Assembly (NCBI GenBank): GCA_016194635.1
Contig: JACQBC010000037.1
Location: 1 to 64,000 of the forward strand
Source of the DNA: Gammaproteobacteria bacterium
GTDB lineage: Bacteria; Pseudomonadota; Gammaproteobacteria; UBA6429; Thiohalophilaceae
Reading direction: 5' to 3'
DNA: 64,000 nucleotides
In this document: in pieces, positions 1 through 64,000 of the stretch
Position numbering within the stretch: the stretch's first letter is position 1
How the letters are laid out: each line of letters begins with the position of its first letter
Made by a program: the position numbers and the translations under genes
The notes under the pieces: generated by a model
What the model was told of the DNA's origin: nothing
The model's database searches: none
Seen by the model: only the letters and a program-made list of their open reading frames with translations

Positions 1-113
1 AAAACCCCTACGTTTCGTTTGTCATCACCGGTGCCAAAGTCGGTGACAGCATCGAAATGTCCTGGCTGGACAACAAAGGTGAAAAAGACTCGGCTACGGC
101 CAAGGTGGAATAA
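1..113 (+). CDS. soxZ: SoxZ, C-terminal end (partial)
   Basis: The frame starting at base 3 reads NPYVSFVITGAKVGDSIEMS and continues with a W-x-D-N-K-G-E stretch to a TAA at 111-113. This is the conserved C-terminus of SoxZ, the immunoglobulin-like partner of SoxY. SoxYZ is the periplasmic carrier that holds sulfur intermediates covalently on the SoxY C-terminal cysteine during thiosulfate oxidation. Only about 36 residues lie in the window. SoxZ has no signal peptide of its own in known systems and is usually co-transcribed with soxY, which would lie just left of this window. A hairpin terminator follows directly, so soxZ appears to end its operon. The family call is good. Whether a complete Sox system is present cannot be seen here. 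Confidence 0.85.
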   Translation, partial: NPYVSFVITGAKVGDSIEMSWLDNKGEKDSATAKVE

Positions 114-131
114 TTTTAAAGTAACGTTATG

Positions 132-159
132 GGGACAGGGGACAACCTGTCCCTTATTT
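132..159 (+). terminator. Hairpin terminator after soxZ
   Basis: An 8-bp perfect stem, GGGACAGG (132-139) and CCTGTCCC (146-153), with a 6-nt loop, is followed by TTATTT. It lies 18 bases after the soxZ stop and before the end of the convergent gene at 170, so it could serve both strands. The U-tract is weak. Confidence 0.6.
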
Positions 160-169
160 CTTGCGTTGT

Positions 170-1918
170 TCACCATTGATACACGGCAACCGCCGTGGTC
201 CCATTGTCCTCGTAATGGAATTCTTTGCACAGGGATTTAATCAGAGCAAGGCCGCGGCCGGAAAAACCCGTGTTCGCCGTTAACAAGGCTTGCTGGGCGA
301 GGATATCAAATCCCTCGCCGCTGTCGTGAAATTTAATAAACAACCGGCCGCTTTGTAGTGCGAGGGTGGTGTGTTGCAAATAAATATCAATCTGGCCTTG
401 TTGCAAGTCGTGCAGGCGCGCATGGCGCTCCGTTAGAAATCGTGTAAATCCGTCTGCTTGGGCTTTAAGGGTGGAGGATAAACGCAATACACCATGGTCC
501 AGAGCGTTGTTGTAAAGTTCGGATAATACAACATAGATTTTCTCGCGGTGCAGATTTAATCCCTTGATGTTGCCGATATAACGGGTAATCACCGAGATGG
601 GATTGGCCTGGCGGAAATCATCTTGGGTCAAATGATAACGTAGCTCCCAATCACCGGGGTGTTGGGTGACGGATTCGAGATAATGGCCACTGTTATCCTC
701 CGAGATGAGGTCGGCATTGGCATTAACCTCCAGAATAGTTACGTCATCACTTTGGTCACGGCGACCGCGAAAGCGGCGCACGGCGCGGTTGATATGATCA
801 AGGATGACGTCGGCGTCGGTACCCTGGGACAGGACCGTGTCTAGACGGTGCCTGCCAAATTCCTCGCCTTCGGGGTTACGTGCCTCAATCACACCATCGG
901 AATACATCAGCACCCGATCCCCGTGTTGCAATTCAAAGGTTTTGATTTGCGGCGACAGGTCTTGATTCTTAACCACACCCAAGGGGAAATTATTCGAACG
1001 CAGGGTGGCGGTAACTTTATGTTGTTGGCCGCTGTAGACAATAATATCGGGTAAGCCCCCGTGCCACACCGTCATTAAGCGAAAGTCCTTGCTGAAGTTG
1101 ACGATGCTGGCGCACAAAAAAAACTCGGGGGGGAAGATATTTTTGAGTTTTTGATTTAGGGTTAAGACAATCTCTTCAGTGGAAGCGCCGGTTTCGGATA
1201 AGGAATAAAAAATATCCGCCACCGGTACCGTGCCGATCGCGGCGGGCAGGCCATGGCCGGTGGCGTCACCCAGCATAATATTCAGATCCCCCGATGGGGT
1301 ACGGGTGGCCAACAATAAATCGCCATTAAAAATCGATAAGGGTGAAAGTATATAACGCACTACGGGTATATTGAGACAGCCCTCATCGATTAGGCGCGAA
1401 TAGATTTTTTTCGCCACCTTTTGTTCACGCAATAACTGAATGTTGTATCGATCGATTTCATCGCGTTGTTTGGTGATCGTGCGGTATAAGCCTGCCATGC
1501 GGTTCAGGGCTTCGATTTTAGCCAGTAAAATCACTCGACTAAACGGTTTAGTCATAAAATCATCGCCGCCACAACGCACGCATTTGGCGAGTTCGTTATC
1601 GTCGGTGACCGCGGTCAGAAAAATAATGGGGATAAATACGTTGCCGGCCATTTGTTTGATGCGATTGGCGGCGGTATAGCCATCCATGACAGGCATGATG
1701 ACGTCCATTAAAACCACGTGCGGATTATAGTGCGCGTATAAATCCAGGGCCTGCAGGCCGTTTTCCGCCGTGACTACCTTGAAGCCGCTTTGTAGCAGCA
1801 TGCCCTCGAGGATCAATCGATTCACAGCGTCGTCATCCACAACCAACACCACGATGGAGTCCGACCCAGCCACGTTACGGGCCGTATTCTCCATCGCATC
1901 CAAGGAATGCGCGGACAC
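170..1918 (-). CDS. Response regulator with PP2C (SpoIIE-type) phosphatase and anti-sigma-type ATPase domains
   Basis: The domains in order are a receiver (residues about 20-140, phospho-acceptor Asp in LMDVIMPVMDG), a coiled linker, a PP2C/SpoIIE phosphatase (about 190-400, with GDATGHG and SDGVIEAR metal-binding signatures) and a C-terminal HATPase_c of the RsbW/SpoIIAB kind (about 440-580, N-box SELYNNALDHG). This is the architecture of Pseudomonas HsbR. HsbR acts on a STAS partner both as phosphatase and kinase to control an anti-sigma factor and surface behaviour. The STAS gene lies immediately upstream (stop at 1921), so the two form a partner-switch pair. The start is taken as GTG 1918, two bases after the STAS stop; ATG 1894 is an alternative. 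The receiver would be fed by a histidine kinase or Hpt protein, possibly via the hybrid kinase encoded divergently. Family certain, pathway inferred. Confidence 0.9.
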   Translation of the reverse strand: MSAHSLDAMENTARNVAGSDSIVVLVVDDDAVNRLILEGMLLQSGFKVVTAENGLQALDLYAHYNPHVVLMDVIMPVMDGYTAANRIKQMAGNVFIPIIFLTAVTDDNELAKCVRCGGDDFMTKPFSRVILLAKIEALNRMAGLYRTITKQRDEIDRYNIQLLREQKVAKKIYSRLIDEGCLNIPVVRYILSPLSIFNGDLLLATRTPSGDLNIMLGDATGHGLPAAIGTVPVADIFYSLSETGASTEEIVLTLNQKLKNIFPPEFFLCASIVNFSKDFRLMTVWHGGLPDIIVYSGQQHKVTATLRSNNFPLGVVKNQDLSPQIKTFELQHGDRVLMYSDGVIEARNPEGEEFGRHRLDTVLSQGTDADVILDHINRAVRRFRGRRDQSDDVTILEVNANADLISEDNSGHYLESVTQHPGDWELRYHLTQDDFRQANPISVITRYIGNIKGLNLHREKIYVVLSELYNNALDHGVLRLSSTLKAQADGFTRFLTERHARLHDLQQGQIDIYLQHTTLALQSGRLFIKFHDSGEGFDILAQQALLTANTGFSGRGLALIKSLCKEFHYEDNGTTAVAVYQW

Positions 1919-1920
1919 GT

Positions 1921-2223
1921 TTAAACGACGGTAAATAATTTATGGAAGTTGGCCATTTCCAACAGGGCCTTGATATTGTGTTGACAGTTGATTAGGCGGA
2001 TTTTATTACTGTCATTACCGATCTCTTCGCGCATTAACAGCAACATGCCCAGGGCGGAGCTGTCCATGTGTTTGGTGCGGGAAAAATCCAACACGTATTG
2101 ACTGACGGTTCCTGGATTGCGGTGGGTTTCGCGAAATTCCTTATGCGAACGAAAATCAAATTCTTGCGGCATTTTAATCGTTAGAGTTTTGCCGTCGGTA
2201 CTTTTATCAGCTTGCAACGTCAT
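1921..2223 (-). CDS. STAS-domain anti-sigma factor antagonist
   Basis: This 100-aa protein is a single STAS domain with the phosphorylatable serine motif MDSSALGMLL (about residues 53-62). In SpoIIAA, RsbV and HsbA, the equivalent serine is phosphorylated by the anti-sigma kinase and dephosphorylated by the PP2C partner. The start ATG at 2223 is preceded by GAGGAC. The gene is directly followed by the REC-PP2C-ATPase gene, as in hsbA/hsbR pairs. The pair is divergent from a hybrid histidine kinase at 2401, and the 177-bp space between them must hold both promoters. The downstream target (FlgM-like anti-sigma factor, diguanylate cyclase or other) is not in the window. Confidence 0.9.
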   Translation of the reverse strand: MTLQADKSTDGKTLTIKMPQEFDFRSHKEFRETHRNPGTVSQYVLDFSRTKHMDSSALGMLLLMREEIGNDSNKIRLINCQHNIKALLEMANFHKLFTVV

Positions 2224-2400
2224 GGTATGTCCTCAGATTAGCGTACGCCTGGATAGTGTTTTAACGGCTAGGCTAACGGCTAACTTTAGTCGTTAGAGTC
2301 GGGTGCGGTGAATGGATTAATACCTGAAAACAATAGCTTATGTAATGATTCGTACGACCTGATTATTTATGCTGGGCAGCGATACTGCCGATAAGGCAGG

Positions 2401-4989
2401 GTGATATCCCCACCTCATTTGATGCGAATGACCATATCCACAGCGGATAGATCAAACACAACCCGCGCTAACCTCCAAACCGAGCTGTTGCGGCAAGCCT
2501 ATATGGCGCTGCCGTTGGCGCTGGCTGCAACGCTGTTCAACGGCGCGATCTTGTGCCTGGTGATGTGGAACAACCACTCGCACGCTATTGTGGTTGGCTG
2601 GTATGCAAGCCTAGCCCATATCTGTTTGTTGCGGGTGTTGGACTACCGGTATTTTATCCGGCGGGTCCTGGCCGGGCGTGAGACCCGTTCCGCGGCTCTG
2701 CGGTTTGATATTTTGGCCTATCTGACAGCCGCGTTATGGGGCACGGCGGGGTATATATTTTTCAGTGTGGTTTCTCCGGTACACCTGGCGTTTTTATCCT
2801 TTTTGCTGGCGGGCATGGCCGCAGGGGCGATATCGTCGCTGGCGGTGCGGGTGCGCACTGCACAAGGTTTCTTGGTGCTTGCCCTGGCGCCGTTTAGTTT
2901 GCAGCTCTTCATGCAAGCAGAGTCCATTTTTCTATTCATGGGATTATTGGTTATTGTGTTTTTTGTGTACGGGTATAGCAATGCTAAACGCCTGGGAAAT
3001 ACCCTCGAAATGAATATCCGCTTGCACTTGCAGGCGACGGACGATACACAACGCTTGCGGCAGCAAGAAGAGTTATTGCAAGAAACCGGCAAGATAGGTC
3101 AGATCGGTGGTTGGTATTATCAACACGCGAACCAGCGGTTTAGTTATACCCCGGAGCTGTTCGCAATTTTTGATTTGGCTCCAGAACAACCCTTGAGCCG
3201 TGAGCGCATAGTAGCAAAATATCTACCCCAGGAACGCGCGCGCGTGGAAAAACTCATCGCCGTGGCCATCGTTAGTAACAAAGCCTTCGATCTGGATGTT
3301 AAGTTGGAAAAGACCAATGGCGTTACACAATGGTTACGGATTGCCAGCAATTTGCTGGATGCCGGCGCGCAGACCAGCCAAGATAGGATCGGCATCGTAC
3401 AAGACATTACCGAACGCAAGAAAATCGAAACCACCCTGGCGCTTAAGCAACAGCAGTTGGAATCATCGATTGCCTCAACCAATGCAGGTAACTTTCACTA
3501 TACCAGTGCGCAACAGGTCTTGGAAATTGACATAAAAACGCGAAAGATCTTGAATATCCAGGAGGAGTCGGCCTCGACGGTGGAAAAATTCCTGAGCCAT
3601 TTTGATAACGCGGCGCGCAACAAAATTAGTAACTATTTTTCCGGGCTGGATAGCGTTTGCGTGGGGCCGTTTAAATTTGAAGTGGTATTGCCTTGTCTGC
3701 TCAAAAAAAAGCCGCGTTATATCGAGTTCAACGGTACCGTGGTGGTGGATGACTTTAAAAAAAGTTATACCACATCCGGTCTAATTTTTGATGTTAGCGA
3801 ACGGCGAGAATGGGAAGCTGCTGTCAAACTGGCCTCCCAGACCGCCACCGAAATAGCTCGGGTTAAATCCAATTTTATCGCCAACATGTCGCATGAAATT
3901 CGCACCCCGCTACACGGCATCATTGGTATGTTACAAAGTTTAGAAAATACTGCATTAACAACCAAACAGCAACGATTCACCGAGATCGCCACTCATTCGG
4001 CGCATAATTTGTTAGGGATTATTAATGATATTTTGGATTTTTCCAAGTTAGAGGCCGAGAAACTCAATATTGAGTATAAGCCCTTTGATATTCATGCCTG
4101 TGTCGAACACAGCGTTGCATTGTTGTCGAGCCATGCGGCCAAAAAAGGTTTGTTATTGGAGGTCAATATAGCACAAGATATTCCTACGGCATTGCTGGGA
4201 GATCCAATCCGCATCGAGCAAATATTAAATAACTATGTAAGCAATGCCATAAAATTTTCTGAAAAAGGATTTGTTCTGATCAAGCTCAGCCAAGTAGGCG
4301 CCTACCAGGACAAAATCCGGTTGCGCGCCGAGGTTAGCGACACCGGCATCGGCATCGACGCGCAGGTACAGCAGCGTTTATTTACCCCCTTTGAACAGGC
4401 GGATACGAGTATTACCCGCCGCTTCGGCGGTACCGGGCTGGGCCTGTCGATCTGCAAACAGTTGATGGAATTGATGCAAGGCGAGGTTGGTGTCATAAGT
4501 GAGGTGGGTAAGGGGACTACCTTTTGGTTTGAACTGTCGTTAACCGTGACCGCGCATGCGCTGGTTGACACAACGGTTATTGAAACCGCGCCGACGCATT
4601 ACACGGATTATTCTGTGTTATTGGTGGAAGACAATCCGGTGAATCAAATCGTGGCCAGCGAGATGTTGCGCGGTAGCGGTATTGGTATCGAGCTCGCGGA
4701 GAATGGACAACTGGCCGTCGAAAAACGCCAATTGGGGGACTACACCCTGATCTTTATGGATATGCAAATGCCCGTCATGGATGGCATAGAGGCCACCTGC
4801 AAAATCCGGCAATGGGAAATACAACAGCATGTATCTCCCGTGGTGATCATCGCGATGACGGCCAATGCGTTTGAGGAAGATCGGGATCGTTGTCTGCTGG
4901 CGGGGATGAATGATTTTCTTAGCAAGCCCTTTACCCAGCAACAATTGCACTTGATATTAACGCGTTGGTTACCCTCGCCGATTAAATGA
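2401..4989 (+). CDS. Hybrid sensor histidine kinase (7TM-like, PAS, HisKA, HATPase, REC)
   Basis: The N-terminal 200 residues contain about six hydrophobic segments. They are followed by one clear PAS/PAC region (about 225-345), a second weaker sensor segment (350-480), HisKA (H near residue 499 in NMSHEIRTPLHG), HATPase (N-box near 608, DTGIGID, GGTGLGLSI) and a C-terminal receiver (Asp near 786 in MDMQMPVMDG). No Hpt domain is fused, so a separate Hpt protein or direct transfer is needed. The GTG at 2401 has AAGG four bases upstream; ATG 2422 or 2428 would remove a few residues and lacks a good Shine-Dalgarno. It is divergent from the STAS/PP2C pair, which carries a receiver, so a phosphorelay between them is plausible but not shown. 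It ends convergent with copA. Confidence 0.88.
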   Translation: MISPPHLMRMTISTADRSNTTRANLQTELLRQAYMALPLALAATLFNGAILCLVMWNNHSHAIVVGWYASLAHICLLRVLDYRYFIRRVLAGRETRSAALRFDILAYLTAALWGTAGYIFFSVVSPVHLAFLSFLLAGMAAGAISSLAVRVRTAQGFLVLALAPFSLQLFMQAESIFLFMGLLVIVFFVYGYSNAKRLGNTLEMNIRLHLQATDDTQRLRQQEELLQETGKIGQIGGWYYQHANQRFSYTPELFAIFDLAPEQPLSRERIVAKYLPQERARVEKLIAVAIVSNKAFDLDVKLEKTNGVTQWLRIASNLLDAGAQTSQDRIGIVQDITERKKIETTLALKQQQLESSIASTNAGNFHYTSAQQVLEIDIKTRKILNIQEESASTVEKFLSHFDNAARNKISNYFSGLDSVCVGPFKFEVVLPCLLKKKPRYIEFNGTVVVDDFKKSYTTSGLIFDVSERREWEAAVKLASQTATEIARVKSNFIANMSHEIRTPLHGIIGMLQSLENTALTTKQQRFTEIATHSAHNLLGIINDILDFSKLEAEKLNIEYKPFDIHACVEHSVALLSSHAAKKGLLLEVNIAQDIPTALLGDPIRIEQILNNYVSNAIKFSEKGFVLIKLSQVGAYQDKIRLRAEVSDTGIGIDAQVQQRLFTPFEQADTSITRRFGGTGLGLSICKQLMELMQGEVGVISEVGKGTTFWFELSLTVTAHALVDTTVIETAPTHYTDYSVLLVEDNPVNQIVASEMLRGSGIGIELAENGQLAVEKRQLGDYTLIFMDMQMPVMDGIEATCKIRQWEIQQHVSPVVIIAMTANAFEEDRDRCLLAGMNDFLSKPFTQQQLHLILTRWLPSPIK

Positions 4990-5085
4990 CAGTTCTAATT
5001 ATAATTCCTGTCCGGCCAGCGATGAACATCCCTGATGGAAAAAGCGAAGCTAGTTGCGACAACCATAGTGTCCCTTGCGAAACAC

Positions 5086-7551
5086 TTATTTGATTTCAAG
5101 CGCGCCGTGAGCGCTGTTGTCCTCAACGGCGGGCGGGTGTAAATCCGCCGGGGTTGGTGTCGCGACTGGGTTAGGCTGGGGCGCGGCGGGACGCCAACGT
5201 TTTAACAACAACGCATTTGAGACCACGCTGACACTGCTTAAGGCCATCGCCGCGCCGGCGATAATCGGATTGAGCAGGCCCAGGGCCGCCAGCGGGATAC
5301 CCACGACGTTATAGATAAAGGCCCAGAACAGATTTTGGCGGATCTTGCGGTAGGTGCGCTGGGAAATACAAATCGCATCGGCCACCAGGGCCGGATCGCC
5401 ACGCATTAAGGTGATCCCCGCGGTGTGCATGGCGACATCGGTGCCAGTGGCCATGGCGATACCTACATCCGCGGCGGCCAGTGCGGGGGCATCGTTCACG
5501 CCATCCCCGACCATCGCAACGGTGTGACCCTCGGTTTTGAGCGAAGTGACGATCTTGGCCTTGTCTGCGGGTAACACTTCCGCGATAACGGTATCAATAC
5601 CCAAGGGCAGGCCGATGGCGTGGGCGCTACCTTGATTATCGCCGCTGATCATGACGGTTTTGATCCGCTGTTGGCGCAGCCGCTGGATCGCGTGGCGCGC
5701 GGTGGGCTTGACATTATCACCAAAGGCCAGCAGCGCGACTGGCTGCGGTGGAGATCCCATGCGGATCAACCAGGAGACGCTATTGCCTTGCAATGCGAGT
5801 TGTTCAGCCTGTGCGAAATGCGCCGCTGCCTCGATCTGCAATTCTTGTAATAATCGACTACTACCGAGTTGATACACCTGGCCATCGATGCGCGCACTCA
5901 CACCACGTCCCGGTAAGGCATGACTGTCGGTGATGCTCGGAATCGTGATGCCCTCCGCCTGCGCGGCGTCTAAGACGGCTTTGGCCAGGGGATGTTCACT
6001 GCCACGCTGCAACGCGGCGGCCAGGGTTAAATTCCTAACCCGATCCTGTTGCAACGCGATCAAATGCGTCAAGGCGGGTTTACCCAGGGTCAAGGTACCG
6101 GTTTTATCGAACGCCACGGTGGTTATCTTATGCGCGATTTCCAGCGCCTCGGCGTCTTTGATCAAAATGCCATAACGCGCCGCGACCCCGGTGCCGGTGA
6201 TGATCGCGGTGGGGGTGGCCAGACCCAGGGCGCACGGACAAGCGATGACTAAGACGGCAACGGCGTTTAATATCCCGTTTTGCCAGTCCTGGGTAAACAC
6301 TCCCCAGCCCAGCAGGGTCAGTAACGCAATCCCGATCACAATCGGCACGAACACCGCGCTGATGCGATCCACCAGGCGCTGAATCGGTGGTTTGGCCGCC
6401 TGGGCGTTTTCCACCAGGCGTATGATCCGTGCCAGGGTGGTTTCGGCACCGACCGCCAGGGTTTCAATGAGTAACATACCGTCGCCATTCACCGCGCCAC
6501 CGGTAACGTGGCTACCCACGGTCTTGGCCACGGGCAAGCTTTCGCCGGTGAGTAGCGATTCGTCCACCTGGCTACTGCCTTCACGCGCCACGCCATCCAC
6601 CGCGATGCGTTCACCCGGGCGTACTACCACCAGATCGCCGACTTGTAACGCTTCGATAGCAACATCCGTATCCACACCATCGCGTCGTACCCGTGCGTGG
6701 TCGGGGCGCAAGGCTTGCAAGGCGCGGATCGCCTCGCTGGTTTGATGTTTGGCGCGGGCCTCTAAGTATTTTCCCAACAAAATTAGCGTCAGTACGGCGG
6801 CGGAGGCTTCAAAATATAACTGCTGTGGATCGCCTAAGGCTAATTGGTAGATCGATAAACCGTAGGCGGCGCTGGTGCCAAGGGCCACCAACAGATCCAT
6901 ATTGCCGGTCTTGGCCTTCAACGCCCCCCAGCCGGCGCGGTAAAAGCGCGCGCCCAGCCAAAACTGCACCGGCGTCGCCAAGGCGAATTGTAACCAGCCG
7001 GGTAACATCCAATGTTTACCCAGCGGTAAACTCAACATGGGCAACAGCAATGGCAGGGTGAATAACACCGCGTAGACAAGATGATGTTTTTCGTTGGACT
7101 TGGTAGTAGCCGTCGTTAGCGGGTGATCGCTGACAAGCGTGGCGCTATAACCCGCCTTGGCAACGGCCTGCGCCAGAACTTGCGGGTCGACACCCCGGCT
7201 CAGTCGTACCTGGGCGGTTGCGTTGGCGAGATTAACGCTGGCCTGCAATACCCCTGGAACCGCCAGCAAGGCTTTTTCCACCCGCGACACGCAGGAGGCG
7301 CAGCTCATGCCTTCAATCGCAAAACGTAACTCGCTGTCCGCCACACGGTAACCGGCCTGTTCCACCGCTTGTTTTAATAATTGTCCGGACAGCGCCGCTC
7401 GGCTGGTCACCGTCGCGGACTCGGTAGCGAGATTCACGCTGACGGTGCTCACTCCTGGCACGGCTTGCAAGGCTTTTTCCACCCGTGACACACAGGAGGC
7501 GCAGCTCATGCCTTCAATGGGTAATACACAGACGCTAGCAGGTTCATTCAT
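5086..7551 (-). CDS. copA: Copper-translocating P1B-type ATPase
   Basis: The 821-aa protein starts with two heavy-metal-associated domains, each with GMSCASC (near residues 14 and 85). About eight membrane helices follow, including the Cu(I)-specific CPC in [15 protein letters not shown] (near 436). The catalytic motifs DKTGTLT (phospho-Asp), the N-domain SEHPLAKAV and the hinge [11 protein letters not shown] are all present. It exports Cu(I) from the cytoplasm at the expense of ATP, either for detoxification or for cuproenzyme assembly. Ten or so Pro-rich residues follow the last helix. No copper chaperone, MerR-type regulator gene or obvious CueR operator was seen nearby; the 242 bases between this start and the next gene hold only the divergent promoters. 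Length and motifs match the family well. Confidence 0.96.
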
Positions 7552-7793
7552 AGGGGTAGGCTCACGATAAAGATCACAATAGGGTCAGCGGGCAGCCCGG
7601 ACAAGTAGCCAGAACAAACAGATGGGGTATCCGAATATCGCAAGGCCGGGATCCCCAAGTCGGACTAAATCCATTGCCTTCACCCCTCGATGCCGCGCGC
7701 CAAACCATGTCGTGGTGACTGTTCGTCACGGGCGCGCTAGCAAATCAAATTTTTCCAACGTGGTAAAGCCAAGTGGGAGTATTATAGCGGTTA

Positions 7794-8471
7794 ATGGTAG
7801 CCACTTCTCTTGATGCCGTGATTATCAACCCCGCCAAGGCCAGCGCCGCGGTGATTTGGCTGCATGGTTTGGGGGCGGATGGACACGATTTTGAACCTAT
7901 CGTGGATGAATTGCAGTTTGCGGCGAAACCGCATACCCGTTTTATTTTCCCCCATGCACCACCACGGCCGGTGAGTATTAACGGGGGCCATGTGATGCGT
8001 GCGTGGTATGACATTTACACCCTCGGTATTGATGTACCCCAGGACGAAGCTGGCATACGCGCCGCGGCGAGCCGGGTGAACGACTATGTCAATGTGCAAC
8101 ATACGCAAGGTATTGACTACGACCGCATCGTATTGGCGGGATTTTCACAAGGCGGGGCCATTGCCTTACACGCCGGGTTGCGTTTTCCGCAGCAACTCGC
8201 CGGTATCCTGGCCTTGTCCACGTATTTACCTATGCCGGCCGCACTGACTACCGAATTACACAAGGCTAACCGGTCTACACCGATCTGGATGGCGCATGGC
8301 CAGGTCGATACGGTGATACCGCTGCAAGTCGCCGAACATTCTTGTAAGCTTTTGCAGCAACAGGGCTGTCCTATTCAATGGCATAGCTATTCCATGGGAC
8401 ACGGTGTATGTCCGCAAGAAGTGGTCGATATCAGTCGCTGGCTGTCCCTTGTATTGTCAACAAAAGCCTGA
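7794..8471 (+). CDS. Alpha/beta-hydrolase carboxylesterase (phospholipase/carboxylesterase family)
   Basis: This is a 225-aa cytoplasmic hydrolase of the EstB/acyl-protein thioesterase family (Abhydrolase_2). The catalytic triad is visible: Ser118 in GFSQGG, Asp172 in GQVDTVIP and His203 in MGHGV. The oxyanion segment is WLHGLGADG near residue 22. There is no signal peptide. Family members hydrolyse short-chain or lysophospholipid esters; the physiological substrate cannot be read from sequence. The gene is divergent from copA and followed by a 260-bp intergenic stretch with a perfect palindrome and a long inverted repeat. Confidence 0.93.
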   Translation: MVATSLDAVIINPAKASAAVIWLHGLGADGHDFEPIVDELQFAAKPHTRFIFPHAPPRPVSINGGHVMRAWYDIYTLGIDVPQDEAGIRAAASRVNDYVNVQHTQGIDYDRIVLAGFSQGGAIALHAGLRFPQQLAGILALSTYLPMPAALTTELHKANRSTPIWMAHGQVDTVIPLQVAEHSCKLLQQQGCPIQWHSYSMGHGVCPQEVVDISRWLSLVLSTKA

Positions 8472-8523
8472 GCCAGCTTCGATAGCATGACCTAAATCCT
8501 AACAAGCGGGTTTAGATGCCGGC

Positions 8524-8541
8524 GTACAATACGTATTGTAC
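8524..8541. promoter_or_regulatory. Perfect 18-bp palindrome
   Basis: GTACAATACGTATTGTAC is its own reverse complement. It lies 53 bases after the esterase stop and three bases before the left arm of the long inverted repeat. It could be a dimeric-regulator site or part of the flanking repetitive element. No regulator is known for it. Confidence 0.4.
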
Positions 8542-8544
8542 CCC

Positions 8545-8637
8545 GTGGCAGACGGAAGGACAGAGGTCATTGCTACAGGGAGGTATTTATGTGTGTCATG
8601 GCAACGCCTAAATGACTTCTGTCCTTCGGTCTGCCAC
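8545..8637. repeat. Long palindromic element (27-bp arms, 39-nt loop)
   Basis: The arms 8545-8571 and 8611-8637 are inverted copies with two mismatches in 27 bp. The loop contains CTACAGGGAGGTATTTATG (8573-8591). Its reverse complement matches 17 of 19 bases of the loop core of a second, larger palindrome at 35933-36046, although the arms of the two are unrelated. It behaves like a member of a REP/MITE-like family and could also act as an mRNA 3'-end hairpin after the esterase gene. It encodes no protein. Confidence 0.7.
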
Positions 8638-8734
8638 AATCTCCGAACCGACCTATCGCTGTGTGGATGGGTAAGGGTATGGTGGACTAATCTCATACAA
8701 TAAATTTGGCATGTTCATTTAATAGGAGAAGAGT

Positions 8735-8938
8735 ATGTCTGCGATGCGAGTATTATTTCTAGTAATGGCGGCGATTATTTTGTTAGGAATTGGCTTGAGT
8801 GGTTTTCGCCAGGTACATTGGTTGTTATATTTTCCCGTCGTGGCGTTAACCTTTGCGGGTATTTCCGGTATCTGCCCAGGATTGATCATTTTAAAAAAGC
8901 TAGGCCTTAAGGGCGGCTCCCTCAATAGGGATCAATAG
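8735..8938 (+). CDS. DUF2892 (YgaP-like transmembrane) small membrane protein
   Basis: The 67-aa protein has two hydrophobic helices (about residues 5-22 and 28-45) and the family's short GxCP-type ending (SGICPGLIILKKLG). DUF2892 domains occur alone or fused to rhodanese, as in YgaP, and are frequent in sulfur-metabolising bacteria, but their function is unknown. ATG 8735 has AGGAGA six bases upstream. It lies 47 bp before the DUF255 gene and may be co-transcribed with it. Confidence 0.75.
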   Translation: MSAMRVLFLVMAAIILLGIGLSGFRQVHWLLYFPVVALTFAGISGICPGLIILKKLGLKGGSLNRDQ

Positions 8939-8985
8939 TCCTGCAACGTCTTAGGTAAAGTTCAATTGTCAGCGAGGCTGGAACC

Positions 8986-10845
8986 GTGGTACTAAGCAGG
9001 CGGATCGCGCCATTACTGGGTTTGGGACTGATTATTTTTTCCCAAACGGCAATGGTCTTGGCCAAACCCAATGCGTTATACCATCACCCCTCACCGTATC
9101 TTGCCATGCACGGCGAAGACCCGGTTCAATGGCATGAATGGAATGCACAAACCCTCGGTTTAGCCCGCGCACAACGCAAGTTGCTATTTGTCTCCAGCGG
9201 TTATTTTGCCTGCCACTGGTGTCATGTGATGCAGCGCGAGAGTTATCGTAATTCCGCCATCGCCGCCTATCTCAACGCGCATTTTATCGCGGTCAAGGTC
9301 GACCGCGAGATCAATACTGCCTTGGATACCCACCTCATCGAGTTTGTCGAACATACCCAAGGTTTCGCGGGCTGGCCCTTAAATGTATTTATCACTCCCG
9401 AGGGTTATCCGCTGGCGGGTATGGTATATGCGCCAGCGGAACAATTTCGCGCGGTGTTGGAAAAGATCGCCACGCAATGGCAGGCATCCCCTCAAAAACT
9501 TAGCCAACTGGCACGCGACGGGGTGGAAGAAATGCGCAAGGCATCGCGGGATGAGGAGACCAGTAGCGCGGTTGCTTCAACCCCAGCGTTAATAAATGCA
9601 CTGCTGACGCAAAGCTTTCAACTGGCGGATGAACTCCAGGGAGGGTTTGGCGAGGACACTAAATTTCCTTCGGTACCGCAGTTACAGGTTCTGTTAGCGG
9701 TATATGCGCAACAGCCGCAACCCCGGCTCAAACAATTTTTGGATCAAACCCTGGGGCAAATGGCGCGTTTGGGTTTGCGCGATCAATTAAACGGTGGTTT
9801 TTTCCGTTATGTCGTCGACCCGGGCTGGCATACCCCGCATTTTGAGAAAATGCTGTACGACAATGCGCAGTTGGCCACGTTGTACCTAGACGCCAGTGAA
9901 CTGCTGGTCGAGCCTGGTTATGCGGCCATCGGCCGTGATACTTTGGATTTTATGTTACGCGAGTTGCATACCGAGGAGGGTGGATTTGCGGCGAGTTTGT
10001 CGGCGGTTGACGCCAACGGGATAGAGGGCGGGTATTACCTGTGGCAGCAAGATGAATTAAAAAAATTGTTGACGCCGGACGAGCTGGCCGCGGTCCAGGC
10101 TTTCTGGCGGGTGGAAGGCAGTCCTGAATTGGCCGCGGGGCATCATTTGATCCAAACCCAATCGTTGGAACAAACTGCCAAACAATTGGCTATCCCCGCG
10201 GCGGCGTTGACCCAACGCATTGAACAGGCGCGCCAGAAAATGCTGCAAGCGCGTAACCAACGCCATCTTCCGGTCGACAAAAAACGTTTAGCCAGTTGGA
10301 ACGGGTTGGCGTTGAAGGCGTTTGTAAACGGTGATCGGGTTTTAAAACAAGACAAGTACCGTCGTGCCGCACAAGACATTATGCAAGGCTTACGGCGGCA
10401 GTGGTGGAATACCAAGACGCGTAGCCTGTACCGTTATGTTGATAATAAAAAACCCCTCGGCGAAGGTACGTTAGAGGATTATGCCTACCTGGCCCAGGGC
10501 GTGTATGCGTATTGGCGTACCTATAATAGTGAACAAGATAAAGTAGTATTGGAAGAATTACTCGCCCAAGCCTGGCAGCGGTTTCACAGCGTAAAAGGCT
10601 GGCAACTTGAGCAAGATTCATTGTTGCGGTTCGCGGGCGAGCAGATGCAACTCAAAGACAACGCCTTGCCTTCCCCCTCGGCCACGTTAATCGCGGTGTC
10701 GTTGCAGTATGCTAAATCTCCGTTTGTTGAACAGGCGCAATTGGCGATGCGTCAATCCAACCTAGAGGTGGAATCACAAGCCTTCTGGCATGCCACCTTG
10801 ATTGGAAGTTTTCTGATACTCCAAGCTCAAGGCGGCGGCGGGTAG
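8986..10845 (+). CDS. Exported DUF255 thioredoxin-like protein (YyaL/SPATA20 family)
   Basis: This 619-aa protein has an N-terminal hydrophobic signal (cleavage probably after VLA near residue 26), then a thioredoxin-like DUF255 domain with CxxC at Cys76-Cys79 (FACHWCHVM). A long alpha/alpha-barrel-like C-terminal part follows, resembling N-acylglucosamine 2-epimerases. The GTG start gives the signal peptide directly. Family members are usually cytoplasmic and about 670-700 aa, so export and shorter length are notable. No activity has been established for the family; a redox or sugar-modifying role is only a guess. It ends convergent with, and overlapping by 19 bp, the minus-strand gene at 10827. 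Confidence 0.88.
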   Translation: MVLSRRIAPLLGLGLIIFSQTAMVLAKPNALYHHPSPYLAMHGEDPVQWHEWNAQTLGLARAQRKLLFVSSGYFACHWCHVMQRESYRNSAIAAYLNAHFIAVKVDREINTALDTHLIEFVEHTQGFAGWPLNVFITPEGYPLAGMVYAPAEQFRAVLEKIATQWQASPQKLSQLARDGVEEMRKASRDEETSSAVASTPALINALLTQSFQLADELQGGFGEDTKFPSVPQLQVLLAVYAQQPQPRLKQFLDQTLGQMARLGLRDQLNGGFFRYVVDPGWHTPHFEKMLYDNAQLATLYLDASELLVEPGYAAIGRDTLDFMLRELHTEEGGFAASLSAVDANGIEGGYYLWQQDELKKLLTPDELAAVQAFWRVEGSPELAAGHHLIQTQSLEQTAKQLAIPAAALTQRIEQARQKMLQARNQRHLPVDKKRLASWNGLALKAFVNGDRVLKQDKYRRAAQDIMQGLRRQWWNTKTRSLYRYVDNKKPLGEGTLEDYAYLAQGVYAYWRTYNSEQDKVVLEELLAQAWQRFHSVKGWQLEQDSLLRFAGEQMQLKDNALPSPSATLIAVSLQYAKSPFVEQAQLAMRQSNLEVESQAFWHATLIGSFLILQAQGGGG

Positions 10846-12590
10846 TCCAGTGCAAACCGTGGCGGGGTAACTATTTCAAATTCAAATTGGGCGAAGCCGC
10901 GGGTGGTCAACGGCATGCGGGTTAAGCGCACATAGAACAGGCGTTGTTTCATATTCACCGCAAGAATGGAATTAACGTCGTACATCAGCGCCGGAACAAT
11001 TAGTGCGCGGGTTTGATCCAAGGCGACTTGGCGCGGTATGAATAATCCGCGGAAGTAATCGCTCTCCGAACCCACCCCGAGGATACCTTTTACCCCCACC
11101 GGCACCGCGCCGATGGCCAGGTTTAATATGCCGATATGGATCTGACCCTCTTGGGGGGAGGCGTTGGGGTAATACTGTAAGCGACGGATCACACCGATCC
11201 GCCAGCGATGCAGGTTGCTATCGGTAAATCGGTAGGTCACCAGTTCGCCCACCCGGGTTTGCATATCGGCGCACACATCGCGGCAATTCAGTGCTATACC
11301 GATCGGACTCACATCGCGTTGTGTCCACGGGTTGAGGGCATATAATTTGGTATTGTGGCGGCGGTCGCGTTCCAAGGCATCGCGGTAGACGCCGGCAAAG
11401 ATCTTGTGGTGTGTTTGATCCTGGTGGGATCGCAGTTTGAGTTCATCCATGGCGGGGGTGAATTCTTTCTCCCCTGAAATAAAATAATGGCAGGCATTTA
11501 ATCCAGAACACAGTTGCACTTTACCGTGCAGTTGCACGCGTGGATTTTGCCGCACCAAGCGGCCGTTCCACGCGTCGGCCAGGCGCAATAACATGTCGCG
11601 GTATTGACGTTCCGCCAAGGTGGTGGCGTCTAACACCGGTGACTGCGCGTTGTTGCGCAGGATACGGTTTAAATGCAGATCTAGCTGTGCCTTGATGCTG
11701 CTAATATCAATGCCACGGCCGTCGGTTGCTTGCCAGGGCGTATCGCCACTAATAAAACGCGGTCCCGAGGCTTGGTTAAGATCAATCACGTAAGAGCCTT
11801 GGGGAATATGCAAACCTAAGTGGGAAATTTGGCAGGCGGCGGCGGAAGGCGCAATCAGCCGGTACATGTCTTCTACTTCGTATTCCATCAAATGGTAAGG
11901 GGCTGCCAGGGTTAACAGCAAAATACGTTTATAGGCAAAATCAACCGTGTGTTGTACCGGCAATGGCGTATCAGGAAGCGGTTCATCTATAGTCGTGGCA
12001 TGCAGGCCCCGAGCTTCGGCAAATTGATACAGTTGGTTGAGATCAAGCCAGACCGTGGGGGGCGCGGGGGAATAGACCGCATAGGTTTCCAACAGCTGCA
12101 TACCCAGGTACACAATGCCAAAGTAACAGGCCTCTTGCAGCGTCATCCGCTCGGCTTCTTTGAGTTTATACCAAGGCTTGCGGCTTAAATCCGCCACCAC
12201 CAATTTGTAACCACTCGCCAACTGCGCTAACAAGGTCTGAATAAATTCCGTGGTATATTGTTCCTTGGGGTCTAACGGCAGACTTGCCTGCCGCAGGGGT
12301 TGTTTAAGAGCAGCGAGTAAGTTGTGCGCGAGAGCACGCAAGGTATTCAACAAGGCCAAGCGCTCTTTGGGCGGGTAAACCGCGGTATTGAGAGAACGCA
12401 ACCGCTGCAAGAACTGGTGGGAGGCCACGGAGGTATTACCGATGGGAAGCGCCTCGGCCCAGGCTTGCAGGGTTTTAGGACGGTAATACGGGCGAGACTT
12501 TGCGGTAGTCGCTTTAATCGTAGGAATACTTAGCCGCGGGAGCGGCACCTCTCCCTGGGGTATTCGCAGTGGTATTGCGGTTTCAACCAT
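10827..12590 (-). CDS. Probable FimW-like c-di-GMP effector (PilZ-type protein)
   Basis: A 587-aa soluble protein with no signal peptide. The N-terminal half is helical: an LPIGNTSVASHQFLQRLRSL-like opening, a LALLNTLRALAHNLLAAL helix, and a GYKLVVADL segment. The C-terminal part is a beta-rich PilZ-like region from about residue 430 (GELVTYRFTD, HRWRIGVIRRLQY). The overall pattern resembles the gammaproteobacterial family that includes the c-di-GMP receptor FimW of Pseudomonas, which promotes type IV pilus assembly. The canonical RxxxR/DxSxxG PilZ ligand motif is not clear to me, so c-di-GMP binding is uncertain. It overlaps the DUF255 gene convergently at its 3' end. A profile search against PilZ (PF07238) would decide. 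Confidence 0.5.
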   Translation of the reverse strand: MVETAIPLRIPQGEVPLPRLSIPTIKATTAKSRPYYRPKTLQAWAEALPIGNTSVASHQFLQRLRSLNTAVYPPKERLALLNTLRALAHNLLAALKQPLRQASLPLDPKEQYTTEFIQTLLAQLASGYKLVVADLSRKPWYKLKEAERMTLQEACYFGIVYLGMQLLETYAVYSPAPPTVWLDLNQLYQFAEARGLHATTIDEPLPDTPLPVQHTVDFAYKRILLLTLAAPYHLMEYEVEDMYRLIAPSAAACQISHLGLHIPQGSYVIDLNQASGPRFISGDTPWQATDGRGIDISSIKAQLDLHLNRILRNNAQSPVLDATTLAERQYRDMLLRLADAWNGRLVRQNPRVQLHGKVQLCSGLNACHYFISGEKEFTPAMDELKLRSHQDQTHHKIFAGVYRDALERDRRHNTKLYALNPWTQRDVSPIGIALNCRDVCADMQTRVGELVTYRFTDSNLHRWRIGVIRRLQYYPNASPQEGQIHIGILNLAIGAVPVGVKGILGVGSESDYFRGLFIPRQVALDQTRALIVPALMYDVNSILAVNMKQRLFYVRLTRMPLTTRGFAQFEFEIVTPPRFALDYPPPP

Positions 12591-12851
12591 AACAAACCCA
12601 TGTGATGTAGTGGTTCATTTATTATTTTGTTTCAATAGGTTAATGAATTCATAACACGCCCTATCTTATACTTGCGGCGGGTTGATAACTATAAGCCAGA
12701 GTTAAAGTATAGATATACACGGTCGATACCTTCTCATCAAGAATGTGGTTGAGTTGTCGATAGTTATACCGGTTTTCAATGAAAAGATCGATTCGGTTAT
12801 TACCCCCCTATGGGCGTATTGCCACTCTACCCCCTTATAAGAGGTGTTCGT

Positions 12852-13694
12852 ATGCGAGTACGCTTACAAATCAGTGCTCAATCATGGCTACTAGCGTTGC
12901 TGGTGCTGATCGCCCTGCCCGTGTACGCGGATTTGATCTTTACCTCGCCTCCTCGTGAAGGCGGGGGTGGTAATGACAATGCCGATGACTTTTACATTCC
13001 GTTCGCCAAATACCTCTCTAGCGTGATCGGTCAAAAGGTTGTGTACGAAAACCCGTCTAATTGGCTCAATTACCAAGCGAAAATGAAAGAGGACAAATAC
13101 GATATCATCTTCGACGGACCGCATTTTATCGCCTGGCGGATCGTCCACCTCGATAATGAAGCCATTGTGCGTATGCCCGGCCCGCTGGATTTTACCCTGT
13201 ATACCCGCAAGTCCGAGGACTCGGTGAATAAACTTGAAGACATGGTCGCGCAGAGTTTTTGCACCATCCCGCCACCCAATCTTGGTACCTTGGCGCTATT
13301 GGATAAATTTCGTAATCCGGTACGTCAACCGGTGTTGAAATCCATCGGTGGTGGTGTGCAACAGATCGTAGAAGCGTTTAAAGAAGGCAAATGCAAGGCC
13401 GCCCTGGTACGCAGCAATTACTACGCAAAAAAAATCAGTGACGAGGAGAAAAAAAACCTCAAGGTGATCTTTAAAACGGGCAATTTTCCCAACCAAGGAT
13501 TCTCCGTAAGCAAACGGGTGAGTGTCCAGGAACGTGCGCAATTAAAACAAGCGCTCACCAGTACTACGCCCGATGCCACGGTATTGGAGTTGGTTAAACG
13601 CTTTGGTAAACCCGAAGATCGTTTGATCCCTACAGATAATAAGGAGTTTGAAGGCTATAATAATTTGTTGGAAGGCGTCATCTACGGTTGGTAA
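12852..13694 (+). CDS. Periplasmic binding protein, phosphate/phosphonate (PhnD) type, orphan
   Basis: A 280-aa protein with a Sec signal (SWLLALLVLIALPVYA, cleavage near residue 27) and the PhnD-like fold (PF12974): LIFTSPPRE start, a DIIFDGPHFIAWR segment, GGGVQQIVEAFKEGKCKAAL and NQGFSVSKRV near the end. ATG 12852 is preceded by GAGGTG; the upstream in-frame ATG is less likely. No permease or ATPase gene is near, so it is probably not a transporter component here. Orphan PhnD-like proteins often act as sensors or redox-associated periplasmic proteins. It lies just upstream of, and in the same direction as, the multihaem cluster and could belong to it. Ligand unknown. Confidence 0.85.
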   Translation: MRVRLQISAQSWLLALLVLIALPVYADLIFTSPPREGGGGNDNADDFYIPFAKYLSSVIGQKVVYENPSNWLNYQAKMKEDKYDIIFDGPHFIAWRIVHLDNEAIVRMPGPLDFTLYTRKSEDSVNKLEDMVAQSFCTIPPPNLGTLALLDKFRNPVRQPVLKSIGGGVQQIVEAFKEGKCKAALVRSNYYAKKISDEEKKNLKVIFKTGNFPNQGFSVSKRVSVQERAQLKQALTSTTPDATVLELVKRFGKPEDRLIPTDNKEFEGYNNLLEGVIYGW

Positions 13695-13901
13695 AAAATA
13701 AAAAGTGATCGTTTTATCAGCAGATTTGTTTCTATTTATGCATAGACCATCGGTAATTTTCTCCAGTGTGTGCGCAAGTTCGCATTGTTACCATAAATGT
13801 CGTCTATAGTAGTGCCGACTAATATGTTTCTACATGGTTTTACCACTAACAAAGGCGCGGATTCCTGATATTCTTTAGGCAGGCCCGTTGATGTACCCAG
13901 C

Positions 13902-14834
13902 ATGACTGCACAGGCGCAACCCGTTTCAAGCAATTTGCCCGCTACTTCATCCAAAGCGGAAGCGCGTCCGCGCGCCACCATCACTCCCATTACCATCAAG
14001 AGTAACCGTTTTTGGGTGAGTGTGTTCACCATTACGGTAATTGTGGTGCTGATCGCGGGCTGGCTGTCACGCCACGATAACAATCTCAGCGGTGCCGAAG
14101 GCACGGGGTATGTATTGGGGCTGGTGGGCGGAATCGCGATGTTATCCTTACTGCTCTACCCGTTGCGCAAGCAATGGCGGCCGATGAGCCGTTTAGGGGC
14201 GGTTCGGCATTGGTTTCGGGTCCACATGATCTTAGGCGTAGTGGGTCCAGTGTTAGTATTATTTCACGCCAATTTTTCCTTCGGATCGCTCAATAGCAAT
14301 TTGGCGCTGATCTGTATGTTGCTGGTGGCCGGCAGCGGCGTGGTGGGGCGTTATATGTATATCAAGATACATCACGGTTTATACGGCCAGCGTGCCAACC
14401 TGCAAGAACTGCGACGCGATCTCAAGCTTAGCAAGGGTAAGCTGAGTGACACCTTGCATCTGTCGGGACGCAATATCGAACGCCTGAAGCGTTTGGAGAA
14501 ATACGCGCTCAAAAAGCGCAATTTGCTGATGGGTGTATTACATATGCCATTTGTAACAATTTATTGTTGGCGGATGCGCTTTACTATCGTTAACAGTGTG
14601 CGTAACGAGTTACGCAAACAAGCCGAGCAACGCGGCTGGGACAGCCAAATGTTGCATGACATCAGTCATCAGGCCTTGATGAGTTTGAGTACTTATCTTA
14701 AAATGCTACAGAGCACGGCGCATTTTCATTTTTATGAACGTTTATTCGGTTTGTGGCATGTTATCCACTTGCCGTTATTTTTCATGTTAGTGATTTCCGG
14801 TTTTGTGCATGTGTTTGCCGCACATAGTTATTAG
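13902..14834 (+). CDS. His-rich inner-membrane protein, probable di-haem b-type cytochrome
   Basis: The 310-aa protein has about five membrane helices near residues 36-52, 66-88, 100-122, 128-148 and 283-305. Two helices carry spaced histidines: HWFRVHMILGVVGPVLVLFH (third helix) and LWHVIHLPLFF...GFVHVFAAH (last helix). This spacing on opposite membrane faces is typical of bis-His b haem ligation in quinol-reactive cytochromes. A charged cytoplasmic loop (about 150-250) separates them. The stop codon TAG overlaps the region of the next gene start (TAGTGATG), so it is translationally coupled to the 21-haem cytochrome. I infer that it passes electrons between the quinone pool and the periplasmic cytochromes. 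I do not recognise a named family. Confidence 0.7.
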   Translation: MTAQAQPVSSNLPATSSKAEARPRATITPITIKSNRFWVSVFTITVIVVLIAGWLSRHDNNLSGAEGTGYVLGLVGGIAMLSLLLYPLRKQWRPMSRLGAVRHWFRVHMILGVVGPVLVLFHANFSFGSLNSNLALICMLLVAGSGVVGRYMYIKIHHGLYGQRANLQELRRDLKLSKGKLSDTLHLSGRNIERLKRLEKYALKKRNLLMGVLHMPFVTIYCWRMRFTIVNSVRNELRKQAEQRGWDSQMLHDISHQALMSLSTYLKMLQSTAHFHFYERLFGLWHVIHLPLFFMLVISGFVHVFAAHSY

Positions 14835-14836
14835 TG

Positions 14837-16432
14837 ATGTGGGAATGGACAAGTAGATACTTAAATAAATGGCTGCTGGTGAGTGGTGCCATAGGGATGT
14901 GTATGAGTTTAACCCAGGTTGTTCGCGCTGATACCTTAGAAACCTTGATCATGCCCGGGAAGGTCATCCAAGGGCATGCCAAGTTTGAAAGCGATTGTAA
15001 TCAGTGCCATACGGTGTTTAAAAAAGACGACCAAAGCGTCAAGTGCTTGGATTGCCACAAAGAAATTAACGCCGATGTAAAAAACAAACAAGGCTATCAT
15101 GGGCGTTTAAAATCGGGTCCTAACGCCGGTTGTAAAACTTGCCATACCGATCACAAAGGCCGCAACGCCGACATCATTAAATTTGATCCCCAAACGTTTA
15201 ACCATGAAATGACGGACTACCCATTAAAGCACCGCCACACCGCGGTGGCGTGTAACGGCTGTCATGTGCCCAAGAAAAAATACCGTGAGGCGCCCTCGAC
15301 GTGTGTCAGTTGTCACCGCAAGCAAAGCCCGCACGGCGAAGGCATGGGAAAACTTAGCGATAAATGCGAAAGTTGTCACTCCGAACAAGGCTGGAAGGTG
15401 GTTAACTTTGACCACGATAAAACCAAATATGTTTTAACCGGTAAACACAAAACCACCTTGTGTGTCGCCTGCCACGCCAACGAACGTTATGCCAAGACAC
15501 CGATGGACTGTTTTAGTTGCCATCGCTTGAACGACGTACACGCCGGTACCAATGGTAAAGAATGTAAGAAGTGTCATGGCACTGGTTCGTGGAAAAAAAT
15601 GACCTTTGACCATGACACCGACACGGATTTTCCCTTAACCGGCAAACATGCGGATATTTCCTGTCGCGATTGTCACAAAGAAGACGCCTTCAAGGTGAAA
15701 TTAAAAACCACCTGTATTTCCTGCCACAAGAACGATGACGTGCATAAAGGCCAAAATGGCACCAAATGCGAGTCCTGTCACGGCACCCGCGATTGGAAAA
15801 AATCCAAGTTTGATCACGACAAAACCAAATTTAAGTTACGCGGCAAACACAAAGACGCCGCCTGTGGCGCCTGTCATAAGGGCGACCCCTACAAAGTAAA
15901 AGTCAGTATTGAGTGTTATGCCTGCCACCAATTCGATGACGCGCACCATGGTCAGCAAGGCAAACAATGTCAGAATTGTCATAATGAGTTTGGCTGGCGG
16001 CAAAAAGTCCGTTTTGACCACGATGTTACCCATTTTCCCTTGATTGGATTACACGCGGTGACCCCTTGCGAGGAATGCCATTTATCCACTTCGTATAAGG
16101 ACACCGAGACTACGTGTAACGGTTGCCATGCCAAAGATGACGAACATAAGGGTAAACTTGGTATAGATTGCCAACTATGTCACAATCCTAATGGTTGGAA
16201 AATCTGGCGGTTCGACCATAATAAGCAGGCGGAATTTAAAATCGATGGGGCACATGAAAAAGTGCATTGTTACGGGTGTCACCGCGAAGCGGTGAAAGCA
16301 ATTCCCCATAGTTCACGCGACTGTATCGCCTGCCATCGGCTGGATGATATCCACAATGGGCAGTTCGGTCCGCGCTGTGAACAGTGCCACACCACAAAAT
16401 CATTCAAGGATATACAACAATTTAAACGGTGA
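14837..16432 (+). CDS. 21-haem cytochrome c built of seven trihaem units
   Basis: After a signal peptide ending near VVRA (about residue 32), the 531-aa protein contains 21 CXXCH motifs. They fall into seven consecutive sets of three with the same rhythm: CxxCH, then about 18 residues, CxxCH-x2-DD/ND-x-H-x-G, then C-x2-CH-x-GWK, and a FDHD-T-F-x-L-x-GKH linker. This is the trihaem cytochrome c7-like module polymerised seven times. It is comparable in principle to the 12-haem and 27-haem c7 polymers of Geobacter. Such chains are elongated periplasmic electron wires. ATG 14837 follows the TAG of the upstream membrane gene; GTG 14834 is an alternative. The next cytochrome gene starts 13 bases after the stop. 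Direction of electron flow and partners are inferred. Confidence 0.93.
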   Translation: MWEWTSRYLNKWLLVSGAIGMCMSLTQVVRADTLETLIMPGKVIQGHAKFESDCNQCHTVFKKDDQSVKCLDCHKEINADVKNKQGYHGRLKSGPNAGCKTCHTDHKGRNADIIKFDPQTFNHEMTDYPLKHRHTAVACNGCHVPKKKYREAPSTCVSCHRKQSPHGEGMGKLSDKCESCHSEQGWKVVNFDHDKTKYVLTGKHKTTLCVACHANERYAKTPMDCFSCHRLNDVHAGTNGKECKKCHGTGSWKKMTFDHDTDTDFPLTGKHADISCRDCHKEDAFKVKLKTTCISCHKNDDVHKGQNGTKCESCHGTRDWKKSKFDHDKTKFKLRGKHKDAACGACHKGDPYKVKVSIECYACHQFDDAHHGQQGKQCQNCHNEFGWRQKVRFDHDVTHFPLIGLHAVTPCEECHLSTSYKDTETTCNGCHAKDDEHKGKLGIDCQLCHNPNGWKIWRFDHNKQAEFKIDGAHEKVHCYGCHREAVKAIPHSSRDCIACHRLDDIHNGQFGPRCEQCHTTKSFKDIQQFKR

Positions 16433-16445
16433 GCAGGTGAATAAT

Positions 16446-18935
16446 ATGAAAACAGCTAAATCTTCGGTGAGTATAATGTCCGGTCCGCGCCAGGTGTCGG
16501 CTGCATGGCTATTGATCGGCTTGATGCTGTTAGTCGCAATGCTACTCGCTCCCTTACACGCCCATGCGGCGGCCAAGACCAAAAAATTCGACCACGATAC
16601 TACCGGCTTTATCTTAACCGGAGCCCACGTCGATTTAGTCTGCGATTCCTGCCATATCCGCGGTATCTTCAAAGGCATTCCGAAAACCTGCGACGGTTGC
16701 CATGCGCAAGTTTCGCAAATAACCGCCACCAAAAAATCCAGTAACCATATCCGCAGTTCCGACCGGTGTGACGATTGCCACGTAGACACCGCGTTCAAAC
16801 CCGCGCGGGTTGATCATTCATCCGTGATTGGTACGTGTATTAGTTGCCATGATGGACGCGTTGCGACTGGCAAGCCGGTTAACCACCCACCGGCGGGGAA
16901 TAACTGCGAATCCTGTCACCGCACCACTACCTGGGCAACCAGCGGGTTTAACCACGAAGGCATTACCAACAATTGCGGCTCGTGCCACAACGGCGTAAAC
17001 GCCAAGAGTAAAATGCCCACGGATATTGTGCACAGCAACGTCATGAACGTAACCAGTTGTGAGAACTGTCATACGAGTTTCACCACCTGGCCGCCCGCGA
17101 TATTTGATCACAGCTATATATCGGTTACAACCTGTGTTACCTGCCATAAGCCAGGTACAGTGGTGAAGACTACCCGGCCCGCCATGACCAGTTCCGGCGC
17201 TGCCCACGTCGCCCAAGATAATTGCGAGAGCTGCCACAACACCGCCAGTTGGAAACTCACCGGGGCATTTAATCACAGCGGCATTACCGGCAATTGCGTA
17301 TCCTGCCACAGCGCTTTAAAACCAGCCGATGTGGTGCATGCTAATGTCAGCAATGTCACGGTATGTGAAAACTGCCATACCAGCTTTAGTGTTTGGCCCC
17401 CCACGAGTTTTAACCATGCGTTCATAGCGTCAAATCAATGCGTGAAATGTCATACCCCGGGAGCCATGCCCAAGCATACCTCTCGCCCGGTGACCACGAG
17501 TTCTGGCGCGACACACCCGGTTGATGACAATTGCCAAAACTGCCATGTCAATACCAGCAGCTGGACAATCGGTAGCTTTGATCACAACGGCATCACCAAT
17601 AACTGTGTATCCTGCCACATGAGCAAGAAACCGACCGACACAGAGCACAGCAATTTTACCAGTCCTACCGTGTGCGAAAATTGCCATAAGAGCTTCACCA
17701 CCTGGCCGCTCACCACACTTGATCACTCGTTGAACGCGACCTCCCATTGCGTAACCTGTCATTCACCCGGGCATAAAACTGTTACCGTCAGACCTGCATT
17801 AAAGGCCAACGGGTTGCCGCATGATGTGAATGACAATTGCGAGTTATGCCATAACCCCGGCACTAGCTGGACAACCGGTGCTGGCGGTAAACCTGCGGAT
17901 CATAATACCAGGACCAGCGGATGCAGCAGTTGTCACCTCACGCTGAAAACAACTGCGCATATACCTAGCCCCGACACGTGTGAGTCATGCCACCGGCCGG
18001 ATCAAGCCGCGTGGAAGCCCTCTACATGGACGCACACCAGTGCCGTAACAAGTTCTTATACCTGCTACAAATGCCATGACGGTACGCACTCGCCGCCTGC
18101 CGATGGCATGAGTGGTAAACACATAAAACTGATCGGTACCTCCGGCTGTAATCTTTGCCACACCACGGCGGCGTGGTCACCCACCACCAAGGTTGACCAC
18201 ACGCAAGTGAGCGGCACCTGTGTGAGCTGTCATAAGCCCAACAACCCGCCGGTCAAGACCAGCAAGGCGTCGGATAGCAGCGGTCATATCGCGAGTTCCG
18301 ATAATTGTGATGCCTGCCATACGTCTACATCGACATGGACGGTACACAGGGTTAGCCACAGCGAGGTTTCCACAACCTGTACCGGCTGTCATTCGCAATC
18401 ACCCACGGGATCGACAAACCCCCATGGGCCGACCCCCGGCGTGATCCATTTCAACACCGCGGGCGCGAATTGCGGTAACAGCGGCTGCCATAACACCAGT
18501 TCCTGGACGGTAGCCACCTATACCCATTCTGCCGGTGACACCAACTGTAACGCCTGTCACGCCAGCAATTTCACGGGAATAATGACCACCAGTGCTGACC
18601 CGGGTCACCTCACCGGTATAACATTGATGCAGTGTGATTCGTGTCACCATAGTAAAAACCCGGGTGGATTTGCCCAGAAAGTGACCTACACACACAATGT
18701 AGCTCTGGCGAAAGATCACGATACCTCAGTCGCCTGCCGGACTTGCCATAAATCTTCAGTACCGCAAGTCACCTACGGCTTATATCCGGAATGCCCTGAC
18801 CACACGATGTGTGCGGCGTGTCATAAGAGCACTCCGAAGAAGTACAACCCCAACGATCCTAACTCGCATGGCGGTGTTCCAGCATGTAGCCAAGACTGCG
18901 GCCAGTGCCATGGCATAAAATCGAGAGGGTTTTAA
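16446..18935 (+). CDS. 30-haem cytochrome c with internal tetrahaem repeats
   Basis: ATG 16446 gives a signal peptide with helix AAWLLIGLMLLVAMLLAPL, cleaved near AHA, and an 829-aa protein with 29 CXXCH motifs plus one CX4CH (CGNSGCH, near residue 680). Haems 7-18 form three tandem repeats of about 100 residues, each with CENCH, CVxCH, CxxCH and C-x2-CH plus a conserved SFxxWPPxxxDH linker and a VVHxN opening. The earlier part (haems 1-6) resembles the trihaem protein upstream (KKFDHDTTGFILTGAH). Ser/Thr-rich linkers suggest an extracytoplasmic, perhaps surface-exposed, protein. No lipobox is present. The long upstream reading frame from 16344 overlaps the preceding gene and is not needed. 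Function inferred: electron transfer toward or from the outer membrane protein encoded downstream. Confidence 0.92.
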   Translation: MKTAKSSVSIMSGPRQVSAAWLLIGLMLLVAMLLAPLHAHAAAKTKKFDHDTTGFILTGAHVDLVCDSCHIRGIFKGIPKTCDGCHAQVSQITATKKSSNHIRSSDRCDDCHVDTAFKPARVDHSSVIGTCISCHDGRVATGKPVNHPPAGNNCESCHRTTTWATSGFNHEGITNNCGSCHNGVNAKSKMPTDIVHSNVMNVTSCENCHTSFTTWPPAIFDHSYISVTTCVTCHKPGTVVKTTRPAMTSSGAAHVAQDNCESCHNTASWKLTGAFNHSGITGNCVSCHSALKPADVVHANVSNVTVCENCHTSFSVWPPTSFNHAFIASNQCVKCHTPGAMPKHTSRPVTTSSGATHPVDDNCQNCHVNTSSWTIGSFDHNGITNNCVSCHMSKKPTDTEHSNFTSPTVCENCHKSFTTWPLTTLDHSLNATSHCVTCHSPGHKTVTVRPALKANGLPHDVNDNCELCHNPGTSWTTGAGGKPADHNTRTSGCSSCHLTLKTTAHIPSPDTCESCHRPDQAAWKPSTWTHTSAVTSSYTCYKCHDGTHSPPADGMSGKHIKLIGTSGCNLCHTTAAWSPTTKVDHTQVSGTCVSCHKPNNPPVKTSKASDSSGHIASSDNCDACHTSTSTWTVHRVSHSEVSTTCTGCHSQSPTGSTNPHGPTPGVIHFNTAGANCGNSGCHNTSSWTVATYTHSAGDTNCNACHASNFTGIMTTSADPGHLTGITLMQCDSCHHSKNPGGFAQKVTYTHNVALAKDHDTSVACRTCHKSSVPQVTYGLYPECPDHTMCAACHKSTPKKYNPNDPNSHGGVPACSQDCGQCHGIKSRGF

Positions 18936-18954
18936 CATCCCGTGAATCGCGGGT

Positions 18955-19527
18955 GTGGTATGGAATGACGGCGTGCTGTATAAGCTTCAGAGGTTGGGTT
19001 TGCGTGGCCGTGTTCCAGCTGCTTTGAGAGCAAGTGTTGTCCTGCTATTGATGTTCTTCTTGTCCGTGCCTGTTGTGCACGGCAAGAAGGACCATCAGAA
19101 TCTTGAAGATATACGTTCCCCACACGTGGGAAATATCGCGATCGATGATGTTGATGTGCAATGGTGGGATGACGCTGAGACGCTGTTATTAGTTGACGTA
19201 AGTTTTAATTTTCCCGTCAGTGTAACCACCGTCATCGCGGATAAAGCCACGAAGACGCATATCATCCAACTGGCAACCATCGGTACGGTTGCCAAAAGTT
19301 ACCGTAGAATGTACGCGGGTATCGAGCATCATGCGGTGCCCAAGCGATTCCGCAACATTATTGAAGAGATTCGGTATGAAGGCAGTAAATCCGGCAAGGC
19401 TAATTTAGTAATATATTTACGTCAACCCGCGCAATTATCTATCTACCAAGACAATAACTTTCGTACCTTGCACCTTGAATTGTCGGGGTTAGTCCGGCAT
19501 GAGGCTGCCACGCCCACAAAACCGTGA
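18955..19527 (+). CDS. Secreted protein with AMIN-like beta domain, part of the cytochrome cluster
   Basis: The frame encodes up to 190 residues: a basic N-terminus, a hydrophobic signal (ASVVLLLMFFLSVPVVHG, cleavage about residue 43), then a beta-rich domain ending in QLSIYQDNNFRTLHLELSG. The ending resembles AMIN-type periplasmic domains that bind cell wall or outer-membrane assemblies. The start is uncertain: GTG 18955 is the longest, and a later GTG would still keep the signal peptide. It lies 19 bp after the 30-haem gene and 48 bp before the barrel gene, in the same direction. A structural or assembly role in the conduit is an inference; I recognise no named family. Confidence 0.65.
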   Translation: MVWNDGVLYKLQRLGLRGRVPAALRASVVLLLMFFLSVPVVHGKKDHQNLEDIRSPHVGNIAIDDVDVQWWDDAETLLLVDVSFNFPVSVTTVIADKATKTHIIQLATIGTVAKSYRRMYAGIEHHAVPKRFRNIIEEIRYEGSKSGKANLVIYLRQPAQLSIYQDNNFRTLHLELSGLVRHEAATPTKP

Positions 19528-19575
19528 GCGTTTTTGTAAATCAAACATGAACTTCGACGGAAAATACCACATCCA

Positions 19576-22278
19576 ATGCGTTTTTTGACACAACTAGTCT
19601 TTGTTATATATCTAAGCGCCCTAGGGTTTTTGGCCTGGGGCGCAGAACAGATCGTTCAAAATACCGAGCAATTTATTCATGATACCCAGAGCGTTATTAA
19701 TTTAAAATTTTCCAAGCGTCTGGAATATGTGCGGTTGTACCCGGGTAACCTGTGTAAGCAATGCACCATCATGCTAAAGCTGAATTCGACTAATCCCGCG
19801 GACCTAAGCGAAATTACCCGTGATGAAACCATTAAAATCCCCGCGATCACCGGTTCATTATTACAAGACACAAAATTTCAAGGCGATCAACAGGGTAATG
19901 TTACTATTACCATGGACTTCTCAGCGATAGTGAGTATTGCGATTGAACAAGATACGAATCGATTTAATTTAAAAATCACAACTTCGCCTTATGAAAGACC
20001 ACAAGATGCCGTGGCCGAGAAAAACGCAACTGAATCCGGCACACCAAAACAAGATATCCCTGATCGGATTTATGTCATCAATCTGGAGTCCTCCATCCAG
20101 CCATTAACGCTGAAAAAACTTGATGCTTATCCAGAATTAAAAGACTATAAAAATTATCTCACGCGGATCGAATTCAAAAATCAGAAATGGTACCGGCATC
20201 GTTTGGGGTTTGCGGCCTCCGAGGTGGAGGCGGCGGATTTACTCGTTAAGGTGCAAGCTATATTTCCATCGGCCTGGATTGATACTGCGTCCCCGTCGGA
20301 AGTCGCTATTGCAAGAAAATATTACGCCTTGTATCCCGATAAATTATTACAAGCGAAAAAAACCACCACGGCCGTGGCAAAAACCGAGCAACAACAAGCC
20401 ACAACACCGGCCACCCAACCACCAACCGCGACTGCCGCACCAGAAATTAAATGGAAAGCGGGTGGCGAAGTTGCTACCAGCGCCGCGGTTCCTACTCCAC
20501 AAACAGGAACAGCCACGGCGGGCGCGAACGCGGCGCCTGATACCACGACGGCGACCGCAAAGAAAAAGTCCGGCGCCGAAGTGACCACTCTTCCTCCCGA
20601 GGTTACGGGAGGGAGTGACGAAAAGGCGCGTTCTCTAATGGAGCGCGCCCGTCAGGCCATGATTGACGGTAACTATCCCATCGCCATAGGCATTTACACC
20701 AAAATGCTTGATACTGGGAATTTGCAAGAACGCAAAGATGCGCGCGAATATCTAGGATTGGCACGTGAGCGCAATGGTCAAATTGCTCAGGCACAAGCCA
20801 ACTACGAAGAATATATTCGAGACTATCCCAATGGCCCCGATGGCGACCGTCTACGCCAGCGCTTGGTGGGTTTGTCGACCGCTAAATCCTCGCCACAGAA
20901 GGAACTTGTGAAGACTGAAACCAAGAAAGTGGAAGCGGTCTGGGATATTTCAAATTCATTTTCCCAGTATTATCGTAATCAAAATACCAGGTTGGATATC
21001 CCGCCAGCAACCCCAAATGCGCAAGGCACTACCCAAGCGTTTACCGCGGATAAATCCTTGTCTACGGATTTTTCCTCGAACGGACGTTATCGCGGGGAGC
21101 GCTATGATATGCGTTATCAAATAAATGCTAATGATTATTATAGTTTTTTAAATACTTCGACGAGTAAATACGATTTTCGTTTAAATAGCGCCTATCTCGA
21201 TACGTCGGATAGATTAACCAATATGACTTACCGTGTTGGCCGACAGACACAAAGCTCCTACGGAATCTTGGGCCGGTTTGACGGCTTATTTTATAGTTAT
21301 CGGTTTGATCCAAAATACAAAGTAAATTTCATCTACGGTAATCCAGTGGATTTTCAAGTAACCAAGAAAATCAATCACGCCAAGAAGGTGACAGGGCTTA
21401 GCCTGGATATGGGGACGTTCGCGGAACATTGGGATATGAATGTTTATGCAGTCCAACAAACCGCCGATAATATTCTTGATCGCAAGGCAGTGGGAACCGA
21501 GATGAAATATTTAAGTCAGGATTTTACCGCCTTCTCGATCCTTGATTACGATGTGAACTTTAAGCAATTAAATACCGCCTTATTTTTCAGTAGTTGGCGC
21601 TTTAAAGACAACACATCGGTTAACCTAAACCTGGACTATCGAAAATCGCCCATGGTCATGATGACCAGTGGATTAAGCGGTGTAACAGGCGCAACCACCT
21701 TAAGCCAATTGTTGCAATTGTACCCCGAGTCAACCGTGCGCCAACTCGTCGCAGACCGCACCTCGCAACAACGCAATCTTTCTGCTTCGATCAACATGCC
21801 CTTAAGTACCAACTATCAACTGGGCGCGGATTTTTCATATAGTTATACCGGGAAAACTGCCGACTCGACTTATGTGAATCCGGTGATTTCCGGCACACCA
21901 AGCACAGGTAACCAATACTCCTATGGCGCGCAGCTTATTGGCAACAATGTTATATTTAACAACGATATCGCGAACTATGGGCTGCGTTATACCGATGCAC
22001 CGCACAATGCGTCATGGACGATGAATTTTAGCGATCGCATATCGGTAAATTCCGATTGGCGCCTGAATCCAAAATTCACTCTAAACCATCAGAACGCTAC
22101 CGACGGCAGCAGTAGGATAATTTACAAACCATCGTTTAAGGTTGAATACAAAGCAGACAAGAACATGCGTCTTGATGGTGAAATTGGGATAGAGCGTGGT
22201 ATTACCAAAGGAGGAACAAATGATGGCGCCGTAGAGAATAATCATTATATTTATTTTGGGTATGTATACGATTTTTAG
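19576..22278 (+). CDS. Outer-membrane beta-barrel protein with AMIN-like, SPOR-like and TPR segments
   Basis: The 900-aa protein has a signal peptide (MRFLTQLVFVIYLSALGFLA, cleavage after WGA), an AMIN-like domain (about 30-135) and a SPOR-like domain (about 165-235; RIYVINLESS, RHRLGFAASEVEAADLL). A Thr/Ala/Pro-rich linker (260-340), TPR-type helices (345-425; GNYPIAIGIYTKML) and a C-terminal region of alternating aromatic strands (450-900) follow. The last residues, IYFGYVYDF, end in Phe as expected for a BAM-inserted beta-barrel. In porin-cytochrome complexes such as MtrB or OmbB, a barrel sheathes a cytochrome c through the outer membrane. Here the barrel follows two giant cytochromes, which makes a similar role plausible. 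The SPOR domain would anchor it to peptidoglycan. Not a recognised MtrB homologue by eye. Confidence 0.8.
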   Translation: MRFLTQLVFVIYLSALGFLAWGAEQIVQNTEQFIHDTQSVINLKFSKRLEYVRLYPGNLCKQCTIMLKLNSTNPADLSEITRDETIKIPAITGSLLQDTKFQGDQQGNVTITMDFSAIVSIAIEQDTNRFNLKITTSPYERPQDAVAEKNATESGTPKQDIPDRIYVINLESSIQPLTLKKLDAYPELKDYKNYLTRIEFKNQKWYRHRLGFAASEVEAADLLVKVQAIFPSAWIDTASPSEVAIARKYYALYPDKLLQAKKTTTAVAKTEQQQATTPATQPPTATAAPEIKWKAGGEVATSAAVPTPQTGTATAGANAAPDTTTATAKKKSGAEVTTLPPEVTGGSDEKARSLMERARQAMIDGNYPIAIGIYTKMLDTGNLQERKDAREYLGLARERNGQIAQAQANYEEYIRDYPNGPDGDRLRQRLVGLSTAKSSPQKELVKTETKKVEAVWDISNSFSQYYRNQNTRLDIPPATPNAQGTTQAFTADKSLSTDFSSNGRYRGERYDMRYQINANDYYSFLNTSTSKYDFRLNSAYLDTSDRLTNMTYRVGRQTQSSYGILGRFDGLFYSYRFDPKYKVNFIYGNPVDFQVTKKINHAKKVTGLSLDMGTFAEHWDMNVYAVQQTADNILDRKAVGTEMKYLSQDFTAFSILDYDVNFKQLNTALFFSSWRFKDNTSVNLNLDYRKSPMVMMTSGLSGVTGATTLSQLLQLYPESTVRQLVADRTSQQRNLSASINMPLSTNYQLGADFSYSYTGKTADSTYVNPVISGTPSTGNQYSYGAQLIGNNVIFNNDIANYGLRYTDAPHNASWTMNFSDRISVNSDWRLNPKFTLNHQNATDGSSRIIYKPSFKVEYKADKNMRLDGEIGIERGITKGGTNDGAVENNHYIYFGYVYDF

Positions 22279-22421
22279 TGTGATCTAACGGTAAGTAGGG
22301 ACACCTATGCACCGTCCAAATCTTAATCAATATTCTAACCTGTGTTGCCGATCACACAATCTTTTACAGGTGTTATTTACACTAGTCCTGTATAAATTCA
22401 GATCACACCCAGGATGGCTGT

Positions 22422-22598
22422 ATGGAAACATATTCAGGGACGGAAGCACCGCTTAACAGGGTAACAATTCCCCGTAAACCGGTTCAGCCGTTAGTACGCA
22501 TGGTGATACTTTCACTTGCAGTTATTTTTGTTGTGTTGATAGCCAACGCGAGCACGCCAGATAGCCACCCACACAACAAAATCGTCTTCACACATTAG
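22422..22598 (+). CDS. Possible 58-aa single-pass membrane peptide
   Basis: ATG 22422 has AGGA seven bases upstream and opens a 58-codon frame. It has a polar N-terminus, a KPVQPLVR stop-transfer-like segment, one helix (MVILSLAVIFVVLIANA) and a polar His-rich tail. It follows the barrel gene by 143 bp in the same direction. It is a plausible small membrane protein but has no recognised family. Confidence 0.4.
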   Translation: METYSGTEAPLNRVTIPRKPVQPLVRMVILSLAVIFVVLIANASTPDSHPHNKIVFTH

Positions 22599-22866
22599 CC
22601 GCCCATACTGGGTAGACGATCGATAAATAAATCGGCGATCGTGGCAGAGAAGGTTTTTGTTAACAGAAAACTGTCTTCACAGCTGAAGCTGATAGTCAAT
22701 GGTTAGAACTCTAACCTATCTATACGGTATCACTCGATACTAACGGTAGTTTTATCGGTTTGGTTAATTACACGCCAGAATTGCCTATGCGCATATCATT
22801 ATCTAAAACGCTGAAAATAATTAAAACCCATTTCAAATTAACGCTCACTACAACCTAACACACTAG

Positions 22867-23124
22867 TCTTCTCCAGGAATTGACTCACTTCATGGACCAG
22901 TCAATGAGGCGTTTAGTAAACTTCTGCAAGTTGAACCAACTAGTAACTTTGGGTTCTCCTTCACTGTAGAAACAGACAATACAATTTCTATAGGTTTCAA
23001 CTCACGGACGCTCAATCCGTATAATCCGATGGGTAACGGCACGCGAACGGTGCCGCTCGATTGTCAACAGCAAATTATCGATGCCTTGAGAAGAGCAACT
23101 GGTATGACAGTAAGAAGGCCGTGA
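22867..23124 (+). pseudogene. 5'-truncated reading frame (85 codons)
   Basis: The frame after the TAG at 22864 stays open for 85 codons to TGA 23122-23124. It reads protein-like (for example SNFGFSFTVETDNTISIGF, LNPYNPMGNGTRTVPLDC) but has no usable start codon near its 5' end. It may be the C-terminus of a lost gene, for example a polymorphic-toxin tip, given the small frames that follow. That identity is a guess; no homologue is recognised. Confidence 0.35.
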
Positions 23125-23131
23125 GAATTCG

Positions 23132-23321
23132 ATGAAAGACGATAGCTGGATTAACAGAATATGCTTGCCGGAGAAGTTGGTGTCAGTCATAGCTGACGGC
23201 ACATGGTATGGCCAGCCGCTGGGAAGCACTGGGAAGATGTGTTTCCCTCTTAAATCCTGAGGGACGGTGGGTTGTTGTGGCACCGGATTTCGATGACTTT
23301 TGGAGCCGGATGATAGGTTGA
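23132..23321 (+). pseudogene. Small gene with one frameshift
   Basis: ATG 23132 opens a 42-codon frame (MKDDSWINRICLPEKL...). It stops at 23258-23260, while the neighbouring frame continues from about 23250 as LNPEGRWVVVAPDFDDFWSR to TGA 23319-23321. Joining them by a one-base shift gives about 62 residues with an uninterrupted protein-like pattern. I read it as a broken gene, possibly an immunity-type small protein. A sequencing error is the main alternative. Confidence 0.4.
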
Positions 23322-23338
23322 GCGTGATATTTTAGGTG

Positions 23339-23500
23339 ATGATAAATATGGACGAAAAATGTAACCGAGTTCCGAATACAGATTTTGATCTTGTTACTGA
23401 TACGCATGTAATACGGGTGAAAGTTGGCAGAGGGGAGGGCATCCTAATTAATTCATTCATGGAAGAGCGAATACCAGGAAAGCGTAAAGTGCCGGTGTAA
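23339..23500 (+). CDS. Possible 53-aa hypothetical protein
   Basis: The frame ATG 23339 to TAA 23498-23500 encodes MINMDEKCNRVPNTDFD and continues to a basic tail (ERIPGKRKVPV). ATG 23348 is an alternative start. There is a weak AGG upstream. It directly follows the frameshifted gene and may be a remnant or a third member of the same unit. No family recognised. Confidence 0.3.
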   Translation: MINMDEKCNRVPNTDFDLVTDTHVIRVKVGRGEGILINSFMEERIPGKRKVPV

Positions 23501-23540
23501 ATTTAAATCGCTCAATGCGTATCCCAAGGCTTATCAACCC

Positions 23541-25547
23541 TCAATACAAATTAAAAAACCCGCGTTTTTTATTCGCTTCTTCCAGTTGTTGGGCAATGGT
23601 CGTATACCCCGCCGCCAGCGCTAAGGCTTGCGCGGTTTGTTTGTCTTTATTGCGCAGGCTAACATCGGCGCCGTGTTCCAGTAGCAGGTTGACGATCGGT
23701 GTGTAGCCATGACGCGCGGCCAGCATCAGGGCGCTGTTGCCGTACTGGTTCTTGGTGTCGACATCGGCTTTGTGCTGTAACAGTAGTTTTACAGTATCCG
23801 TATAACCTCCTTCGGCGGCGAGTAACAACGCGGTATTGCCGGTGAGGGTTTTGGTATCTACTTTCACTTTGCGGGTCAGCAGGGTATTCACCAGATCGCT
23901 GAGGCCGACGCTGGCGCTGAGGTGTAATAAATTATTGCCTTGTTTATCGGTATCGTTCAAATTGATGCTGGCGTCGAATAAACGTAGTGCGGTGCCGGTG
24001 CGCTTAAACACCACCGCCAACATCACCGCGGTTTGGCCCTGTGCGTCCTTGGTTTGGGGCGATGCCTTGTGGCGCAACAATTCCACCACTGCGCCTTCCT
24101 TGCCTTCACGCGCGGCGATCATTAATGCATCAAGACCTTCTTTGTCGCGCGCGCCGAGGTTTGCGCCTTTAGAAATCAAGTCATTGATTAGTTTTGGATT
24201 GCCACCTTGTGCCGCCCACATTAACGTGGTGCGTTGGTCTTTAGAAATAACGTTGGTATCCGCCCCCTTGGCCAATAATTTTTCTACACAGGGGATACAA
24301 CCGCTGCGCACCGCCCACATCAGCGCGGTGACATTGTCCGCGTTCTTGAAGTTGACATTGGCCCCGGATTGCAGCAGCTGTTCAACCACTTTGTCGTGCA
24401 ACAGCTGCGCGGCCTTGCTCAAGGGCGTAAAACCTTCGGAGTCGGTGGTGTTAACGTCAACCCCTTGTTGCAGCAATACCTTGATCACCTCGGGTTGATC
24501 GCGTACCACCGCTTCCATCAATAACGAAAAACGTTTCTCCGGCGTGGTGCCTTGGGCGTCGACAGCCTTGGTAATGTCTTCTTTGGTCAGTTGATTTTTC
24601 GCGCTCTTGTCGGTCGAAGGCGGCGGCAGTTTGGCACCGGCGGCTTTTAATAACGCCAGCACCTGGGTTTGTTTACCCGCCAGGGCGTGCATATAGGCGG
24701 TACGGTCTTTTTTATCCGTAAGATTGACCTGCGCGTGGTGTTGCAACAGCGTCGTCACGATGGCTTGATTACCATTGGCGGCGGCTTCCATCAAGGCCGT
24801 GCGGCCGAGGCTATCGGGGGCGTCGATCTGCACCGGCTTAGTCAGGAGTAAGTTAACCAGCGTCAAGCTGTTCTGACGGGCGGCGAGAATTAAGGCGGTG
24901 TCGTTTTGTTTGTCTTGCAGCGTGGTATCCGCGCCCTTGCTGATCAACAACTGCGCGGTTTTCTCTTCTTTGGCGTCCACGGCTTCCAGCAACGGCGTGC
25001 GACCGTTTTCATCGGCGTAATTGATATTGGCGCCGTCTTTGAGCAGCATGGTGACGCGATCCAGGTCGCCGCGGCGCGCTGCGGTCAGTAATACAGGGTT
25101 GGCTTGTTTGTGTGAAATATTTTCAATCGCGATGTCTTGGTTTTTACCCACCGACGCCAAGGCGAGCTTGGCCTGGCTGTGTCCCTGGTTCGCGGCCATG
25201 CCTAGCCATTTTTTGGCAAGGTCGGGGTTCTCGGGTACCCCCTGGCCTTTCATAAAAGCCATGCCCAGGCTGTATTCGGCCTTATCGTAGCCTTTATCGC
25301 AGGCCTGGCGGATCAGGGCCAGGGCTTTTTTTTCATCCTGAGGCACGCCCTGTCCATTGCGATACAGGGTGGCCAGTTCATACATGGCCTTGGGGTCGCC
25401 TTTATCCGCTAAACTTGTAAGGATTTTCGCCGCGCGGGTGAAGTTTTTTTCCCGCACCGCCAACTGGGCGTCGTACATCGCGTCGGCGTGCGCCCACAGC
25501 GGAACCAGCAAGGCCAAAACAACTACTACGGGAAGGACGGGTTTCAT
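23541..25547 (-). CDS. Exported Sel1/ankyrin-repeat protein
   Basis: The 668-aa protein has a clear Sec signal (VLPVVVVLALLVPLWAHA, cleavage near residue 22). Three Sel1-like repeats follow (about 25-140; YELATLYRNGQGVPQDEKKA, AEYSLGMAFMKGQGVPEN). The rest is about fourteen ankyrin repeats with the usual G-x-TPLxxA, LLxxGAxVN signatures from about 150 to the end. It is therefore a periplasmic or surface protein-protein interaction scaffold. Its ATG overlaps the TGA of the Fe-S flavoprotein gene upstream by the sequence ATGA, indicating translational coupling and a shared function. One possibility is docking the redox enzyme to periplasmic partners such as the multihaem cytochromes; this is inference. 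Confidence 0.88.
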   Translation of the reverse strand: MKPVLPVVVVLALLVPLWAHADAMYDAQLAVREKNFTRAAKILTSLADKGDPKAMYELATLYRNGQGVPQDEKKALALIRQACDKGYDKAEYSLGMAFMKGQGVPENPDLAKKWLGMAANQGHSQAKLALASVGKNQDIAIENISHKQANPVLLTAARRGDLDRVTMLLKDGANINYADENGRTPLLEAVDAKEEKTAQLLISKGADTTLQDKQNDTALILAARQNSLTLVNLLLTKPVQIDAPDSLGRTALMEAAANGNQAIVTTLLQHHAQVNLTDKKDRTAYMHALAGKQTQVLALLKAAGAKLPPPSTDKSAKNQLTKEDITKAVDAQGTTPEKRFSLLMEAVVRDQPEVIKVLLQQGVDVNTTDSEGFTPLSKAAQLLHDKVVEQLLQSGANVNFKNADNVTALMWAVRSGCIPCVEKLLAKGADTNVISKDQRTTLMWAAQGGNPKLINDLISKGANLGARDKEGLDALMIAAREGKEGAVVELLRHKASPQTKDAQGQTAVMLAVVFKRTGTALRLFDASINLNDTDKQGNNLLHLSASVGLSDLVNTLLTRKVKVDTKTLTGNTALLLAAEGGYTDTVKLLLQHKADVDTKNQYGNSALMLAARHGYTPIVNLLLEHGADVSLRNKDKQTAQALALAAGYTTIAQQLEEANKKRGFFNLY

Positions 25548-26848
25548 GCAGTGCCGTATTTTGTATCGACTTGAATACCGATTTGCTTCAGGAAAGGGGT
25601 CGGCAGTATACCGCCGGCGCAGACGATGACACCATCATTTTTCAGCTCCAAGGGTTTGCCCAGATGCTCCAAGCTGACTTTGTCGGGTGAAATATGTTTA
25701 ACCGTCGAGGATAACAACACCTTAATCCGCCCGGATTTTTCCGCGCTGGCCAGTTTAACGCGATTTTTTTCTTTAACCCGGGAAAAGGCCTCGCTGCGGT
25801 AGGACAGGGCAACGGTGGTATTTTTTTCCTCGGCGATCGAGATCGCCGCTTCCAGGGCGCTATCGCCCCCGCCTACCACCAACACATGTTTGTCGCGAAA
25901 CTGCTCGGGATCCAGCAGGCTATACACCACCTTGGGGAGTTCCTCGCCGGGGACGCCGAGTTTACGCGGTGTGCCGCGTCGGCCGATGGTCAACAACACC
26001 GCACGTGTACGGTATTTTGACTTGGTGGTGGTGACAATAAAATGATCGCCATCGGGGGTGATATTATCCATTTTTTCCCGGTAATTGATCTTCACCTTGG
26101 TTTTTTCTTCGATCGAGTGCCACATCTGTAGCAGGGCCTCTTTCGAGGTTTCGCGCAACTGCACCTTGCCCACCAGCGCCAATTTCACCGGCGCGGTCAT
26201 GACGATTTTACCGCGCGGGTATTGGAATACCGCGCCGCCCAAGGATTCCTGTTCAACGGTGACATAGTTCAGTTTCTTTTCCATGGCGCTGAGACTGGCG
26301 GAAAATCCCGCCGGGCCCGCGCCGATGATCATCACGTCCAAATCCTTGTTTTTACCAATACCGCTGAGTTTAGAAATGGCGTCGATGGCTTGTTTACCCT
26401 GTTCGGCCGCGTTGCGGATCAGCCCCATCCCGCCCAGTTCCCCGGCAATGAAAATACCCGGAATATTGGTTTCAAACGTCTCGCTTACCAGGGGAATATC
26501 CACTCCCCGGGTGGCGGTGCCAAATACCAGGCTAATGGCGTTAAACGGGCAGGCCACCCGGCAAGCGCCATGGCCAATACAATAAGTAGGATTGATCAAT
26601 TCCGCCCGGCCGTGGATCAGCCCCAGCACATCCCCCTCCGGGCAGGCGCTCACGCAGGCGCCGCAGCCCACGCACATGTGCGAATTAATCAGCGGGTGTA
26701 ACGACGCCGGATCAGCCATCCCAGCCTTGACGTTTTTATGCAGAATTTTTTTGTTGTGTTTATGGGTACGCTGGCGAAAATAATAGACCAGCCCAATCAT
26801 CATAAAGGGCAGTGCGTATACCAACCAGCTGAAGTAGTCACCCGTCAT
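25544..26848 (-). CDS. Membrane-anchored ferredoxin-type NAD(P)H flavoprotein oxidoreductase
   Basis: A 434-aa protein with one N-terminal helix (YFSWLVYALPFMMIGLVYYF), then two Fe-S motifs. The first is a normal CVGCGACVSACP (about residue 59). The second is CIGHGACRVACP, where the second ligand Cys is replaced by His. After that comes a thioredoxin-reductase-like fold: FAD motif VMIIGAGPAGFSASLSAM near 172 and NAD(P) motif VLVVGGGDSALEAAI near 322. The segment PGIFIAGELGGMGLIRNAAEQGKQA, which normally closes a thioredoxin-reductase FAD domain, lies ahead of the FAD motif, like a permutation. No CxxC disulfide centre is seen. It would shuttle electrons between NAD(P)H, FAD and Fe-S clusters at the inner membrane. 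It is co-translated with the ankyrin gene; its place next to the cytochrome cluster suggests an electron donor or acceptor role. Confidence 0.8.
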   Translation of the reverse strand: MTGDYFSWLVYALPFMMIGLVYYFRQRTHKHNKKILHKNVKAGMADPASLHPLINSHMCVGCGACVSACPEGDVLGLIHGRAELINPTYCIGHGACRVACPFNAISLVFGTATRGVDIPLVSETFETNIPGIFIAGELGGMGLIRNAAEQGKQAIDAISKLSGIGKNKDLDVMIIGAGPAGFSASLSAMEKKLNYVTVEQESLGGAVFQYPRGKIVMTAPVKLALVGKVQLRETSKEALLQMWHSIEEKTKVKINYREKMDNITPDGDHFIVTTTKSKYRTRAVLLTIGRRGTPRKLGVPGEELPKVVYSLLDPEQFRDKHVLVVGGGDSALEAAISIAEEKNTTVALSYRSEAFSRVKEKNRVKLASAEKSGRIKVLLSSTVKHISPDKVSLEHLGKPLELKNDGVIVCAGGILPTPFLKQIGIQVDTKYGTA

Positions 26849-26946
26849 ATATTCCCCATGGTAGTCGGTTTTGGACGAGTTTACTGTAATTTCTTAAGCT
26901 GAATTAAGATGGATATCATGGTTTCTGCACTGAAATAGCGCACTCT

Positions 26947-26972
26947 AAAAAATCCACCGCGCGGGGCGGTGG
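26947..26972 (-). terminator. Rho-independent terminator (minus strand)
   Basis: The stem CCACCGC (26954-26960) and GCGGTGG (26966-26972), with a 5-nt loop, is followed on the minus strand by ATTTTTTAG. It sits just downstream of the 48-aa membrane peptide gene and upstream of the flavoprotein gene, separating the two transcripts. Confidence 0.75.
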
Positions 26973-27017
26973 GTGAATATCACCAGGGAGAGAGTTGTAA
27001 TCCAGTCCTTCAGTGGG

Positions 27018-27164
27018 TTATTTCATGTACCAGACGATAAGGCTTAGCAGTCCCAACATGCAGGACATGAAGGTGAGCTGCAGTTTGAACTTACTAGTAT
27101 GCAAATGGCGGGTACGCGTACGGTTGTACAGGTAATTATCGTGCTGACGTGTATGGCGTGACAT
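27018..27164 (-). CDS. 48-aa small membrane peptide
   Basis: ATG at 27164 opens a 48-codon frame with a very basic, His/Arg-rich N-terminus (MSRHTRQHDNYLYNRTRTRH) and a single hydrophobic helix (LTFMSCMLGLLSLIVWY) at the C-terminus. The gene ends 46 bases before a strong terminator and lies 69 bases after the BTAD regulator gene on the same strand. The placement between regulator and terminator supports a real gene. The positive-inside pattern predicts the N-terminus in the cytoplasm. No family recognised. Confidence 0.5.
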   Translation of the reverse strand: MSRHTRQHDNYLYNRTRTRHLHTSKFKLQLTFMSCMLGLLSLIVWYMK

Positions 27165-27232
27165 GGCGGCTAATCTCCATTCATGGTTGCGCGTTCCATC
27201 GATTTCATAGTCATCGTCTAGTGCTTGACTGA

Positions 27233-28135
27233 TTAACCATTAAATGAAACATGAGACGATGATCTTAGCTCCGGCGTATAAAGTTTACTTAGTACCGGTT
27301 TGCAAAATTCGCAATCCTGTGACTGCGCCGGTATAAGGTTGTGTTTAATTTCCTGGTATAAGTTGTGGGTTTGTATCGAGGGTTCCAGCTGCAATTGTTC
27401 CTGCAGCACTCGGCAGCAGCGTTGGTACATATTAATTGCCTCGGCACGCCGGCCTTGCTGGGCCAGACAGGCAATATAACCCCGGTAAAACGCTTCATTG
27501 ATCGGGAAGTACTCTAGCGCCCGTTCGAGCCAAAGCGAGGCTAAATCGCAGTGCTTGGCCCCACCTAGCGCGGCAATCGCGCCGTGCAATACCATTTGCC
27601 AACGGTGCTGGAGCCGATCACGCGGGGACATCGACCAAGGCCGGTCAGCCTCATTACACAAGAACGGCCCACGGTATAAATAGGCGGCCTGTTCCAGCAC
27701 ATCGCATAATGCCTGGGCTGCGGGTAAGGGTTGTACCACCATCGATTCCAGTTGGGATAAAATCTGTTCTAATTCCCACAGATCCGTCCAGCAAATGGCT
27801 TTATCCAAGGTGACTAAGCTGTGTTTTACCCGAACCGTCTCGGCACCGATTAGTTTCCTTAACCTGTGTAAGGTGGTGTTGAAATTAATATGCAGGGCAT
27901 CTCCGTCTGCCTCGGGCCAAAGTTTTTCACCTAAGGTATCCATACTCACGTGATACCCACCCATGGCCACTAGAAGCTTGAGCAGCTCTAGCGGGCGTTT
28001 TTGCACCTTGCGGGCGAAACGCAGCGGCACACCTTCAACCAGCACTTCAAAATGCCCTAGGGTGTAAATGGATACTCCGAACGTCCGTGTGGAAACGGAC
28101 TCTGCAGTTACGATGGTAGATTGTTCCTGTAGCAT
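27233..28135 (-). CDS. BTAD-domain (SARP/AfsR-like) transcriptional regulator
   Basis: ATG 28135 (AGGA seven bases upstream) gives 300 residues. Residues about 20-110 form a winged-helix OmpR/SARP-type DNA-binding domain (YTLGHFEVLVEGVPLRF, RPLELLKLLVAMGG, FNTTLHRLRKLIG). The remainder is a helical bacterial transcriptional activation domain (BTAD, TPR-like; ALEYFPINEAFYRGYIACL, RRAEAINMYQRCC). There is no receiver domain or ATPase. Such regulators activate adjacent genes by an unknown signal; the 48-aa peptide and the flavoprotein/ankyrin genes downstream are the nearest candidates. Longer starts up to 28231 are possible but lack a ribosome-binding site. Confidence 0.85.
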   Translation of the reverse strand: MLQEQSTIVTAESVSTRTFGVSIYTLGHFEVLVEGVPLRFARKVQKRPLELLKLLVAMGGYHVSMDTLGEKLWPEADGDALHINFNTTLHRLRKLIGAETVRVKHSLVTLDKAICWTDLWELEQILSQLESMVVQPLPAAQALCDVLEQAAYLYRGPFLCNEADRPWSMSPRDRLQHRWQMVLHGAIAALGGAKHCDLASLWLERALEYFPINEAFYRGYIACLAQQGRRAEAINMYQRCCRVLQEQLQLEPSIQTHNLYQEIKHNLIPAQSQDCEFCKPVLSKLYTPELRSSSHVSFNG

Positions 28136-28325
28136 CACACTAGTCCTCATAAAATTATTTAAGTTGGGCTGAACAGGGAGTAGTGCCCTCCGTGGCACCC
28201 CCACTTCCATGTGGATCCAGTGTAGGGGCACCTGGGTAAGTGGGTATAGGGAAAAAACCCTGAATTGGATGTGAAAAAATACCGAAAGATTAGCTCGGCA
28301 ACTGCTTAGGGAAGGGGGAAATAAA

Positions 28326-28348
28326 AAACCGGCTTGACAACCCGGTTT
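28326..28348 (-). terminator. Hairpin with T-run on the minus strand
   Basis: AAACCGG (28326-28332) pairs with CCGGTTT (28342-28348). On the minus strand the stem is followed by TTTTTTATTT. It could end transcripts of the lipoprotein gene at 28838 before the BTAD gene. Confidence 0.55.
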
Positions 28349-28458
28349 AGCATATTTTACTTGTAGGGGGTAAACTTAAAATATAATATTCAGCTTAATT
28401 GCCAAATGATGCTTTCCTTCTCATAGTATTCGAGCAATATTAAAATTTAAAGAGTGTA

Positions 28459-28662
28459 GTGCAGCGCATAACCACCGTCCTTCTTGGGGTTGTCACTGGG
28501 CAAACGCTGGCCTTAGTCGCTTTAGCAGCACATATCTGCGCAGTGTCAAGAATTCCGCAATATCACACAAATCATTCTTTAGCTAAAAGAGTAAGAATAG
28601 TCGGAAGCAAGGGGTGTAGCGCTCGCTATGATAGCCCCCTCGCATATAGTTCTCAATTGTAG
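28459..28662 (+). CDS. Possible small secreted or membrane protein
   Basis: A 67-codon frame starting with GTG 28459 has a hydrophobic N-terminus (TTVLLGVVTGQTLALVALAA) followed by a basic polar tail, and ends 12 bases before a strong bidirectional terminator. AAAGAG lies just upstream of the start. The signal-like N-terminus and terminator favour a gene, but there is no recognisable family and the start is not ATG. Confidence 0.35.
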   Translation: MQRITTVLLGVVTGQTLALVALAAHICAVSRIPQYHTNHSLAKRVRIVGSKGCSARYDSPLAYSSQL

Positions 28663-28674
28663 AGGTAAGACAAT

Positions 28675-28702
28675 AAAAAAACCGGCTGGGGCCGGTTTTT
28701 TT
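28675..28702. terminator. Strong bidirectional terminator
   Basis: ACCGGC (28681-28686) and GCCGGT (28691-28696) with a TGGG loop are flanked by six A on the left and six T on the right. It works on both strands: for the plus-strand 28459 frame and for the minus-strand lipoprotein gene. Confidence 0.85.
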
Positions 28703-28837
28703 ACATGTATACTTAAAATTATGCTGCTACAAAACGGAAAAATATCAGCATGAAATCTCCACTGGGCTTATATCACGAAATGCAGATAGAAAAACCGATT
28801 CGAAAGTCAGTTGGAAATCAGATGTCGATGTTAAACG

Positions 28838-29008
28838 CTATGGACATTTACCAGGTACTGATCCTGGTGGGCACGTACCCGTGGCGGTTGATGGTACGGG
28901 CGAACATTTATTAACACCTCCATCGGTGGTATAAGTTTTACAGTCTACACAGCCCATTAACAATGCGCTAGTGATAAAGGTTAATATCAAGATATGTATT
29001 TTATTCAT
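28838..29008 (-). CDS. Small Cys-rich lipoprotein (56 aa)
   Basis: ATG 29008 has a strong GGAGG five bases upstream. The lipoprotein signal ends in LLMGC (Cys20). The mature 37 residues contain four further Cys (CK, KC, CP, KCP) and a GTCPPGSVPGKCP tail, suggesting disulfides. It follows the FecR-barrel gene (stop at 29062) by 53 bases and could be its periplasmic or surface partner. The longer frame from 29092 overlaps that gene and is rejected in favour of the ribosome-binding site. No named family. Confidence 0.75.
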   Translation of the reverse strand: MNKIHILILTFITSALLMGCVDCKTYTTDGGVNKCSPVPSTATGTCPPGSVPGKCP

Positions 29009-29061
29009 GATTTCCTCCAAGTTGTTATTGATGAAAATTAATTGATTAGTACGAAGCATAT

Positions 29062-32000
29062 TTAAAGCAAAAGTGAAACTTGACAATACCAAAATTGGCC
29101 CGGTTGGAATAGCGGGTTGCGTGGCTCACCAGTAAATTCAAGATTGTAGTATTTAAAATACCGATTGAAAATATTTTTGCCACCGACTGTTATTATGCCG
29201 GTACGTCGGGGTAAGCGGTAGGAAAAAGAAAAATCGGCAAGCCAAAAATTATCGTTTTGAATGTTATTCAATATGTTTAGTGTTTGGTTGACATAACTGA
29301 CAACAAATTTCGATGAAATATTATTTGAATAATGCGCTGTCAGTCCAAAAGGTACACGATAAGTAACTAACGCATCGGGAACAGGAGTTTGACCAGTAAA
29401 TTTTTCATAGAAGTAGTCAGAGGTAAATACATAGTTGTTGTTTATTGTCCAGTATAGATATGCATGCTGATTTAATTCATCTCGATCGTTATATGCGACC
29501 GTATTTGTTGTTGTGATGAGAGTAGGAACTCTAAGTGAACGTAGTGAAGACTCAATACCCGCATGCGCTTGTGGAGTGAAACTATGCTCGAAGGCAATAC
29601 CGCTGAGTGTTGCTTCGGTAGCATCTACATCATCAAAAAACTGGTTAAAGCCCGCGACCTGAGTGGGTTCAAGTGTTTGGTTGGTGAAAAGCGGGCGTTT
29701 CAGTGTCTTTAATGTAGCCATACGCAAAAGAGTATCTTCCGAAAACCAATACATTAAGCCAAATTTTGGACTAAGTTGTGATTTATGCTGAGCAATCTGT
29801 TTAAAATTATCATAAGCGAGCCCGGTATTTATTAAAAACTGTTGCGAGACTTGATAAGTTATGTATGTATAAGCGTTACTGTGTTCAGTATCTAAGTTGA
29901 GAGTAGCCTGATCATAATATACAACAACAGGTGGTGAAGGGGGTAACGCAGTAGCTTGAGTCGTGGTTGTATCAGTACGTTTAGTGTCGATATAACCTGC
30001 GCCAGATATCAATTTGAACTTATTTGGGTGGTATAAATACTGTAATTCACTTGTTTTTGATTTACTATCAATGTTGCTAAATACCTCACCCAGTGCATCA
30101 AGGCCGACACCTAGGGCATCTCGTACAATTGCATAATGATATTTATTTTCATTGTCACTGCTTTTAATGTAAGAAAAAATAATGTCATGCGTGGGTGCGG
30201 GCGTATAATGCATTCCAATGCGATCATTATCTGCATCAATATTATTTCGTAGGGTACTGTCGTAAATGTTGGGATCGAACTGCAAAAGTAAATCACCGGA
30301 TTGTGTGTTTCTGGTGTGATGTTCTGCTTGAATGCTTAATGATGTGTCAATATCATTTTGAACAAAGAAATCCTGAATATTATGATGTATATCATTGTTT
30401 ACCCGAAAACCGTCCGTTGCATAGTGGTACTCACCAAAACTATACGAAGTAGAATTCTGGACGCCGGATATAATCAGATCATTACCTTTAGTGTTATTAC
30501 CACCATAAATACCATTAATTTGTAATCCTACCCTGTTACTAGTAAACAGGGAATTAAATTCATTTGATGAAGAATAAACCGAACCAACATTTTCAACGGT
30601 GCTTAAACCTTTTTCTGTTAATTGTGGCTGAATTGAATTAGCATTAACTGGTTGTAGCAATTGTGTCTGCAATAATTCACTGATCCTAGCAATCTCATGT
30701 CGCTGTACGTTTGCATAGCTATCTGCCAAGAAACGATGGGCTGAATAATTACTCGGGTCCATGGCTACCGATTTATAACTTTCTAATAGGGCCAGTTGAT
30801 TATAGCCTAACTCTGAATAGACACGTGCCAAGCTCGCACTGCGCGCCGCCTCGTCCTGATCCAACTGCAACCGCGACCGGTACACTGCGCGGTTGTCATT
30901 GAGTTTGATCGATTGCTGCAAATCCTCCAACGCCTCCACCGGCCGGTTCTCGGTTTGTTTGCGGATCGCGTCGTAGAACCACGCGGTCGGGTCGTTGGGG
31001 TCCAGTTCCTTGGCCATGGCGAATTGATCGGCGTCCAACGGTGCGCGTTTTTCCTCGAAATAGGCTTTGCCCAGGTAACTGCGGATCAAGGCGTTGTTGG
31101 GGTCGAGCATCGTGGCGATCTCGATCTCGCGGCGGCCTTCGGCGAGATTGTTTTCGCGGATCTTGGCCAGGCCCAAACCAAGGTGGGGTAAGGGATCGGC
31201 TTGATCTAACACAATAGCCTGGTCGAAGGCGTGTTTGGCGGCGTTGATATGAATCTGGGTGAGGTAGGCGAAGCCCAGGATGGTTTGCGCGCGCGCTTGT
31301 TTGTTGTCGAGTTGGGTGGCGTGTTGTGCCGAAGTCAGGGCGTGGCTGAGATAGCCCACCGACAATTGCAGTTCGGCCAACCGCGCGAAGGCCAGGGCAT
31401 TGTGGGGTTCAACCGTGGTGGCCTGTTGGGCGCTGGCCAGGGCGGCTTCCAAATCAAAGCGCGCTTGCTGGGCATAGGACAGGGCTATGTGGGTGGCAGC
31501 GCTGTTGGGGGTTAAAGCTACAGCTTCGTTGGCCAGGGCCAGAGCCGCATTGTTGTCATTGTTGACCACCGCGATGATCGCCTCAAGCGCCTTGGCCTTG
31601 CCCTTATCCGCGTTGGCGGGCAGTTGCGCCAACGCAGTGCGCGCTTCGTTCACCCGGCCGCGATACAACAGATCGGCAATCGGGGCCAGCGGATCATCGG
31701 CGGACAACAGCGGCGGATAATACAGTGCCCATTGCACCGCATCGCGCGGTTTGGCCACTAGAATTTTCAGCGGTGCCTCGCCGTTTTTCGCTAAGGCGGT
31801 TTCATTGTGGGTCACGCGGACTTCGCCCGCACTGTTTTGGGCCAATACCTTGCCTTCAAATACGATGACGCGGGCATCGGATGGCGTGACTGCGACAACA
31901 AATTCTGTGCCTTCGATCGCGGCGTTGACGAACGGTGTATTGATGTTAAGGCTATGCGGTACACGGCTGATAAAATGCACCCAGCCGGTCAGTACCTCCA

Positions 32001-32313
32001 GCAAGGAGGGACTATCGGCTTTAACCGCGGTGAGCGTCAGGGCGGAATTTTGATCCAAGCGCAGCAGGGTTTGATTGGCCAGCACCACCGCGGCGCGGCC
32101 GTGTTCACCCACGCGCAGGCTGTCACCGCTGCAATAAAGATCATTGAGGTTCACCGCCAGCCACTGTTCGGTCGCGGCGCGTCTGGCTTGGACCGGGCCT
32201 TGGATCGAAACAACCTTGGCCGACCAGGGCTCACAACCGGCGCTCACCTGCGCATGCAGCGAGATGGCCCACCCCAGCAACGCGAGCGTTGCCCATGTGG
32301 TTTTGTTGCCCAT
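29062..32313 (-). CDS. FecR-TPR outer-membrane beta-barrel protein
   Basis: ATG 32313 (GGAGGGG nine bases upstream) gives 1083 aa with a signal peptide ending near VSA. Then come a FecR-like domain (about 35-190; WLAVNLNDLYCSGDSLRVG, NTPFVNAAIEGTEFVV), roughly ten TPR repeats (215-560; NNALAFARLAELQLSVGYL-type), and a long C-terminal barrel (600-1083). The barrel is rich in aromatic strands and has a TonB-receptor-like ending (TVGGKNIFNRYF, FWYCQVSLLL). Base composition is more AT-rich in the barrel half than in the TPR half. FecR domains here are not the sigma-factor type but the periplasmic ligand-binding variant often found beside CHASE2 cyclases. That is the case here: the cyclase gene is immediately upstream. 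Function unknown; a surface receptor or secretion pore is possible. Confidence 0.78.
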   Translation of the reverse strand: MGNKTTWATLALLGWAISLHAQVSAGCEPWSAKVVSIQGPVQARRAATEQWLAVNLNDLYCSGDSLRVGEHGRAAVVLANQTLLRLDQNSALTLTAVKADSPSLLEVLTGWVHFISRVPHSLNINTPFVNAAIEGTEFVVAVTPSDARVIVFEGKVLAQNSAGEVRVTHNETALAKNGEAPLKILVAKPRDAVQWALYYPPLLSADDPLAPIADLLYRGRVNEARTALAQLPANADKGKAKALEAIIAVVNNDNNAALALANEAVALTPNSAATHIALSYAQQARFDLEAALASAQQATTVEPHNALAFARLAELQLSVGYLSHALTSAQHATQLDNKQARAQTILGFAYLTQIHINAAKHAFDQAIVLDQADPLPHLGLGLAKIRENNLAEGRREIEIATMLDPNNALIRSYLGKAYFEEKRAPLDADQFAMAKELDPNDPTAWFYDAIRKQTENRPVEALEDLQQSIKLNDNRAVYRSRLQLDQDEAARSASLARVYSELGYNQLALLESYKSVAMDPSNYSAHRFLADSYANVQRHEIARISELLQTQLLQPVNANSIQPQLTEKGLSTVENVGSVYSSSNEFNSLFTSNRVGLQINGIYGGNNTKGNDLIISGVQNSTSYSFGEYHYATDGFRVNNDIHHNIQDFFVQNDIDTSLSIQAEHHTRNTQSGDLLLQFDPNIYDSTLRNNIDADNDRIGMHYTPAPTHDIIFSYIKSSDNENKYHYAIVRDALGVGLDALGEVFSNIDSKSKTSELQYLYHPNKFKLISGAGYIDTKRTDTTTTQATALPPSPPVVVYYDQATLNLDTEHSNAYTYITYQVSQQFLINTGLAYDNFKQIAQHKSQLSPKFGLMYWFSEDTLLRMATLKTLKRPLFTNQTLEPTQVAGFNQFFDDVDATEATLSGIAFEHSFTPQAHAGIESSLRSLRVPTLITTTNTVAYNDRDELNQHAYLYWTINNNYVFTSDYFYEKFTGQTPVPDALVTYRVPFGLTAHYSNNISSKFVVSYVNQTLNILNNIQNDNFWLADFSFSYRLPRRTGIITVGGKNIFNRYFKYYNLEFTGEPRNPLFQPGQFWYCQVSLLL

Positions 32314-32489
32314 TCCGTCGAACCCCTCCATTATTCTAAAGATTTTTTAAAGTCGCTGATCGATGTAATGATAGCGCTAATGTGCCTCGGAAGTGAATAG
32401 TTTGTAGCGTGGTGGTGATTATAGCCAAGTCCTGTGCGAAAAATACTGGTAATTTTACCCAGCGAGGCAGGGAATAAATCACCGTGTAG

Positions 32490-34745
32490 TTATTTCTGCG
32501 ACAGGCGGATCGCGCCGTCCCATGCCTCCGGTGTGTGTTGAAGATAGTGCTGACACTGGATCAGGTAAAAACGTGCCGGGCCGTCGACGCTGTTACATTG
32601 CAGGCAGGTTTCAAAGCCGACGCGCGCCTCGTCCCAGGCTTGGGCGCGAAACGCTTGTAACGCTTGCGCGAATAATTCGTTGGTTTCGCGTTGGACGGGC
32701 AGTTGCTGATCCGCGCCGCAGATTAATTCGTGCAGGGTTAGCGGTTGTTGTTTGCCGGCGAGCACGAAGGTCCCCAGTTCACGGCTGATGAGTCCGTCAA
32801 CACCGGCGAGCACGCTGGCCGATACGATGATCCGGGTGCCGAGTATTTTATTCAGTCCTTCAATCCGAGTGGCGGTGTTGACGATGTCACCGACGGCGCG
32901 GTATTCATAATGATCTAAGGCCCCTATGTGGCCCATGACCACATCACCGGTGTGTAACCCGATACGGGTTGGCAGGCTCAGCGGCGCGTTGCTGTGATTG
33001 AAGTGCGCGACGGCATCGCGTACCGCCATGGCGGCGTGACAGGCTTGCCGGCGCAGAGCCACATCGGCGTGGCGTGCCGCCCACAAGGCCAGCACCGCGT
33101 CACCGACCACATCCGAAACGATACCGTGGTGTTGACGGATCGGGCTAAACACCGCGGCGTAATAGCGGTTCATAAGGCTATGTAACTCGGTAGGGCCAAG
33201 CCGTTCCGACAACGATGTGTACTGCTCGGCATCGGTGGCCATCACGATGCCATGCACGGTATGCCCGGCCGCGGTGAGGTGTTCAACACCGTTGGCTAAT
33301 TGATCCACCACCGCAATGGGTAAATGCAGGCCAAAGGCGCGGCGTATATTACGGCGTTCGCGCTGCAGGGCGCGGTAGTTCGTTACCAGGGTGGCGGTGA
33401 CGGCCAAGGGTAACTGCCACAACAGGGGGATGATCAGGGGCAGCCACAGATAATAGCGCGTGAATCCGTTATAAACGAGTAACGCATACCCAACGCCGAT
33501 GACGCCGATACCGGCAGGTAATCGCCAACCCTGCAAGCGCGGTAACGCGAAACCCAAGATTAAACCCCAGCTCACTAGCAGCAGTACATCGTAGCCAGGG
33601 GCAGGGGTTTGGATCATGTGCTGGTGCAGTAGATTGGCGAACGCGGTGGCGCCCACCTCCACGCCGCTGATATCCAAGCCGCTGCGCTGATTGGTGTACA
33701 CGGTATAAAAACCGTCTTTCTGTTCGGGTTGCAGTTCTTCGGAAAATCCCACGAACACCGCCTTGCCGCGCAGGTCCACGTGGCTGGTGTTTTGTAACAC
33801 TTGATAATACGGAATAGTTGTTAAGGTACGCGGGGGACCGTAAAAATTCAAATAGACGCTACGCGGCGCGCGGTAGGTGGCGATCAGATTGCGTAGCGGT
33901 GTGTTTTTAGTGAACGAGCTTGTGTCCAATTGCGGCTGGGCCAAGAACCACTGGCGAAGTTGTTTTACCACTTCATTGACCTTGCCATGTTGTTGCAACT
34001 GTAGGGCCGAGCGCGGCAGGGAGGCAGGTAATTCCAGACCTTGGCGACGCAACAGGGCTAGCATCTCGTCGTAGCTGTCCCTGGTGTAGGTTTGCAGTAC
34101 CGCGACGGGCATGGTGGGGATGTCGCCCAGTTCGGGTTTAAATAACAGAAAATGGTTTACCTTGGCGGGCACCTTGGGCAGTGGAAACGGGGCCATGCCA
34201 AAGGCGGCATCGCGCAACACCGCGAGTGGATCGTTCAAGTGTTCGACATAGATCTCACTACCGTTCGACGCCAAGGGTACGACCTCGCGTTGCATGTATT
34301 GGAATAACACTACATTGCCGGCGGCACGGATGGCGGCGGCGAGGCGTTGATTGTCTTGCGGGTCGCGTGGCTCTTCAAAGATGATGTCGAAGAAAATCGA
34401 CTTGGCGCCGCGCGCCTTTAATTGGGTTAGCAGTTCGGCGTGCAAGCTGCGCGGCCATAAACGCGGTTTGTTGGGCAGTCCCAGGTGTTTGGACGAGGCA
34501 TTGTCGATACTCACAATCACTACTTCCGGTGGCGGGGTGATCGGCCCGCGCCACTTGAATAACCACACCAAACCGATTTCTTCTTCCAACCAATGTCCCG
34601 CTGGGCTTACGGCTAGCCCGATCCCAAGCAGTGCAATACCGCTACCCACTAGCAGAGGTCGCGCCAACGGCATGGCCAGTTCACGCCCCACGCGAAATAA
34701 CCATCCTCGCGTCAGCCCAAACCATGTGTGCACTGCCCTGATCAT
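32490..34745 (-). CDS. CHASE2-domain class III adenylate/guanylate cyclase
   Basis: The 751-aa protein has one N-terminal helix (near 30-50), a large periplasmic CHASE2 sensor (about 60-390; VVIVSIDNASSKHLG, IFFDIIFEEPRD), three hydrophobic helices (390-460) and a class III cyclase domain (about 495-640). Metal-binding aspartates are seen in ATDAEQYTSL and VVGDAVLALW; the ATP-binding signature YRAVGDIVNTATRIEG is intact. A short TPR-like tail follows. It converts ATP to cAMP (or GTP to cGMP) in response to a periplasmic signal. ATG 34745 is preferred over the TTG at 34751. A Crp/Fnr-family gene lies divergently at 35293 and could be its cAMP target. Confidence 0.92.
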   Translation of the reverse strand: MIRAVHTWFGLTRGWLFRVGRELAMPLARPLLVGSGIALLGIGLAVSPAGHWLEEEIGLVWLFKWRGPITPPPEVVIVSIDNASSKHLGLPNKPRLWPRSLHAELLTQLKARGAKSIFFDIIFEEPRDPQDNQRLAAAIRAAGNVVLFQYMQREVVPLASNGSEIYVEHLNDPLAVLRDAAFGMAPFPLPKVPAKVNHFLLFKPELGDIPTMPVAVLQTYTRDSYDEMLALLRRQGLELPASLPRSALQLQQHGKVNEVVKQLRQWFLAQPQLDTSSFTKNTPLRNLIATYRAPRSVYLNFYGPPRTLTTIPYYQVLQNTSHVDLRGKAVFVGFSEELQPEQKDGFYTVYTNQRSGLDISGVEVGATAFANLLHQHMIQTPAPGYDVLLLVSWGLILGFALPRLQGWRLPAGIGVIGVGYALLVYNGFTRYYLWLPLIIPLLWQLPLAVTATLVTNYRALQRERRNIRRAFGLHLPIAVVDQLANGVEHLTAAGHTVHGIVMATDAEQYTSLSERLGPTELHSLMNRYYAAVFSPIRQHHGIVSDVVGDAVLALWAARHADVALRRQACHAAMAVRDAVAHFNHSNAPLSLPTRIGLHTGDVVMGHIGALDHYEYRAVGDIVNTATRIEGLNKILGTRIIVSASVLAGVDGLISRELGTFVLAGKQQPLTLHELICGADQQLPVQRETNELFAQALQAFRAQAWDEARVGFETCLQCNSVDGPARFYLIQCQHYLQHTPEAWDGAIRLSQK

Positions 34746-35292
34746 TACCAACTATAATCCTCAGTTTTCCCTCTCCCACGCGAGAGGGTTGGGAACATGA
34801 ATTTATTCCCCGCATCTTCTAATTTTTTACCCTCGGGGGATACGCATCCTTTTAAGAGGGCAGGGGTTAAACCCGGCAGTGCCGGTGTTATACCCCGTAA
34901 AGTAGTGAGGTTAGTTCGACATACACGCTGCCGTTCTACCGCGGCGGGGGTTAGCGCTGGCCACGCCTAGTCGTACCTGCTTGTACACCAAGTTCATGTT
35001 ACAACCGGATGATTGTATATGATCACAAATATCCAAATGTCTATGCACCCTCTTGGAACATTTATTTCTACACTTAAGTTTCTATACTTTAGGAATAATT
35101 ACCTTTGAATCACCGCGCGTGGCTATTATTCTGCCGAAATCTTCATATAATAGGTAGAGTTAGTGTTGACGGCCCCCCACGTCACGCGTACTGAAGAGAA
35201 TCTGTGCCCGTGTTATTTGCTCAGCCGCGGATGTTAGATGACGGTGATCCGCCATCGTGGGTAATGCCAGTAATAACAACCAGAGGCGAGCC
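34746..35292. other. Divergent promoter region, cyclase/Crp
   Basis: 547 bases without a gene. It contains a hairpin CCCTCTC/GAGAGGG (34769-34775 with 34782-34788), a type of small inverted repeat common in proteobacterial intergenic DNA, and an AT-rich stretch at 35030-35100. I see no clear operator for Crp itself. Confidence 0.4.
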
Positions 35293-35937
35293 ATGATCCA
35301 CCACGTACATTTGTTTCGCAATTTAGCGGCGGAAGAAACCAGCCTGCTGACCGAGCACAGCACCACCCGCACCTATCCTGCCAATACCGTGCTGATCACC
35401 GAAGGTGATCAAACCGATTCCTTGTATGTAATCATAGAGGGGGAGGTCAAAGTATTTGTTAGCGACGACCAAGGCAAGGAGGCCATTCTCAATATCATGG
35501 GAGAGGGAGAATATTTCGGTGAGTTGGCCCTGCTTGACGATTCACCGCGTTCGGCCTCGGTGATGACCCTGATCCCCACCAAGGTGTTGATTATCACCAA
35601 GGCGGATTTCAAACGCTGTTTATCCAGCAACCCGGATTTGGCCTACAACATTATCAAATCCCTCACCCAGCAAGTGCGTTGTTTAACCGATAACGTTAAG
35701 AACCTGGCGTTGATGGACGTGTACGGCCGTGTCGCGCATACCTTGTTGGATCTGGCCAAGGATAAGGACGGTAAAAAAGTCATTGAACAACGTCTCACCC
35801 ATCAAGACATCGCTAGCATGGTCGGTTCCTCGCGCGAGATGGTCAGCCGCATCCTCAAGGATCTAAGCACCGGCGGCTATATCACAGTGAATAAGAACAA
35901 AATTATTATCAACGAAAAACTGCCGGCGGGCTGGTGA
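35293..35937 (+). CDS. Crp/Fnr-family transcriptional regulator
   Basis: ATG 35293 follows AGAGGCGAG. The 214-aa protein has a cyclic-nucleotide-binding domain (about 5-120) with the phosphate-binding cassette GEYFGELALLDDSPRSAS. It retains the Glu and the Arg-Ser that contact cAMP in CRP. A dimerisation helix and a winged HTH (about 165-205; LTHQDIASMVGSSREMVSRI) follow. No Fnr-type N-terminal cysteines are present, so it is not an oxygen-sensing Fe-S protein. Cyclic-nucleotide binding is plausible given the intact cassette and the cyclase gene next door. The stop codon lies inside the left arm of a long palindrome, which may terminate transcription against the convergent GGDEF gene. Confidence 0.93.
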   Translation: MIHHVHLFRNLAAEETSLLTEHSTTRTYPANTVLITEGDQTDSLYVIIEGEVKVFVSDDQGKEAILNIMGEGEYFGELALLDDSPRSASVMTLIPTKVLIITKADFKRCLSSNPDLAYNIIKSLTQQVRCLTDNVKNLALMDVYGRVAHTLLDLAKDKDGKKVIEQRLTHQDIASMVGSSREMVSRILKDLSTGGYITVNKNKIIINEKLPAGW

Positions 35938-36046
35938 TGGTCGGCTTCCTTGCCGCGGGTGACTCGCCATAAATACGTCCCCGTAGGCTTGCGGACGACC
36001 TCCCTGTCGCCCACGGTCACCCGCGGCAAGGAAGCCGATCATCACC
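35933..36046. repeat. Long palindromic element (31-bp arms)
   Basis: The arms 35933-35963 and 36016-36046 are inverted copies with one mismatch in 31 bp, around a 52-nt loop. The loop has CATAAATACGTCCCCGTAG (35968-35986), nearly identical to the loop core of the element at 8545-8637, and a second related CCTCCCTGT copy nearer the right arm. The left arm covers the last codon and stop of the Crp-family gene. It probably belongs to a REP/MITE-like family and may act as a bidirectional terminator. Confidence 0.8.
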
Positions 36047-36073
36047 CGTCCTATCCACTATCCTGTGAAAAAC

Positions 36074-36979
36074 TTACCCCACCGCAGCATAAGACGCATC
36101 ATTCACCAATAATGGCCGGTCGGGCGAGGTATCACTGAAAAAGCGCAAAAACTTTTTCTTGCGGCTGTTTTTCGCTACATACAGGCGTTGATGGGTTTGT
36201 GCCAAGATATAGTCCAGCGACAGGGGTTGTGAGACGGTGAACTGTACCTTGCCGACGCTCAATGACAACTGATATTCCCGTCCGGGACAGGCGTTACGCC
36301 GTTGGATCTCACTGTGCAAATGGTGTAAACGCGTCTCCAGCGAATCACTCGGCCGGTGTCGTATCACCACCATAAATTCATCCCCGCCGATCCGCGCCTT
36401 GATATCGGTTAGATGAAATACCTGGCGCAATACGCTCGCCGTCTCGCGGAGGATCCGATCGCCGTGGGCATGCCCCCCGGTATCGTTGACGTGGTTGAGA
36501 CCGTTAATGGCGAGATAGATTACATTCAAGCTAGGCCGTGGGTGTTCGGGTAACGTGTTTAATAACTGTAAGGCGCGGTGTAAGCCCCGCCGGTTGTAGA
36601 GACCGGTGAGGTCGTCACGGTACACCTGCTGTTCCAGTTCACGGGTATGTTTTACCTGTGCGGTAATGTCTTGTATCAATAACAGATAGGCGTCGGCGCC
36701 TTGCCAGAGCAAGGATTGCGCGTGTAAGTGGATAAATAAATCCTGCCCCAGAATATCCTTGAGACTGATCCGTGCTGGTTCGGTATCAAACACCTGGAGT
36801 ACCGCAGGCAAACATGCATCGTTATTGATTAACCGGCATAACAGGCGGCGGGCGGCCGGATTGGTGAAGAGAATTTTCTGCTGCAGATTTACCACCACGA
36901 TAGCGTCGGGCTGCAGATGTACTATCGCGGCGACATCGAAAAAACTAGGACCCTGTGGTATTGGCTGTGGTGCGTGCAT
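36074..36979 (-). CDS. PAS-GGDEF protein, probably catalytically impaired
   Basis: The 301-aa cytoplasmic protein has a PAS domain (about 15-125) and a GGDEF domain (about 135-290) with intact RIGGDEF (near residue 192) and GH-x-HGD. However, the metal-binding motif that normally reads DIDxFKxIND is AINGLNHVND here, so the first Asp (a Mg2+ ligand in PleD-type cyclases) is Ala and the Lys is Asn. The second-messenger output may therefore be lost, with GTP or c-di-GMP binding retained. There is no RxxD inhibitory site. It is convergent with the Crp-family gene across a long palindrome. A role in the local cyclic-nucleotide signalling island is likely but unproven. Confidence 0.88.
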   Translation of the reverse strand: MHAPQPIPQGPSFFDVAAIVHLQPDAIVVVNLQQKILFTNPAARRLLCRLINNDACLPAVLQVFDTEPARISLKDILGQDLFIHLHAQSLLWQGADAYLLLIQDITAQVKHTRELEQQVYRDDLTGLYNRRGLHRALQLLNTLPEHPRPSLNVIYLAINGLNHVNDTGGHAHGDRILRETASVLRQVFHLTDIKARIGGDEFMVVIRHRPSDSLETRLHHLHSEIQRRNACPGREYQLSLSVGKVQFTVSQPLSLDYILAQTHQRLYVAKNSRKKKFLRFFSDTSPDRPLLVNDASYAAVG

Positions 36980-37173
36980 TGCTTATCCCCCACGAACAGT
37001 GTGAAAACACCTAACCCCTGTCAGGTGCTGGCTATAGTTCAACAGAGGGGGAAGAACGGCACAGTGAAAAATTCACCGTGGCGAGGACAACAAATCCCCA
37101 CCTGGGGTCAGCCAGATGGGGTTTGCAACATACCAAGTGGTTATGGGGGGTAAGACGAGTTCGCCACTTAATG

Positions 37174-37188
37174 TATATACCGTATATA
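37174..37188. promoter_or_regulatory. Hyphenated palindrome TATATAC-C-GTATATA
   Basis: A perfect 7+1+7 inverted repeat about 195 bases upstream of the GGDEF start. It could be an operator or an AT-rich promoter element; nothing in the window identifies a binder. Confidence 0.3.
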
Positions 37189-37401
37189 AATAGCAGAACC
37201 TGGCCCAAGTTTATATCAGGTTGTTTTTGGTAGGATATACAGAGAATTACCTATTCACTATGTAGGGCTTGGATTCGGACAAGCCCAGGCCGGGGTTTGC
37301 GCCGGAAAATTCAGATACAGCGGCACGGCGACTAGCATCTAGCCGTATACCGCGGGGACCTCGGGAACAGCACTATACGGCGGCGGGAGGGGTTAGGGAA
37401 T

Positions 37402-37447
37402 TATCGCTGTATCCATGAAACAGCCAAATTGCACGGATACAGCGATA
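37402..37447. terminator. Perfect 13-bp inverted repeat after the small secreted gene
   Basis: TATCGCTGTATCC (37402-37414) and GGATACAGCGATA (37435-37447) flank a 20-nt loop five bases beyond the stop of the minus-strand gene at 37453. There is no T-run, so it is either an mRNA 3'-end stabiliser or a repeat element. Confidence 0.5.
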
Positions 37448-37452
37448 GTTAG

Positions 37453-37713
37453 TTACTCGTTACCGTTGAGATAACCGGGTGGGGCGTTAGCAACTTTGTT
37501 CGCACCGTCCGAATAATTAGCAACCTCGCTGCTGGACGAACCGGCGCTCATGTCATTGGTTTTGGTTGGGGGGGTGTAGATATAACCGGAATTTTCCGCG
37601 CGAATGCACAGGATCATCTGGTCCGCGTTTAGGGTTGACGGACATTCCGCGTAGACCTGACTGGTGATTACCAGCAGCGCTAGATATAACATCGATTGCA
37701 GAATAACTTTCAT
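37453..37713 (-). CDS. Small secreted protein (86 aa)
   Basis: ATG 37713 has GGAGGTGA five bases upstream. A Sec signal (SMLYLALLVITSQVYA, cleavage near residue 22) is followed by about 64 residues with Cys24 and Cys36 (ECPSTL, ILCIRAENSGY). A Ser/Asn/Gly-rich tail (SAGSSSSEVANYSDGANKVA) ends the protein. The mature part is probably disulfide-bonded and otherwise disordered. A diverged copy of its ribosome-binding site and first codons lies just upstream at 37929-37900. No family recognised. Confidence 0.7.
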   Translation of the reverse strand: MKVILQSMLYLALLVITSQVYAECPSTLNADQMILCIRAENSGYIYTPPTKTNDMSAGSSSSEVANYSDGANKVANAPPGYLNGNE

Positions 37714-37803
37714 ATCACCTCCAGTTGGGTTACTTAACGATTAGTTAAAACAATTGACCTGTAGGATGCGTTAGTGCATAGCAAAACAGGGGGCGCAGTG
37801 GCC

Positions 37804-37920
37804 TTACAGTGACAAATTCACCTTTAGGATCGATAACAAATTCCTAACCGGGTCGCGATCCTGTCCGGTGGTGAAGATTGCCGTATCGCGATCTAACGTA
37901 GATTGCAGTTTAATGTTCAA
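37804..37920 (-). pseudogene. Diverged partial copy of the small secreted gene
   Basis: AAGGAGGTGAC TTGAAC ATT... (from 37929 leftward) mirrors the start of the gene at 37713. The Shine-Dalgarno GGAGGTGA is identical, the first codons match (LNIKLQS against MKVILQS, sharing CTGCAATC), but TTG replaces ATG. The 38-codon frame then runs to a stop at 37804 without a signal peptide. Residual base similarity continues for perhaps 70 bp. I read it as a decayed tandem duplicate. A real 38-aa peptide from the TTG cannot be excluded. Confidence 0.4.
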
Positions 37921-38275
37921 GTCACCTCCTTGCGTTGTTGAAGATTTAATGGAAACACCGAAACCTGGTGCAGAGATATTCAAGCACAAAAATCCAACAA
38001 CAACAATAAGACAAAAAGTAATGGCAGGTTTGAAACTTGCAGTAGTAAAATTCTGTTGTAAAAAAATAAGAAAAATAGTTCAGTCCTGGTTGAAGAGTAA
38101 TTCTTTAATGCGGCAAGAGATATTTTTCGACTTCAATGAGGTTGATTTGTTAACAACTGTTACGCAATCGGGATCGATCCGTAACAAATGGGGTATTGCA
38201 TCTTATTTGTAGGTGCTTGGACAGATCGGTTGCAGGAAATGTTACACGTTACACGGACGATAGTAGAATAATACC

Positions 38276-40579
38276 CTAGCCCACTAATGAGAAATAAAAG
38301 GTGCTGCCCTTGCCAGGAGTAGACTCTAACCAAATCCTGCCGCCATGATTGTCAATGATCTTTTTACATAAGGCCAAACCCATGCCGGTGCCTGGGTATT
38401 GTTCGCGGCTATGCAGGCGCTGAAAGATTAAAAATATTTTATCGAAGTATTGCGGTTCAATGCCGATCCCATTGTCGGACACCGCGATCCGCCAGTTAGC
38501 GTCTTGTTGACTCGAGGCGATATGGACCCGCGGCGGGTGCTCGCCCTGGAACTTAACCGCATTGGCAATCAGATGTTGAAATAGTTGTAGCAGCTGCGCG
38601 TTATCTCCTGTGATCGTTGGGAGCTGGTCATAACTGATGGACGCGTTGGCGGCTTGAACACTGCCGTGCAAGTTTAGCAATGCCGCTTGTAGAACAGTAT
38701 TGAGATCGATAGTCTGGTGTGGATGGTTAACGCGGCTAAGGCGTGAATACAGCAATAAATCCTGGATCAAACACTGCATGCGCACTGCTCCATCCACCGC
38801 ATAGCGGATGAATTCATCGGCATTTTTATCGAGTTTACCTTGGTAAGGCTGGGCCAATAACTGGGTAAAACTGCTTACCATGCGCAGAGGTTCTTGTAGG
38901 TCATGCGAGGCGAGATAGGCGAATTGTTCCAGTTCGGCATTGGAGCGTTCTAGTTCCCCGGTCTTATGCGCCAACTGTTGTTCTGCTTGTTTGCGTAGGG
39001 TGATGTCGTCACCGACGCCAAGATAGCCACTGATCGCGCCGTCGACACCGCGCAAGGCACTGATCGACAGACGCACCGTGAAACGCGAACCGTTTTTATG
39101 TACATAGGTCCACTCATTGGCATCAAACGGTTGACTACGAGCTTTAACCACGAATACCTCGAAGCCAGGTTCGATCGTTGTAGCCAGTTCTTTGCTCAGC
39201 ACTTCGGCACGTGCCACGACCTCGTTCAGGTCATGGATGATCGCCGGTGTAACCTTACCAACAACCTCGTCGGCGGTGTAGCCCAATAAGCGTTCGGCGG
39301 TTTTATTAAAGGTTTGAATAATACCCTGCGTATCGGTGGAGATGATGGTGTAATCGGCGTTATTGAGTATGGCCTGTTGCCATTGCAGGCTGGCGTGTAA
39401 TCTGTCGGTGGCGGATTCGGTGATATTGCGGTATTGTGCCTCGTGGTGCTGTAACTCAAGCATGATTCGATTGGCCAAGGCCGCCGCTCGACGTTGCATC
39501 TTGGCCTGAGCGAGGATCACCGCCAAGATCAATAGGTCGATCACCGTGCCGCCCACGATGATCAACTCGGGTTCAAGGTTTTTAATCTGGACCTCGAATT
39601 GTGGAGTGCTGGACTAGTGTAACGTCCAGCTGTGATGGGCGGCGCTGAGTACTTCCTGGCGGGAGAAACGCGCGCTTCTGACCGCCGCGACGGTTTCAAG
39701 TTTTTCAGGATGGTTGTCATACAATAGCGTCGCCACCGAGGGCGCCTCACCGTCAAAGATCTCCAGATCAATCAACGTGGCCTTCGGGTCGTGCCGCAGA
39801 ATACTTTGTATCATGTCCTGGGCGCGAAACGGGCCGTATACATAGCCGAGTAAATATTCGCGCCGCTCGCTGAGGGAATGTGGCGCTTGCTGGTACACCG
39901 GCAGGTAGATCAAAAACCCAGGTTGCAGATCGCTAGCATTTTCTTGGACCAAGGTTACAGGGCCGGAGAGTGACGCCTCACCGCTATCGCGCGCGTCTTC
40001 CATCGCCGCGCGGCGGGTGGTTTCGGTAAACATGTCAAAGCCAAATGCGCGTTGGTTGCGGCTATTAAACGGTTCTAAGTAAATGATACTGGTGTAGTAG
40101 GGACGATCACCCGGTGGATTAATCTCATAGTCGGAGAAACCTTCCGCGCGTAGCGCGGCGACATGGCGAGCTTTTTGATCGTGGTGAATGAGTGTTGCAT
40201 AACCATAACCGAGCATGCCGGGGTAATCGGTGCTTAACTGCAAACCTTGCACATAACGTTGCCATTGGCCGCGCGTCACGTGGTTATTCGCTGCAAATAA
40301 ACCCACGCCGCCACGCAACACCTAGGTATATTCCTGCAGATTTTGCTGGATCGCCGCTTTAATTTGGCTACTGATAACCGCGAATTGTTGTGTAGCGACC
40401 GTGTCGCGGTGTTGTAACGATGACGCCCCGCCCAGCGCGGTGAGAGCCGCTATCAGAAAGAAAATAACCCACGCTGTGGCAGGGTGTTGGACCAGTTTCC
40501 GCCACTGGTTAAACAAGCGAGCCAACACCGTGTGTTCAAGCGTGGACGGATTATGCTGGATCGGGGGTAAAGGCCACAT
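38276..40579 (-). pseudogene. CHASE-PAS histidine kinase interrupted by two in-frame TAG codons
   Basis: One frame of 768 codons runs from ATG 40579 to 38276 with stops only at codons 86 (TAG, 40322-40324) and 322 (TAG, 39614-39616). Read through, it gives a basic N-terminus and helix (TAWVIFFLIAALTALGG), a CHASE domain (QNLQEYT-stop-VLRGGVGLFAANNHV, then DYPGMLGYGYATL), a second helix (IIVGGTVIDLLILAVILA), a PAS domain, HisKA (ASHDLQEPLRM) and HATPase (DNGIGIEP, GTGMGLALCKKI). The first TAG fits a CAG->TAG change. All other reading is intact, with no frameshift. It is either a young pseudogene or read through by a suppressor. It is divergent from a binding protein-kinase-regulator triad and related to that kinase. 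Confidence 0.85.
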
Positions 40580-40652
40580 GCCAGGTGAATGGGTTAATTG
40601 CGCAAGGCCGTTGCTTTTGTTGGTAGATCATCGCGTTTATTAACCACAGGTG

Positions 40653-40673
40653 AAACAGGGACACATCCTGTTT
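40653..40673. other. AAACAGG/CCTGTTT hairpin
   Basis: AAACAGG (40653-40659) pairs with CCTGTTT (40667-40673) over a 7-nt loop, between the broken kinase and the binding-protein gene. The sequence resembles the hairpin at 132-153 (ACAGGG-ACA-CCTGT), perhaps the same small repeat type. Confidence 0.35.
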
Positions 40674-40792
40674 ATAACGGCCCGCAGGTCTCATCCTTGA
40701 GAGAAAATGACAGGGTTTCCAAGTTTATTCTCAAGCTTTTATCGGCCGTGGCGTTATATTTAGCTGGGTCGCTAAAGACCAGAGGGATTCCC

Positions 40793-41791
40793 ATGCCTAG
40801 GCGGAAATATATTCGGTGTGTGCTCGTATTGGTTTACCTTGGCCATTCACTGGGGTTGGCGGCGCCGAATCCCACGGCGGCATTGCTGACCATCGCGGTA
40901 GCAAAAACACCGCTCTCCGCACCTTGGTATGTGGCTGAAAGGCTCGGGTTGTTTAAAAAATACCAACTCACAACGCAGATCGTGGACTATCCCAGTGGCA
41001 AGCGTGCATTACAAGCCGTGCTAGATAGTCAGGCCGAGGTGGCGACGGTGGCGGATTTTCCGATCATGCTGCAGAGTTTTAACCACACTAATATGCGCGT
41101 ATTGGCCACGTTTACCACCTCACGTACCGAACTCAAAGTAGTGACGCGACAGGCCACGGGGATGCACACCCCCGCGGATTTGGTCGGCAAGCGGGTCGGG
41201 GTTATTGTCGGCACCAGCAGTCAATTTTTTCTTGAGCGGGTATTGCTATACCACGGTATCCGGCCACAGCAAGTGGGTTTGATCCACGCCGAGCCTACCG
41301 AATTACCCCAATTACTGGCCGAGGGTAAAATCGATGCGGTGGCGGCGTGGGAACCGGTGATTTATCATTGCCGCGAGTTACTCAAAGACGGCTTGGTGGA
41401 GATCCCCAGCGAACACCATTACCGTGAGAGTTTTAATTTGGTGGCGCCGAGTGAATTTATCGAACATAACCCCGCAACCCTCACGTTATTATTACGCATC
41501 CTGGCGGAAGCCGTTGAGTATACCCACAACCATCCGCAACAGGCGCAGGCCATTCTCAAACAACGGCTGGGATTGGATGACGAGTTCATCCGCTGGTCGT
41601 GGTCCAATTACGAATACAAATTACAACTCGACCAAGAGCTGATTCAAACTTTGGAAAACGAGGCGCGTTGGGCGCTGCAGCGCGGCTTGGTGAACGCTAC
41701 GCAGATACCCAATTACCTGCGTTTTATCGATAACCGCTGGATCAAGCAACTCGCCCCGACGGCGGACCTGTTGGTTAATCCAATAAAATAA
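40793..41791 (+). CDS. NMT1/SsuA-type periplasmic binding protein, orphan
   Basis: ATG 40793 (AGAGGG six bases upstream) yields 332 aa with a Sec signal (CVLVLVYLGHSLGLAA, cleavage near residue 24). The fold is that of NMT1/THI5 or sulfonate-type binding proteins: TIAVAKTPLSAPWYVAERLG opening, GLFKKYQL, VADFPIMLQS, LVGKRVGVIVGTSSQFFLER and AVAAWEPVI motifs. No transporter genes are adjacent. The sensor kinase starts six bases after its stop and a response regulator follows, so it is most likely the ligand-binding sensor subunit of that two-component system. The long upstream frame from 40598 has no ribosome-binding site and is not used. Ligand unknown; sulfonates, nitrate-like anions or pyrimidines are family ligands. 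Confidence 0.9.
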   Translation: MPRRKYIRCVLVLVYLGHSLGLAAPNPTAALLTIAVAKTPLSAPWYVAERLGLFKKYQLTTQIVDYPSGKRALQAVLDSQAEVATVADFPIMLQSFNHTNMRVLATFTTSRTELKVVTRQATGMHTPADLVGKRVGVIVGTSSQFFLERVLLYHGIRPQQVGLIHAEPTELPQLLAEGKIDAVAAWEPVIYHCRELLKDGLVEIPSEHHYRESFNLVAPSEFIEHNPATLTLLLRILAEAVEYTHNHPQQAQAILKQRLGLDDEFIRWSWSNYEYKLQLDQELIQTLENEARWALQRGLVNATQIPNYLRFIDNRWIKQLAPTADLLVNPIK

Positions 41792-41797
41792 ACCACG

Positions 41798-43588
41798 ATG
41801 TTGATCCGACATCAGTTATTCGTCAAAATCGTCGCGACCGCTATCGTCACGCTGTTGTCGGTTTATGTTGCGATCAGTACCTTGCTGGCGCAACAACGCT
41901 CGGTCGATAATGAAACGCTGTTGGTAAATGCGCTGCGCACGGTCGCGCAATTGTCCAGTCTGGCGCATGAGTTCGCGCTTCATCCGGCTGAGCGGATCAC
42001 CGAACAATGGCGCCTGCAACAACAGCAGTTAAGCCGGCTGCTCAAACGCTTACAACAATCGCTGCCCGAAGAACACCTGGCGATTGTGAATTTGGCCCAA
42101 CGCGTCGAACACGTCGATAGCATTTTCTCGCGCTGGCAGGCCAGCGCGCAATACGCGTTCAATAAAAGCGAGAACCAAACCCTCATGCTTTTGCTACAAG
42201 ATGATTTGGTGGTGGAAAGCCAGGCGATGATCCAACTTTCTTTCGATATCCATAAAAACAGTATCGACATCATTCGACACCACAGCAATACCTCGACGTT
42301 TCAAATGTTGGGGATGTTGGCGACCTTGGTACTGATTATTATCGTGCTGAGTGTTTCCTCGTGGCATAGCATGATCGTACCGTTGGGGTTGATTCTGGCG
42401 GGTACAAAACAATTGCAGATAGGTAACCTGGCGCATCTGATTCCGGTTCATAGCGAAGATGAGCTGGGCGAGATCAGTCACGCGCTCAATGCGATGAGCA
42501 AACAATTGCATTATAACCAGCACCTACTCGAATCCATCGTCGACAACACCTCGGCCATTATTTATGTCAAGGATAAAAACGGCGGGTATATCACCATCAA
42601 CCACGCCTACGAGGCGCTGTTGAATACCAACCGGAAGACCATCGCAGGCAAGACCGACCACGATTTATTCACCAAGCAAATCGCGGATGTCTTGCGCGCG
42701 AACGACCTGCAAGCCATGCAGACCGGCAAGGCCATCGCCATTGAAGAAACCGCGCAACACGCCGACGGGGTTTTACACCACTATATTTCGATTAAATTTC
42801 CCATCTATGATGTCAAGTCGCGGTTGTTAGGCAGCGCGGGTATTTCCACCGATATCAGCGAACGTATTCACATCGAACAGCAGCTGGCCAGCAAGACCGC
42901 CGAGCTGTTGCAATCCAACGAGGCGCTGCAGCGTTTCGCCTACGTGGCGTCCCACGATCTGCAAGAGCCGTTGCGCGCGATCTACGGCTTCGCGGAATTA
43001 TTGCAGCGCAAATACCACGACAAACTCGACGCACAAGCCATGCACTATATCGATTACATTACCAGCGGTGCGACGCGGCTGCAGGCCATGATCCAGGCGT
43101 TATTGCATTATTCGCGTCTGGAAACCCAACATATCGAATCGGTGGCGGTGGATTTAAATCAAGCCTACGGCTGGGCGGTTGACAATTTACAACGCCAAAT
43201 CCGCGACACCCATGCTTGCATCGGTTGTGTGCAGTTACCGGTGGTGAAGGCCAGTTTGCAGGAAATGGGGCAGTTGTTTCAGAATCTCATAGGCAATGCG
43301 ATAAAATATGCAAAACCCAATTTAGCACCTAAAATTGACATTAGCAGCGAATACCACCAAGGCGATTGGCATATCAAGGTTAGCGACAATGGCGAGGGCA
43401 TCGCCGAGGAATATTGGGATCAAATATTTGAGATATTCAAGCGTTTGCACGGGCACAGCCACTCTGAAGGTAACGGAATCGGCCTGGCGATTTGTAAAAA
43501 GATTGTTGAAAAACACGGCGGTAAACTTTGGCTGAGTTCCATTCCCGGAGAAGGCAGCACCTTTCATGTTTTACTCCATGCGGCGTAA
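41798..43588 (+). CDS. Sensor histidine kinase (TM, HAMP, PAS, HisKA, HATPase)
   Basis: The 596-aa protein has an N-terminal helix (IVATAIVTLLSVYVAISTLLA), a helical periplasmic sensor (about 30-165), a second helix (MLGMLATLVLIIIVLSV), HAMP (195-245), PAS/PAC (250-365; GYITINHAYEALL) and HisKA with phospho-accepting His near 387 (VASHDLQEPLRAIYGF). The HATPase follows (NLIGNAIKYAKP, DNGEGIAEEYW, GNGIGLAICKKI). The DLQEPLR H-box is the Cph1/phytochrome-like class, which usually signals to single-domain response regulators. Exactly such a regulator follows 47 bp downstream. The upstream binding protein, in the same unit, probably delivers the signal to the periplasmic domain. Confidence 0.92.
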   Translation: MLIRHQLFVKIVATAIVTLLSVYVAISTLLAQQRSVDNETLLVNALRTVAQLSSLAHEFALHPAERITEQWRLQQQQLSRLLKRLQQSLPEEHLAIVNLAQRVEHVDSIFSRWQASAQYAFNKSENQTLMLLLQDDLVVESQAMIQLSFDIHKNSIDIIRHHSNTSTFQMLGMLATLVLIIIVLSVSSWHSMIVPLGLILAGTKQLQIGNLAHLIPVHSEDELGEISHALNAMSKQLHYNQHLLESIVDNTSAIIYVKDKNGGYITINHAYEALLNTNRKTIAGKTDHDLFTKQIADVLRANDLQAMQTGKAIAIEETAQHADGVLHHYISIKFPIYDVKSRLLGSAGISTDISERIHIEQQLASKTAELLQSNEALQRFAYVASHDLQEPLRAIYGFAELLQRKYHDKLDAQAMHYIDYITSGATRLQAMIQALLHYSRLETQHIESVAVDLNQAYGWAVDNLQRQIRDTHACIGCVQLPVVKASLQEMGQLFQNLIGNAIKYAKPNLAPKIDISSEYHQGDWHIKVSDNGEGIAEEYWDQIFEIFKRLHGHSHSEGNGIGLAICKKIVEKHGGKLWLSSIPGEGSTFHVLLHAA

Positions 43589-43635
43589 TCTCTCTATTTC
43601 GGAAGGTTTATTTAACTTATTTAAAGGAACCAACA

Positions 43636-44070
43636 ATGCACCAGATTTTAATGGTTGAAGATAATCCCGCGGACATAGAGCTCATGCAACAAACCGTGCG
43701 TGAGCTGGGGCGGCCGATCAACTTGCATATCTGCAACGACGGGGTGACAGCGGTGGATTTTCTCAACCGGCGTGGCCAATACAATACGGTTCCTGTGCCC
43801 GACTTAGTATTCTTGGATTTGAATTTACCTCGGCGCGGCGGTATTGAGGTGTTATTGATGTTAATGCAACGCCCGGAAACACGCATGATACCGGTGATAG
43901 TGTTTAGCATGAGCAACCGAAAAGACGATATTACCCAAGCCTATAGCCTGGGGGCGCGTTGTTATATCCACAAATCGGTGAACTACTCGCACTTTCTAAC
44001 CACCATGGAACAGCTTTTCCGGTTTTGGTTTGATTACGCCGTGATACCCGGGGGTTCGGCCGCGGGTTAA
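43636..44070 (+). CDS. Single-domain response regulator (Rcp1-like)
   Basis: ATG 43636 has AAAGGAA just upstream and encodes 144 aa forming only a receiver domain. Features are the acidic pocket VEDNPADIEL, phospho-acceptor Asp61 (VFLDLNLPRRGG), Ser/Thr switch VFSMSN and a Lys in YIHKSVNY. The family is the Rcp1 type paired with DLQEPLR-class kinases. There is no output domain, so it must act by protein contact or pass the phosphate on. The earlier in-frame start at 43528 overlaps the kinase and is rejected. It ends nine bases from the convergent soeC stop. Confidence 0.92.
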   Translation: MHQILMVEDNPADIELMQQTVRELGRPINLHICNDGVTAVDFLNRRGQYNTVPVPDLVFLDLNLPRRGGIEVLLMLMQRPETRMIPVIVFSMSNRKDDITQAYSLGARCYIHKSVNYSHFLTTMEQLFRFWFDYAVIPGGSAAG

Positions 44071-44079
44071 AGCATGGGC

Positions 44080-45057
44080 TTATACGGTTTGGTAATATAA
44101 ATTCTGTGGATGATTTGCTTGGGCGAAGAAGAACCAGCGCTCAAATAACAGGCCGATGTATTGCACGATAAATGCCGCCAGTAATATTCCCGTGTCGCGG
44201 CGTTGCATGCCCAACCAGAGTAATAACAGCGGTATCACAAAAGCCAAAACGATAAAGATCCACTTGATGTTTTTTAGAAACAAGGCGGTTTTATGGTGGG
44301 CGAAATCGCGGGTATTAACCGATCCGCCCATGAAACCCATGGATTTTTGTTGGATCTTGGTGTGCCGCACGCCAAGCGCGGTTTGCAACGTGGATTTGGG
44401 TTTCAGCTGGGCATTACGCAGCAAGGAGGCGGCACGGGTGATCCCCCCCGCGCTGGTGATGATGATCGTCCAGATAGCGTAGAAGCGCATCAATTCCGGT
44501 GCGTTGAGATTGGCGAAGGCCGTGGTCAGGGCAAAACCCGAGGCGGTGCCGAGCAGGGTGTAATTGATCACCGTTAGGGGGCTGTGCCATTCTTGTAAAA
44601 ATTTCAAACAGGCATAAATCATTCCGGTGCAGATGAACAGCGCAAAGGTGGCCAGCATACCGAAGCAAGCCACGACCAGCGTTAATTGCAAGCGCGCGCC
44701 CTTGGCGTTGGTGAATAACACCGTATCCCATTCAAAGTAATGCATCAGTGCGTAGACGAACACCAACATCATCAGGGTCGGCAAGACAATCACTTCGCGC
44801 GATAACCACGAGGTGCGCCATTGACTGGCCGCGCGCCAAGCGCGTTCCGGCCGGCCTAAATGAAAGAACGAGGCGATCAAGCCGCCGACTAAAAATAGCA
44901 AGGCAATAAACGCGCCCGTGGCATAGAACCGCGCGCTGTTGGAGGTTGGTAATAATTCCACGGCGGAATAGGTTTGGCCGCTGAACAATGCCAGGAACAT
45001 ACCTTGGCCGACGCCAATTAAGGTGGTTAGAAATATGACAGAGAAAGCCGGATGCAT
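44080..45057 (-). CDS. soeC: Sulfite dehydrogenase membrane anchor (DmsC-type)
   Basis: A 325-aa integral membrane protein with about eight helices and the DmsC-family features: SVIFLTTLIGVGQGMFLAL at the start, SFFHLGRPERAWRAASQWRTSWLSREV (quinone-side His/Arg loop, near residue 65), and ITRAASLLR. DmsC-type anchors bind quinone without haem and connect the Fe-S subunit to the pool. Together with the two upstream genes it forms SoeABC as described in Allochromatium vinosum, oxidising sulfite to sulfate in the cytoplasm and reducing quinone. ATG 45057 has GAGG eight bases upstream; the gap to soeB is 56 bases. The 3' end is convergent with the response regulator gene. Confidence 0.88.
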   Translation of the reverse strand: MHPAFSVIFLTTLIGVGQGMFLALFSGQTYSAVELLPTSNSARFYATGAFIALLFLVGGLIASFFHLGRPERAWRAASQWRTSWLSREVIVLPTLMMLVFVYALMHYFEWDTVLFTNAKGARLQLTLVVACFGMLATFALFICTGMIYACLKFLQEWHSPLTVINYTLLGTASGFALTTAFANLNAPELMRFYAIWTIIITSAGGITRAASLLRNAQLKPKSTLQTALGVRHTKIQQKSMGFMGGSVNTRDFAHHKTALFLKNIKWIFIVLAFVIPLLLLWLGMQRRDTGILLAAFIVQYIGLLFERWFFFAQANHPQNLYYQTV

Positions 45058-45113
45058 AATTTAAACCTCAAATCTAATGATTTTCTGTTTTCCTTGAGGA
45101 GCAGCAACCCTGT

Positions 45114-45851
45114 TTACCACGATGTACTATCATCCAACGTCGGTTCGCTGATCGGTTTGCTCGGTCCGCGTTGTTCTTTCTTGAGCGGATTATCGGCGCG
45201 CACCAATTCGTCTTCATGGATCTGCTTGCGGGTTTTGCGCCGCGGTAAATAATGATTCGCCGGTTGTGTGCCCCACTCGGGCATCAACTGGTAACCGCCG
45301 GATTCGCGAATCGCGACCGAAACCTCGGAATCGGGGTCATGCACATCGCCGTACAAACGCGCGCTGGTAGGACAGGCCAAGACACAGGCGGGTTTGCGTT
45401 CGGAGACGGGCAGGGTTTCGTCGTAGAGGCGATCCACACATAGGGTACACTTCTTCATGACCCGTTGCTTCTCGTCGATCTCGCGCACCCCGTAGGGGCA
45501 GGCCCAGGAACAATAACGGCAACCGATACACTTGTCGTAATCTACCAATACGATGCCGTCTTCCTTGCGTTTGTAACTTGCGCCGGTTGGACACACCGGC
45601 ACGCACGGCGGGTCTTCGCAATGCAAGCAACTCTTGGGGAAGTGCAAGGTTTCGGTATTGGGGAATTCGCCGAACTCATAGGTCTGGACGCGATTGAAGA
45701 ACGTCCCGGTGGGGTCCTTGCCGTAGGGATTTTCATCGGTCATGAATCCCGCCGGCCCGGAGGTATTCCATTCCTTGCACGAGGTCACGCAGGCGTGGCA
45801 CCCGACGCAGACGTTCAGATCAATGACTAGAGCAAGTTGTGTCATATCCAT
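45114..45851 (-). CDS. soeB: Sulfite dehydrogenase iron-sulfur subunit
   Basis: The 245-aa protein is a four-cluster ferredoxin of the DmsB/PhsB type: CVGCHACVTSCKEWN, CLHCEDPPCVPVCP, CIGCRYCSWACP and CTLCVDRLYDETLP/CVLACP. Its length, and a Lys/Arg-rich C-terminal tail that ends TLDDSTSW, match SoeB. It carries electrons from the molybdenum subunit to the membrane anchor. ATG 45851 has AAGG three bases upstream and ATG 45845 has it nine bases upstream; the second may be the real start. It lies between soeA (79 bp, containing an imperfect GC hairpin) and soeC. Confidence 0.92.
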   Translation of the reverse strand: MDMTQLALVIDLNVCVGCHACVTSCKEWNTSGPAGFMTDENPYGKDPTGTFFNRVQTYEFGEFPNTETLHFPKSCLHCEDPPCVPVCPTGASYKRKEDGIVLVDYDKCIGCRYCSWACPYGVREIDEKQRVMKKCTLCVDRLYDETLPVSERKPACVLACPTSARLYGDVHDPDSEVSVAIRESGGYQLMPEWGTQPANHYLPRRKTRKQIHEDELVRADNPLKKEQRGPSKPISEPTLDDSTSW

Positions 45852-45863
45852 TACCTTTGTTTT

Positions 45864-45887
45864 CCCCCTCCGCCCTAGGCGCGGGGG
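45864..45887. other. Imperfect GC-rich hairpin between soeA and soeB
   Basis: CCCCC/GGGGG (45864-45868 with 45883-45887) and CGCC/GGCG (45871-45874 with 45878-45881) form a stem in the soeA-soeB space. A short palindrome, TCACCC-T-GGGTGA, follows at 45905-45917. It may tune relative expression or be a degenerate intergenic repeat. Confidence 0.35.
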
Positions 45888-45929
45888 TTATATTATGTTC
45901 AGTATCACCCTGGGTGAGGGGAGTTAACC

Positions 45930-48833
45930 TCAAGCCGTTTTCTTTTTGGTAAACATGCCCGCGAAAAATCCTTGCCACTTACGCGTCGTACCGGTACCGG
46001 GTAGGGCCGGCATGGCGGTAAATTGTGGCGATGTCACATGCGCCTCGTCGGCGCCGGCCGGGTAGATCCGCACCCGTACATCGTACCAACCCGCTTGACC
46101 GGTCAGCGGATCGGAATTCGAGACATGCGCGCCGGCCTCACAACTGGGCAGTTCTTCGCTGATAAGATGATTCAACAAAAAGCCTTGTTCGGATTCATTG
46201 GCGTTGGGCTCCAGACGCCAGGCGCCTTTGGCTTTGCCGATCGCATTCCAGGTCCAGACGGTACCGGGTTCGACGGCTTCGGAATAACGGCACAAACAGC
46301 GTACCTTGCCGTGCATCGATTCTATCCAGATCCAACTACCGTCCACGATGCCGACCGCCTGCGCGGTTTTAGGATGGACGTGCAAAAAGTTGTAGGGATG
46401 GATCTGCCGCAACCAGGCGTTTTGGGAATCCCAGGAGTGGTACATGGCCATCGGCCGTTGGGTTACGGCATTGAGCGGGTATTGGTGTTTATCGGTTAAC
46501 GCGCTTTCCAGCGGCTCGGAATAAAACGGTAGCGGATCAAAATGGGTTTCGATGCGTTTACGCAGGTGCACCGGGGGAATACGTCCTTCCCACTTGCCTT
46601 GTGCGGCACGCCGGAACTTCATCAACACTTCGGAATAGATATGGATGTTGATCGGTTCGGCGTAACGGGTTAGGCGATGCTCCTGCGCCCATTTGAGATA
46701 ACCGCGATTCCAATTACGCATGTATTGATACGACTTGGGCATTTCGTAATGGAACACACAATTATGCTTGGCGTACATTTCCCATTGATTGGGATTGGGT
46801 TCGCCCTTCATGAATTTCTCGCCACCCTTGCCGCGCCAGCCGGCGAGAAAGCCGATCCCCGAACCCGGCTCGGTTTCGTAATTGACAATGAAGTCCGGAT
46901 AATCGCGGTATTTGCGCGTGCCGCTGGCGGTGGTGAAGGCCGGTAATTTCAGGCGCGAGCCCAGCTCGATTAACACCTCTTGAAACGGCTTGCATTCGCC
47001 CTTGGGCGGGACCACCGGGATGCGTACCGAATCCACCGGGCCGTCGTATTCAGAGATGGGCCGATCTAACATGCTCATGGCATCGTGGCGTTCCAAGTAC
47101 GTTGTATCCGGTAACACGATATCGGCATAGGCGGTCATTTCGGATTGAAACGCATCGCAGACGATCAGAAACGGAATCTTGTACTCGCCGTTGTCGTCCT
47201 TGTCGTTGAGCATCTGGCGGACATGGGTGGTGTTCATGGTGGAATTCCACGCCATATTGGCCATGAAGATCAACAAGGTATCGATGTGGTAGGGATCGCC
47301 GCGCCAGGCATTGGTGATCACGTTGTGCATCAGCCCGTGCGCAGCCAGTGGGTACTCCCAGGAGAAGGCCTTATCGATACGCACCGGTTTGCCATCGTCA
47401 TCGACGAACAGATCATTCGGATCGGCCGGCCAACCCAAGGGCATTCCGTTGAGCACGGTATTGGGTTTAACGTCGTTGGGCGATTTGGGCGGTTTAGCAC
47501 AGGGCGGTATCGGCCGGGGAAAGGGCGCCTTGTGGCGAAACCCGCCGGGACGATCGATGGTGCCCAGGATACTCATCAAGATGGACAGGGCCCGAATGGT
47601 TTGAAAACCGTTAGAGTGGGCGGCCAGGCCGCGCATCGCGTGGAACGCCACGGGATTGCCGGTCACGGTATCGTGATCCTTGCCCCAGGCATCGGTCCAG
47701 GCGATCGGCAATTCGATTTTTTCATCGCGCGCCGTAATGCCCATTTCATAGGCGAGTCGTTTGATCGTTTCCACCGGAATGCCCGTGACTTCGCTGGCCC
47801 ACTCAGGGGTGTAGTGGGCAACGCGGTCTTTTAACAATTGGAACGAGGGCTTGACCCTGCGCCCGTCGGGCATGGCGAATTCGCCCAGTAAAAAGGGATC
47901 GGTGTCGGCCTTGCGGGCGGGGGTGGGTTTATCGCTGGCGCGATCCCACCAGACGCGATCTTGTGGATCAAAACAGTCAGGGTCGCGCGGAATATCGGTG
48001 CGGACAAACAGACCGCTATCATCCGAGGCCGGGTCCACGCTGACCAATTCAGCTGCGTTGCTGTATTGCACTAAGAAGTCGCGGTCATATAACCCGGTGC
48101 GGATCAATTCGTGGATCAAGGCCAGCAATAACGCGCCGTCGGTGCCGGGTTTGATCGGTACCCATTCGTCGGCAATCGCCGAATAACCGCTGCGAATCGG
48201 GTTGATGGAGATAAACCGGCCGCCGTTGCGTTTGAATTTCGACAGGGCCATTTTTAATGGATTGGAGTGGTGATCCTCGGCCGTGCCGATCATCACGAAC
48301 AGCCGGGCCCGGTCCAGATCCGGACCGCCGAACTCCCAGAACGAACCACCGATGGTGTAGATCATCCCGGTGGCCATGTTCACCGAGCAAAACCCGCCGT
48401 GGGCGGCATAGTTGGGGGTGCCGAATTGTTTGGCGAACAGGCCAGTGAGGGCCTGCATTTGATCACGGCCCGTGAACAAGGCGAATTTCTTTGGATCGGT
48501 GCTGCGGATCTTCTCTAGGCGGGTAGCAATGGTACTGAACGCCTCTTCCCAGGAGATCGGCTCAAACTGCGCATCGCCTCGGTCCGCCCCTTCCTTGCGT
48601 CTCAACGGCCGGGTCAAGCGGGCAGGGGAATACTGCTTCATGATCCCCGAGGCCCCCTTGGCGCAGATGACCCCTTTATTCAGGGGGTGGTCTGGGTTGC
48701 CCTGGATATAGCGAATTTCGCCATCGCGCAGTGTCACCCGGATACCGCAGCGGCAGGCACACATATAACAGGTGGTGTTCTTTACCTCAATGCGCCCGGC
48801 CGGAGCTTGGATGGGATTATGGACAACGGTCAT
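45930..48833 (-). CDS. soeA: Sulfite dehydrogenase molybdopterin subunit
   Basis: The 967-aa protein belongs to the DMSO-reductase family: N-terminal 4Fe-4S motif CYMCACRCGIRV with later GVICAKGASG, then the bis-MGD-binding domains (ISINPIRSGYSAIADEWVPI, LPDTTYLERHDAMS, AVTQRPMAMYHSWDSQNAWL). There is no Tat signal peptide, so the enzyme stays in the cytoplasm, unlike SorA or periplasmic PsrA. This, with the soeABC order and the SoeA-like length, supports cytoplasmic sulfite oxidation. Polysulfide or thiosulfate reductase activity is the main alternative for the fold but would need a Tat signal. It heads the operon soeA-soeB-soeC and complements the AprAB/Sat route in the same window. Confidence 0.9.
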   Translation of the reverse strand: MTVVHNPIQAPAGRIEVKNTTCYMCACRCGIRVTLRDGEIRYIQGNPDHPLNKGVICAKGASGIMKQYSPARLTRPLRRKEGADRGDAQFEPISWEEAFSTIATRLEKIRSTDPKKFALFTGRDQMQALTGLFAKQFGTPNYAAHGGFCSVNMATGMIYTIGGSFWEFGGPDLDRARLFVMIGTAEDHHSNPLKMALSKFKRNGGRFISINPIRSGYSAIADEWVPIKPGTDGALLLALIHELIRTGLYDRDFLVQYSNAAELVSVDPASDDSGLFVRTDIPRDPDCFDPQDRVWWDRASDKPTPARKADTDPFLLGEFAMPDGRRVKPSFQLLKDRVAHYTPEWASEVTGIPVETIKRLAYEMGITARDEKIELPIAWTDAWGKDHDTVTGNPVAFHAMRGLAAHSNGFQTIRALSILMSILGTIDRPGGFRHKAPFPRPIPPCAKPPKSPNDVKPNTVLNGMPLGWPADPNDLFVDDDGKPVRIDKAFSWEYPLAAHGLMHNVITNAWRGDPYHIDTLLIFMANMAWNSTMNTTHVRQMLNDKDDNGEYKIPFLIVCDAFQSEMTAYADIVLPDTTYLERHDAMSMLDRPISEYDGPVDSVRIPVVPPKGECKPFQEVLIELGSRLKLPAFTTASGTRKYRDYPDFIVNYETEPGSGIGFLAGWRGKGGEKFMKGEPNPNQWEMYAKHNCVFHYEMPKSYQYMRNWNRGYLKWAQEHRLTRYAEPINIHIYSEVLMKFRRAAQGKWEGRIPPVHLRKRIETHFDPLPFYSEPLESALTDKHQYPLNAVTQRPMAMYHSWDSQNAWLRQIHPYNFLHVHPKTAQAVGIVDGSWIWIESMHGKVRCLCRYSEAVEPGTVWTWNAIGKAKGAWRLEPNANESEQGFLLNHLISEELPSCEAGAHVSNSDPLTGQAGWYDVRVRIYPAGADEAHVTSPQFTAMPALPGTGTTRKWQGFFAGMFTKKKTA

Positions 48834-50024
48834 TGCATAAGCCTTATCAGTAACCCCTCACTCCAGTCATTTCCGGAGGTGAGGGGGTTTAACGTTCCAG
48901 CCCTCCTCCGGGGTTTTGACCCAAAGTCTGAAAGTAGAGGAGGTCGCGCGTATATAGTTAAGTACAGAATGACGGTAACGATAGGCTGAGAATGAATATA
49001 AGAGAATACTAATAAAGTAATATATATAAGGGATTTGGGGGCTTATAAGCAATTTGAACGCCAAGGCATAAAGACAGGCCCCTCGCGGGGCTGCACCATG
49101 GACAACTAATGCTCGGTTAAAAAAGCAGGAACGGGTTATGCGGATCGGCGTTCGCAACGCTTAAAAATACCTGTGATCTCCCTGGTGATTGTATCGACAG
49201 TAGCGGCTCTCCCACCTCGACTTATGGTTGAATATCAAGGTGGCTATACAGCCCTTACTTGTTGTTAAGACGCTAACATGCCTTTTAATCTATCGCAGTC
49301 CAGGACGCGCGCACCACACGAGGTTAATGCGACACACCTCCATGAAATTTTGAGTTCAGCGTTTGCGCTAAGGTATAAATGTGTTGTTTAACCAGCAGTA
49401 TATCGGAGGGGTATGCGGCGAATTGAAATTGGTTCTGACAAATAAAATTATCCAGAATAAAGAGCGGGTAGTCTTGTTGAATATTGATTTGATACACCGC
49501 GCATTCGTGTATCGCTCCTGGGGTAGCTTCAGGATCCAATTCGATCCCGTGCAGCTAGTTCGCGGTTGTGAAATTAAGAAAAGTATTTGTGAAATATTAC
49601 TACCACAACGCCCACATGAATGTGGTTTGCTTAAATCTATAATTTTGTTAATCCCTAAAGGAGCGGGGTTCGGGAAATATCCTTGGGAACAACACCCACT
49701 GTGTCACCTCTAAAAGAATTATCAACCACTGAGCAGGACGCTGACGTGATACCGCCGATAGTTCAGGACTGCTGTGAAAATAAAATCCACTTATATATAC
49801 CCAGATAAAATTCGGTTGTTCTTATCGGTGTAATCCGGCAGTGTAAGACGGTTTTACCGTCGGCTCGATTCTCGGTCAATATGTGGGGTTAATAGTAAGA
49901 AAATCCTGTAGTTACGAAAAATGGGAAAAAAGCCGTGTAGAATACCCGTCCCTGCACAAGGTGCAGACTATTTAAAAATAAAATATTTCATTATCAGTTC
50001 CGAATGCCTGTAGGAGGATCGTTG
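48834..50024. other. 1.2-kb divergent control region, soe/qmo
   Basis: No convincing gene. An imperfect hairpin AACCCCTCAC/GTGAGGGGGTT (48852-48889) lies just upstream of soeA and looks like a common degenerate proteobacterial repeat. A protein-like minus-strand frame at 49324-49539 starts with TTG and has no ribosome-binding site; its antisense (49381-49713) is also open, so neither is trusted. The small perfect hairpin GACGG-TTTTA-CCGTC (49847-49861) lies about 160 bases before qmoA. TAGAAT near 49940 may be a -10 box for qmoA. Confidence 0.5.
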
Positions 50025-51308
50025 ATGGCGGAGATCGTCGCAACCAATCAAACCATTCTGGTCGTGGGTGGTGGTATTAGTGGTATGACCGCGGCGCTGG
50101 AAGCCGCCGAGTGTGGCAAGCACGTGATTCTGGTGGAAAAAACCCCCAGTATCGGCGGCCGCATCGGTCAGTTGTACCGTTATTTTCCCAAGTTATGCCA
50201 TCCCACCTGTGGATTGGAGATCAATTTAAAACGCTTACGCGGTAACAAAAATCTGCGCCTGCTGACCATGACCGAGGTGGCCGACGTGCAAGGCCAAGCC
50301 GGAAATTATACGGTTACCTTGAAAACCCAACCGCGTTTTATTAATGAAAATTGCACCGCCTGCGGGGCTTGCGGCGAGGCCGTGAAGGCCGAATTCGCCG
50401 ACGAACACAATTACGGACTGGGCAAGCGTAAGGGGGCCTATTTACCCAATGCCATGGCCTATCCGCAACGGTATGTTTTGGATCCACGCATTATCGGTAC
50501 CGCCGATGCCGAGGCCGCCAAGGCCGCGTGTAAATTCAATGCGATCGACTTGGATATGCAAGTTGAAACCAAGACCCTCACGGTGGGTGCGATCATCTGG
50601 GCCACCGGTTGGCGGCCGTTTGATGCCAGCAAGATCCAACCCTACGGCTACGATCGTTATCCCAATGTGATTACCTCCGTTGAATTTGAGCGCCTGGCCG
50701 ATCCCCATGGTCCGACCGGTGGTAAATTGCTCCGCCCCTCCGATGGCAAGGAGGCCAAGAACGTGGCGTTTATTCAATGCGCCGGTTCGCGCGATCGTAA
50801 TTACCTCAAACACTGTTCGCGGATCTGTTGCATGGCCTCGCTCAAGCAGGCTACCTATGTGCGCGAAAAATTCGCCGATGCCGGCGATGTCTCTATTTAT
50901 TATATCGATATCCGCGCGATTGATCGGATCGACGATTTCCACCAAAAGGTCAAGGCCGATCCCAAGGTGAAATTTATTAAATCCAAGGTCGCCAAGATCG
51001 AGCAGGACAAAGTCGGTAATCCCGTCGTGCACGGCGTGGATACCGAAGGCTACACACGTTATGCCACAGCGCACGACTTAGTGGTGTTGGCGATTGGGAT
51101 GGAGCCGAGTGTTGCGGCCAATAACTTCCCGATCAAGGTGAAGGTCAACGAAAGTGGATTTATTGAACAAGACGAGGCCAACGGCGCAATCTTCGCCGCG
51201 GGCTGTTCGAGCGATGCCCTGGATGTGAACCGCGCGGTGCAAAGTGCCACCGCCAGCGCCTTGCGCGCCATCCAGGTGATCAATCGGGTCGCCGGAACGG
51301 AGGGTTAA
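50025..51308 (+). CDS. qmoA: Quinone-modifying oxidoreductase subunit A (HdrA-like flavoprotein)
   Basis: ATG 50025 has AGGAGG seven bases upstream and gives 427 aa. The FAD-binding motif VVGGGISGMTAALEAAECGK is at the N-terminus; cysteines follow in KLCHPTCGLEIN, CTACGACGEAV and the HCSRICCMASLKQA region, and a closing FAD segment GAIFAAGCSSDALDV ends it. This is QmoA, the HdrA-type flavoprotein that works with AprAB. In sulfur oxidisers it accepts electrons from APS reductase running in the oxidative direction. It heads qmoA-qmoB-hdrC-hdrB, three bases before qmoB. The apr genes lie 3.5 kb away on the other strand. Confidence 0.93.
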   Translation: MAEIVATNQTILVVGGGISGMTAALEAAECGKHVILVEKTPSIGGRIGQLYRYFPKLCHPTCGLEINLKRLRGNKNLRLLTMTEVADVQGQAGNYTVTLKTQPRFINENCTACGACGEAVKAEFADEHNYGLGKRKGAYLPNAMAYPQRYVLDPRIIGTADAEAAKAACKFNAIDLDMQVETKTLTVGAIIWATGWRPFDASKIQPYGYDRYPNVITSVEFERLADPHGPTGGKLLRPSDGKEAKNVAFIQCAGSRDRNYLKHCSRICCMASLKQATYVREKFADAGDVSIYYIDIRAIDRIDDFHQKVKADPKVKFIKSKVAKIEQDKVGNPVVHGVDTEGYTRYATAHDLVVLAIGMEPSVAANNFPIKVKVNESGFIEQDEANGAIFAAGCSSDALDVNRAVQSATASALRAIQVINRVAGTEG

Positions 51309-51311
51309 GAC

Positions 51312-53525
51312 GTGGCAGACGTAAAGATTGGTGCGTATATCTGTAAAGGCTGTGGCATCGGCGAGCGCCTGGATGCCAAACAAATGATGCAGGTCGCGAG
51401 CCGTGACGCCAAGGCGCATCTAGTGCGCGAGCATGAGTTTTTGTGTAACGCCGAGGGCGTGCAGATGATCAAAAACGATATCGCCAACGAGGGCGTGAAT
51501 CGGGTGGCGATCTGCGCTTGTTCGCGCCGCAGCAAGACCGACGCGTTTAATTTTGAAGGCGTGGCGATCACCCGGGGTAATATTCGCGAAGGCGTGATCT
51601 GGGTACGGCCCAATACTGAAGAGGCCCGCGAGACCACGCAGGAAATGGCCGAGGACTACGTGCGTATGGCGGTGATCGAAGCCAAATTCATGACCCCGCC
51701 GAGTAAAAATACCGAAGCCAAATACGACCGTACCATCTTAGTTGTAGGCGGTGGTGTGTCGGGCATGACCTCCGCCATCGAAGCCGCCAAGGCCGGTTAT
51801 CCGGTGCATATTGTCGAGAAGGCCAGTGCCCTGGGTGGCAACGCGGCGAATTTTCTGCGCCGCGTACCGCAAAAATCCCCCTATGCCAACCCTGAAGACA
51901 GCGGTGTGGCGGGTTTAATCAAGGCGATACAGGCCGATAGCAAAATTAAAGTACATTTGAATTCCACCATTACCCGTACCTCCGGCGCGCCGGGGCGGTT
52001 TGCGGTGGATATCACCACCGAGAGCGGTGCGACGGCGACTGAACATTTCGGCGCTATCGTGCAGGCCACGGGGTTTCACGATTACGACGCGAATAAACTA
52101 CCGGAACTGGGTTATGGCAAATCCCCCAATGTGGTAACACAACTCGAACTCGAAAAAATGGCCAAGGCCGCCAATGGTGCGGTGCTCAAAACCAAAGACG
52201 GTAAAGAAATCAAAAGCGTCGTGTTTGTACAATGTGCCGGTCAACGCTCGAGCAAGGAAGGCCACCTGCCTTATTGTTCGGGGCATTGCTGTTCGACCTC
52301 GATTAAACAGGCGATGTATTTTAAGGATCAAAACCCGACCATCGATACCAATGTGATCTATTCCGATTTACGTACCCCCGGAACCGGTGGCGAGGAATTT
52401 TATCGCTCCGGCCAACGTAAAGGCGTGACCTTTACCAAGGGCGTCGTATCTGAAGTGGTAAACGGTAGTGACGGACTCGATGTCAAGTTTAAAGACCTGA
52501 TCCTCAATCAAGACGTGGTCGAAAAAGCCGATTTAGTGGTGCTGGCCACCGGTATGATTGCTAACTCGGGTGTCAACATTGACGAGGTCAAACAAGATGA
52601 ACCCGGCGAGTGGAAATCCAGCCCAGAGTCGGTGTTGAATCTATCCTACCGTCAAGGCAAGGATATTCCCCTGCTCAAACACGGCTTCAACGATTCGCAC
52701 TTTATTTGTTTTCCCTACGAGACACGTCGTACCGGGATTTACACCACCGGGCCGGTGCGCCGTCCGATGGACCTGCTACAAGCACAAGAAGACGCCACCG
52801 GCGCGGCCCTCAAAGCCATCCAGTCGATCGAAAGTGCCGCACAGGGTTTGGCGGTGCATCCGCGCGTGGGCGATTTGTCCTTCCCTTCGTTTCGACGTGA
52901 AGGCTGCACGCAATGTAAACGCTGCACGGTGGAATGTCCGTTTGGCGCGATCGACGAGGACGAGCAACGTTTCCCGGTATTCAATGAATCGCGTTGCCGG
53001 CGCTGTGGTACCTGTATGGGTGCCTGTCCGGTGCGGGTGATCTCGTTTGAGAACTACTCCGTCGACACGGTGGGACAACAGCTGAAAAATATCAATATTC
53101 CCGAGGAATTCGAGGAAAAGCCGCGGATTTTGGTGTTGGCCTGTGAGAACGACGCCTATCCCGCGCTCGACATGGCGGCGATGCGCAAAATTGAATACAG
53201 CGCCTGGGCGCGGATCATTCCGGTACGTTGCCTAGGATCAGTGAATTTGATTTGGTTAACCGATGCCTTGAACAGCGGCTATGACGGCGTGGTGATGATG
53301 GGCTGCCAGAAGGGCGAGAACTACCAGTGCCACTTCGTGAAAGGATCGGAAATCGCGCAAGTGCGGATGAGCAAGGTGGACGATACGCTCAAGACCTTGA
53401 ATTTAGAAGTTGAACGTGTGGCCACCTATGAGGTAGCGATTACCGATATTGAACGTGCGCCGCGCTTGATTAACGACATGGCCGAGGCCGTGAAGAAGGT
53501 TGGGCTGAGTCCGTTTAAGTTTTAA
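51312..53525 (+). CDS. qmoB: Quinone-modifying oxidoreductase subunit B (HdrA/MvhD-like)
   Basis: The 737-aa protein starts with GTG and has an N-terminal HdrA-like extension with IGAYICKGCGIGE (residue 5). An FAD fold follows (ILVVGGGVSGMTSAIEAA, near 146), with a CAGQRSSKEG...CSGHCCSTS segment near 300. Two 4Fe-4S sites come next (CTQCKRCTVECP near 535; CRRCGTCMGACP near 563). The C-terminus is MvhD-like (610-730; ILVLACENDAYPALD, VRCLGSVN, GCQKGENYQCHF). This domain order defines QmoB. It joins QmoA and the HdrC/HdrB proteins into a soluble electron-transfer or electron-confurcating assembly. Tight spacing to qmoA (3 bp) and hdrC (21 bp) indicates one operon. Confidence 0.93.
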   Translation: MADVKIGAYICKGCGIGERLDAKQMMQVASRDAKAHLVREHEFLCNAEGVQMIKNDIANEGVNRVAICACSRRSKTDAFNFEGVAITRGNIREGVIWVRPNTEEARETTQEMAEDYVRMAVIEAKFMTPPSKNTEAKYDRTILVVGGGVSGMTSAIEAAKAGYPVHIVEKASALGGNAANFLRRVPQKSPYANPEDSGVAGLIKAIQADSKIKVHLNSTITRTSGAPGRFAVDITTESGATATEHFGAIVQATGFHDYDANKLPELGYGKSPNVVTQLELEKMAKAANGAVLKTKDGKEIKSVVFVQCAGQRSSKEGHLPYCSGHCCSTSIKQAMYFKDQNPTIDTNVIYSDLRTPGTGGEEFYRSGQRKGVTFTKGVVSEVVNGSDGLDVKFKDLILNQDVVEKADLVVLATGMIANSGVNIDEVKQDEPGEWKSSPESVLNLSYRQGKDIPLLKHGFNDSHFICFPYETRRTGIYTTGPVRRPMDLLQAQEDATGAALKAIQSIESAAQGLAVHPRVGDLSFPSFRREGCTQCKRCTVECPFGAIDEDEQRFPVFNESRCRRCGTCMGACPVRVISFENYSVDTVGQQLKNINIPEEFEEKPRILVLACENDAYPALDMAAMRKIEYSAWARIIPVRCLGSVNLIWLTDALNSGYDGVVMMGCQKGENYQCHFVKGSEIAQVRMSKVDDTLKTLNLEVERVATYEVAITDIERAPRLINDMAEAVKKVGLSPFKF

Positions 53526-53546
53526 CAGGATTTGTGGAGAATAGCG

Positions 53547-54167
53547 ATGGGCGACATGAATGTAGTGAAAGTTGAGGCATATCGAAACAGCTTCTTGAAA
53601 GAGGTCGAGGCGAATGTCGAGGGAGGCCAGTGGGTCAAGATGTGCATGCAATGCGGTGTGTGTTCGGGTTCTTGTCCGCTGGGCTCGGCCTGGGATCATC
53701 CTCCGCAAGAGCTGTTTATGATGATCCGCGCCGGCAAACGCGAAGAAGTGCTGACTTCCAGTTCGATGTGGATGTGTACCTCTTGTTATAACTGCATTGT
53801 GCGTTGTCCGCGTGATTTACCCATCACCCATATCATGCACGGCTTGGCGCACTACGCTGAACGGCTCGGGTTAGCCCCCAAGAATCAACCCACGCGCAAA
53901 TTCGCCAAGTTATTTTGGAATAACCTGGTCAAAAAAGGCCGGGTCAATGAATTGAAGCTGGGTGTGGCGCTGTATTTTATGAATGGCTTGGTTGAGGGGA
54001 TTAAAACCGCCCTGAAAATGGCTCCTTTAGGATTAAACATGCTCAAGACCAAACGCATGAATCCACTGGAATACGTGGGCGGGCACGGGATCAAAGATGC
54101 CGCCGGTTTGCAGGCCATCCTCAAAAAGGCGCGCGCGATCGAATTAGCCAAGGCCAAAAAGGCCTAA
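53547..54167 (+). CDS. hdrC: HdrC-like iron-sulfur protein
   Basis: ATG 53547 has GGAG seven bases upstream. The 206-aa protein has two 4Fe-4S motifs, CMQCGVCSGSCPLG (near residue 33) and CTSCYNCIVRCPRD (near 78). Helical HdrC features follow (PITHIMHGLAHYAERL) and a Lys-rich end. In QmoC these sequences precede a haem-b membrane domain of about 200 residues. Here there is none: the C-terminal half is only amphipathic, so the protein is a free-standing HdrC. This gene order (qmoAB followed by hdrCB) is known from Gram-positive sulfate reducers as a substitute for qmoC. Electrons would flow via HdrB next. Confidence 0.9.
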   Translation: MGDMNVVKVEAYRNSFLKEVEANVEGGQWVKMCMQCGVCSGSCPLGSAWDHPPQELFMMIRAGKREEVLTSSSMWMCTSCYNCIVRCPRDLPITHIMHGLAHYAERLGLAPKNQPTRKFAKLFWNNLVKKGRVNELKLGVALYFMNGLVEGIKTALKMAPLGLNMLKTKRMNPLEYVGGHGIKDAAGLQAILKKARAIELAKAKKA

Positions 54168-54179
54168 GGAGATATTGTC

Positions 54180-55079
54180 ATGGCAAAAAGAGAATATTCG
54201 TTTTACCCCGGTTGTTCCTCGCAGAAGGCGGCGTCGGCGTCTAATTATCAAGTGTCGGTTAACGCGATGTGCGATGAACTGGATATTAAACTCAATGAAA
54301 TTCCCGATTGGAATTGTTGCTCGGCCTCGATCGGTTATGCCGAAGGCGGCGAACTGCCGCGGTTGGCCCTGTCCGCGCGCAACATGGCGCTGTCGGAAAA
54401 ATTCAATCCCGGCCAAGATATCGTCGCCACCTGCGCGGCGTGTTGGCTGGCGACACGGGAAACCAAGGATCGCCTCAATCATGAAGATGCTCTCATGAAG
54501 GAGACCAACGAGGCGCTCGCCGCCGCGGGTCTTAAAGTGGCGGCCAACCAAAAGGTCCGTCATATGGTCGAGGTGTTGATCGAAGACATCGGCTACGAAG
54601 AGATGGGCAAACACGTTAAAAAACCCTTGGAAGGATTGAAGATCGCCGGTTACGTGGGCTGCCAAACCAATCGTCCTTTTGGCATCGACGGTGAGTCGTT
54701 TGAGAATCCTAAATATTTGGACAAACTGGTCGCCACCCTAGGGGCCGAACCGATCGAGAACTACGAGAAGAAGGTGCAATGTTGCGGCGGTGCGCTGGCC
54801 TTCTCCGAGCCGGTGAAGTCCCAGGCCATGATTAAAGATATTATTGAAGCTGCGTATGACGGGGGTGCCGATATGATCGTGACTCCCTGTCCAGTGTGCC
54901 AGATGAATGTGGAAGTTTATCAAGATCAAATCAATGCCAAATACAAAACCAAATTCAAAATGCCGGTGGTGTATTATTCCACTCTGATGGCAGTGGCCTA
55001 TGGTAAAAGTGATAAGCAAGCAGGGCTGGATGGCCAGATCATCAAAGCCACCCAACTGGAAGCCATTACCCGACGTTAG
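54180..55079 (+). CDS. hdrB: HdrB-like CCG-domain protein
   Basis: The 299-aa protein has the HdrB opening YSFYPGCSSQK. Two cysteine-rich CCG regions follow: NCCSASIGYAE with CAACW (near residues 40 and 85), and VQCCGGALAFSE with CPVCQ (near 200 and 240). In HdrB these bind two non-cubane 4Fe-4S clusters and are the site of disulfide or electron handling. There is no membrane helix. It ends the qmo operon, 26 bases before a strong terminator. Its redox partner is unknown: a disulfide carrier, a quinone-linked protein elsewhere or a membrane complex. Confidence 0.92.
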   Translation: MAKREYSFYPGCSSQKAASASNYQVSVNAMCDELDIKLNEIPDWNCCSASIGYAEGGELPRLALSARNMALSEKFNPGQDIVATCAACWLATRETKDRLNHEDALMKETNEALAAAGLKVAANQKVRHMVEVLIEDIGYEEMGKHVKKPLEGLKIAGYVGCQTNRPFGIDGESFENPKYLDKLVATLGAEPIENYEKKVQCCGGALAFSEPVKSQAMIKDIIEAAYDGGADMIVTPCPVCQMNVEVYQDQINAKYKTKFKMPVVYYSTLMAVAYGKSDKQAGLDGQIIKATQLEAITRR

Positions 55080-55104
55080 CCGCAATTACTGCGAAGCGTT
55101 ACAC

Positions 55105-55132
55105 AAAAGCCCTTCGCGCGAGGGCTTTTTTT
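55105..55132 (+). terminator. Rho-independent terminator of the qmo-hdr operon
   Basis: AAAAGCCCT (55105-55113) pairs with AGGGCTTTT (55121-55129) across a 7-nt loop and is followed by TTT. It lies 26 bases past the hdrB stop. Confidence 0.92.
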
Positions 55133-55218
55133 ATGCATGGATTGTTGAAATATTGTACATCTTAACCAATAAAGTACGCTATATTGGCGCATCGAACCAC
55201 TTTATTTTGGGAGGAAAA

Positions 55219-56154
55219 ATGCACCGTTACATCACTCGCTGCAGTATCTATCTATGTTATTTATTATGCGTGCCGCTGCTGGCTGGCGCGGCTAATGACA
55301 CAACCCTGGCGTGGACAGGTTGTGGTATTACCAAGCATGCGTTTATGGATGAGTTATCCAAAGCCTACGAAAAGAAAACCGGGATCAAGCTTCAATTTAA
55401 CAGCGGTGATGCCGCTATAGATGGCTCCATTGCCGGCATCCAAAGTGTTAATTCAGGCAAGGTCCAGATTGGCGCCTCCTGTCGTACCAATATCGGTACG
55501 ATGAGTGAAGAGCGTGATGTATATCAAGTACCAGTGGCGTGGGACGCCTTGGTGTTTATCGTACACCCCAGTAACCGGGTTAATTCCATCACTACCCAGC
55601 AAGTGCGCGATATCTATTTGGGTAATCTTAGCAACTGGAAACAGCTGGGGGGTAACAATAAGCCCATCGAGCTGTATGTGCGCCGTGGCAGGCTCACCGG
55701 GGTAGGGCGGATGTTACGTGAATTGTTATTCGCCAATTACAACCAAGAGTTTAGCGGGGCTAAACATATCATGGTGTCATCGGAGCCGCTGGAGCAGGGA
55801 ATTGAAACAGATCCAGATTCGATCGGTGCAACCGGGATCAGTAGTGCACAGCGCCGTTTAAAAGCGGGCAAGGTAAAAATCCTCAAGCTCAACGACAAGG
55901 AACCCACCGCTGAAAATATTCGCACCGGTCAATACATGATGTACCGGCCTTTGTATTTAGTGACCAGGGGTAAGAATGCGGATCCGCGGGTGAAAGATTT
56001 TATTACCTACGCCCTTAGCCGTGAGGGGCAGGACGTGATTCGAAATACCGGTACCGTGCCGTATTCCGACGCGGCGGGGCTGGTCATGAAAACCATCGAA
56101 GAACATGAGCGGGCGATTCAACGGGGCTTAACACCGGCCGGCGGCACCCTGTAA
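55219..56154 (+). CDS. PstS-like periplasmic binding protein 1 (orphan)
   Basis: ATG 55219 (GGGAGG five bases upstream) encodes 311 aa. A Sec signal (YLCYLLCVPLLAGA, cleavage near residue 24) is followed by a phosphate-type binding fold (PF12849): WTGCGITKHAFMDEL start, GSIAGIQSVNSGKVQIGASC, DALVFIVHPSN, IYLGNLSNWKQLGG and VRRGRLTGVGRMLREL. The mature protein has exactly two Cys (TGCG and GASC), placed to form a disulfide. No pst permease genes are present. A close paralogue follows at 56477. Both lie between qmo and apr, so the ligand could be sulfate or a sulfur oxyanion rather than phosphate; that is speculation. Confidence 0.85.
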   Translation: MHRYITRCSIYLCYLLCVPLLAGAANDTTLAWTGCGITKHAFMDELSKAYEKKTGIKLQFNSGDAAIDGSIAGIQSVNSGKVQIGASCRTNIGTMSEERDVYQVPVAWDALVFIVHPSNRVNSITTQQVRDIYLGNLSNWKQLGGNNKPIELYVRRGRLTGVGRMLRELLFANYNQEFSGAKHIMVSSEPLEQGIETDPDSIGATGISSAQRRLKAGKVKILKLNDKEPTAENIRTGQYMMYRPLYLVTRGKNADPRVKDFITYALSREGQDVIRNTGTVPYSDAAGLVMKTIEEHERAIQRGLTPAGGTL

Positions 56155-56476
56155 ATTTAGGGGTGAGTCCACGGGATTTCCCGATGGGCCGGTGATGCAT
56201 GCTGACGATCTATATCGAGGTTTTGGACGGCCATTCCGGGCGGAAGACGAATATTAAGCCGTCTTTTCACATGCGGTCCAGAGAGCTCAGTTGTTTATTA
56301 CATTTAGAATATTAGAATTTTAGTAAATTAAAATTTACTTATATTAATATTTCTCTGAATTAGACCCGAATCTCATATAATTTTATATGCATACTGCCGA
56401 TATAAACCCTGTCGTTGTACACTTACTATGTGTAAGCTGAACGACAAACCTGACCCTAAAATCATAGGCCATCTAT
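56155..56476. other. Intergenic region between the two binding-protein genes
   Basis: 322 bases. AAGACG/CGTCTT (56244-56249 with 56260-56265) followed by TT is a candidate terminator of the first gene. The near-perfect palindrome AGTAAATT-AA-AATTTACT (56322-56339) lies in a very AT-rich stretch about 140 bases upstream of the second gene and is a candidate operator. CTTAC-TATGT-GTAAG near 56430 is a second small inverted repeat. Confidence 0.5.
56322..56339. promoter_or_regulatory. 18-bp palindrome upstream of the second binding-protein gene
   Basis: AGTAAATT and AATTTACT flank two A. Its position in AT-rich DNA ahead of the second PstS-like gene suggests an operator. No regulator is identified. 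Confidence 0.35.
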
Positions 56477-57445
56477 ATGTACAAGCAATATGCCCATCCC
56501 TTCAACAAGATATTTTTCCTATTCGCGCTACTGACCGCGACGAGTCCCGTCAGCGCAGAAACCACCCCCCCAGGGCCTGCGAATAACGCAAAAACCTTAT
56601 CCTGGACGGGGTGTGGGATCACGAAATATGCCTTTATGGAAGAGCTGGCCAAGGCCTATGAGAAAAAAACCAAGATAAAGATCCAATTTGATAAAGGCAA
56701 ATCCGGGTTGGACGGTTCAATCTCGGGGATTCAAAGCGTCAACAGCGGCGAAGTGCAGATCGGTGCATCGTGTCGCGCCAATATTGAATCCATGGCAGAA
56801 GAGCGCAACGTCTATCAAGTCCCCGTGGCTTGGGATGCGCTGGTGTTTATTGTCCACCCCAGTAATCCGGTGGATAACATTACCTTCCAACAGGCCAAGG
56901 ATATTTATTTGGGTAAAATTAAAAACTGGAACGAATTGGGCGGCAAAAACCAACCTATCGAATTATATGTGCGGCGTGGCAAGCTCACCGGAGTGGGCAG
57001 GGTATTGCGTGAATTATTATTTGCCAACTACGATCAAGAATTCACCGGCGCCAAACACATCATGGCCTCCTCCGGACCGCTCGAACAGGGCGTGGAGCAA
57101 GAGCCAAATTCAATCGCCGCCAGCGGTGTCAGCAGTTCGCAGCGCCGCGCCAAAGAAGGCAAGGTTAAAATACTCAAGCTCAATGGCAAAGAGGCCAGCT
57201 ACGAAAATATTAAATCCGGACAATACGTGATGTATCGTCCTTTATACTTGGTAAGTGGTGGCGTGAATGCCGATCCGCAGGTGAAAGAATTTATCTCATT
57301 TGCGCTGAGTCGCGAAGGCCAGCAGATCATTCGCCAAACCGGATCGGTTCCGTATTCAGAAGCCATCGGCTTGGTGATGAAACAGGTCGAACAATACGAC
57401 CGGGCAATGGAGCGTGGCCTGTACAACACCCAAACCAAGAAATAA
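56477..57445 (+). CDS. PstS-like periplasmic binding protein 2 (orphan)
   Basis: A 322-aa protein with a Sec signal (IFFLFALLTATSPVSA, cleavage near residue 27) and the same fold as the preceding paralogue. By eye well over half of the residues are identical: WTGCGITKYAFMEELAKAYE, GSISGIQSVNSGEVQIGASC, GRVLRELLFANYDQEFTGAK. The two-Cys pattern (TGCG, GASC) is also conserved. It has its own 322-bp upstream region with a palindrome, so the two copies may be expressed under different conditions. No transporter is adjacent. The pair is probably a recent tandem duplication with regulatory divergence. It is convergent with the YkgJ-like gene. Confidence 0.85.
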   Translation: MYKQYAHPFNKIFFLFALLTATSPVSAETTPPGPANNAKTLSWTGCGITKYAFMEELAKAYEKKTKIKIQFDKGKSGLDGSISGIQSVNSGEVQIGASCRANIESMAEERNVYQVPVAWDALVFIVHPSNPVDNITFQQAKDIYLGKIKNWNELGGKNQPIELYVRRGKLTGVGRVLRELLFANYDQEFTGAKHIMASSGPLEQGVEQEPNSIAASGVSSSQRRAKEGKVKILKLNGKEASYENIKSGQYVMYRPLYLVSGGVNADPQVKEFISFALSREGQQIIRQTGSVPYSEAIGLVMKQVEQYDRAMERGLYNTQTKK

Positions 57446-57499
57446 TTTCGCGGCAAAATGAGTAAAGGTACCGGTTGCTAGCTCGGTTTTGAGCGCGGG

Positions 57500-58414
57500 T
57501 TATTTCTCGATGTATTTTTCGGCCGGGTCTTCTTGTTTGGCCAGTACCTCGGCGAGTTTAAATTTGGCCTCGATAACCTCCTTGCGTTCCTCATAGCGTT
57601 GCTCATACGCATTGGCTACCAAGGGAATCGTTGAATTTCCAAACAACACTTGGTCCAACAGGCGGAATCCAAATTGGGTTAGAGTAAAATCATCAATCAA
57701 TAAAGACTGGTAATACGCATCTTCGAGTAGGTACACTTTGCGGAAGTTTTTCGATTCGATGAATAGACGAAAGCGATCCACGTCGTAGCTGGCCATGAAA
57801 AACATGTCAAAGCTCAATTGCGACGGACGGCCTATGGTCGGGCCCGAGGATTTTTTCTTTAGAACCAGTTTGTACCAGGGCCAGTTAAATTCGTCATAGG
57901 GTTTAACGCCTTGTTCTTCGCGGTATTGATCCACGGTTAATTCGCGCGGCTCGCAGTGGCCGGTACAGTGGTCTTCTTTGACGATAAAATAATGTTGTTC
58001 TTCGTGGTTGGCTTTAAAGGCCTTCATACTCATCAGTCCAACCGGGTAATAACGGCAGGCCGCGGGGCGATCGGTATAGACGCTACATCCGGTTTTTTCA
58101 TCCATGAATAAACACACCGGTTCATTATCGGTAGTGCGCATCTTAATGCCGGGCAGACCGTGGCCGTCCATTTGGAAGGGGACGGTGTGTTTTTTTAGAA
58201 ATTCACCCGAGGTGACACCGAGGCGTTGTTTCAAACGCAAGACATCATAGGGTGTGAGCGTGATATCGGCCTTCTTGCAGCATTCGTTAAAACAGCGGAT
58301 CTGCGGATGGCAGTTAAATTGGATTTTGCTGTTGCCATCGAGTTTTACCGGTTCAACCGGGCTCTTGAAGGGTAAATCGAATTTGTAATCAAACTTGTCG
58401 TAGTCGGGATCCAT
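57500..58414 (-). CDS. YkgJ-family cysteine-cluster protein
   Basis: The 304-aa protein has the CxxxxCC-type zinc or iron-chelating cluster of the YkgJ family: CHPQIRCFNECCKKAD (near residue 35), VCLFMDEKTGC (near 100) and RPAACRYYP (near 118), with CTGHC near 150. The C-terminal half, helical and unrelated to the cluster, is longer than in the minimal family. YkgJ proteins are thought to bind Fe-S or zinc; function unknown. ATG 58414 is preceded by GAGGTG. It follows aprA on the same strand, but a strong hairpin lies between, so it would be expressed by read-through or from its own promoter. Association with the apr operon suggests a role in APS reductase maturation or regulation; inference only. 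Confidence 0.85.
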   Translation of the reverse strand: MDPDYDKFDYKFDLPFKSPVEPVKLDGNSKIQFNCHPQIRCFNECCKKADITLTPYDVLRLKQRLGVTSGEFLKKHTVPFQMDGHGLPGIKMRTTDNEPVCLFMDEKTGCSVYTDRPAACRYYPVGLMSMKAFKANHEEQHYFIVKEDHCTGHCEPRELTVDQYREEQGVKPYDEFNWPWYKLVLKKKSSGPTIGRPSQLSFDMFFMASYDVDRFRLFIESKNFRKVYLLEDAYYQSLLIDDFTLTQFGFRLLDQVLFGNSTIPLVANAYEQRYEERKEVIEAKFKLAEVLAKQEDPAEKYIEK

Positions 58415-58488
58415 GTATCACCTCGCTCAACGGTGCGCATATTTTAGTCATACGCGATCCGGTTGGGTATCTCTCTTTTGGGGCTAAA

Positions 58489-58515
58489 AATGAGAACGGG
58501 GCCGAAGCCCCGTTC
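58489..58515 (-). terminator. Terminator between aprA and the YkgJ-like gene
   Basis: GAACGGGGC (58494-58502) pairs perfectly with GCCCCGTTC (58507-58515) over a CGAA loop. On the minus strand it is followed by TCATTTTTAG. It probably ends or attenuates the sat-aprBA transcript. Confidence 0.8.
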
Positions 58516-58539
58516 CTGTTTACTTATGACCGACCGCAA

Positions 58540-60558
58540 TTAATGTGCAGCGGCTTTGAACAACTTCGATTTGTCGACGAGGTCCACGTGGGCGCGCTTG
58601 AACACGGTCCACTTGTGGGTGGTCTTGTCGTAAATCGAGTTCACGAAGCACTTCCAGTTCTTCTCGTCGACAAAGTTCTTGTCGGCGCGGTAGTAGAAGC
58701 CCGGATAACGGGATTCTTCACGGAACTGAATGTGTTTCATGTGGGCTTCGGCGGTCAAGATGCGGTGATAATTTTCCCAGGCACGGAGCAATTCGTGCAG
58801 GTCTTTAGCGCGCATCTTCATTGCGTCTTCCTTCAACATGTCCAATTTCTCTGAGGCCACTTCGAGCATCTTGGCGTTGGTCGTGTAGTAGGTCGCCACA
58901 CCGGCCACGTATTCGTCCATGATCTTTTGCAGACGGAATTGCAGCATTTTCGGCGTGATATACATCGGGTTGACGTCGATGGCGGTGGAGTAGTTCTTGT
59001 TCTCCATATAATTACGCACCGGTTTGTAGATTTGTTCCACCAGGGTATTGACGTCGGTGTCGAGCTCCGGTTTGTGGTCTTTATTATCGATGACGAATTT
59101 CACCATCGACTTGGCGCACATGCGGCCTTCGGCGTGTGAACCGGAGGAGAACTTGTGGCCAGAGGCACCCACGCCGTCACCGGCGGTGAATAGACCCTTT
59201 ACCGTGGTCATCGAGCGATAACCCCAATTCCAACCCTTGGGCAGATGCCCGGGGATCTTCCCGGCTTCGGGATGGTCCTCGGAGGTGGGGGCACCCACAT
59301 CTTCAGGGCCTGACACCCAGATACCGCAACAACCCGAGTGGCTGCCCAGCAGGTAGGGTTCGGTGGGCATCAATTCAGAGTTTTTCTTTTCCGGTTCGAT
59401 GTTTTCACCCACCCAGATACCGCATTGGCCGACGCACATGTCCAAAAAGTCTTCCCAGGCTTCGGCTTCCAAGTGTTTTACTTCGCGTGGCGACAGGGTT
59501 TCTTTCAGCTTGGCGAGGGCAGTCACGGTGTCCATATAGATCGGACCACGGCCTTCCTTCATTTCCTTCAACATCAAGTGATTACGCAGACAGGAGGCCG
59601 GAACCGCCGCTTGGCCATAGGGAGGATAGTCATCCAACAGGGCCTTGTTCTTGACCATGTAGACTTCGCCAAACGCGTTGGTGGCTTGGGCTTTGAACAA
59701 CAGGAACCAGGCGCCGACCGGGCCATAACCGTCTTTGAAACGGGCTGGGACGAAGCGGTTTTCCATCATGGTCATTTCAGCGCCGGCTTCCGCGGCCATG
59801 GCGTAGGTGGAGCCCGCGTTCCATACCGGATACCAGGCGCGGCCCGTACCCTCACCCACCGAGCGCGGCCGGAAGATATTAACGCAGCCGCCGGCCACCA
59901 GCAGGCAAGCCTTGAACTTGTAGACGAAGACCTTATCGTCGCGCACCGAGAAACCAACCGCACCCGCGACCCGGTTCTTGTCATTTTTGTCATTGACCAG
60001 CTTGACGATAAAAATGCGTTCGGTGATGTTTTCCATCCCCAAGGCTTTCTTCGCGGCCTCGGCCACGATCCACTTGTAGGATTCGCCGTTGATCATGATT
60101 TGCCACTTACCCGAACGCACCGGCTTACCGCCGTCTTTGAGCGGGGTCAGACCCTGCGCACCGTCGTGACGTTCACCTTTTTCGTCGGTCTTCCAAATCG
60201 GCAAACCCCATTCTTCAAATAAGTGCACCGATTCGTCGACGTGACGGCCTAAGTCGTAGGCCAAGTCATCACGGGTGATCCCCATCAGGTCGTTGGAAAC
60301 CATACGGGCATAGTCCGCGGGGTCTTGTTCGGTACCGATGTAGGTGTTGATAGCAGACAAGCCCTGTGCGACTGCGCCGGAGCGATCCATCGCGGCCTTA
60401 TCGACCAATTTAACTTTAATGTTGTGGCCCGCTTTTTTCGCGGCATCGATCCAAGGACCGATTTCATACGCGGTGCCGCACGCTGCCATACCGCCGCCGA
60501 TGATGAGGATATCCACCTCTTCCTGGACGATTTCTGGATTACCAAATGTTCCTGCCAT
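58540..60558 (-). CDS. aprA: APS reductase alpha subunit
   Basis: The 672-aa flavoprotein has the FAD motif DILIIGGGMAACGTAYEI, AprA-specific DRSGAVAQGLSAINTYIG, NRFVPARFKDGYGPVGAWF, GSHSGCCGIWVSGPED and FTAGDGVGASGHKFSSG. The catalytic Arg/Trp region and the His of the active site lie in these conserved blocks. With AprB it oxidises sulfite plus AMP to APS (reverse of sulfate reduction), delivering two electrons to Qmo-type proteins. The length is typical. ATG 60558 is preceded by GAGGAAA; it lies 30 bases after aprB. The sequence is of the kind found with qmo rather than with aprM, although only a tree would show that. Confidence 0.96.
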   Translation of the reverse strand: MAGTFGNPEIVQEEVDILIIGGGMAACGTAYEIGPWIDAAKKAGHNIKVKLVDKAAMDRSGAVAQGLSAINTYIGTEQDPADYARMVSNDLMGITRDDLAYDLGRHVDESVHLFEEWGLPIWKTDEKGERHDGAQGLTPLKDGGKPVRSGKWQIMINGESYKWIVAEAAKKALGMENITERIFIVKLVNDKNDKNRVAGAVGFSVRDDKVFVYKFKACLLVAGGCVNIFRPRSVGEGTGRAWYPVWNAGSTYAMAAEAGAEMTMMENRFVPARFKDGYGPVGAWFLLFKAQATNAFGEVYMVKNKALLDDYPPYGQAAVPASCLRNHLMLKEMKEGRGPIYMDTVTALAKLKETLSPREVKHLEAEAWEDFLDMCVGQCGIWVGENIEPEKKNSELMPTEPYLLGSHSGCCGIWVSGPEDVGAPTSEDHPEAGKIPGHLPKGWNWGYRSMTTVKGLFTAGDGVGASGHKFSSGSHAEGRMCAKSMVKFVIDNKDHKPELDTDVNTLVEQIYKPVRNYMENKNYSTAIDVNPMYITPKMLQFRLQKIMDEYVAGVATYYTTNAKMLEVASEKLDMLKEDAMKMRAKDLHELLRAWENYHRILTAEAHMKHIQFREESRYPGFYYRADKNFVDEKNWKCFVNSIYDKTTHKWTVFKRAHVDLVDKSKLFKAAAH

Positions 60559-60588
60559 TGTGTGTTTCCTCGTAGTCTCTAAATTGGA

Positions 60589-61059
60589 TTACTTTTTGCG
60601 AATCAATTCAGCAGGGTTGCCGACGCGATACCCGTTGGTTTGGGTGAAAAAGCCCGACTTGCTGATATTTGCCATATTGGCGGCACTTTTGCCTTCATAA
60701 GGTTTGATTGAACCTTCGGGGGTGGTGCGAATCGGGAACTTGAAGCGTTTGAGCACACCGTTGCGGAATTTAATCGTCCACATAATCGAATCTGAACCGC
60801 GCAGGGGTTGTACGGAACCACCTAGGGGTACGACGTCCGCGTAATGGCGGCATTCGATCGCTTGTTGCGGGCAGATCTTCACGCAGCTGTAGCATTCCCA
60901 GCATTGTTCAGGCTCTTGGTTATACGCTTTCATGGCGTGACCGGTGTCAGAACCGTCTTTGTCCAGCTTCATCAGGTCATGCGGGCAGATATACATACAC
61001 GCAGTCTTGTCCTGACCTTTACAGCCGTCACATTTATCCGTTCTTACGAATGTAGGCAT
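60589..61059 (-). CDS. aprB: APS reductase beta subunit
   Basis: The 156-aa ferredoxin-like subunit has CDGCKGQDKTACMYICPHD and CWECYSCVKICPQQAIECR, each supplying a 4Fe-4S cluster. The C-terminal tail that wraps around AprA (SIMWTIKFRNGVLKRFKFPI) is intact. It passes electrons from the AprA FAD to the external partner. It sits between sat (92 bp, with an intercistronic hairpin) and aprA, in the usual sat-aprBA order. Confidence 0.96.
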   Translation of the reverse strand: MPTFVRTDKCDGCKGQDKTACMYICPHDLMKLDKDGSDTGHAMKAYNQEPEQCWECYSCVKICPQQAIECRHYADVVPLGGSVQPLRGSDSIMWTIKFRNGVLKRFKFPIRTTPEGSIKPYEGKSAANMANISKSGFFTQTNGYRVGNPAELIRKK

Positions 61060-61110
61060 TTTGATACTCCTCGTTTTTGCTAGCTAGCAAGTTTGTGTTC
61101 AACCTTGTTT

Positions 61111-61140
61111 CCTGCCGTGGTTTGCATGCTCCCCGGCAGG
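61111..61140 (-). promoter_or_regulatory. Intercistronic hairpin between sat and aprB
   Basis: CCTGCCG (61111-61117) and CGGCAGG (61134-61140), extendable by TTC/GAA with one bulge, form a stem over a 16-nt loop in the sat-aprB gap. No U-run follows, so mRNA processing or stabilisation favouring aprBA is more likely than termination. Confidence 0.45.
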
Positions 61141-61151
61141 GAACATCCTTT

Positions 61152-62369
61152 CTACGCGGCCGAGTGGCCTTTGAGTTCGACCTTGACCTTTTGGTCGTCG
61201 GCCAGACTCGCATAATATTTACGTAATATTTCCAATACTTCGGGGCGCGAAAAATTATCCGGCACTGTTTCGTTTTCTGACAGCGCCTTACGCAACTTGG
61301 TGCCCGACAACAATAAGCGATCTTCCTTACCGTGCGGGCAGGTCTTCATCGAGGCCATGCCACCACACTTGTTGCACCAGAAGGTCCAGTCGATCTTGAG
61401 CGGCTGGGTTTCCAGGGCGTCTTTGGGGATTTGATCGAAGATGTGGTGGGCATCGAACGGGCCGTAATAATCGCCCACCCCGGCGTGATCCCGGCCCACT
61501 ATCAAGAAGGAACAGCCGTAGTTCTGACGGAACAGGGCGTGTAATAACGCCTCCCGCGGACCGGCATAACGCATGTCGAGGGGATAACCGGCCTGGATGA
61601 CGGTGTTTTTCACGAAGTATTTCTCGATCAATACCCCGATCGCCTCGGAACGCACTTCGGCGGGGATATCGCCCGGTTTGAGTTTGCCCAATAAGGAATG
61701 GACCAATACCCCATCGCAGATTTCCACCGCGATCTTGGCCAGGTATTCGTGCGAACGGTGCATAGGATTACGGGTTTGGAAGGCTGCGATACTGCTCCAG
61801 CCGCGTTTTTCAAACTCGGCGCGGGTTTGAGCCGGGGTCATGAACTGTTCGCCGTATTCGGCGGGGAATTCCGCCACGGTCAATACCTTGATGGGGCCGG
61901 CGAGATTGACGTCACCCTGTTCCATCACCATCTTCACACCCGGGTGTTCTATATCCGTAGTTTTATAGACCTGCATACACTCGTGGGCTTTATCAATGCT
62001 GTATTTTTCGGTGATCTTCTGGGTTGCCAGGATCAGATTGCGTTCGGGATCAAACAGGGCCACTTCCTGGCCGACCTTGAGCTTATCGGCTGTGGCTTTA
62101 TCGGTTGATAAGGTAATGGGGATCGGCCAGAACAGGCCGCTGGCCATCTTCATGCCGTCACAGACCCCTTGCCAGTCGGCGCGGGTCATGAACCCGTCCA
62201 GCGGGGTAAAACCGCCGATGCCGAGCATGATAATGTCGCCCGATTCACGCGAGCTGACGTTGACTTTGGAAAGCGTCGCGGCCTTGGCCAGTTCAGACTT
62301 CAGCGCGGCACCTTCTAGTAATAGCGGCTTGAGCGGGCCACCACCGTGTGGATTGACAAGCTTACTCAT
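61152..62369 (-). CDS. sat: Sulfate adenylyltransferase (ATP sulfurylase), dissimilatory type
   Basis: The 405-aa protein has the nucleotide-binding motifs [15 protein letters not shown] (near residue 195) and [17 protein letters not shown] (near 290). A zinc-type site [16 protein letters not shown] lies near 335, and [12 protein letters not shown] near 360. Single-domain homo-oligomeric Sat of this length is the dissimilatory form, not the CysDN enzyme or an APS-kinase fusion. In sulfur oxidisers it converts APS plus pyrophosphate to ATP and sulfate. It heads the operon sat-aprB-aprA; AAAGGGTG lies seven bases before ATG 62369. The substrate-level ATP step complements SoeABC. Confidence 0.96.
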
Positions 62370-62797
62370 CTAGCACCCTTTTATTGAAATCAATAAGTTA
62401 TGGAAAAATCGTTATACCCTTCGCCGGAGGCGTGCGATATGCTTCCAGGGGGGCCCTAAATTAGCTAGTTTTGCGCGTAAAATAAAGCGAATTTCTCGTT
62501 ACAAAACAATAGATTTACGTAGGCTAGCATAAGCAGAACTTATCTAGGTTGCAAACATGATCCGTCAGGGCCCTCAAGTGGGATGGGTGCAGCGCGTTTT
62601 TACCACGTGCGTAGTGTTTGAAGGGTTCGTCTTTGAAACGACGTTGAGTGGAGGGATTTATTTGCGATTGATTCCACGTGGGCAGATGAATTTTCCGGGC
62701 TACGTGAAGAACCTCAAGTATTTTGGGCGCGGGATCTCGCTGCACCGGTTTTTCAGAAAAGGAATATTTTTACACCCAAAGAATTTATGTTTTCCTT
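62370..62797. other. Divergent control region of sat
   Basis: 428 bases containing the sat promoter and leader. Two overlapping opposite open frames (62557-62805 plus, 62524-62745 minus) are seen; neither has a good ribosome-binding site or a recognisable family, and I do not call them. Confidence 0.4.
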
Positions 62798-63295
62798 ATG
62801 AATAATTTGAATCTTATTGATATCGAGGCAAGCGGTCTGCATCGCGACTCGTACCCTATTGAAATAGCGATCCTGGTTAATGGGAAAATATTGTCCTGGT
62901 TAATCACGCCTGAAAAATCCTGGTCCCATTGGGATGTGGCAGCAGAAGCGTTGCATGGCATTTCAAGAGAGCAGCTTAGCAAACACGGTCAAGCCGCGCG
63001 TTACGTGGCGGATGCGATAAATGGTGCTGTTGCCCGTACTAACGGATTGCTTTATAGCGACGCCGCCGCTTGGGATGCGGAATGGATCAACACCTTATAT
63101 GACGCCGTTGGCGCGCTACCGCAGTTGCATATTCTTCCACTGAGTGATTTATTTTCAGAGGCCGGGTATCGGTTGTTTGAGCAGCAGCGCGATGCCCTGG
63201 CCCGCAGCGGCCACTATCGACGCCACCGTGCCGTCCAAGATGTAAAAATGATTTATGCGGCGTACACTGCTGTTACAAAAACAGAACAACCTTAG
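62798..63295 (+). CDS. DEDDh-family 3'-5' exonuclease
   Basis: ATG 62798 encodes 165 aa. The four acidic ligands are visible: Asp8 and Glu10 in LIDIEASG, an Asp in the SDAAAWDAEW segment, and His...Asp in HRAVQDVKM (Exo III motif HxAxxD). Length and motifs fit a single-domain DnaQ/oligoribonuclease-like exonuclease acting on DNA or RNA 3' ends. A few residues of the plus-strand frame at 62557-62805 overlap its start, but that frame is not trusted. It ends 158 bases before the lipoprotein gene. A cellular role in repair or RNA turnover is inferred from the family. Confidence 0.85.
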   Translation: MNNLNLIDIEASGLHRDSYPIEIAILVNGKILSWLITPEKSWSHWDVAAEALHGISREQLSKHGQAARYVADAINGAVARTNGLLYSDAAAWDAEWINTLYDAVGALPQLHILPLSDLFSEAGYRLFEQQRDALARSGHYRRHRAVQDVKMIYAAYTAVTKTEQP

Positions 63296-63453
63296 CGCTA
63301 AAAAAATCCCTGTGCGCAGAACATAGGCATACCACTTCTTACTCGTATCCGTGTGAAACAGTTCCTGTTTTTCTTAACCACGGCTGACTTAGTATATAAC
63401 CAGTTTCTGATATGCCTGTCGCCCAGACGTCACCCTTCAGGGAGGAAAAGATC

Positions 63454-64000
63454 GTGTTACACCCAATAAAAATATTGTTACTGTGTGTGGGGCTGTTAGG
63501 GTTATATGCGTGCGGCGGTGGGAGTGGCGGAGCGTCCTCGCCGACACCCACACCGATGCCCATGGCAACGCCAACGCCATCCCCCACACCTACGGTAACC
63601 CCCACACCTACGGTAACCCCGGTTCCTAGCATAACACCTACGCCTACGACCATACCGGTGCCAACGATAACCCCTAGCCCAGGCGGGTTCTCGTTATTTA
63701 TCAAGCAAGGTACGGTCACTATTACCGCCAGCCCGGATACCCTTAATGGCGCACAGTCGCTATCGGTCTGGGGTTATAGCGCCACGGAATCAAATACTGG
63801 AACAACAGTTCCGGGGGTGTTGCTGGAGGCGCGTGAAGGCGAGACCATCACGGTTAACATCAAAAATGATCTTTCCCAGCCGCATAATTTTAGTGTCCGC
63901 AACCTACCCTCCACACAAATCACGCCCGCCGCGAGCGCGCTGATCGATAGCGGCAAATCCCTCACATATACGCTAACCCCGACAACGGCAGGAGTGTATT
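63454..64000 (+). CDS. Lipoprotein with Thr/Pro-repeat linker and cupredoxin-like domain (5' part)
   Basis: GTG 63454 has GGAGG eight bases upstream and stays open to the window edge. The lipobox is GLYACGG (Cys20). A low-complexity stretch of PTPT/TVTP repeats (about residues 30-75, including two direct copies of a 17-nt unit near 63585 and 63603) forms a flexible linker. From about residue 85 the sequence reads [35 protein letters not shown] and [11 protein letters not shown]. This resembles the N-terminal cupredoxin domain of multicopper oxidases or nitrite-reductase-like proteins. The C-terminal part lies outside the window. A copper-dependent extracytoplasmic oxidase or an electron carrier is possible. 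Confidence 0.6.

Follow-up and report, generated by a model that had tools for sequence, protein, structure and literature searches.

Gene content of the locus

The window analysed here (the whole stretch of DNA, 64,000 nucleotides in length) carries six plus-strand open reading frames that an earlier note had described as a single electron-conduit cluster, and all six were found where that note had placed them. The boundaries of the unit nevertheless need to be changed, as two conserved minus-strand partners (23541-26848) fell outside its interval. The features are listed below, where PCC3 refers to the conduit class named by He et al. in 2017 and TM denotes transmembrane.

12852..13694, plus strand: PhnD-like periplasmic binding protein (PF12974), phosphonate-type; outside the conserved unit
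13902..14834, plus strand: CYB, PCC3 inner-membrane protein with five predicted TM helices and two WX3HX13H motifs (motifs, loop charges, AlphaFold2)
14834..16432, plus strand: MHC1, 21-haem c-type cytochrome of seven three-haem units (Cytochrome_C7 repeats)
16446..18935, plus strand: MHC2, cytochrome with 29 CXXCH and 1 CX4CH motifs; predicted to be extracellular or at the outer membrane
18955..19527, plus strand: AMIN-like secreted protein, a sporadic accessory (homology and distribution)
19576..22278, plus strand: BAR, PCC3 porin with an N-terminal beta domain, a weak SPOR match, TPRs and a barrel of ~22 strands (AlphaFold2 pLDDT 83.6)
19654..19989, plus strand: BAR residues 27-138, N-terminal beta (AMIN-like) domain (secondary structure of the model)
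20071..20286, plus strand: BAR residues 166-237, SPOR-like domain (SPOR E 0.07; DamX SPOR E 5e-4 with a family profile; model)
20617..20883, plus strand: BAR residues 348-436, TPR region (TPR match below the gathering score; model)
20938..22275, plus strand: BAR residues 455-900, transmembrane beta-barrel (AlphaFold2 model; porin-like fold matches)
23541..25547, minus strand: ANK, exported Sel1/ankyrin-repeat protein, a frequent PCC3 partner (4-bp overlap with FAD)
25544..26848, minus strand: FAD, membrane-anchored pyridine-nucleotide/FAD oxidoreductase, a core PCC3 partner (domains, alignment, co-occurrence)

The order CYB, MHC1, MHC2, BAR is constant and widely conserved in relatives. The gene spacing of 2-48 bp that the earlier note gave for its core excludes the binding protein, which lies 208 bp upstream, is conserved in the same genus only and was rejected as part of the unit on the basis of this distribution. 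Nor is the AMIN-like gene a regular member, its distribution being sporadic. In the window, the FAD-then-ANK operon (26848-23541) and BAR are convergent; elsewhere the operon is found divergent, convergent or co-directional relative to the PCC3 genes. The conserved unit is CYB-MHC1-MHC2-BAR plus this operon.

The inner-membrane protein CYB

The five-helix protein with paired histidines in two helices was confirmed by a motif scan, which places the two WX3HX13H motifs at W104-H108-H122 and W285-H289-H303 and an SGXXG motif at 145. Five TM helices are predicted (AlphaFold2 pLDDT 86) and the motifs are invariant in 44 of 44 homologs. CYB is predicted from these motifs to bind two haems b, with H108 and H289 as ligands on the cytoplasmic side and H122 and H303 on the periplasmic side. 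A positively charged insert of ~125 amino acids separates TM4 from TM5 and, by the positive-inside rule, is predicted to be cytoplasmic, which makes it a plausible docking site for FAD.

Searches of solved structures by sequence returned only chance matches to CYB, Foldseek gave no significant match to its model and no relative was found in the viral contigs searched. The top fold-match rows, TorS and McpS, were rejected as relatives: both are long bundles of helices, and their rmsd exceeds 6. The moderate match to 8qt6, the NOX of Streptococcus pneumoniae (Z 9.4, rmsd 3.0, 115 residues), is within the chance range of helical bundles; it agrees with the ferric-reductase likeness noted by He et al. 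for the PCC3 inner-membrane protein (PMC5566968), an agreement that is weak on its own. The ferric reductase Pfam family was absent among the CYB matches at E 0.1.

The multihaem cytochromes

Counting confirmed 21 CXXCH motifs in MHC1, as the earlier note had it, and 29 in MHC2, in which the thirtieth motif is CX4CH; the total of 51 haems claimed for the pair therefore comprises 50 canonical motifs and one that is non-canonical. Residue shuffles of the two proteins contain about 0.3-0.4 such motifs, with a maximum of 3. Intact MHC1 proteins encoded next to CYB have 21 haems (n=48, plus that of L057 after correction of its start), 18 (9), 24 (3) or 27 (4), and are multiples of three throughout, except for one open reading frame near a contig end (L059, 13); the 22 haems initially counted for L057 reflected a mis-set start. 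The haem number of MHC2 is very variable in relatives, for example 9 to 43, reaching 67 in the wider locus set. Because MHC1 counts step by three while those of MHC2 vary freely, the data fit a putative periplasm-spanning rod of three-haem units in MHC1 and an outer cytochrome that is free to change in MHC2. The periplasm-spanning wire is not a new idea, having been proposed for PCC3 in a survey of the Gallionellaceae (PMC10734462).

The porin BAR and the AMIN-like protein

The SPOR/TPR/beta-barrel architecture of BAR was borne out, with a weak SPOR match and a TPR match below the gathering score. In the AlphaFold2 model, a disordered linker joins the SPOR-like domain to the TPRs, and about 22 strands over residues 455-899 form a predicted outer-membrane beta-barrel, most of which has pLDDT >90, ending in a C-terminal Phe. 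The fold matches are porins; MtrB is missing from those listed, which says nothing on whether the folds differ. No MtrB or PioB Pfam match was obtained for BAR at E 0.1. The SPOR-like domain may bind peptidoglycan. Neither outcome that the earlier note had named as refuting its proposal was obtained, the barrel being predicted at the outer membrane and the gene order being kept in many relatives.

The AMIN-like protein has no Pfam or NCBIfam match and shows homology to the N-terminal domain found in some PCC3 porins, of which it is an occasional detached copy. A few loci have its gene by itself at this position.

The cluster is a member of PCC3

PCC3 was defined as a porin, an extracellular and a periplasmic multihaem cytochrome (the latter with a median of 21 haems) and an inner-membrane protein of ~300 amino acids with five TM helices, two WX3HX13H motifs and SGXXG on TM4 (PMC5566968). 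The second cytochrome has a large and variable haem number (10-85), and the Gallionellaceae survey gives 21, 24 or 27 haems for the periplasmic and 10-35 for the outer cytochrome (PMC10734462). MHC1 fits the periplasmic cytochrome in its 21 motifs and in the 18, 21, 24 or 27 of its homologs, MHC2 fits the variable outer cytochrome, CYB fits the inner-membrane protein in helix number and in motifs, and BAR supplies the outer-membrane porin that PCC3 requires. Bradyrhizobium sp. STM 3843, a PCC3-positive strain of He et al. (PMC5566968), is locus L106 of our homolog scan and carries the same genes. Because the parts match the definition and STM 3843 shares them, we assign the window cluster to PCC3; every published PCC3 feature that we tested was found. 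The proposal of an "unrelated or very divergent" conduit is therefore unsupported, the same parts having been named in 2017 (PMC5566968). As a functional guess, an inner-membrane b-type cytochrome with periplasmic and outer cytochromes and a porin, corresponding to neither MtrCAB nor PioAB, is still the best reading of the parts, and a porin-cytochrome conduit with predicted electron transfer across the outer membrane is well supported. The likeness to published PCC3 lies in the shared gene set, the 21-haem periplasmic cytochrome and the variable outer haem number. PCC3 as published, however, comprises four genes and a quinone model, whereas here the unit adds FAD and usually ANK, and the window porin carries SPOR/TPR modules.

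A flavoprotein co-inherited with CYB

FAD consists of one N-terminal TM helix, two ferredoxin Fe-S motifs and a pyridine-nucleotide/FAD domain, the nearest relative of which is the bacillithiol disulfide reductase YpdA (closest solved structure 7a7b, E 4e-41 with a family profile). Unlike FAD, YpdA has neither the TM helix nor the two ferredoxin motifs. YpdA GGGPCG, in which Cys14 acts as an active-site residue (PMC6591457), is GAGPAG in FAD, replacing the catalytic Cys with Ala, and the alignment of the FAD family contains no conserved dithiol; with both features missing, the sequences suggest that FAD carries out electron transfer rather than disulfide reduction. The cluster types are uncertain, since the second Fe-S motif has an invariant His at the position of one Cys, and one Cys of the first is lost in some members. 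ANK, found at 47 of 74 CYB loci in named genomes, is predicted to be periplasmic.

Among 58 relatives, the genomes with MHC1 and those with strong CYB matches are the same 19. Of these, 18 also have FAD, which none of the other 39 has, and the sole PCC3 genome without it is 83% complete. FAD scores are bimodal, at 647-766 bits (329 for one fragment) followed by 153 and 151, and the two low matches are on contigs of weak CYB-like genes. Across 323 genomes of the class, CYB occurs in 35, FAD in 35 and both in 34 (hypergeometric p 1e-43, a value that ignores shared ancestry); the single genomes with CYB or FAD alone, G208 and G123, are fragmented assemblies. An apparent separation of the two genes in G113 is due to a contig break through one cluster. 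Three genomes (G071, G124 and G301) have two CYB and two FAD each, and one set of paralogues groups together for CYB and for FAD alike. The pairwise distances of CYB and FAD correlate at r 0.60, where permutations reach at most 0.23, with species relatedness ignored. In named genomes, FAD lies within the fetched DNA at 62 of 74 CYB loci, and at 51 of the 57 with at least 4 kb available upstream. Co-inheritance of FAD and CYB is near-perfect, which marks a functional link rather than direct electron transfer.

In term searches of the main texts of the PCC3 papers covered, supplements of which may hold an earlier mention, neither a flavoprotein nor an ankyrin protein was tied to PCC3. What appears to be new here is FAD, and usually ANK, as part of the conserved PCC3 unit; the conduit class itself has been known since 2017.

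Relation to other redox systems

In our analysis, electron flow between FAD and CYB is best supported by the repeated association of CYB-like proteins with NAD(P)H modules of different kinds. Distant CYB-like proteins, each with two HX13H pairs, adjoin an FNR/2Fe-2S protein at locus L029 and an FAD/cNMP/Fe-S redox protein at the PCC4-like locus L030; at L031, the CYB-like domain forms a fusion with an NAD(P)H/FAD/[2Fe-2S] reductase (a rubredoxin-reductase/BFD protein) and adjoins a 10-haem cytochrome. The inner-membrane protein of PCC4 (He et al. 2017) has the same motifs as that of PCC3 and is weakly similar to CYB (37 bits), but PCC4 differs in having 10-haem and smaller cytochromes and another flavoprotein architecture.

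The TM domain of NADPH oxidases and ferric reductases is similar in its two HX13H pairs for two haems b, placed in two TM helices, and in its NAD(P)H/FAD partner. Here, by contrast, the flavin domain is separate and of the thioredoxin-reductase/YpdA type with Fe-S motifs, not of the FNR type, and electrons would pass to c haems instead of O2. The porin-cytochrome logic is common to MtrCAB, MtoAB and PioAB, which use 10 haems as opposed to 21 and 30; the window cytochromes, at 19.5 and 82.2 bits, stay well short of the 192.2 that the DmsE decahaem model sets as its cut-off, and no CymA-type quinol dehydrogenase was seen in the window cluster.

Proposed electron path and its direction

We propose that the PCC3 conduit and its overlooked FAD module constitute a split NADPH-oxidase-like exporter that moves electrons from NAD(P)H to the outside of the cell across the whole envelope, a reading to which we assign a probability of about 0.5. 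In the path that we infer, from the NAD(P)H link and the haem b ligands to the subcellular locations and the outward direction, FAD, anchored on the cytoplasmic face, would exchange electrons between NAD(P)H (or ferredoxin) and its own Fe-S clusters, which would reduce both haems b in CYB. Through CYB the electrons would cross the inner membrane and reach the 21-haem MHC1, which would span the periplasm and hand them, through or at the barrel, to MHC2 and from there to something outside the cell. We favour outward flow on two grounds: NAD(P)H donates at low potential, and electrons leaving the cell move with the membrane potential. Reducing NAD(P)+ directly with electrons from Fe(II) would run uphill in both respects. 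More tentatively, this continuous path of flavin, Fe-S, haem b and haem c may bypass the quinone pool altogether, in which case the role in iron oxidation discussed in the literature would have the direction wrong.

In the model of He et al., the CYB-type protein exchanges electrons with quinones (PMC5566968). CYB would then supply the quinone pool with electrons taken up from Fe(II) or some other external donor, leaving FAD as a side enzyme or regulator. The two-haem b motifs of CYB and the FeOB distribution described with that model (PMC5566968) are in keeping with it, as is the presence of PCC3 in many iron-oxidising Gallionellaceae (PMC10734462), but PCC3 is also widespread in lineages for which iron oxidation is not known, and the near-exceptionless retention of FAD with CYB is left unexplained. 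PCC3 transcripts, moreover, fall on Fe(II) in Sideroxydans ES-1, a response that speaks against this model and is compatible with outward flow. We consider this quinone-reducing role less likely than the exporter, although quinone exchange by CYB as such conflicts with none of our results.

The same co-inheritance would also be expected if outward flow drew on two donors, quinol at CYB and NAD(P)H by way of FAD, and FAD merged or gated the flow. A flavin with two ferredoxin motifs resembles multi-donor enzyme modules in general terms only, and neither a second flavin nor a quinone site was identified, making this version improbable. Least probable of all is a haem store or capacitor in the periplasm, with a barrel that serves only to export MHC2 or has some other function. 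This reading draws on the predicted status of the MHC1 and MHC2 localisation and on the periplasmic SPOR/TPR modules of BAR; against it, the barrel, the haem wire of near-fixed length and the variable outer cytochrome fit a conduit.

Some haem counts of PCC3 are among the largest known, and the system has been regarded as a candidate iron oxidase. Its regular companion, a conserved flavoprotein of the NAD(P)H type, offers a handle on both electron source and direction of flow. If linked to NAD(P)H, PCC3 would amount to an extracellular redox valve that works independently of quinones, distributed across Alpha-, Beta- and Gammaproteobacteria.

Elsewhere, the window encodes aprBA, sat and Qmo/HdrA-like proteins, such that a sulfur-oxidising host, as suggested in the earlier note, is plausible.

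Haem-attachment genes and haem-rich cytochromes at PCC3 loci

At eight loci of the porin–cytochrome conduit class PCC3, ccmF or ccmI/cycH-like genes lie between FAD, the pyridine-nucleotide/FAD oxidoreductase partner, and CYB, the five-helix inner-membrane protein, an arrangement that suggests dedicated haem attachment for some loci of the class. The ccmF of L062 and the ccmI-like genes of L087, L099, L107 and L112 were assigned by family test, and the ccm-type genes of L063, L093 and L095 were called from the sequence start.

Additional cytochrome genes were found upstream of PCC3 in two genomes:

L022, 11772–17902: 18-haem cytochrome and 1130–1234-aa protein
L023, 314–6814: 18-haem cytochrome and 1130–1234-aa protein

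The 1130–1234-aa proteins carry 11–12 CXXCH motifs, and that of L022 combines PKD domains with numerous matches to cbb3-type cytochrome c domains. The outer cytochrome of L105, a PCC3 locus in a Candidatus Thiodiazotropha symbiont MAG, contains 67 CXXCH motifs. At L115 (genome G069), CYB is adjoined by cytochromes of 21, 23 and 69 haems, and an in-frame stop divides the FAD gene.

Ferredoxin motifs of FAD

In the window FAD (25544–26848, minus strand), the second ferredoxin motif reads C-x2-H-x2-C-x3-C (CIGHGxC), its histidine being conserved across 26 aligned homologues. The first motif lacks one cysteine in several members, some of them betaproteobacterial.

Neighbouring genes in the window

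Downstream of the PCC3 cluster lie the following:

29062–34751: protein with TPR repeats (1089 aa) and guanylate cyclase with a CHASE2 domain (753 aa)

Sulfur oxidation genes are also present:

44080–62369: SoeABC-like molybdopterin/Fe-S/NrfD-like complex, Qmo/HdrA-like genes, aprA, aprB and sat
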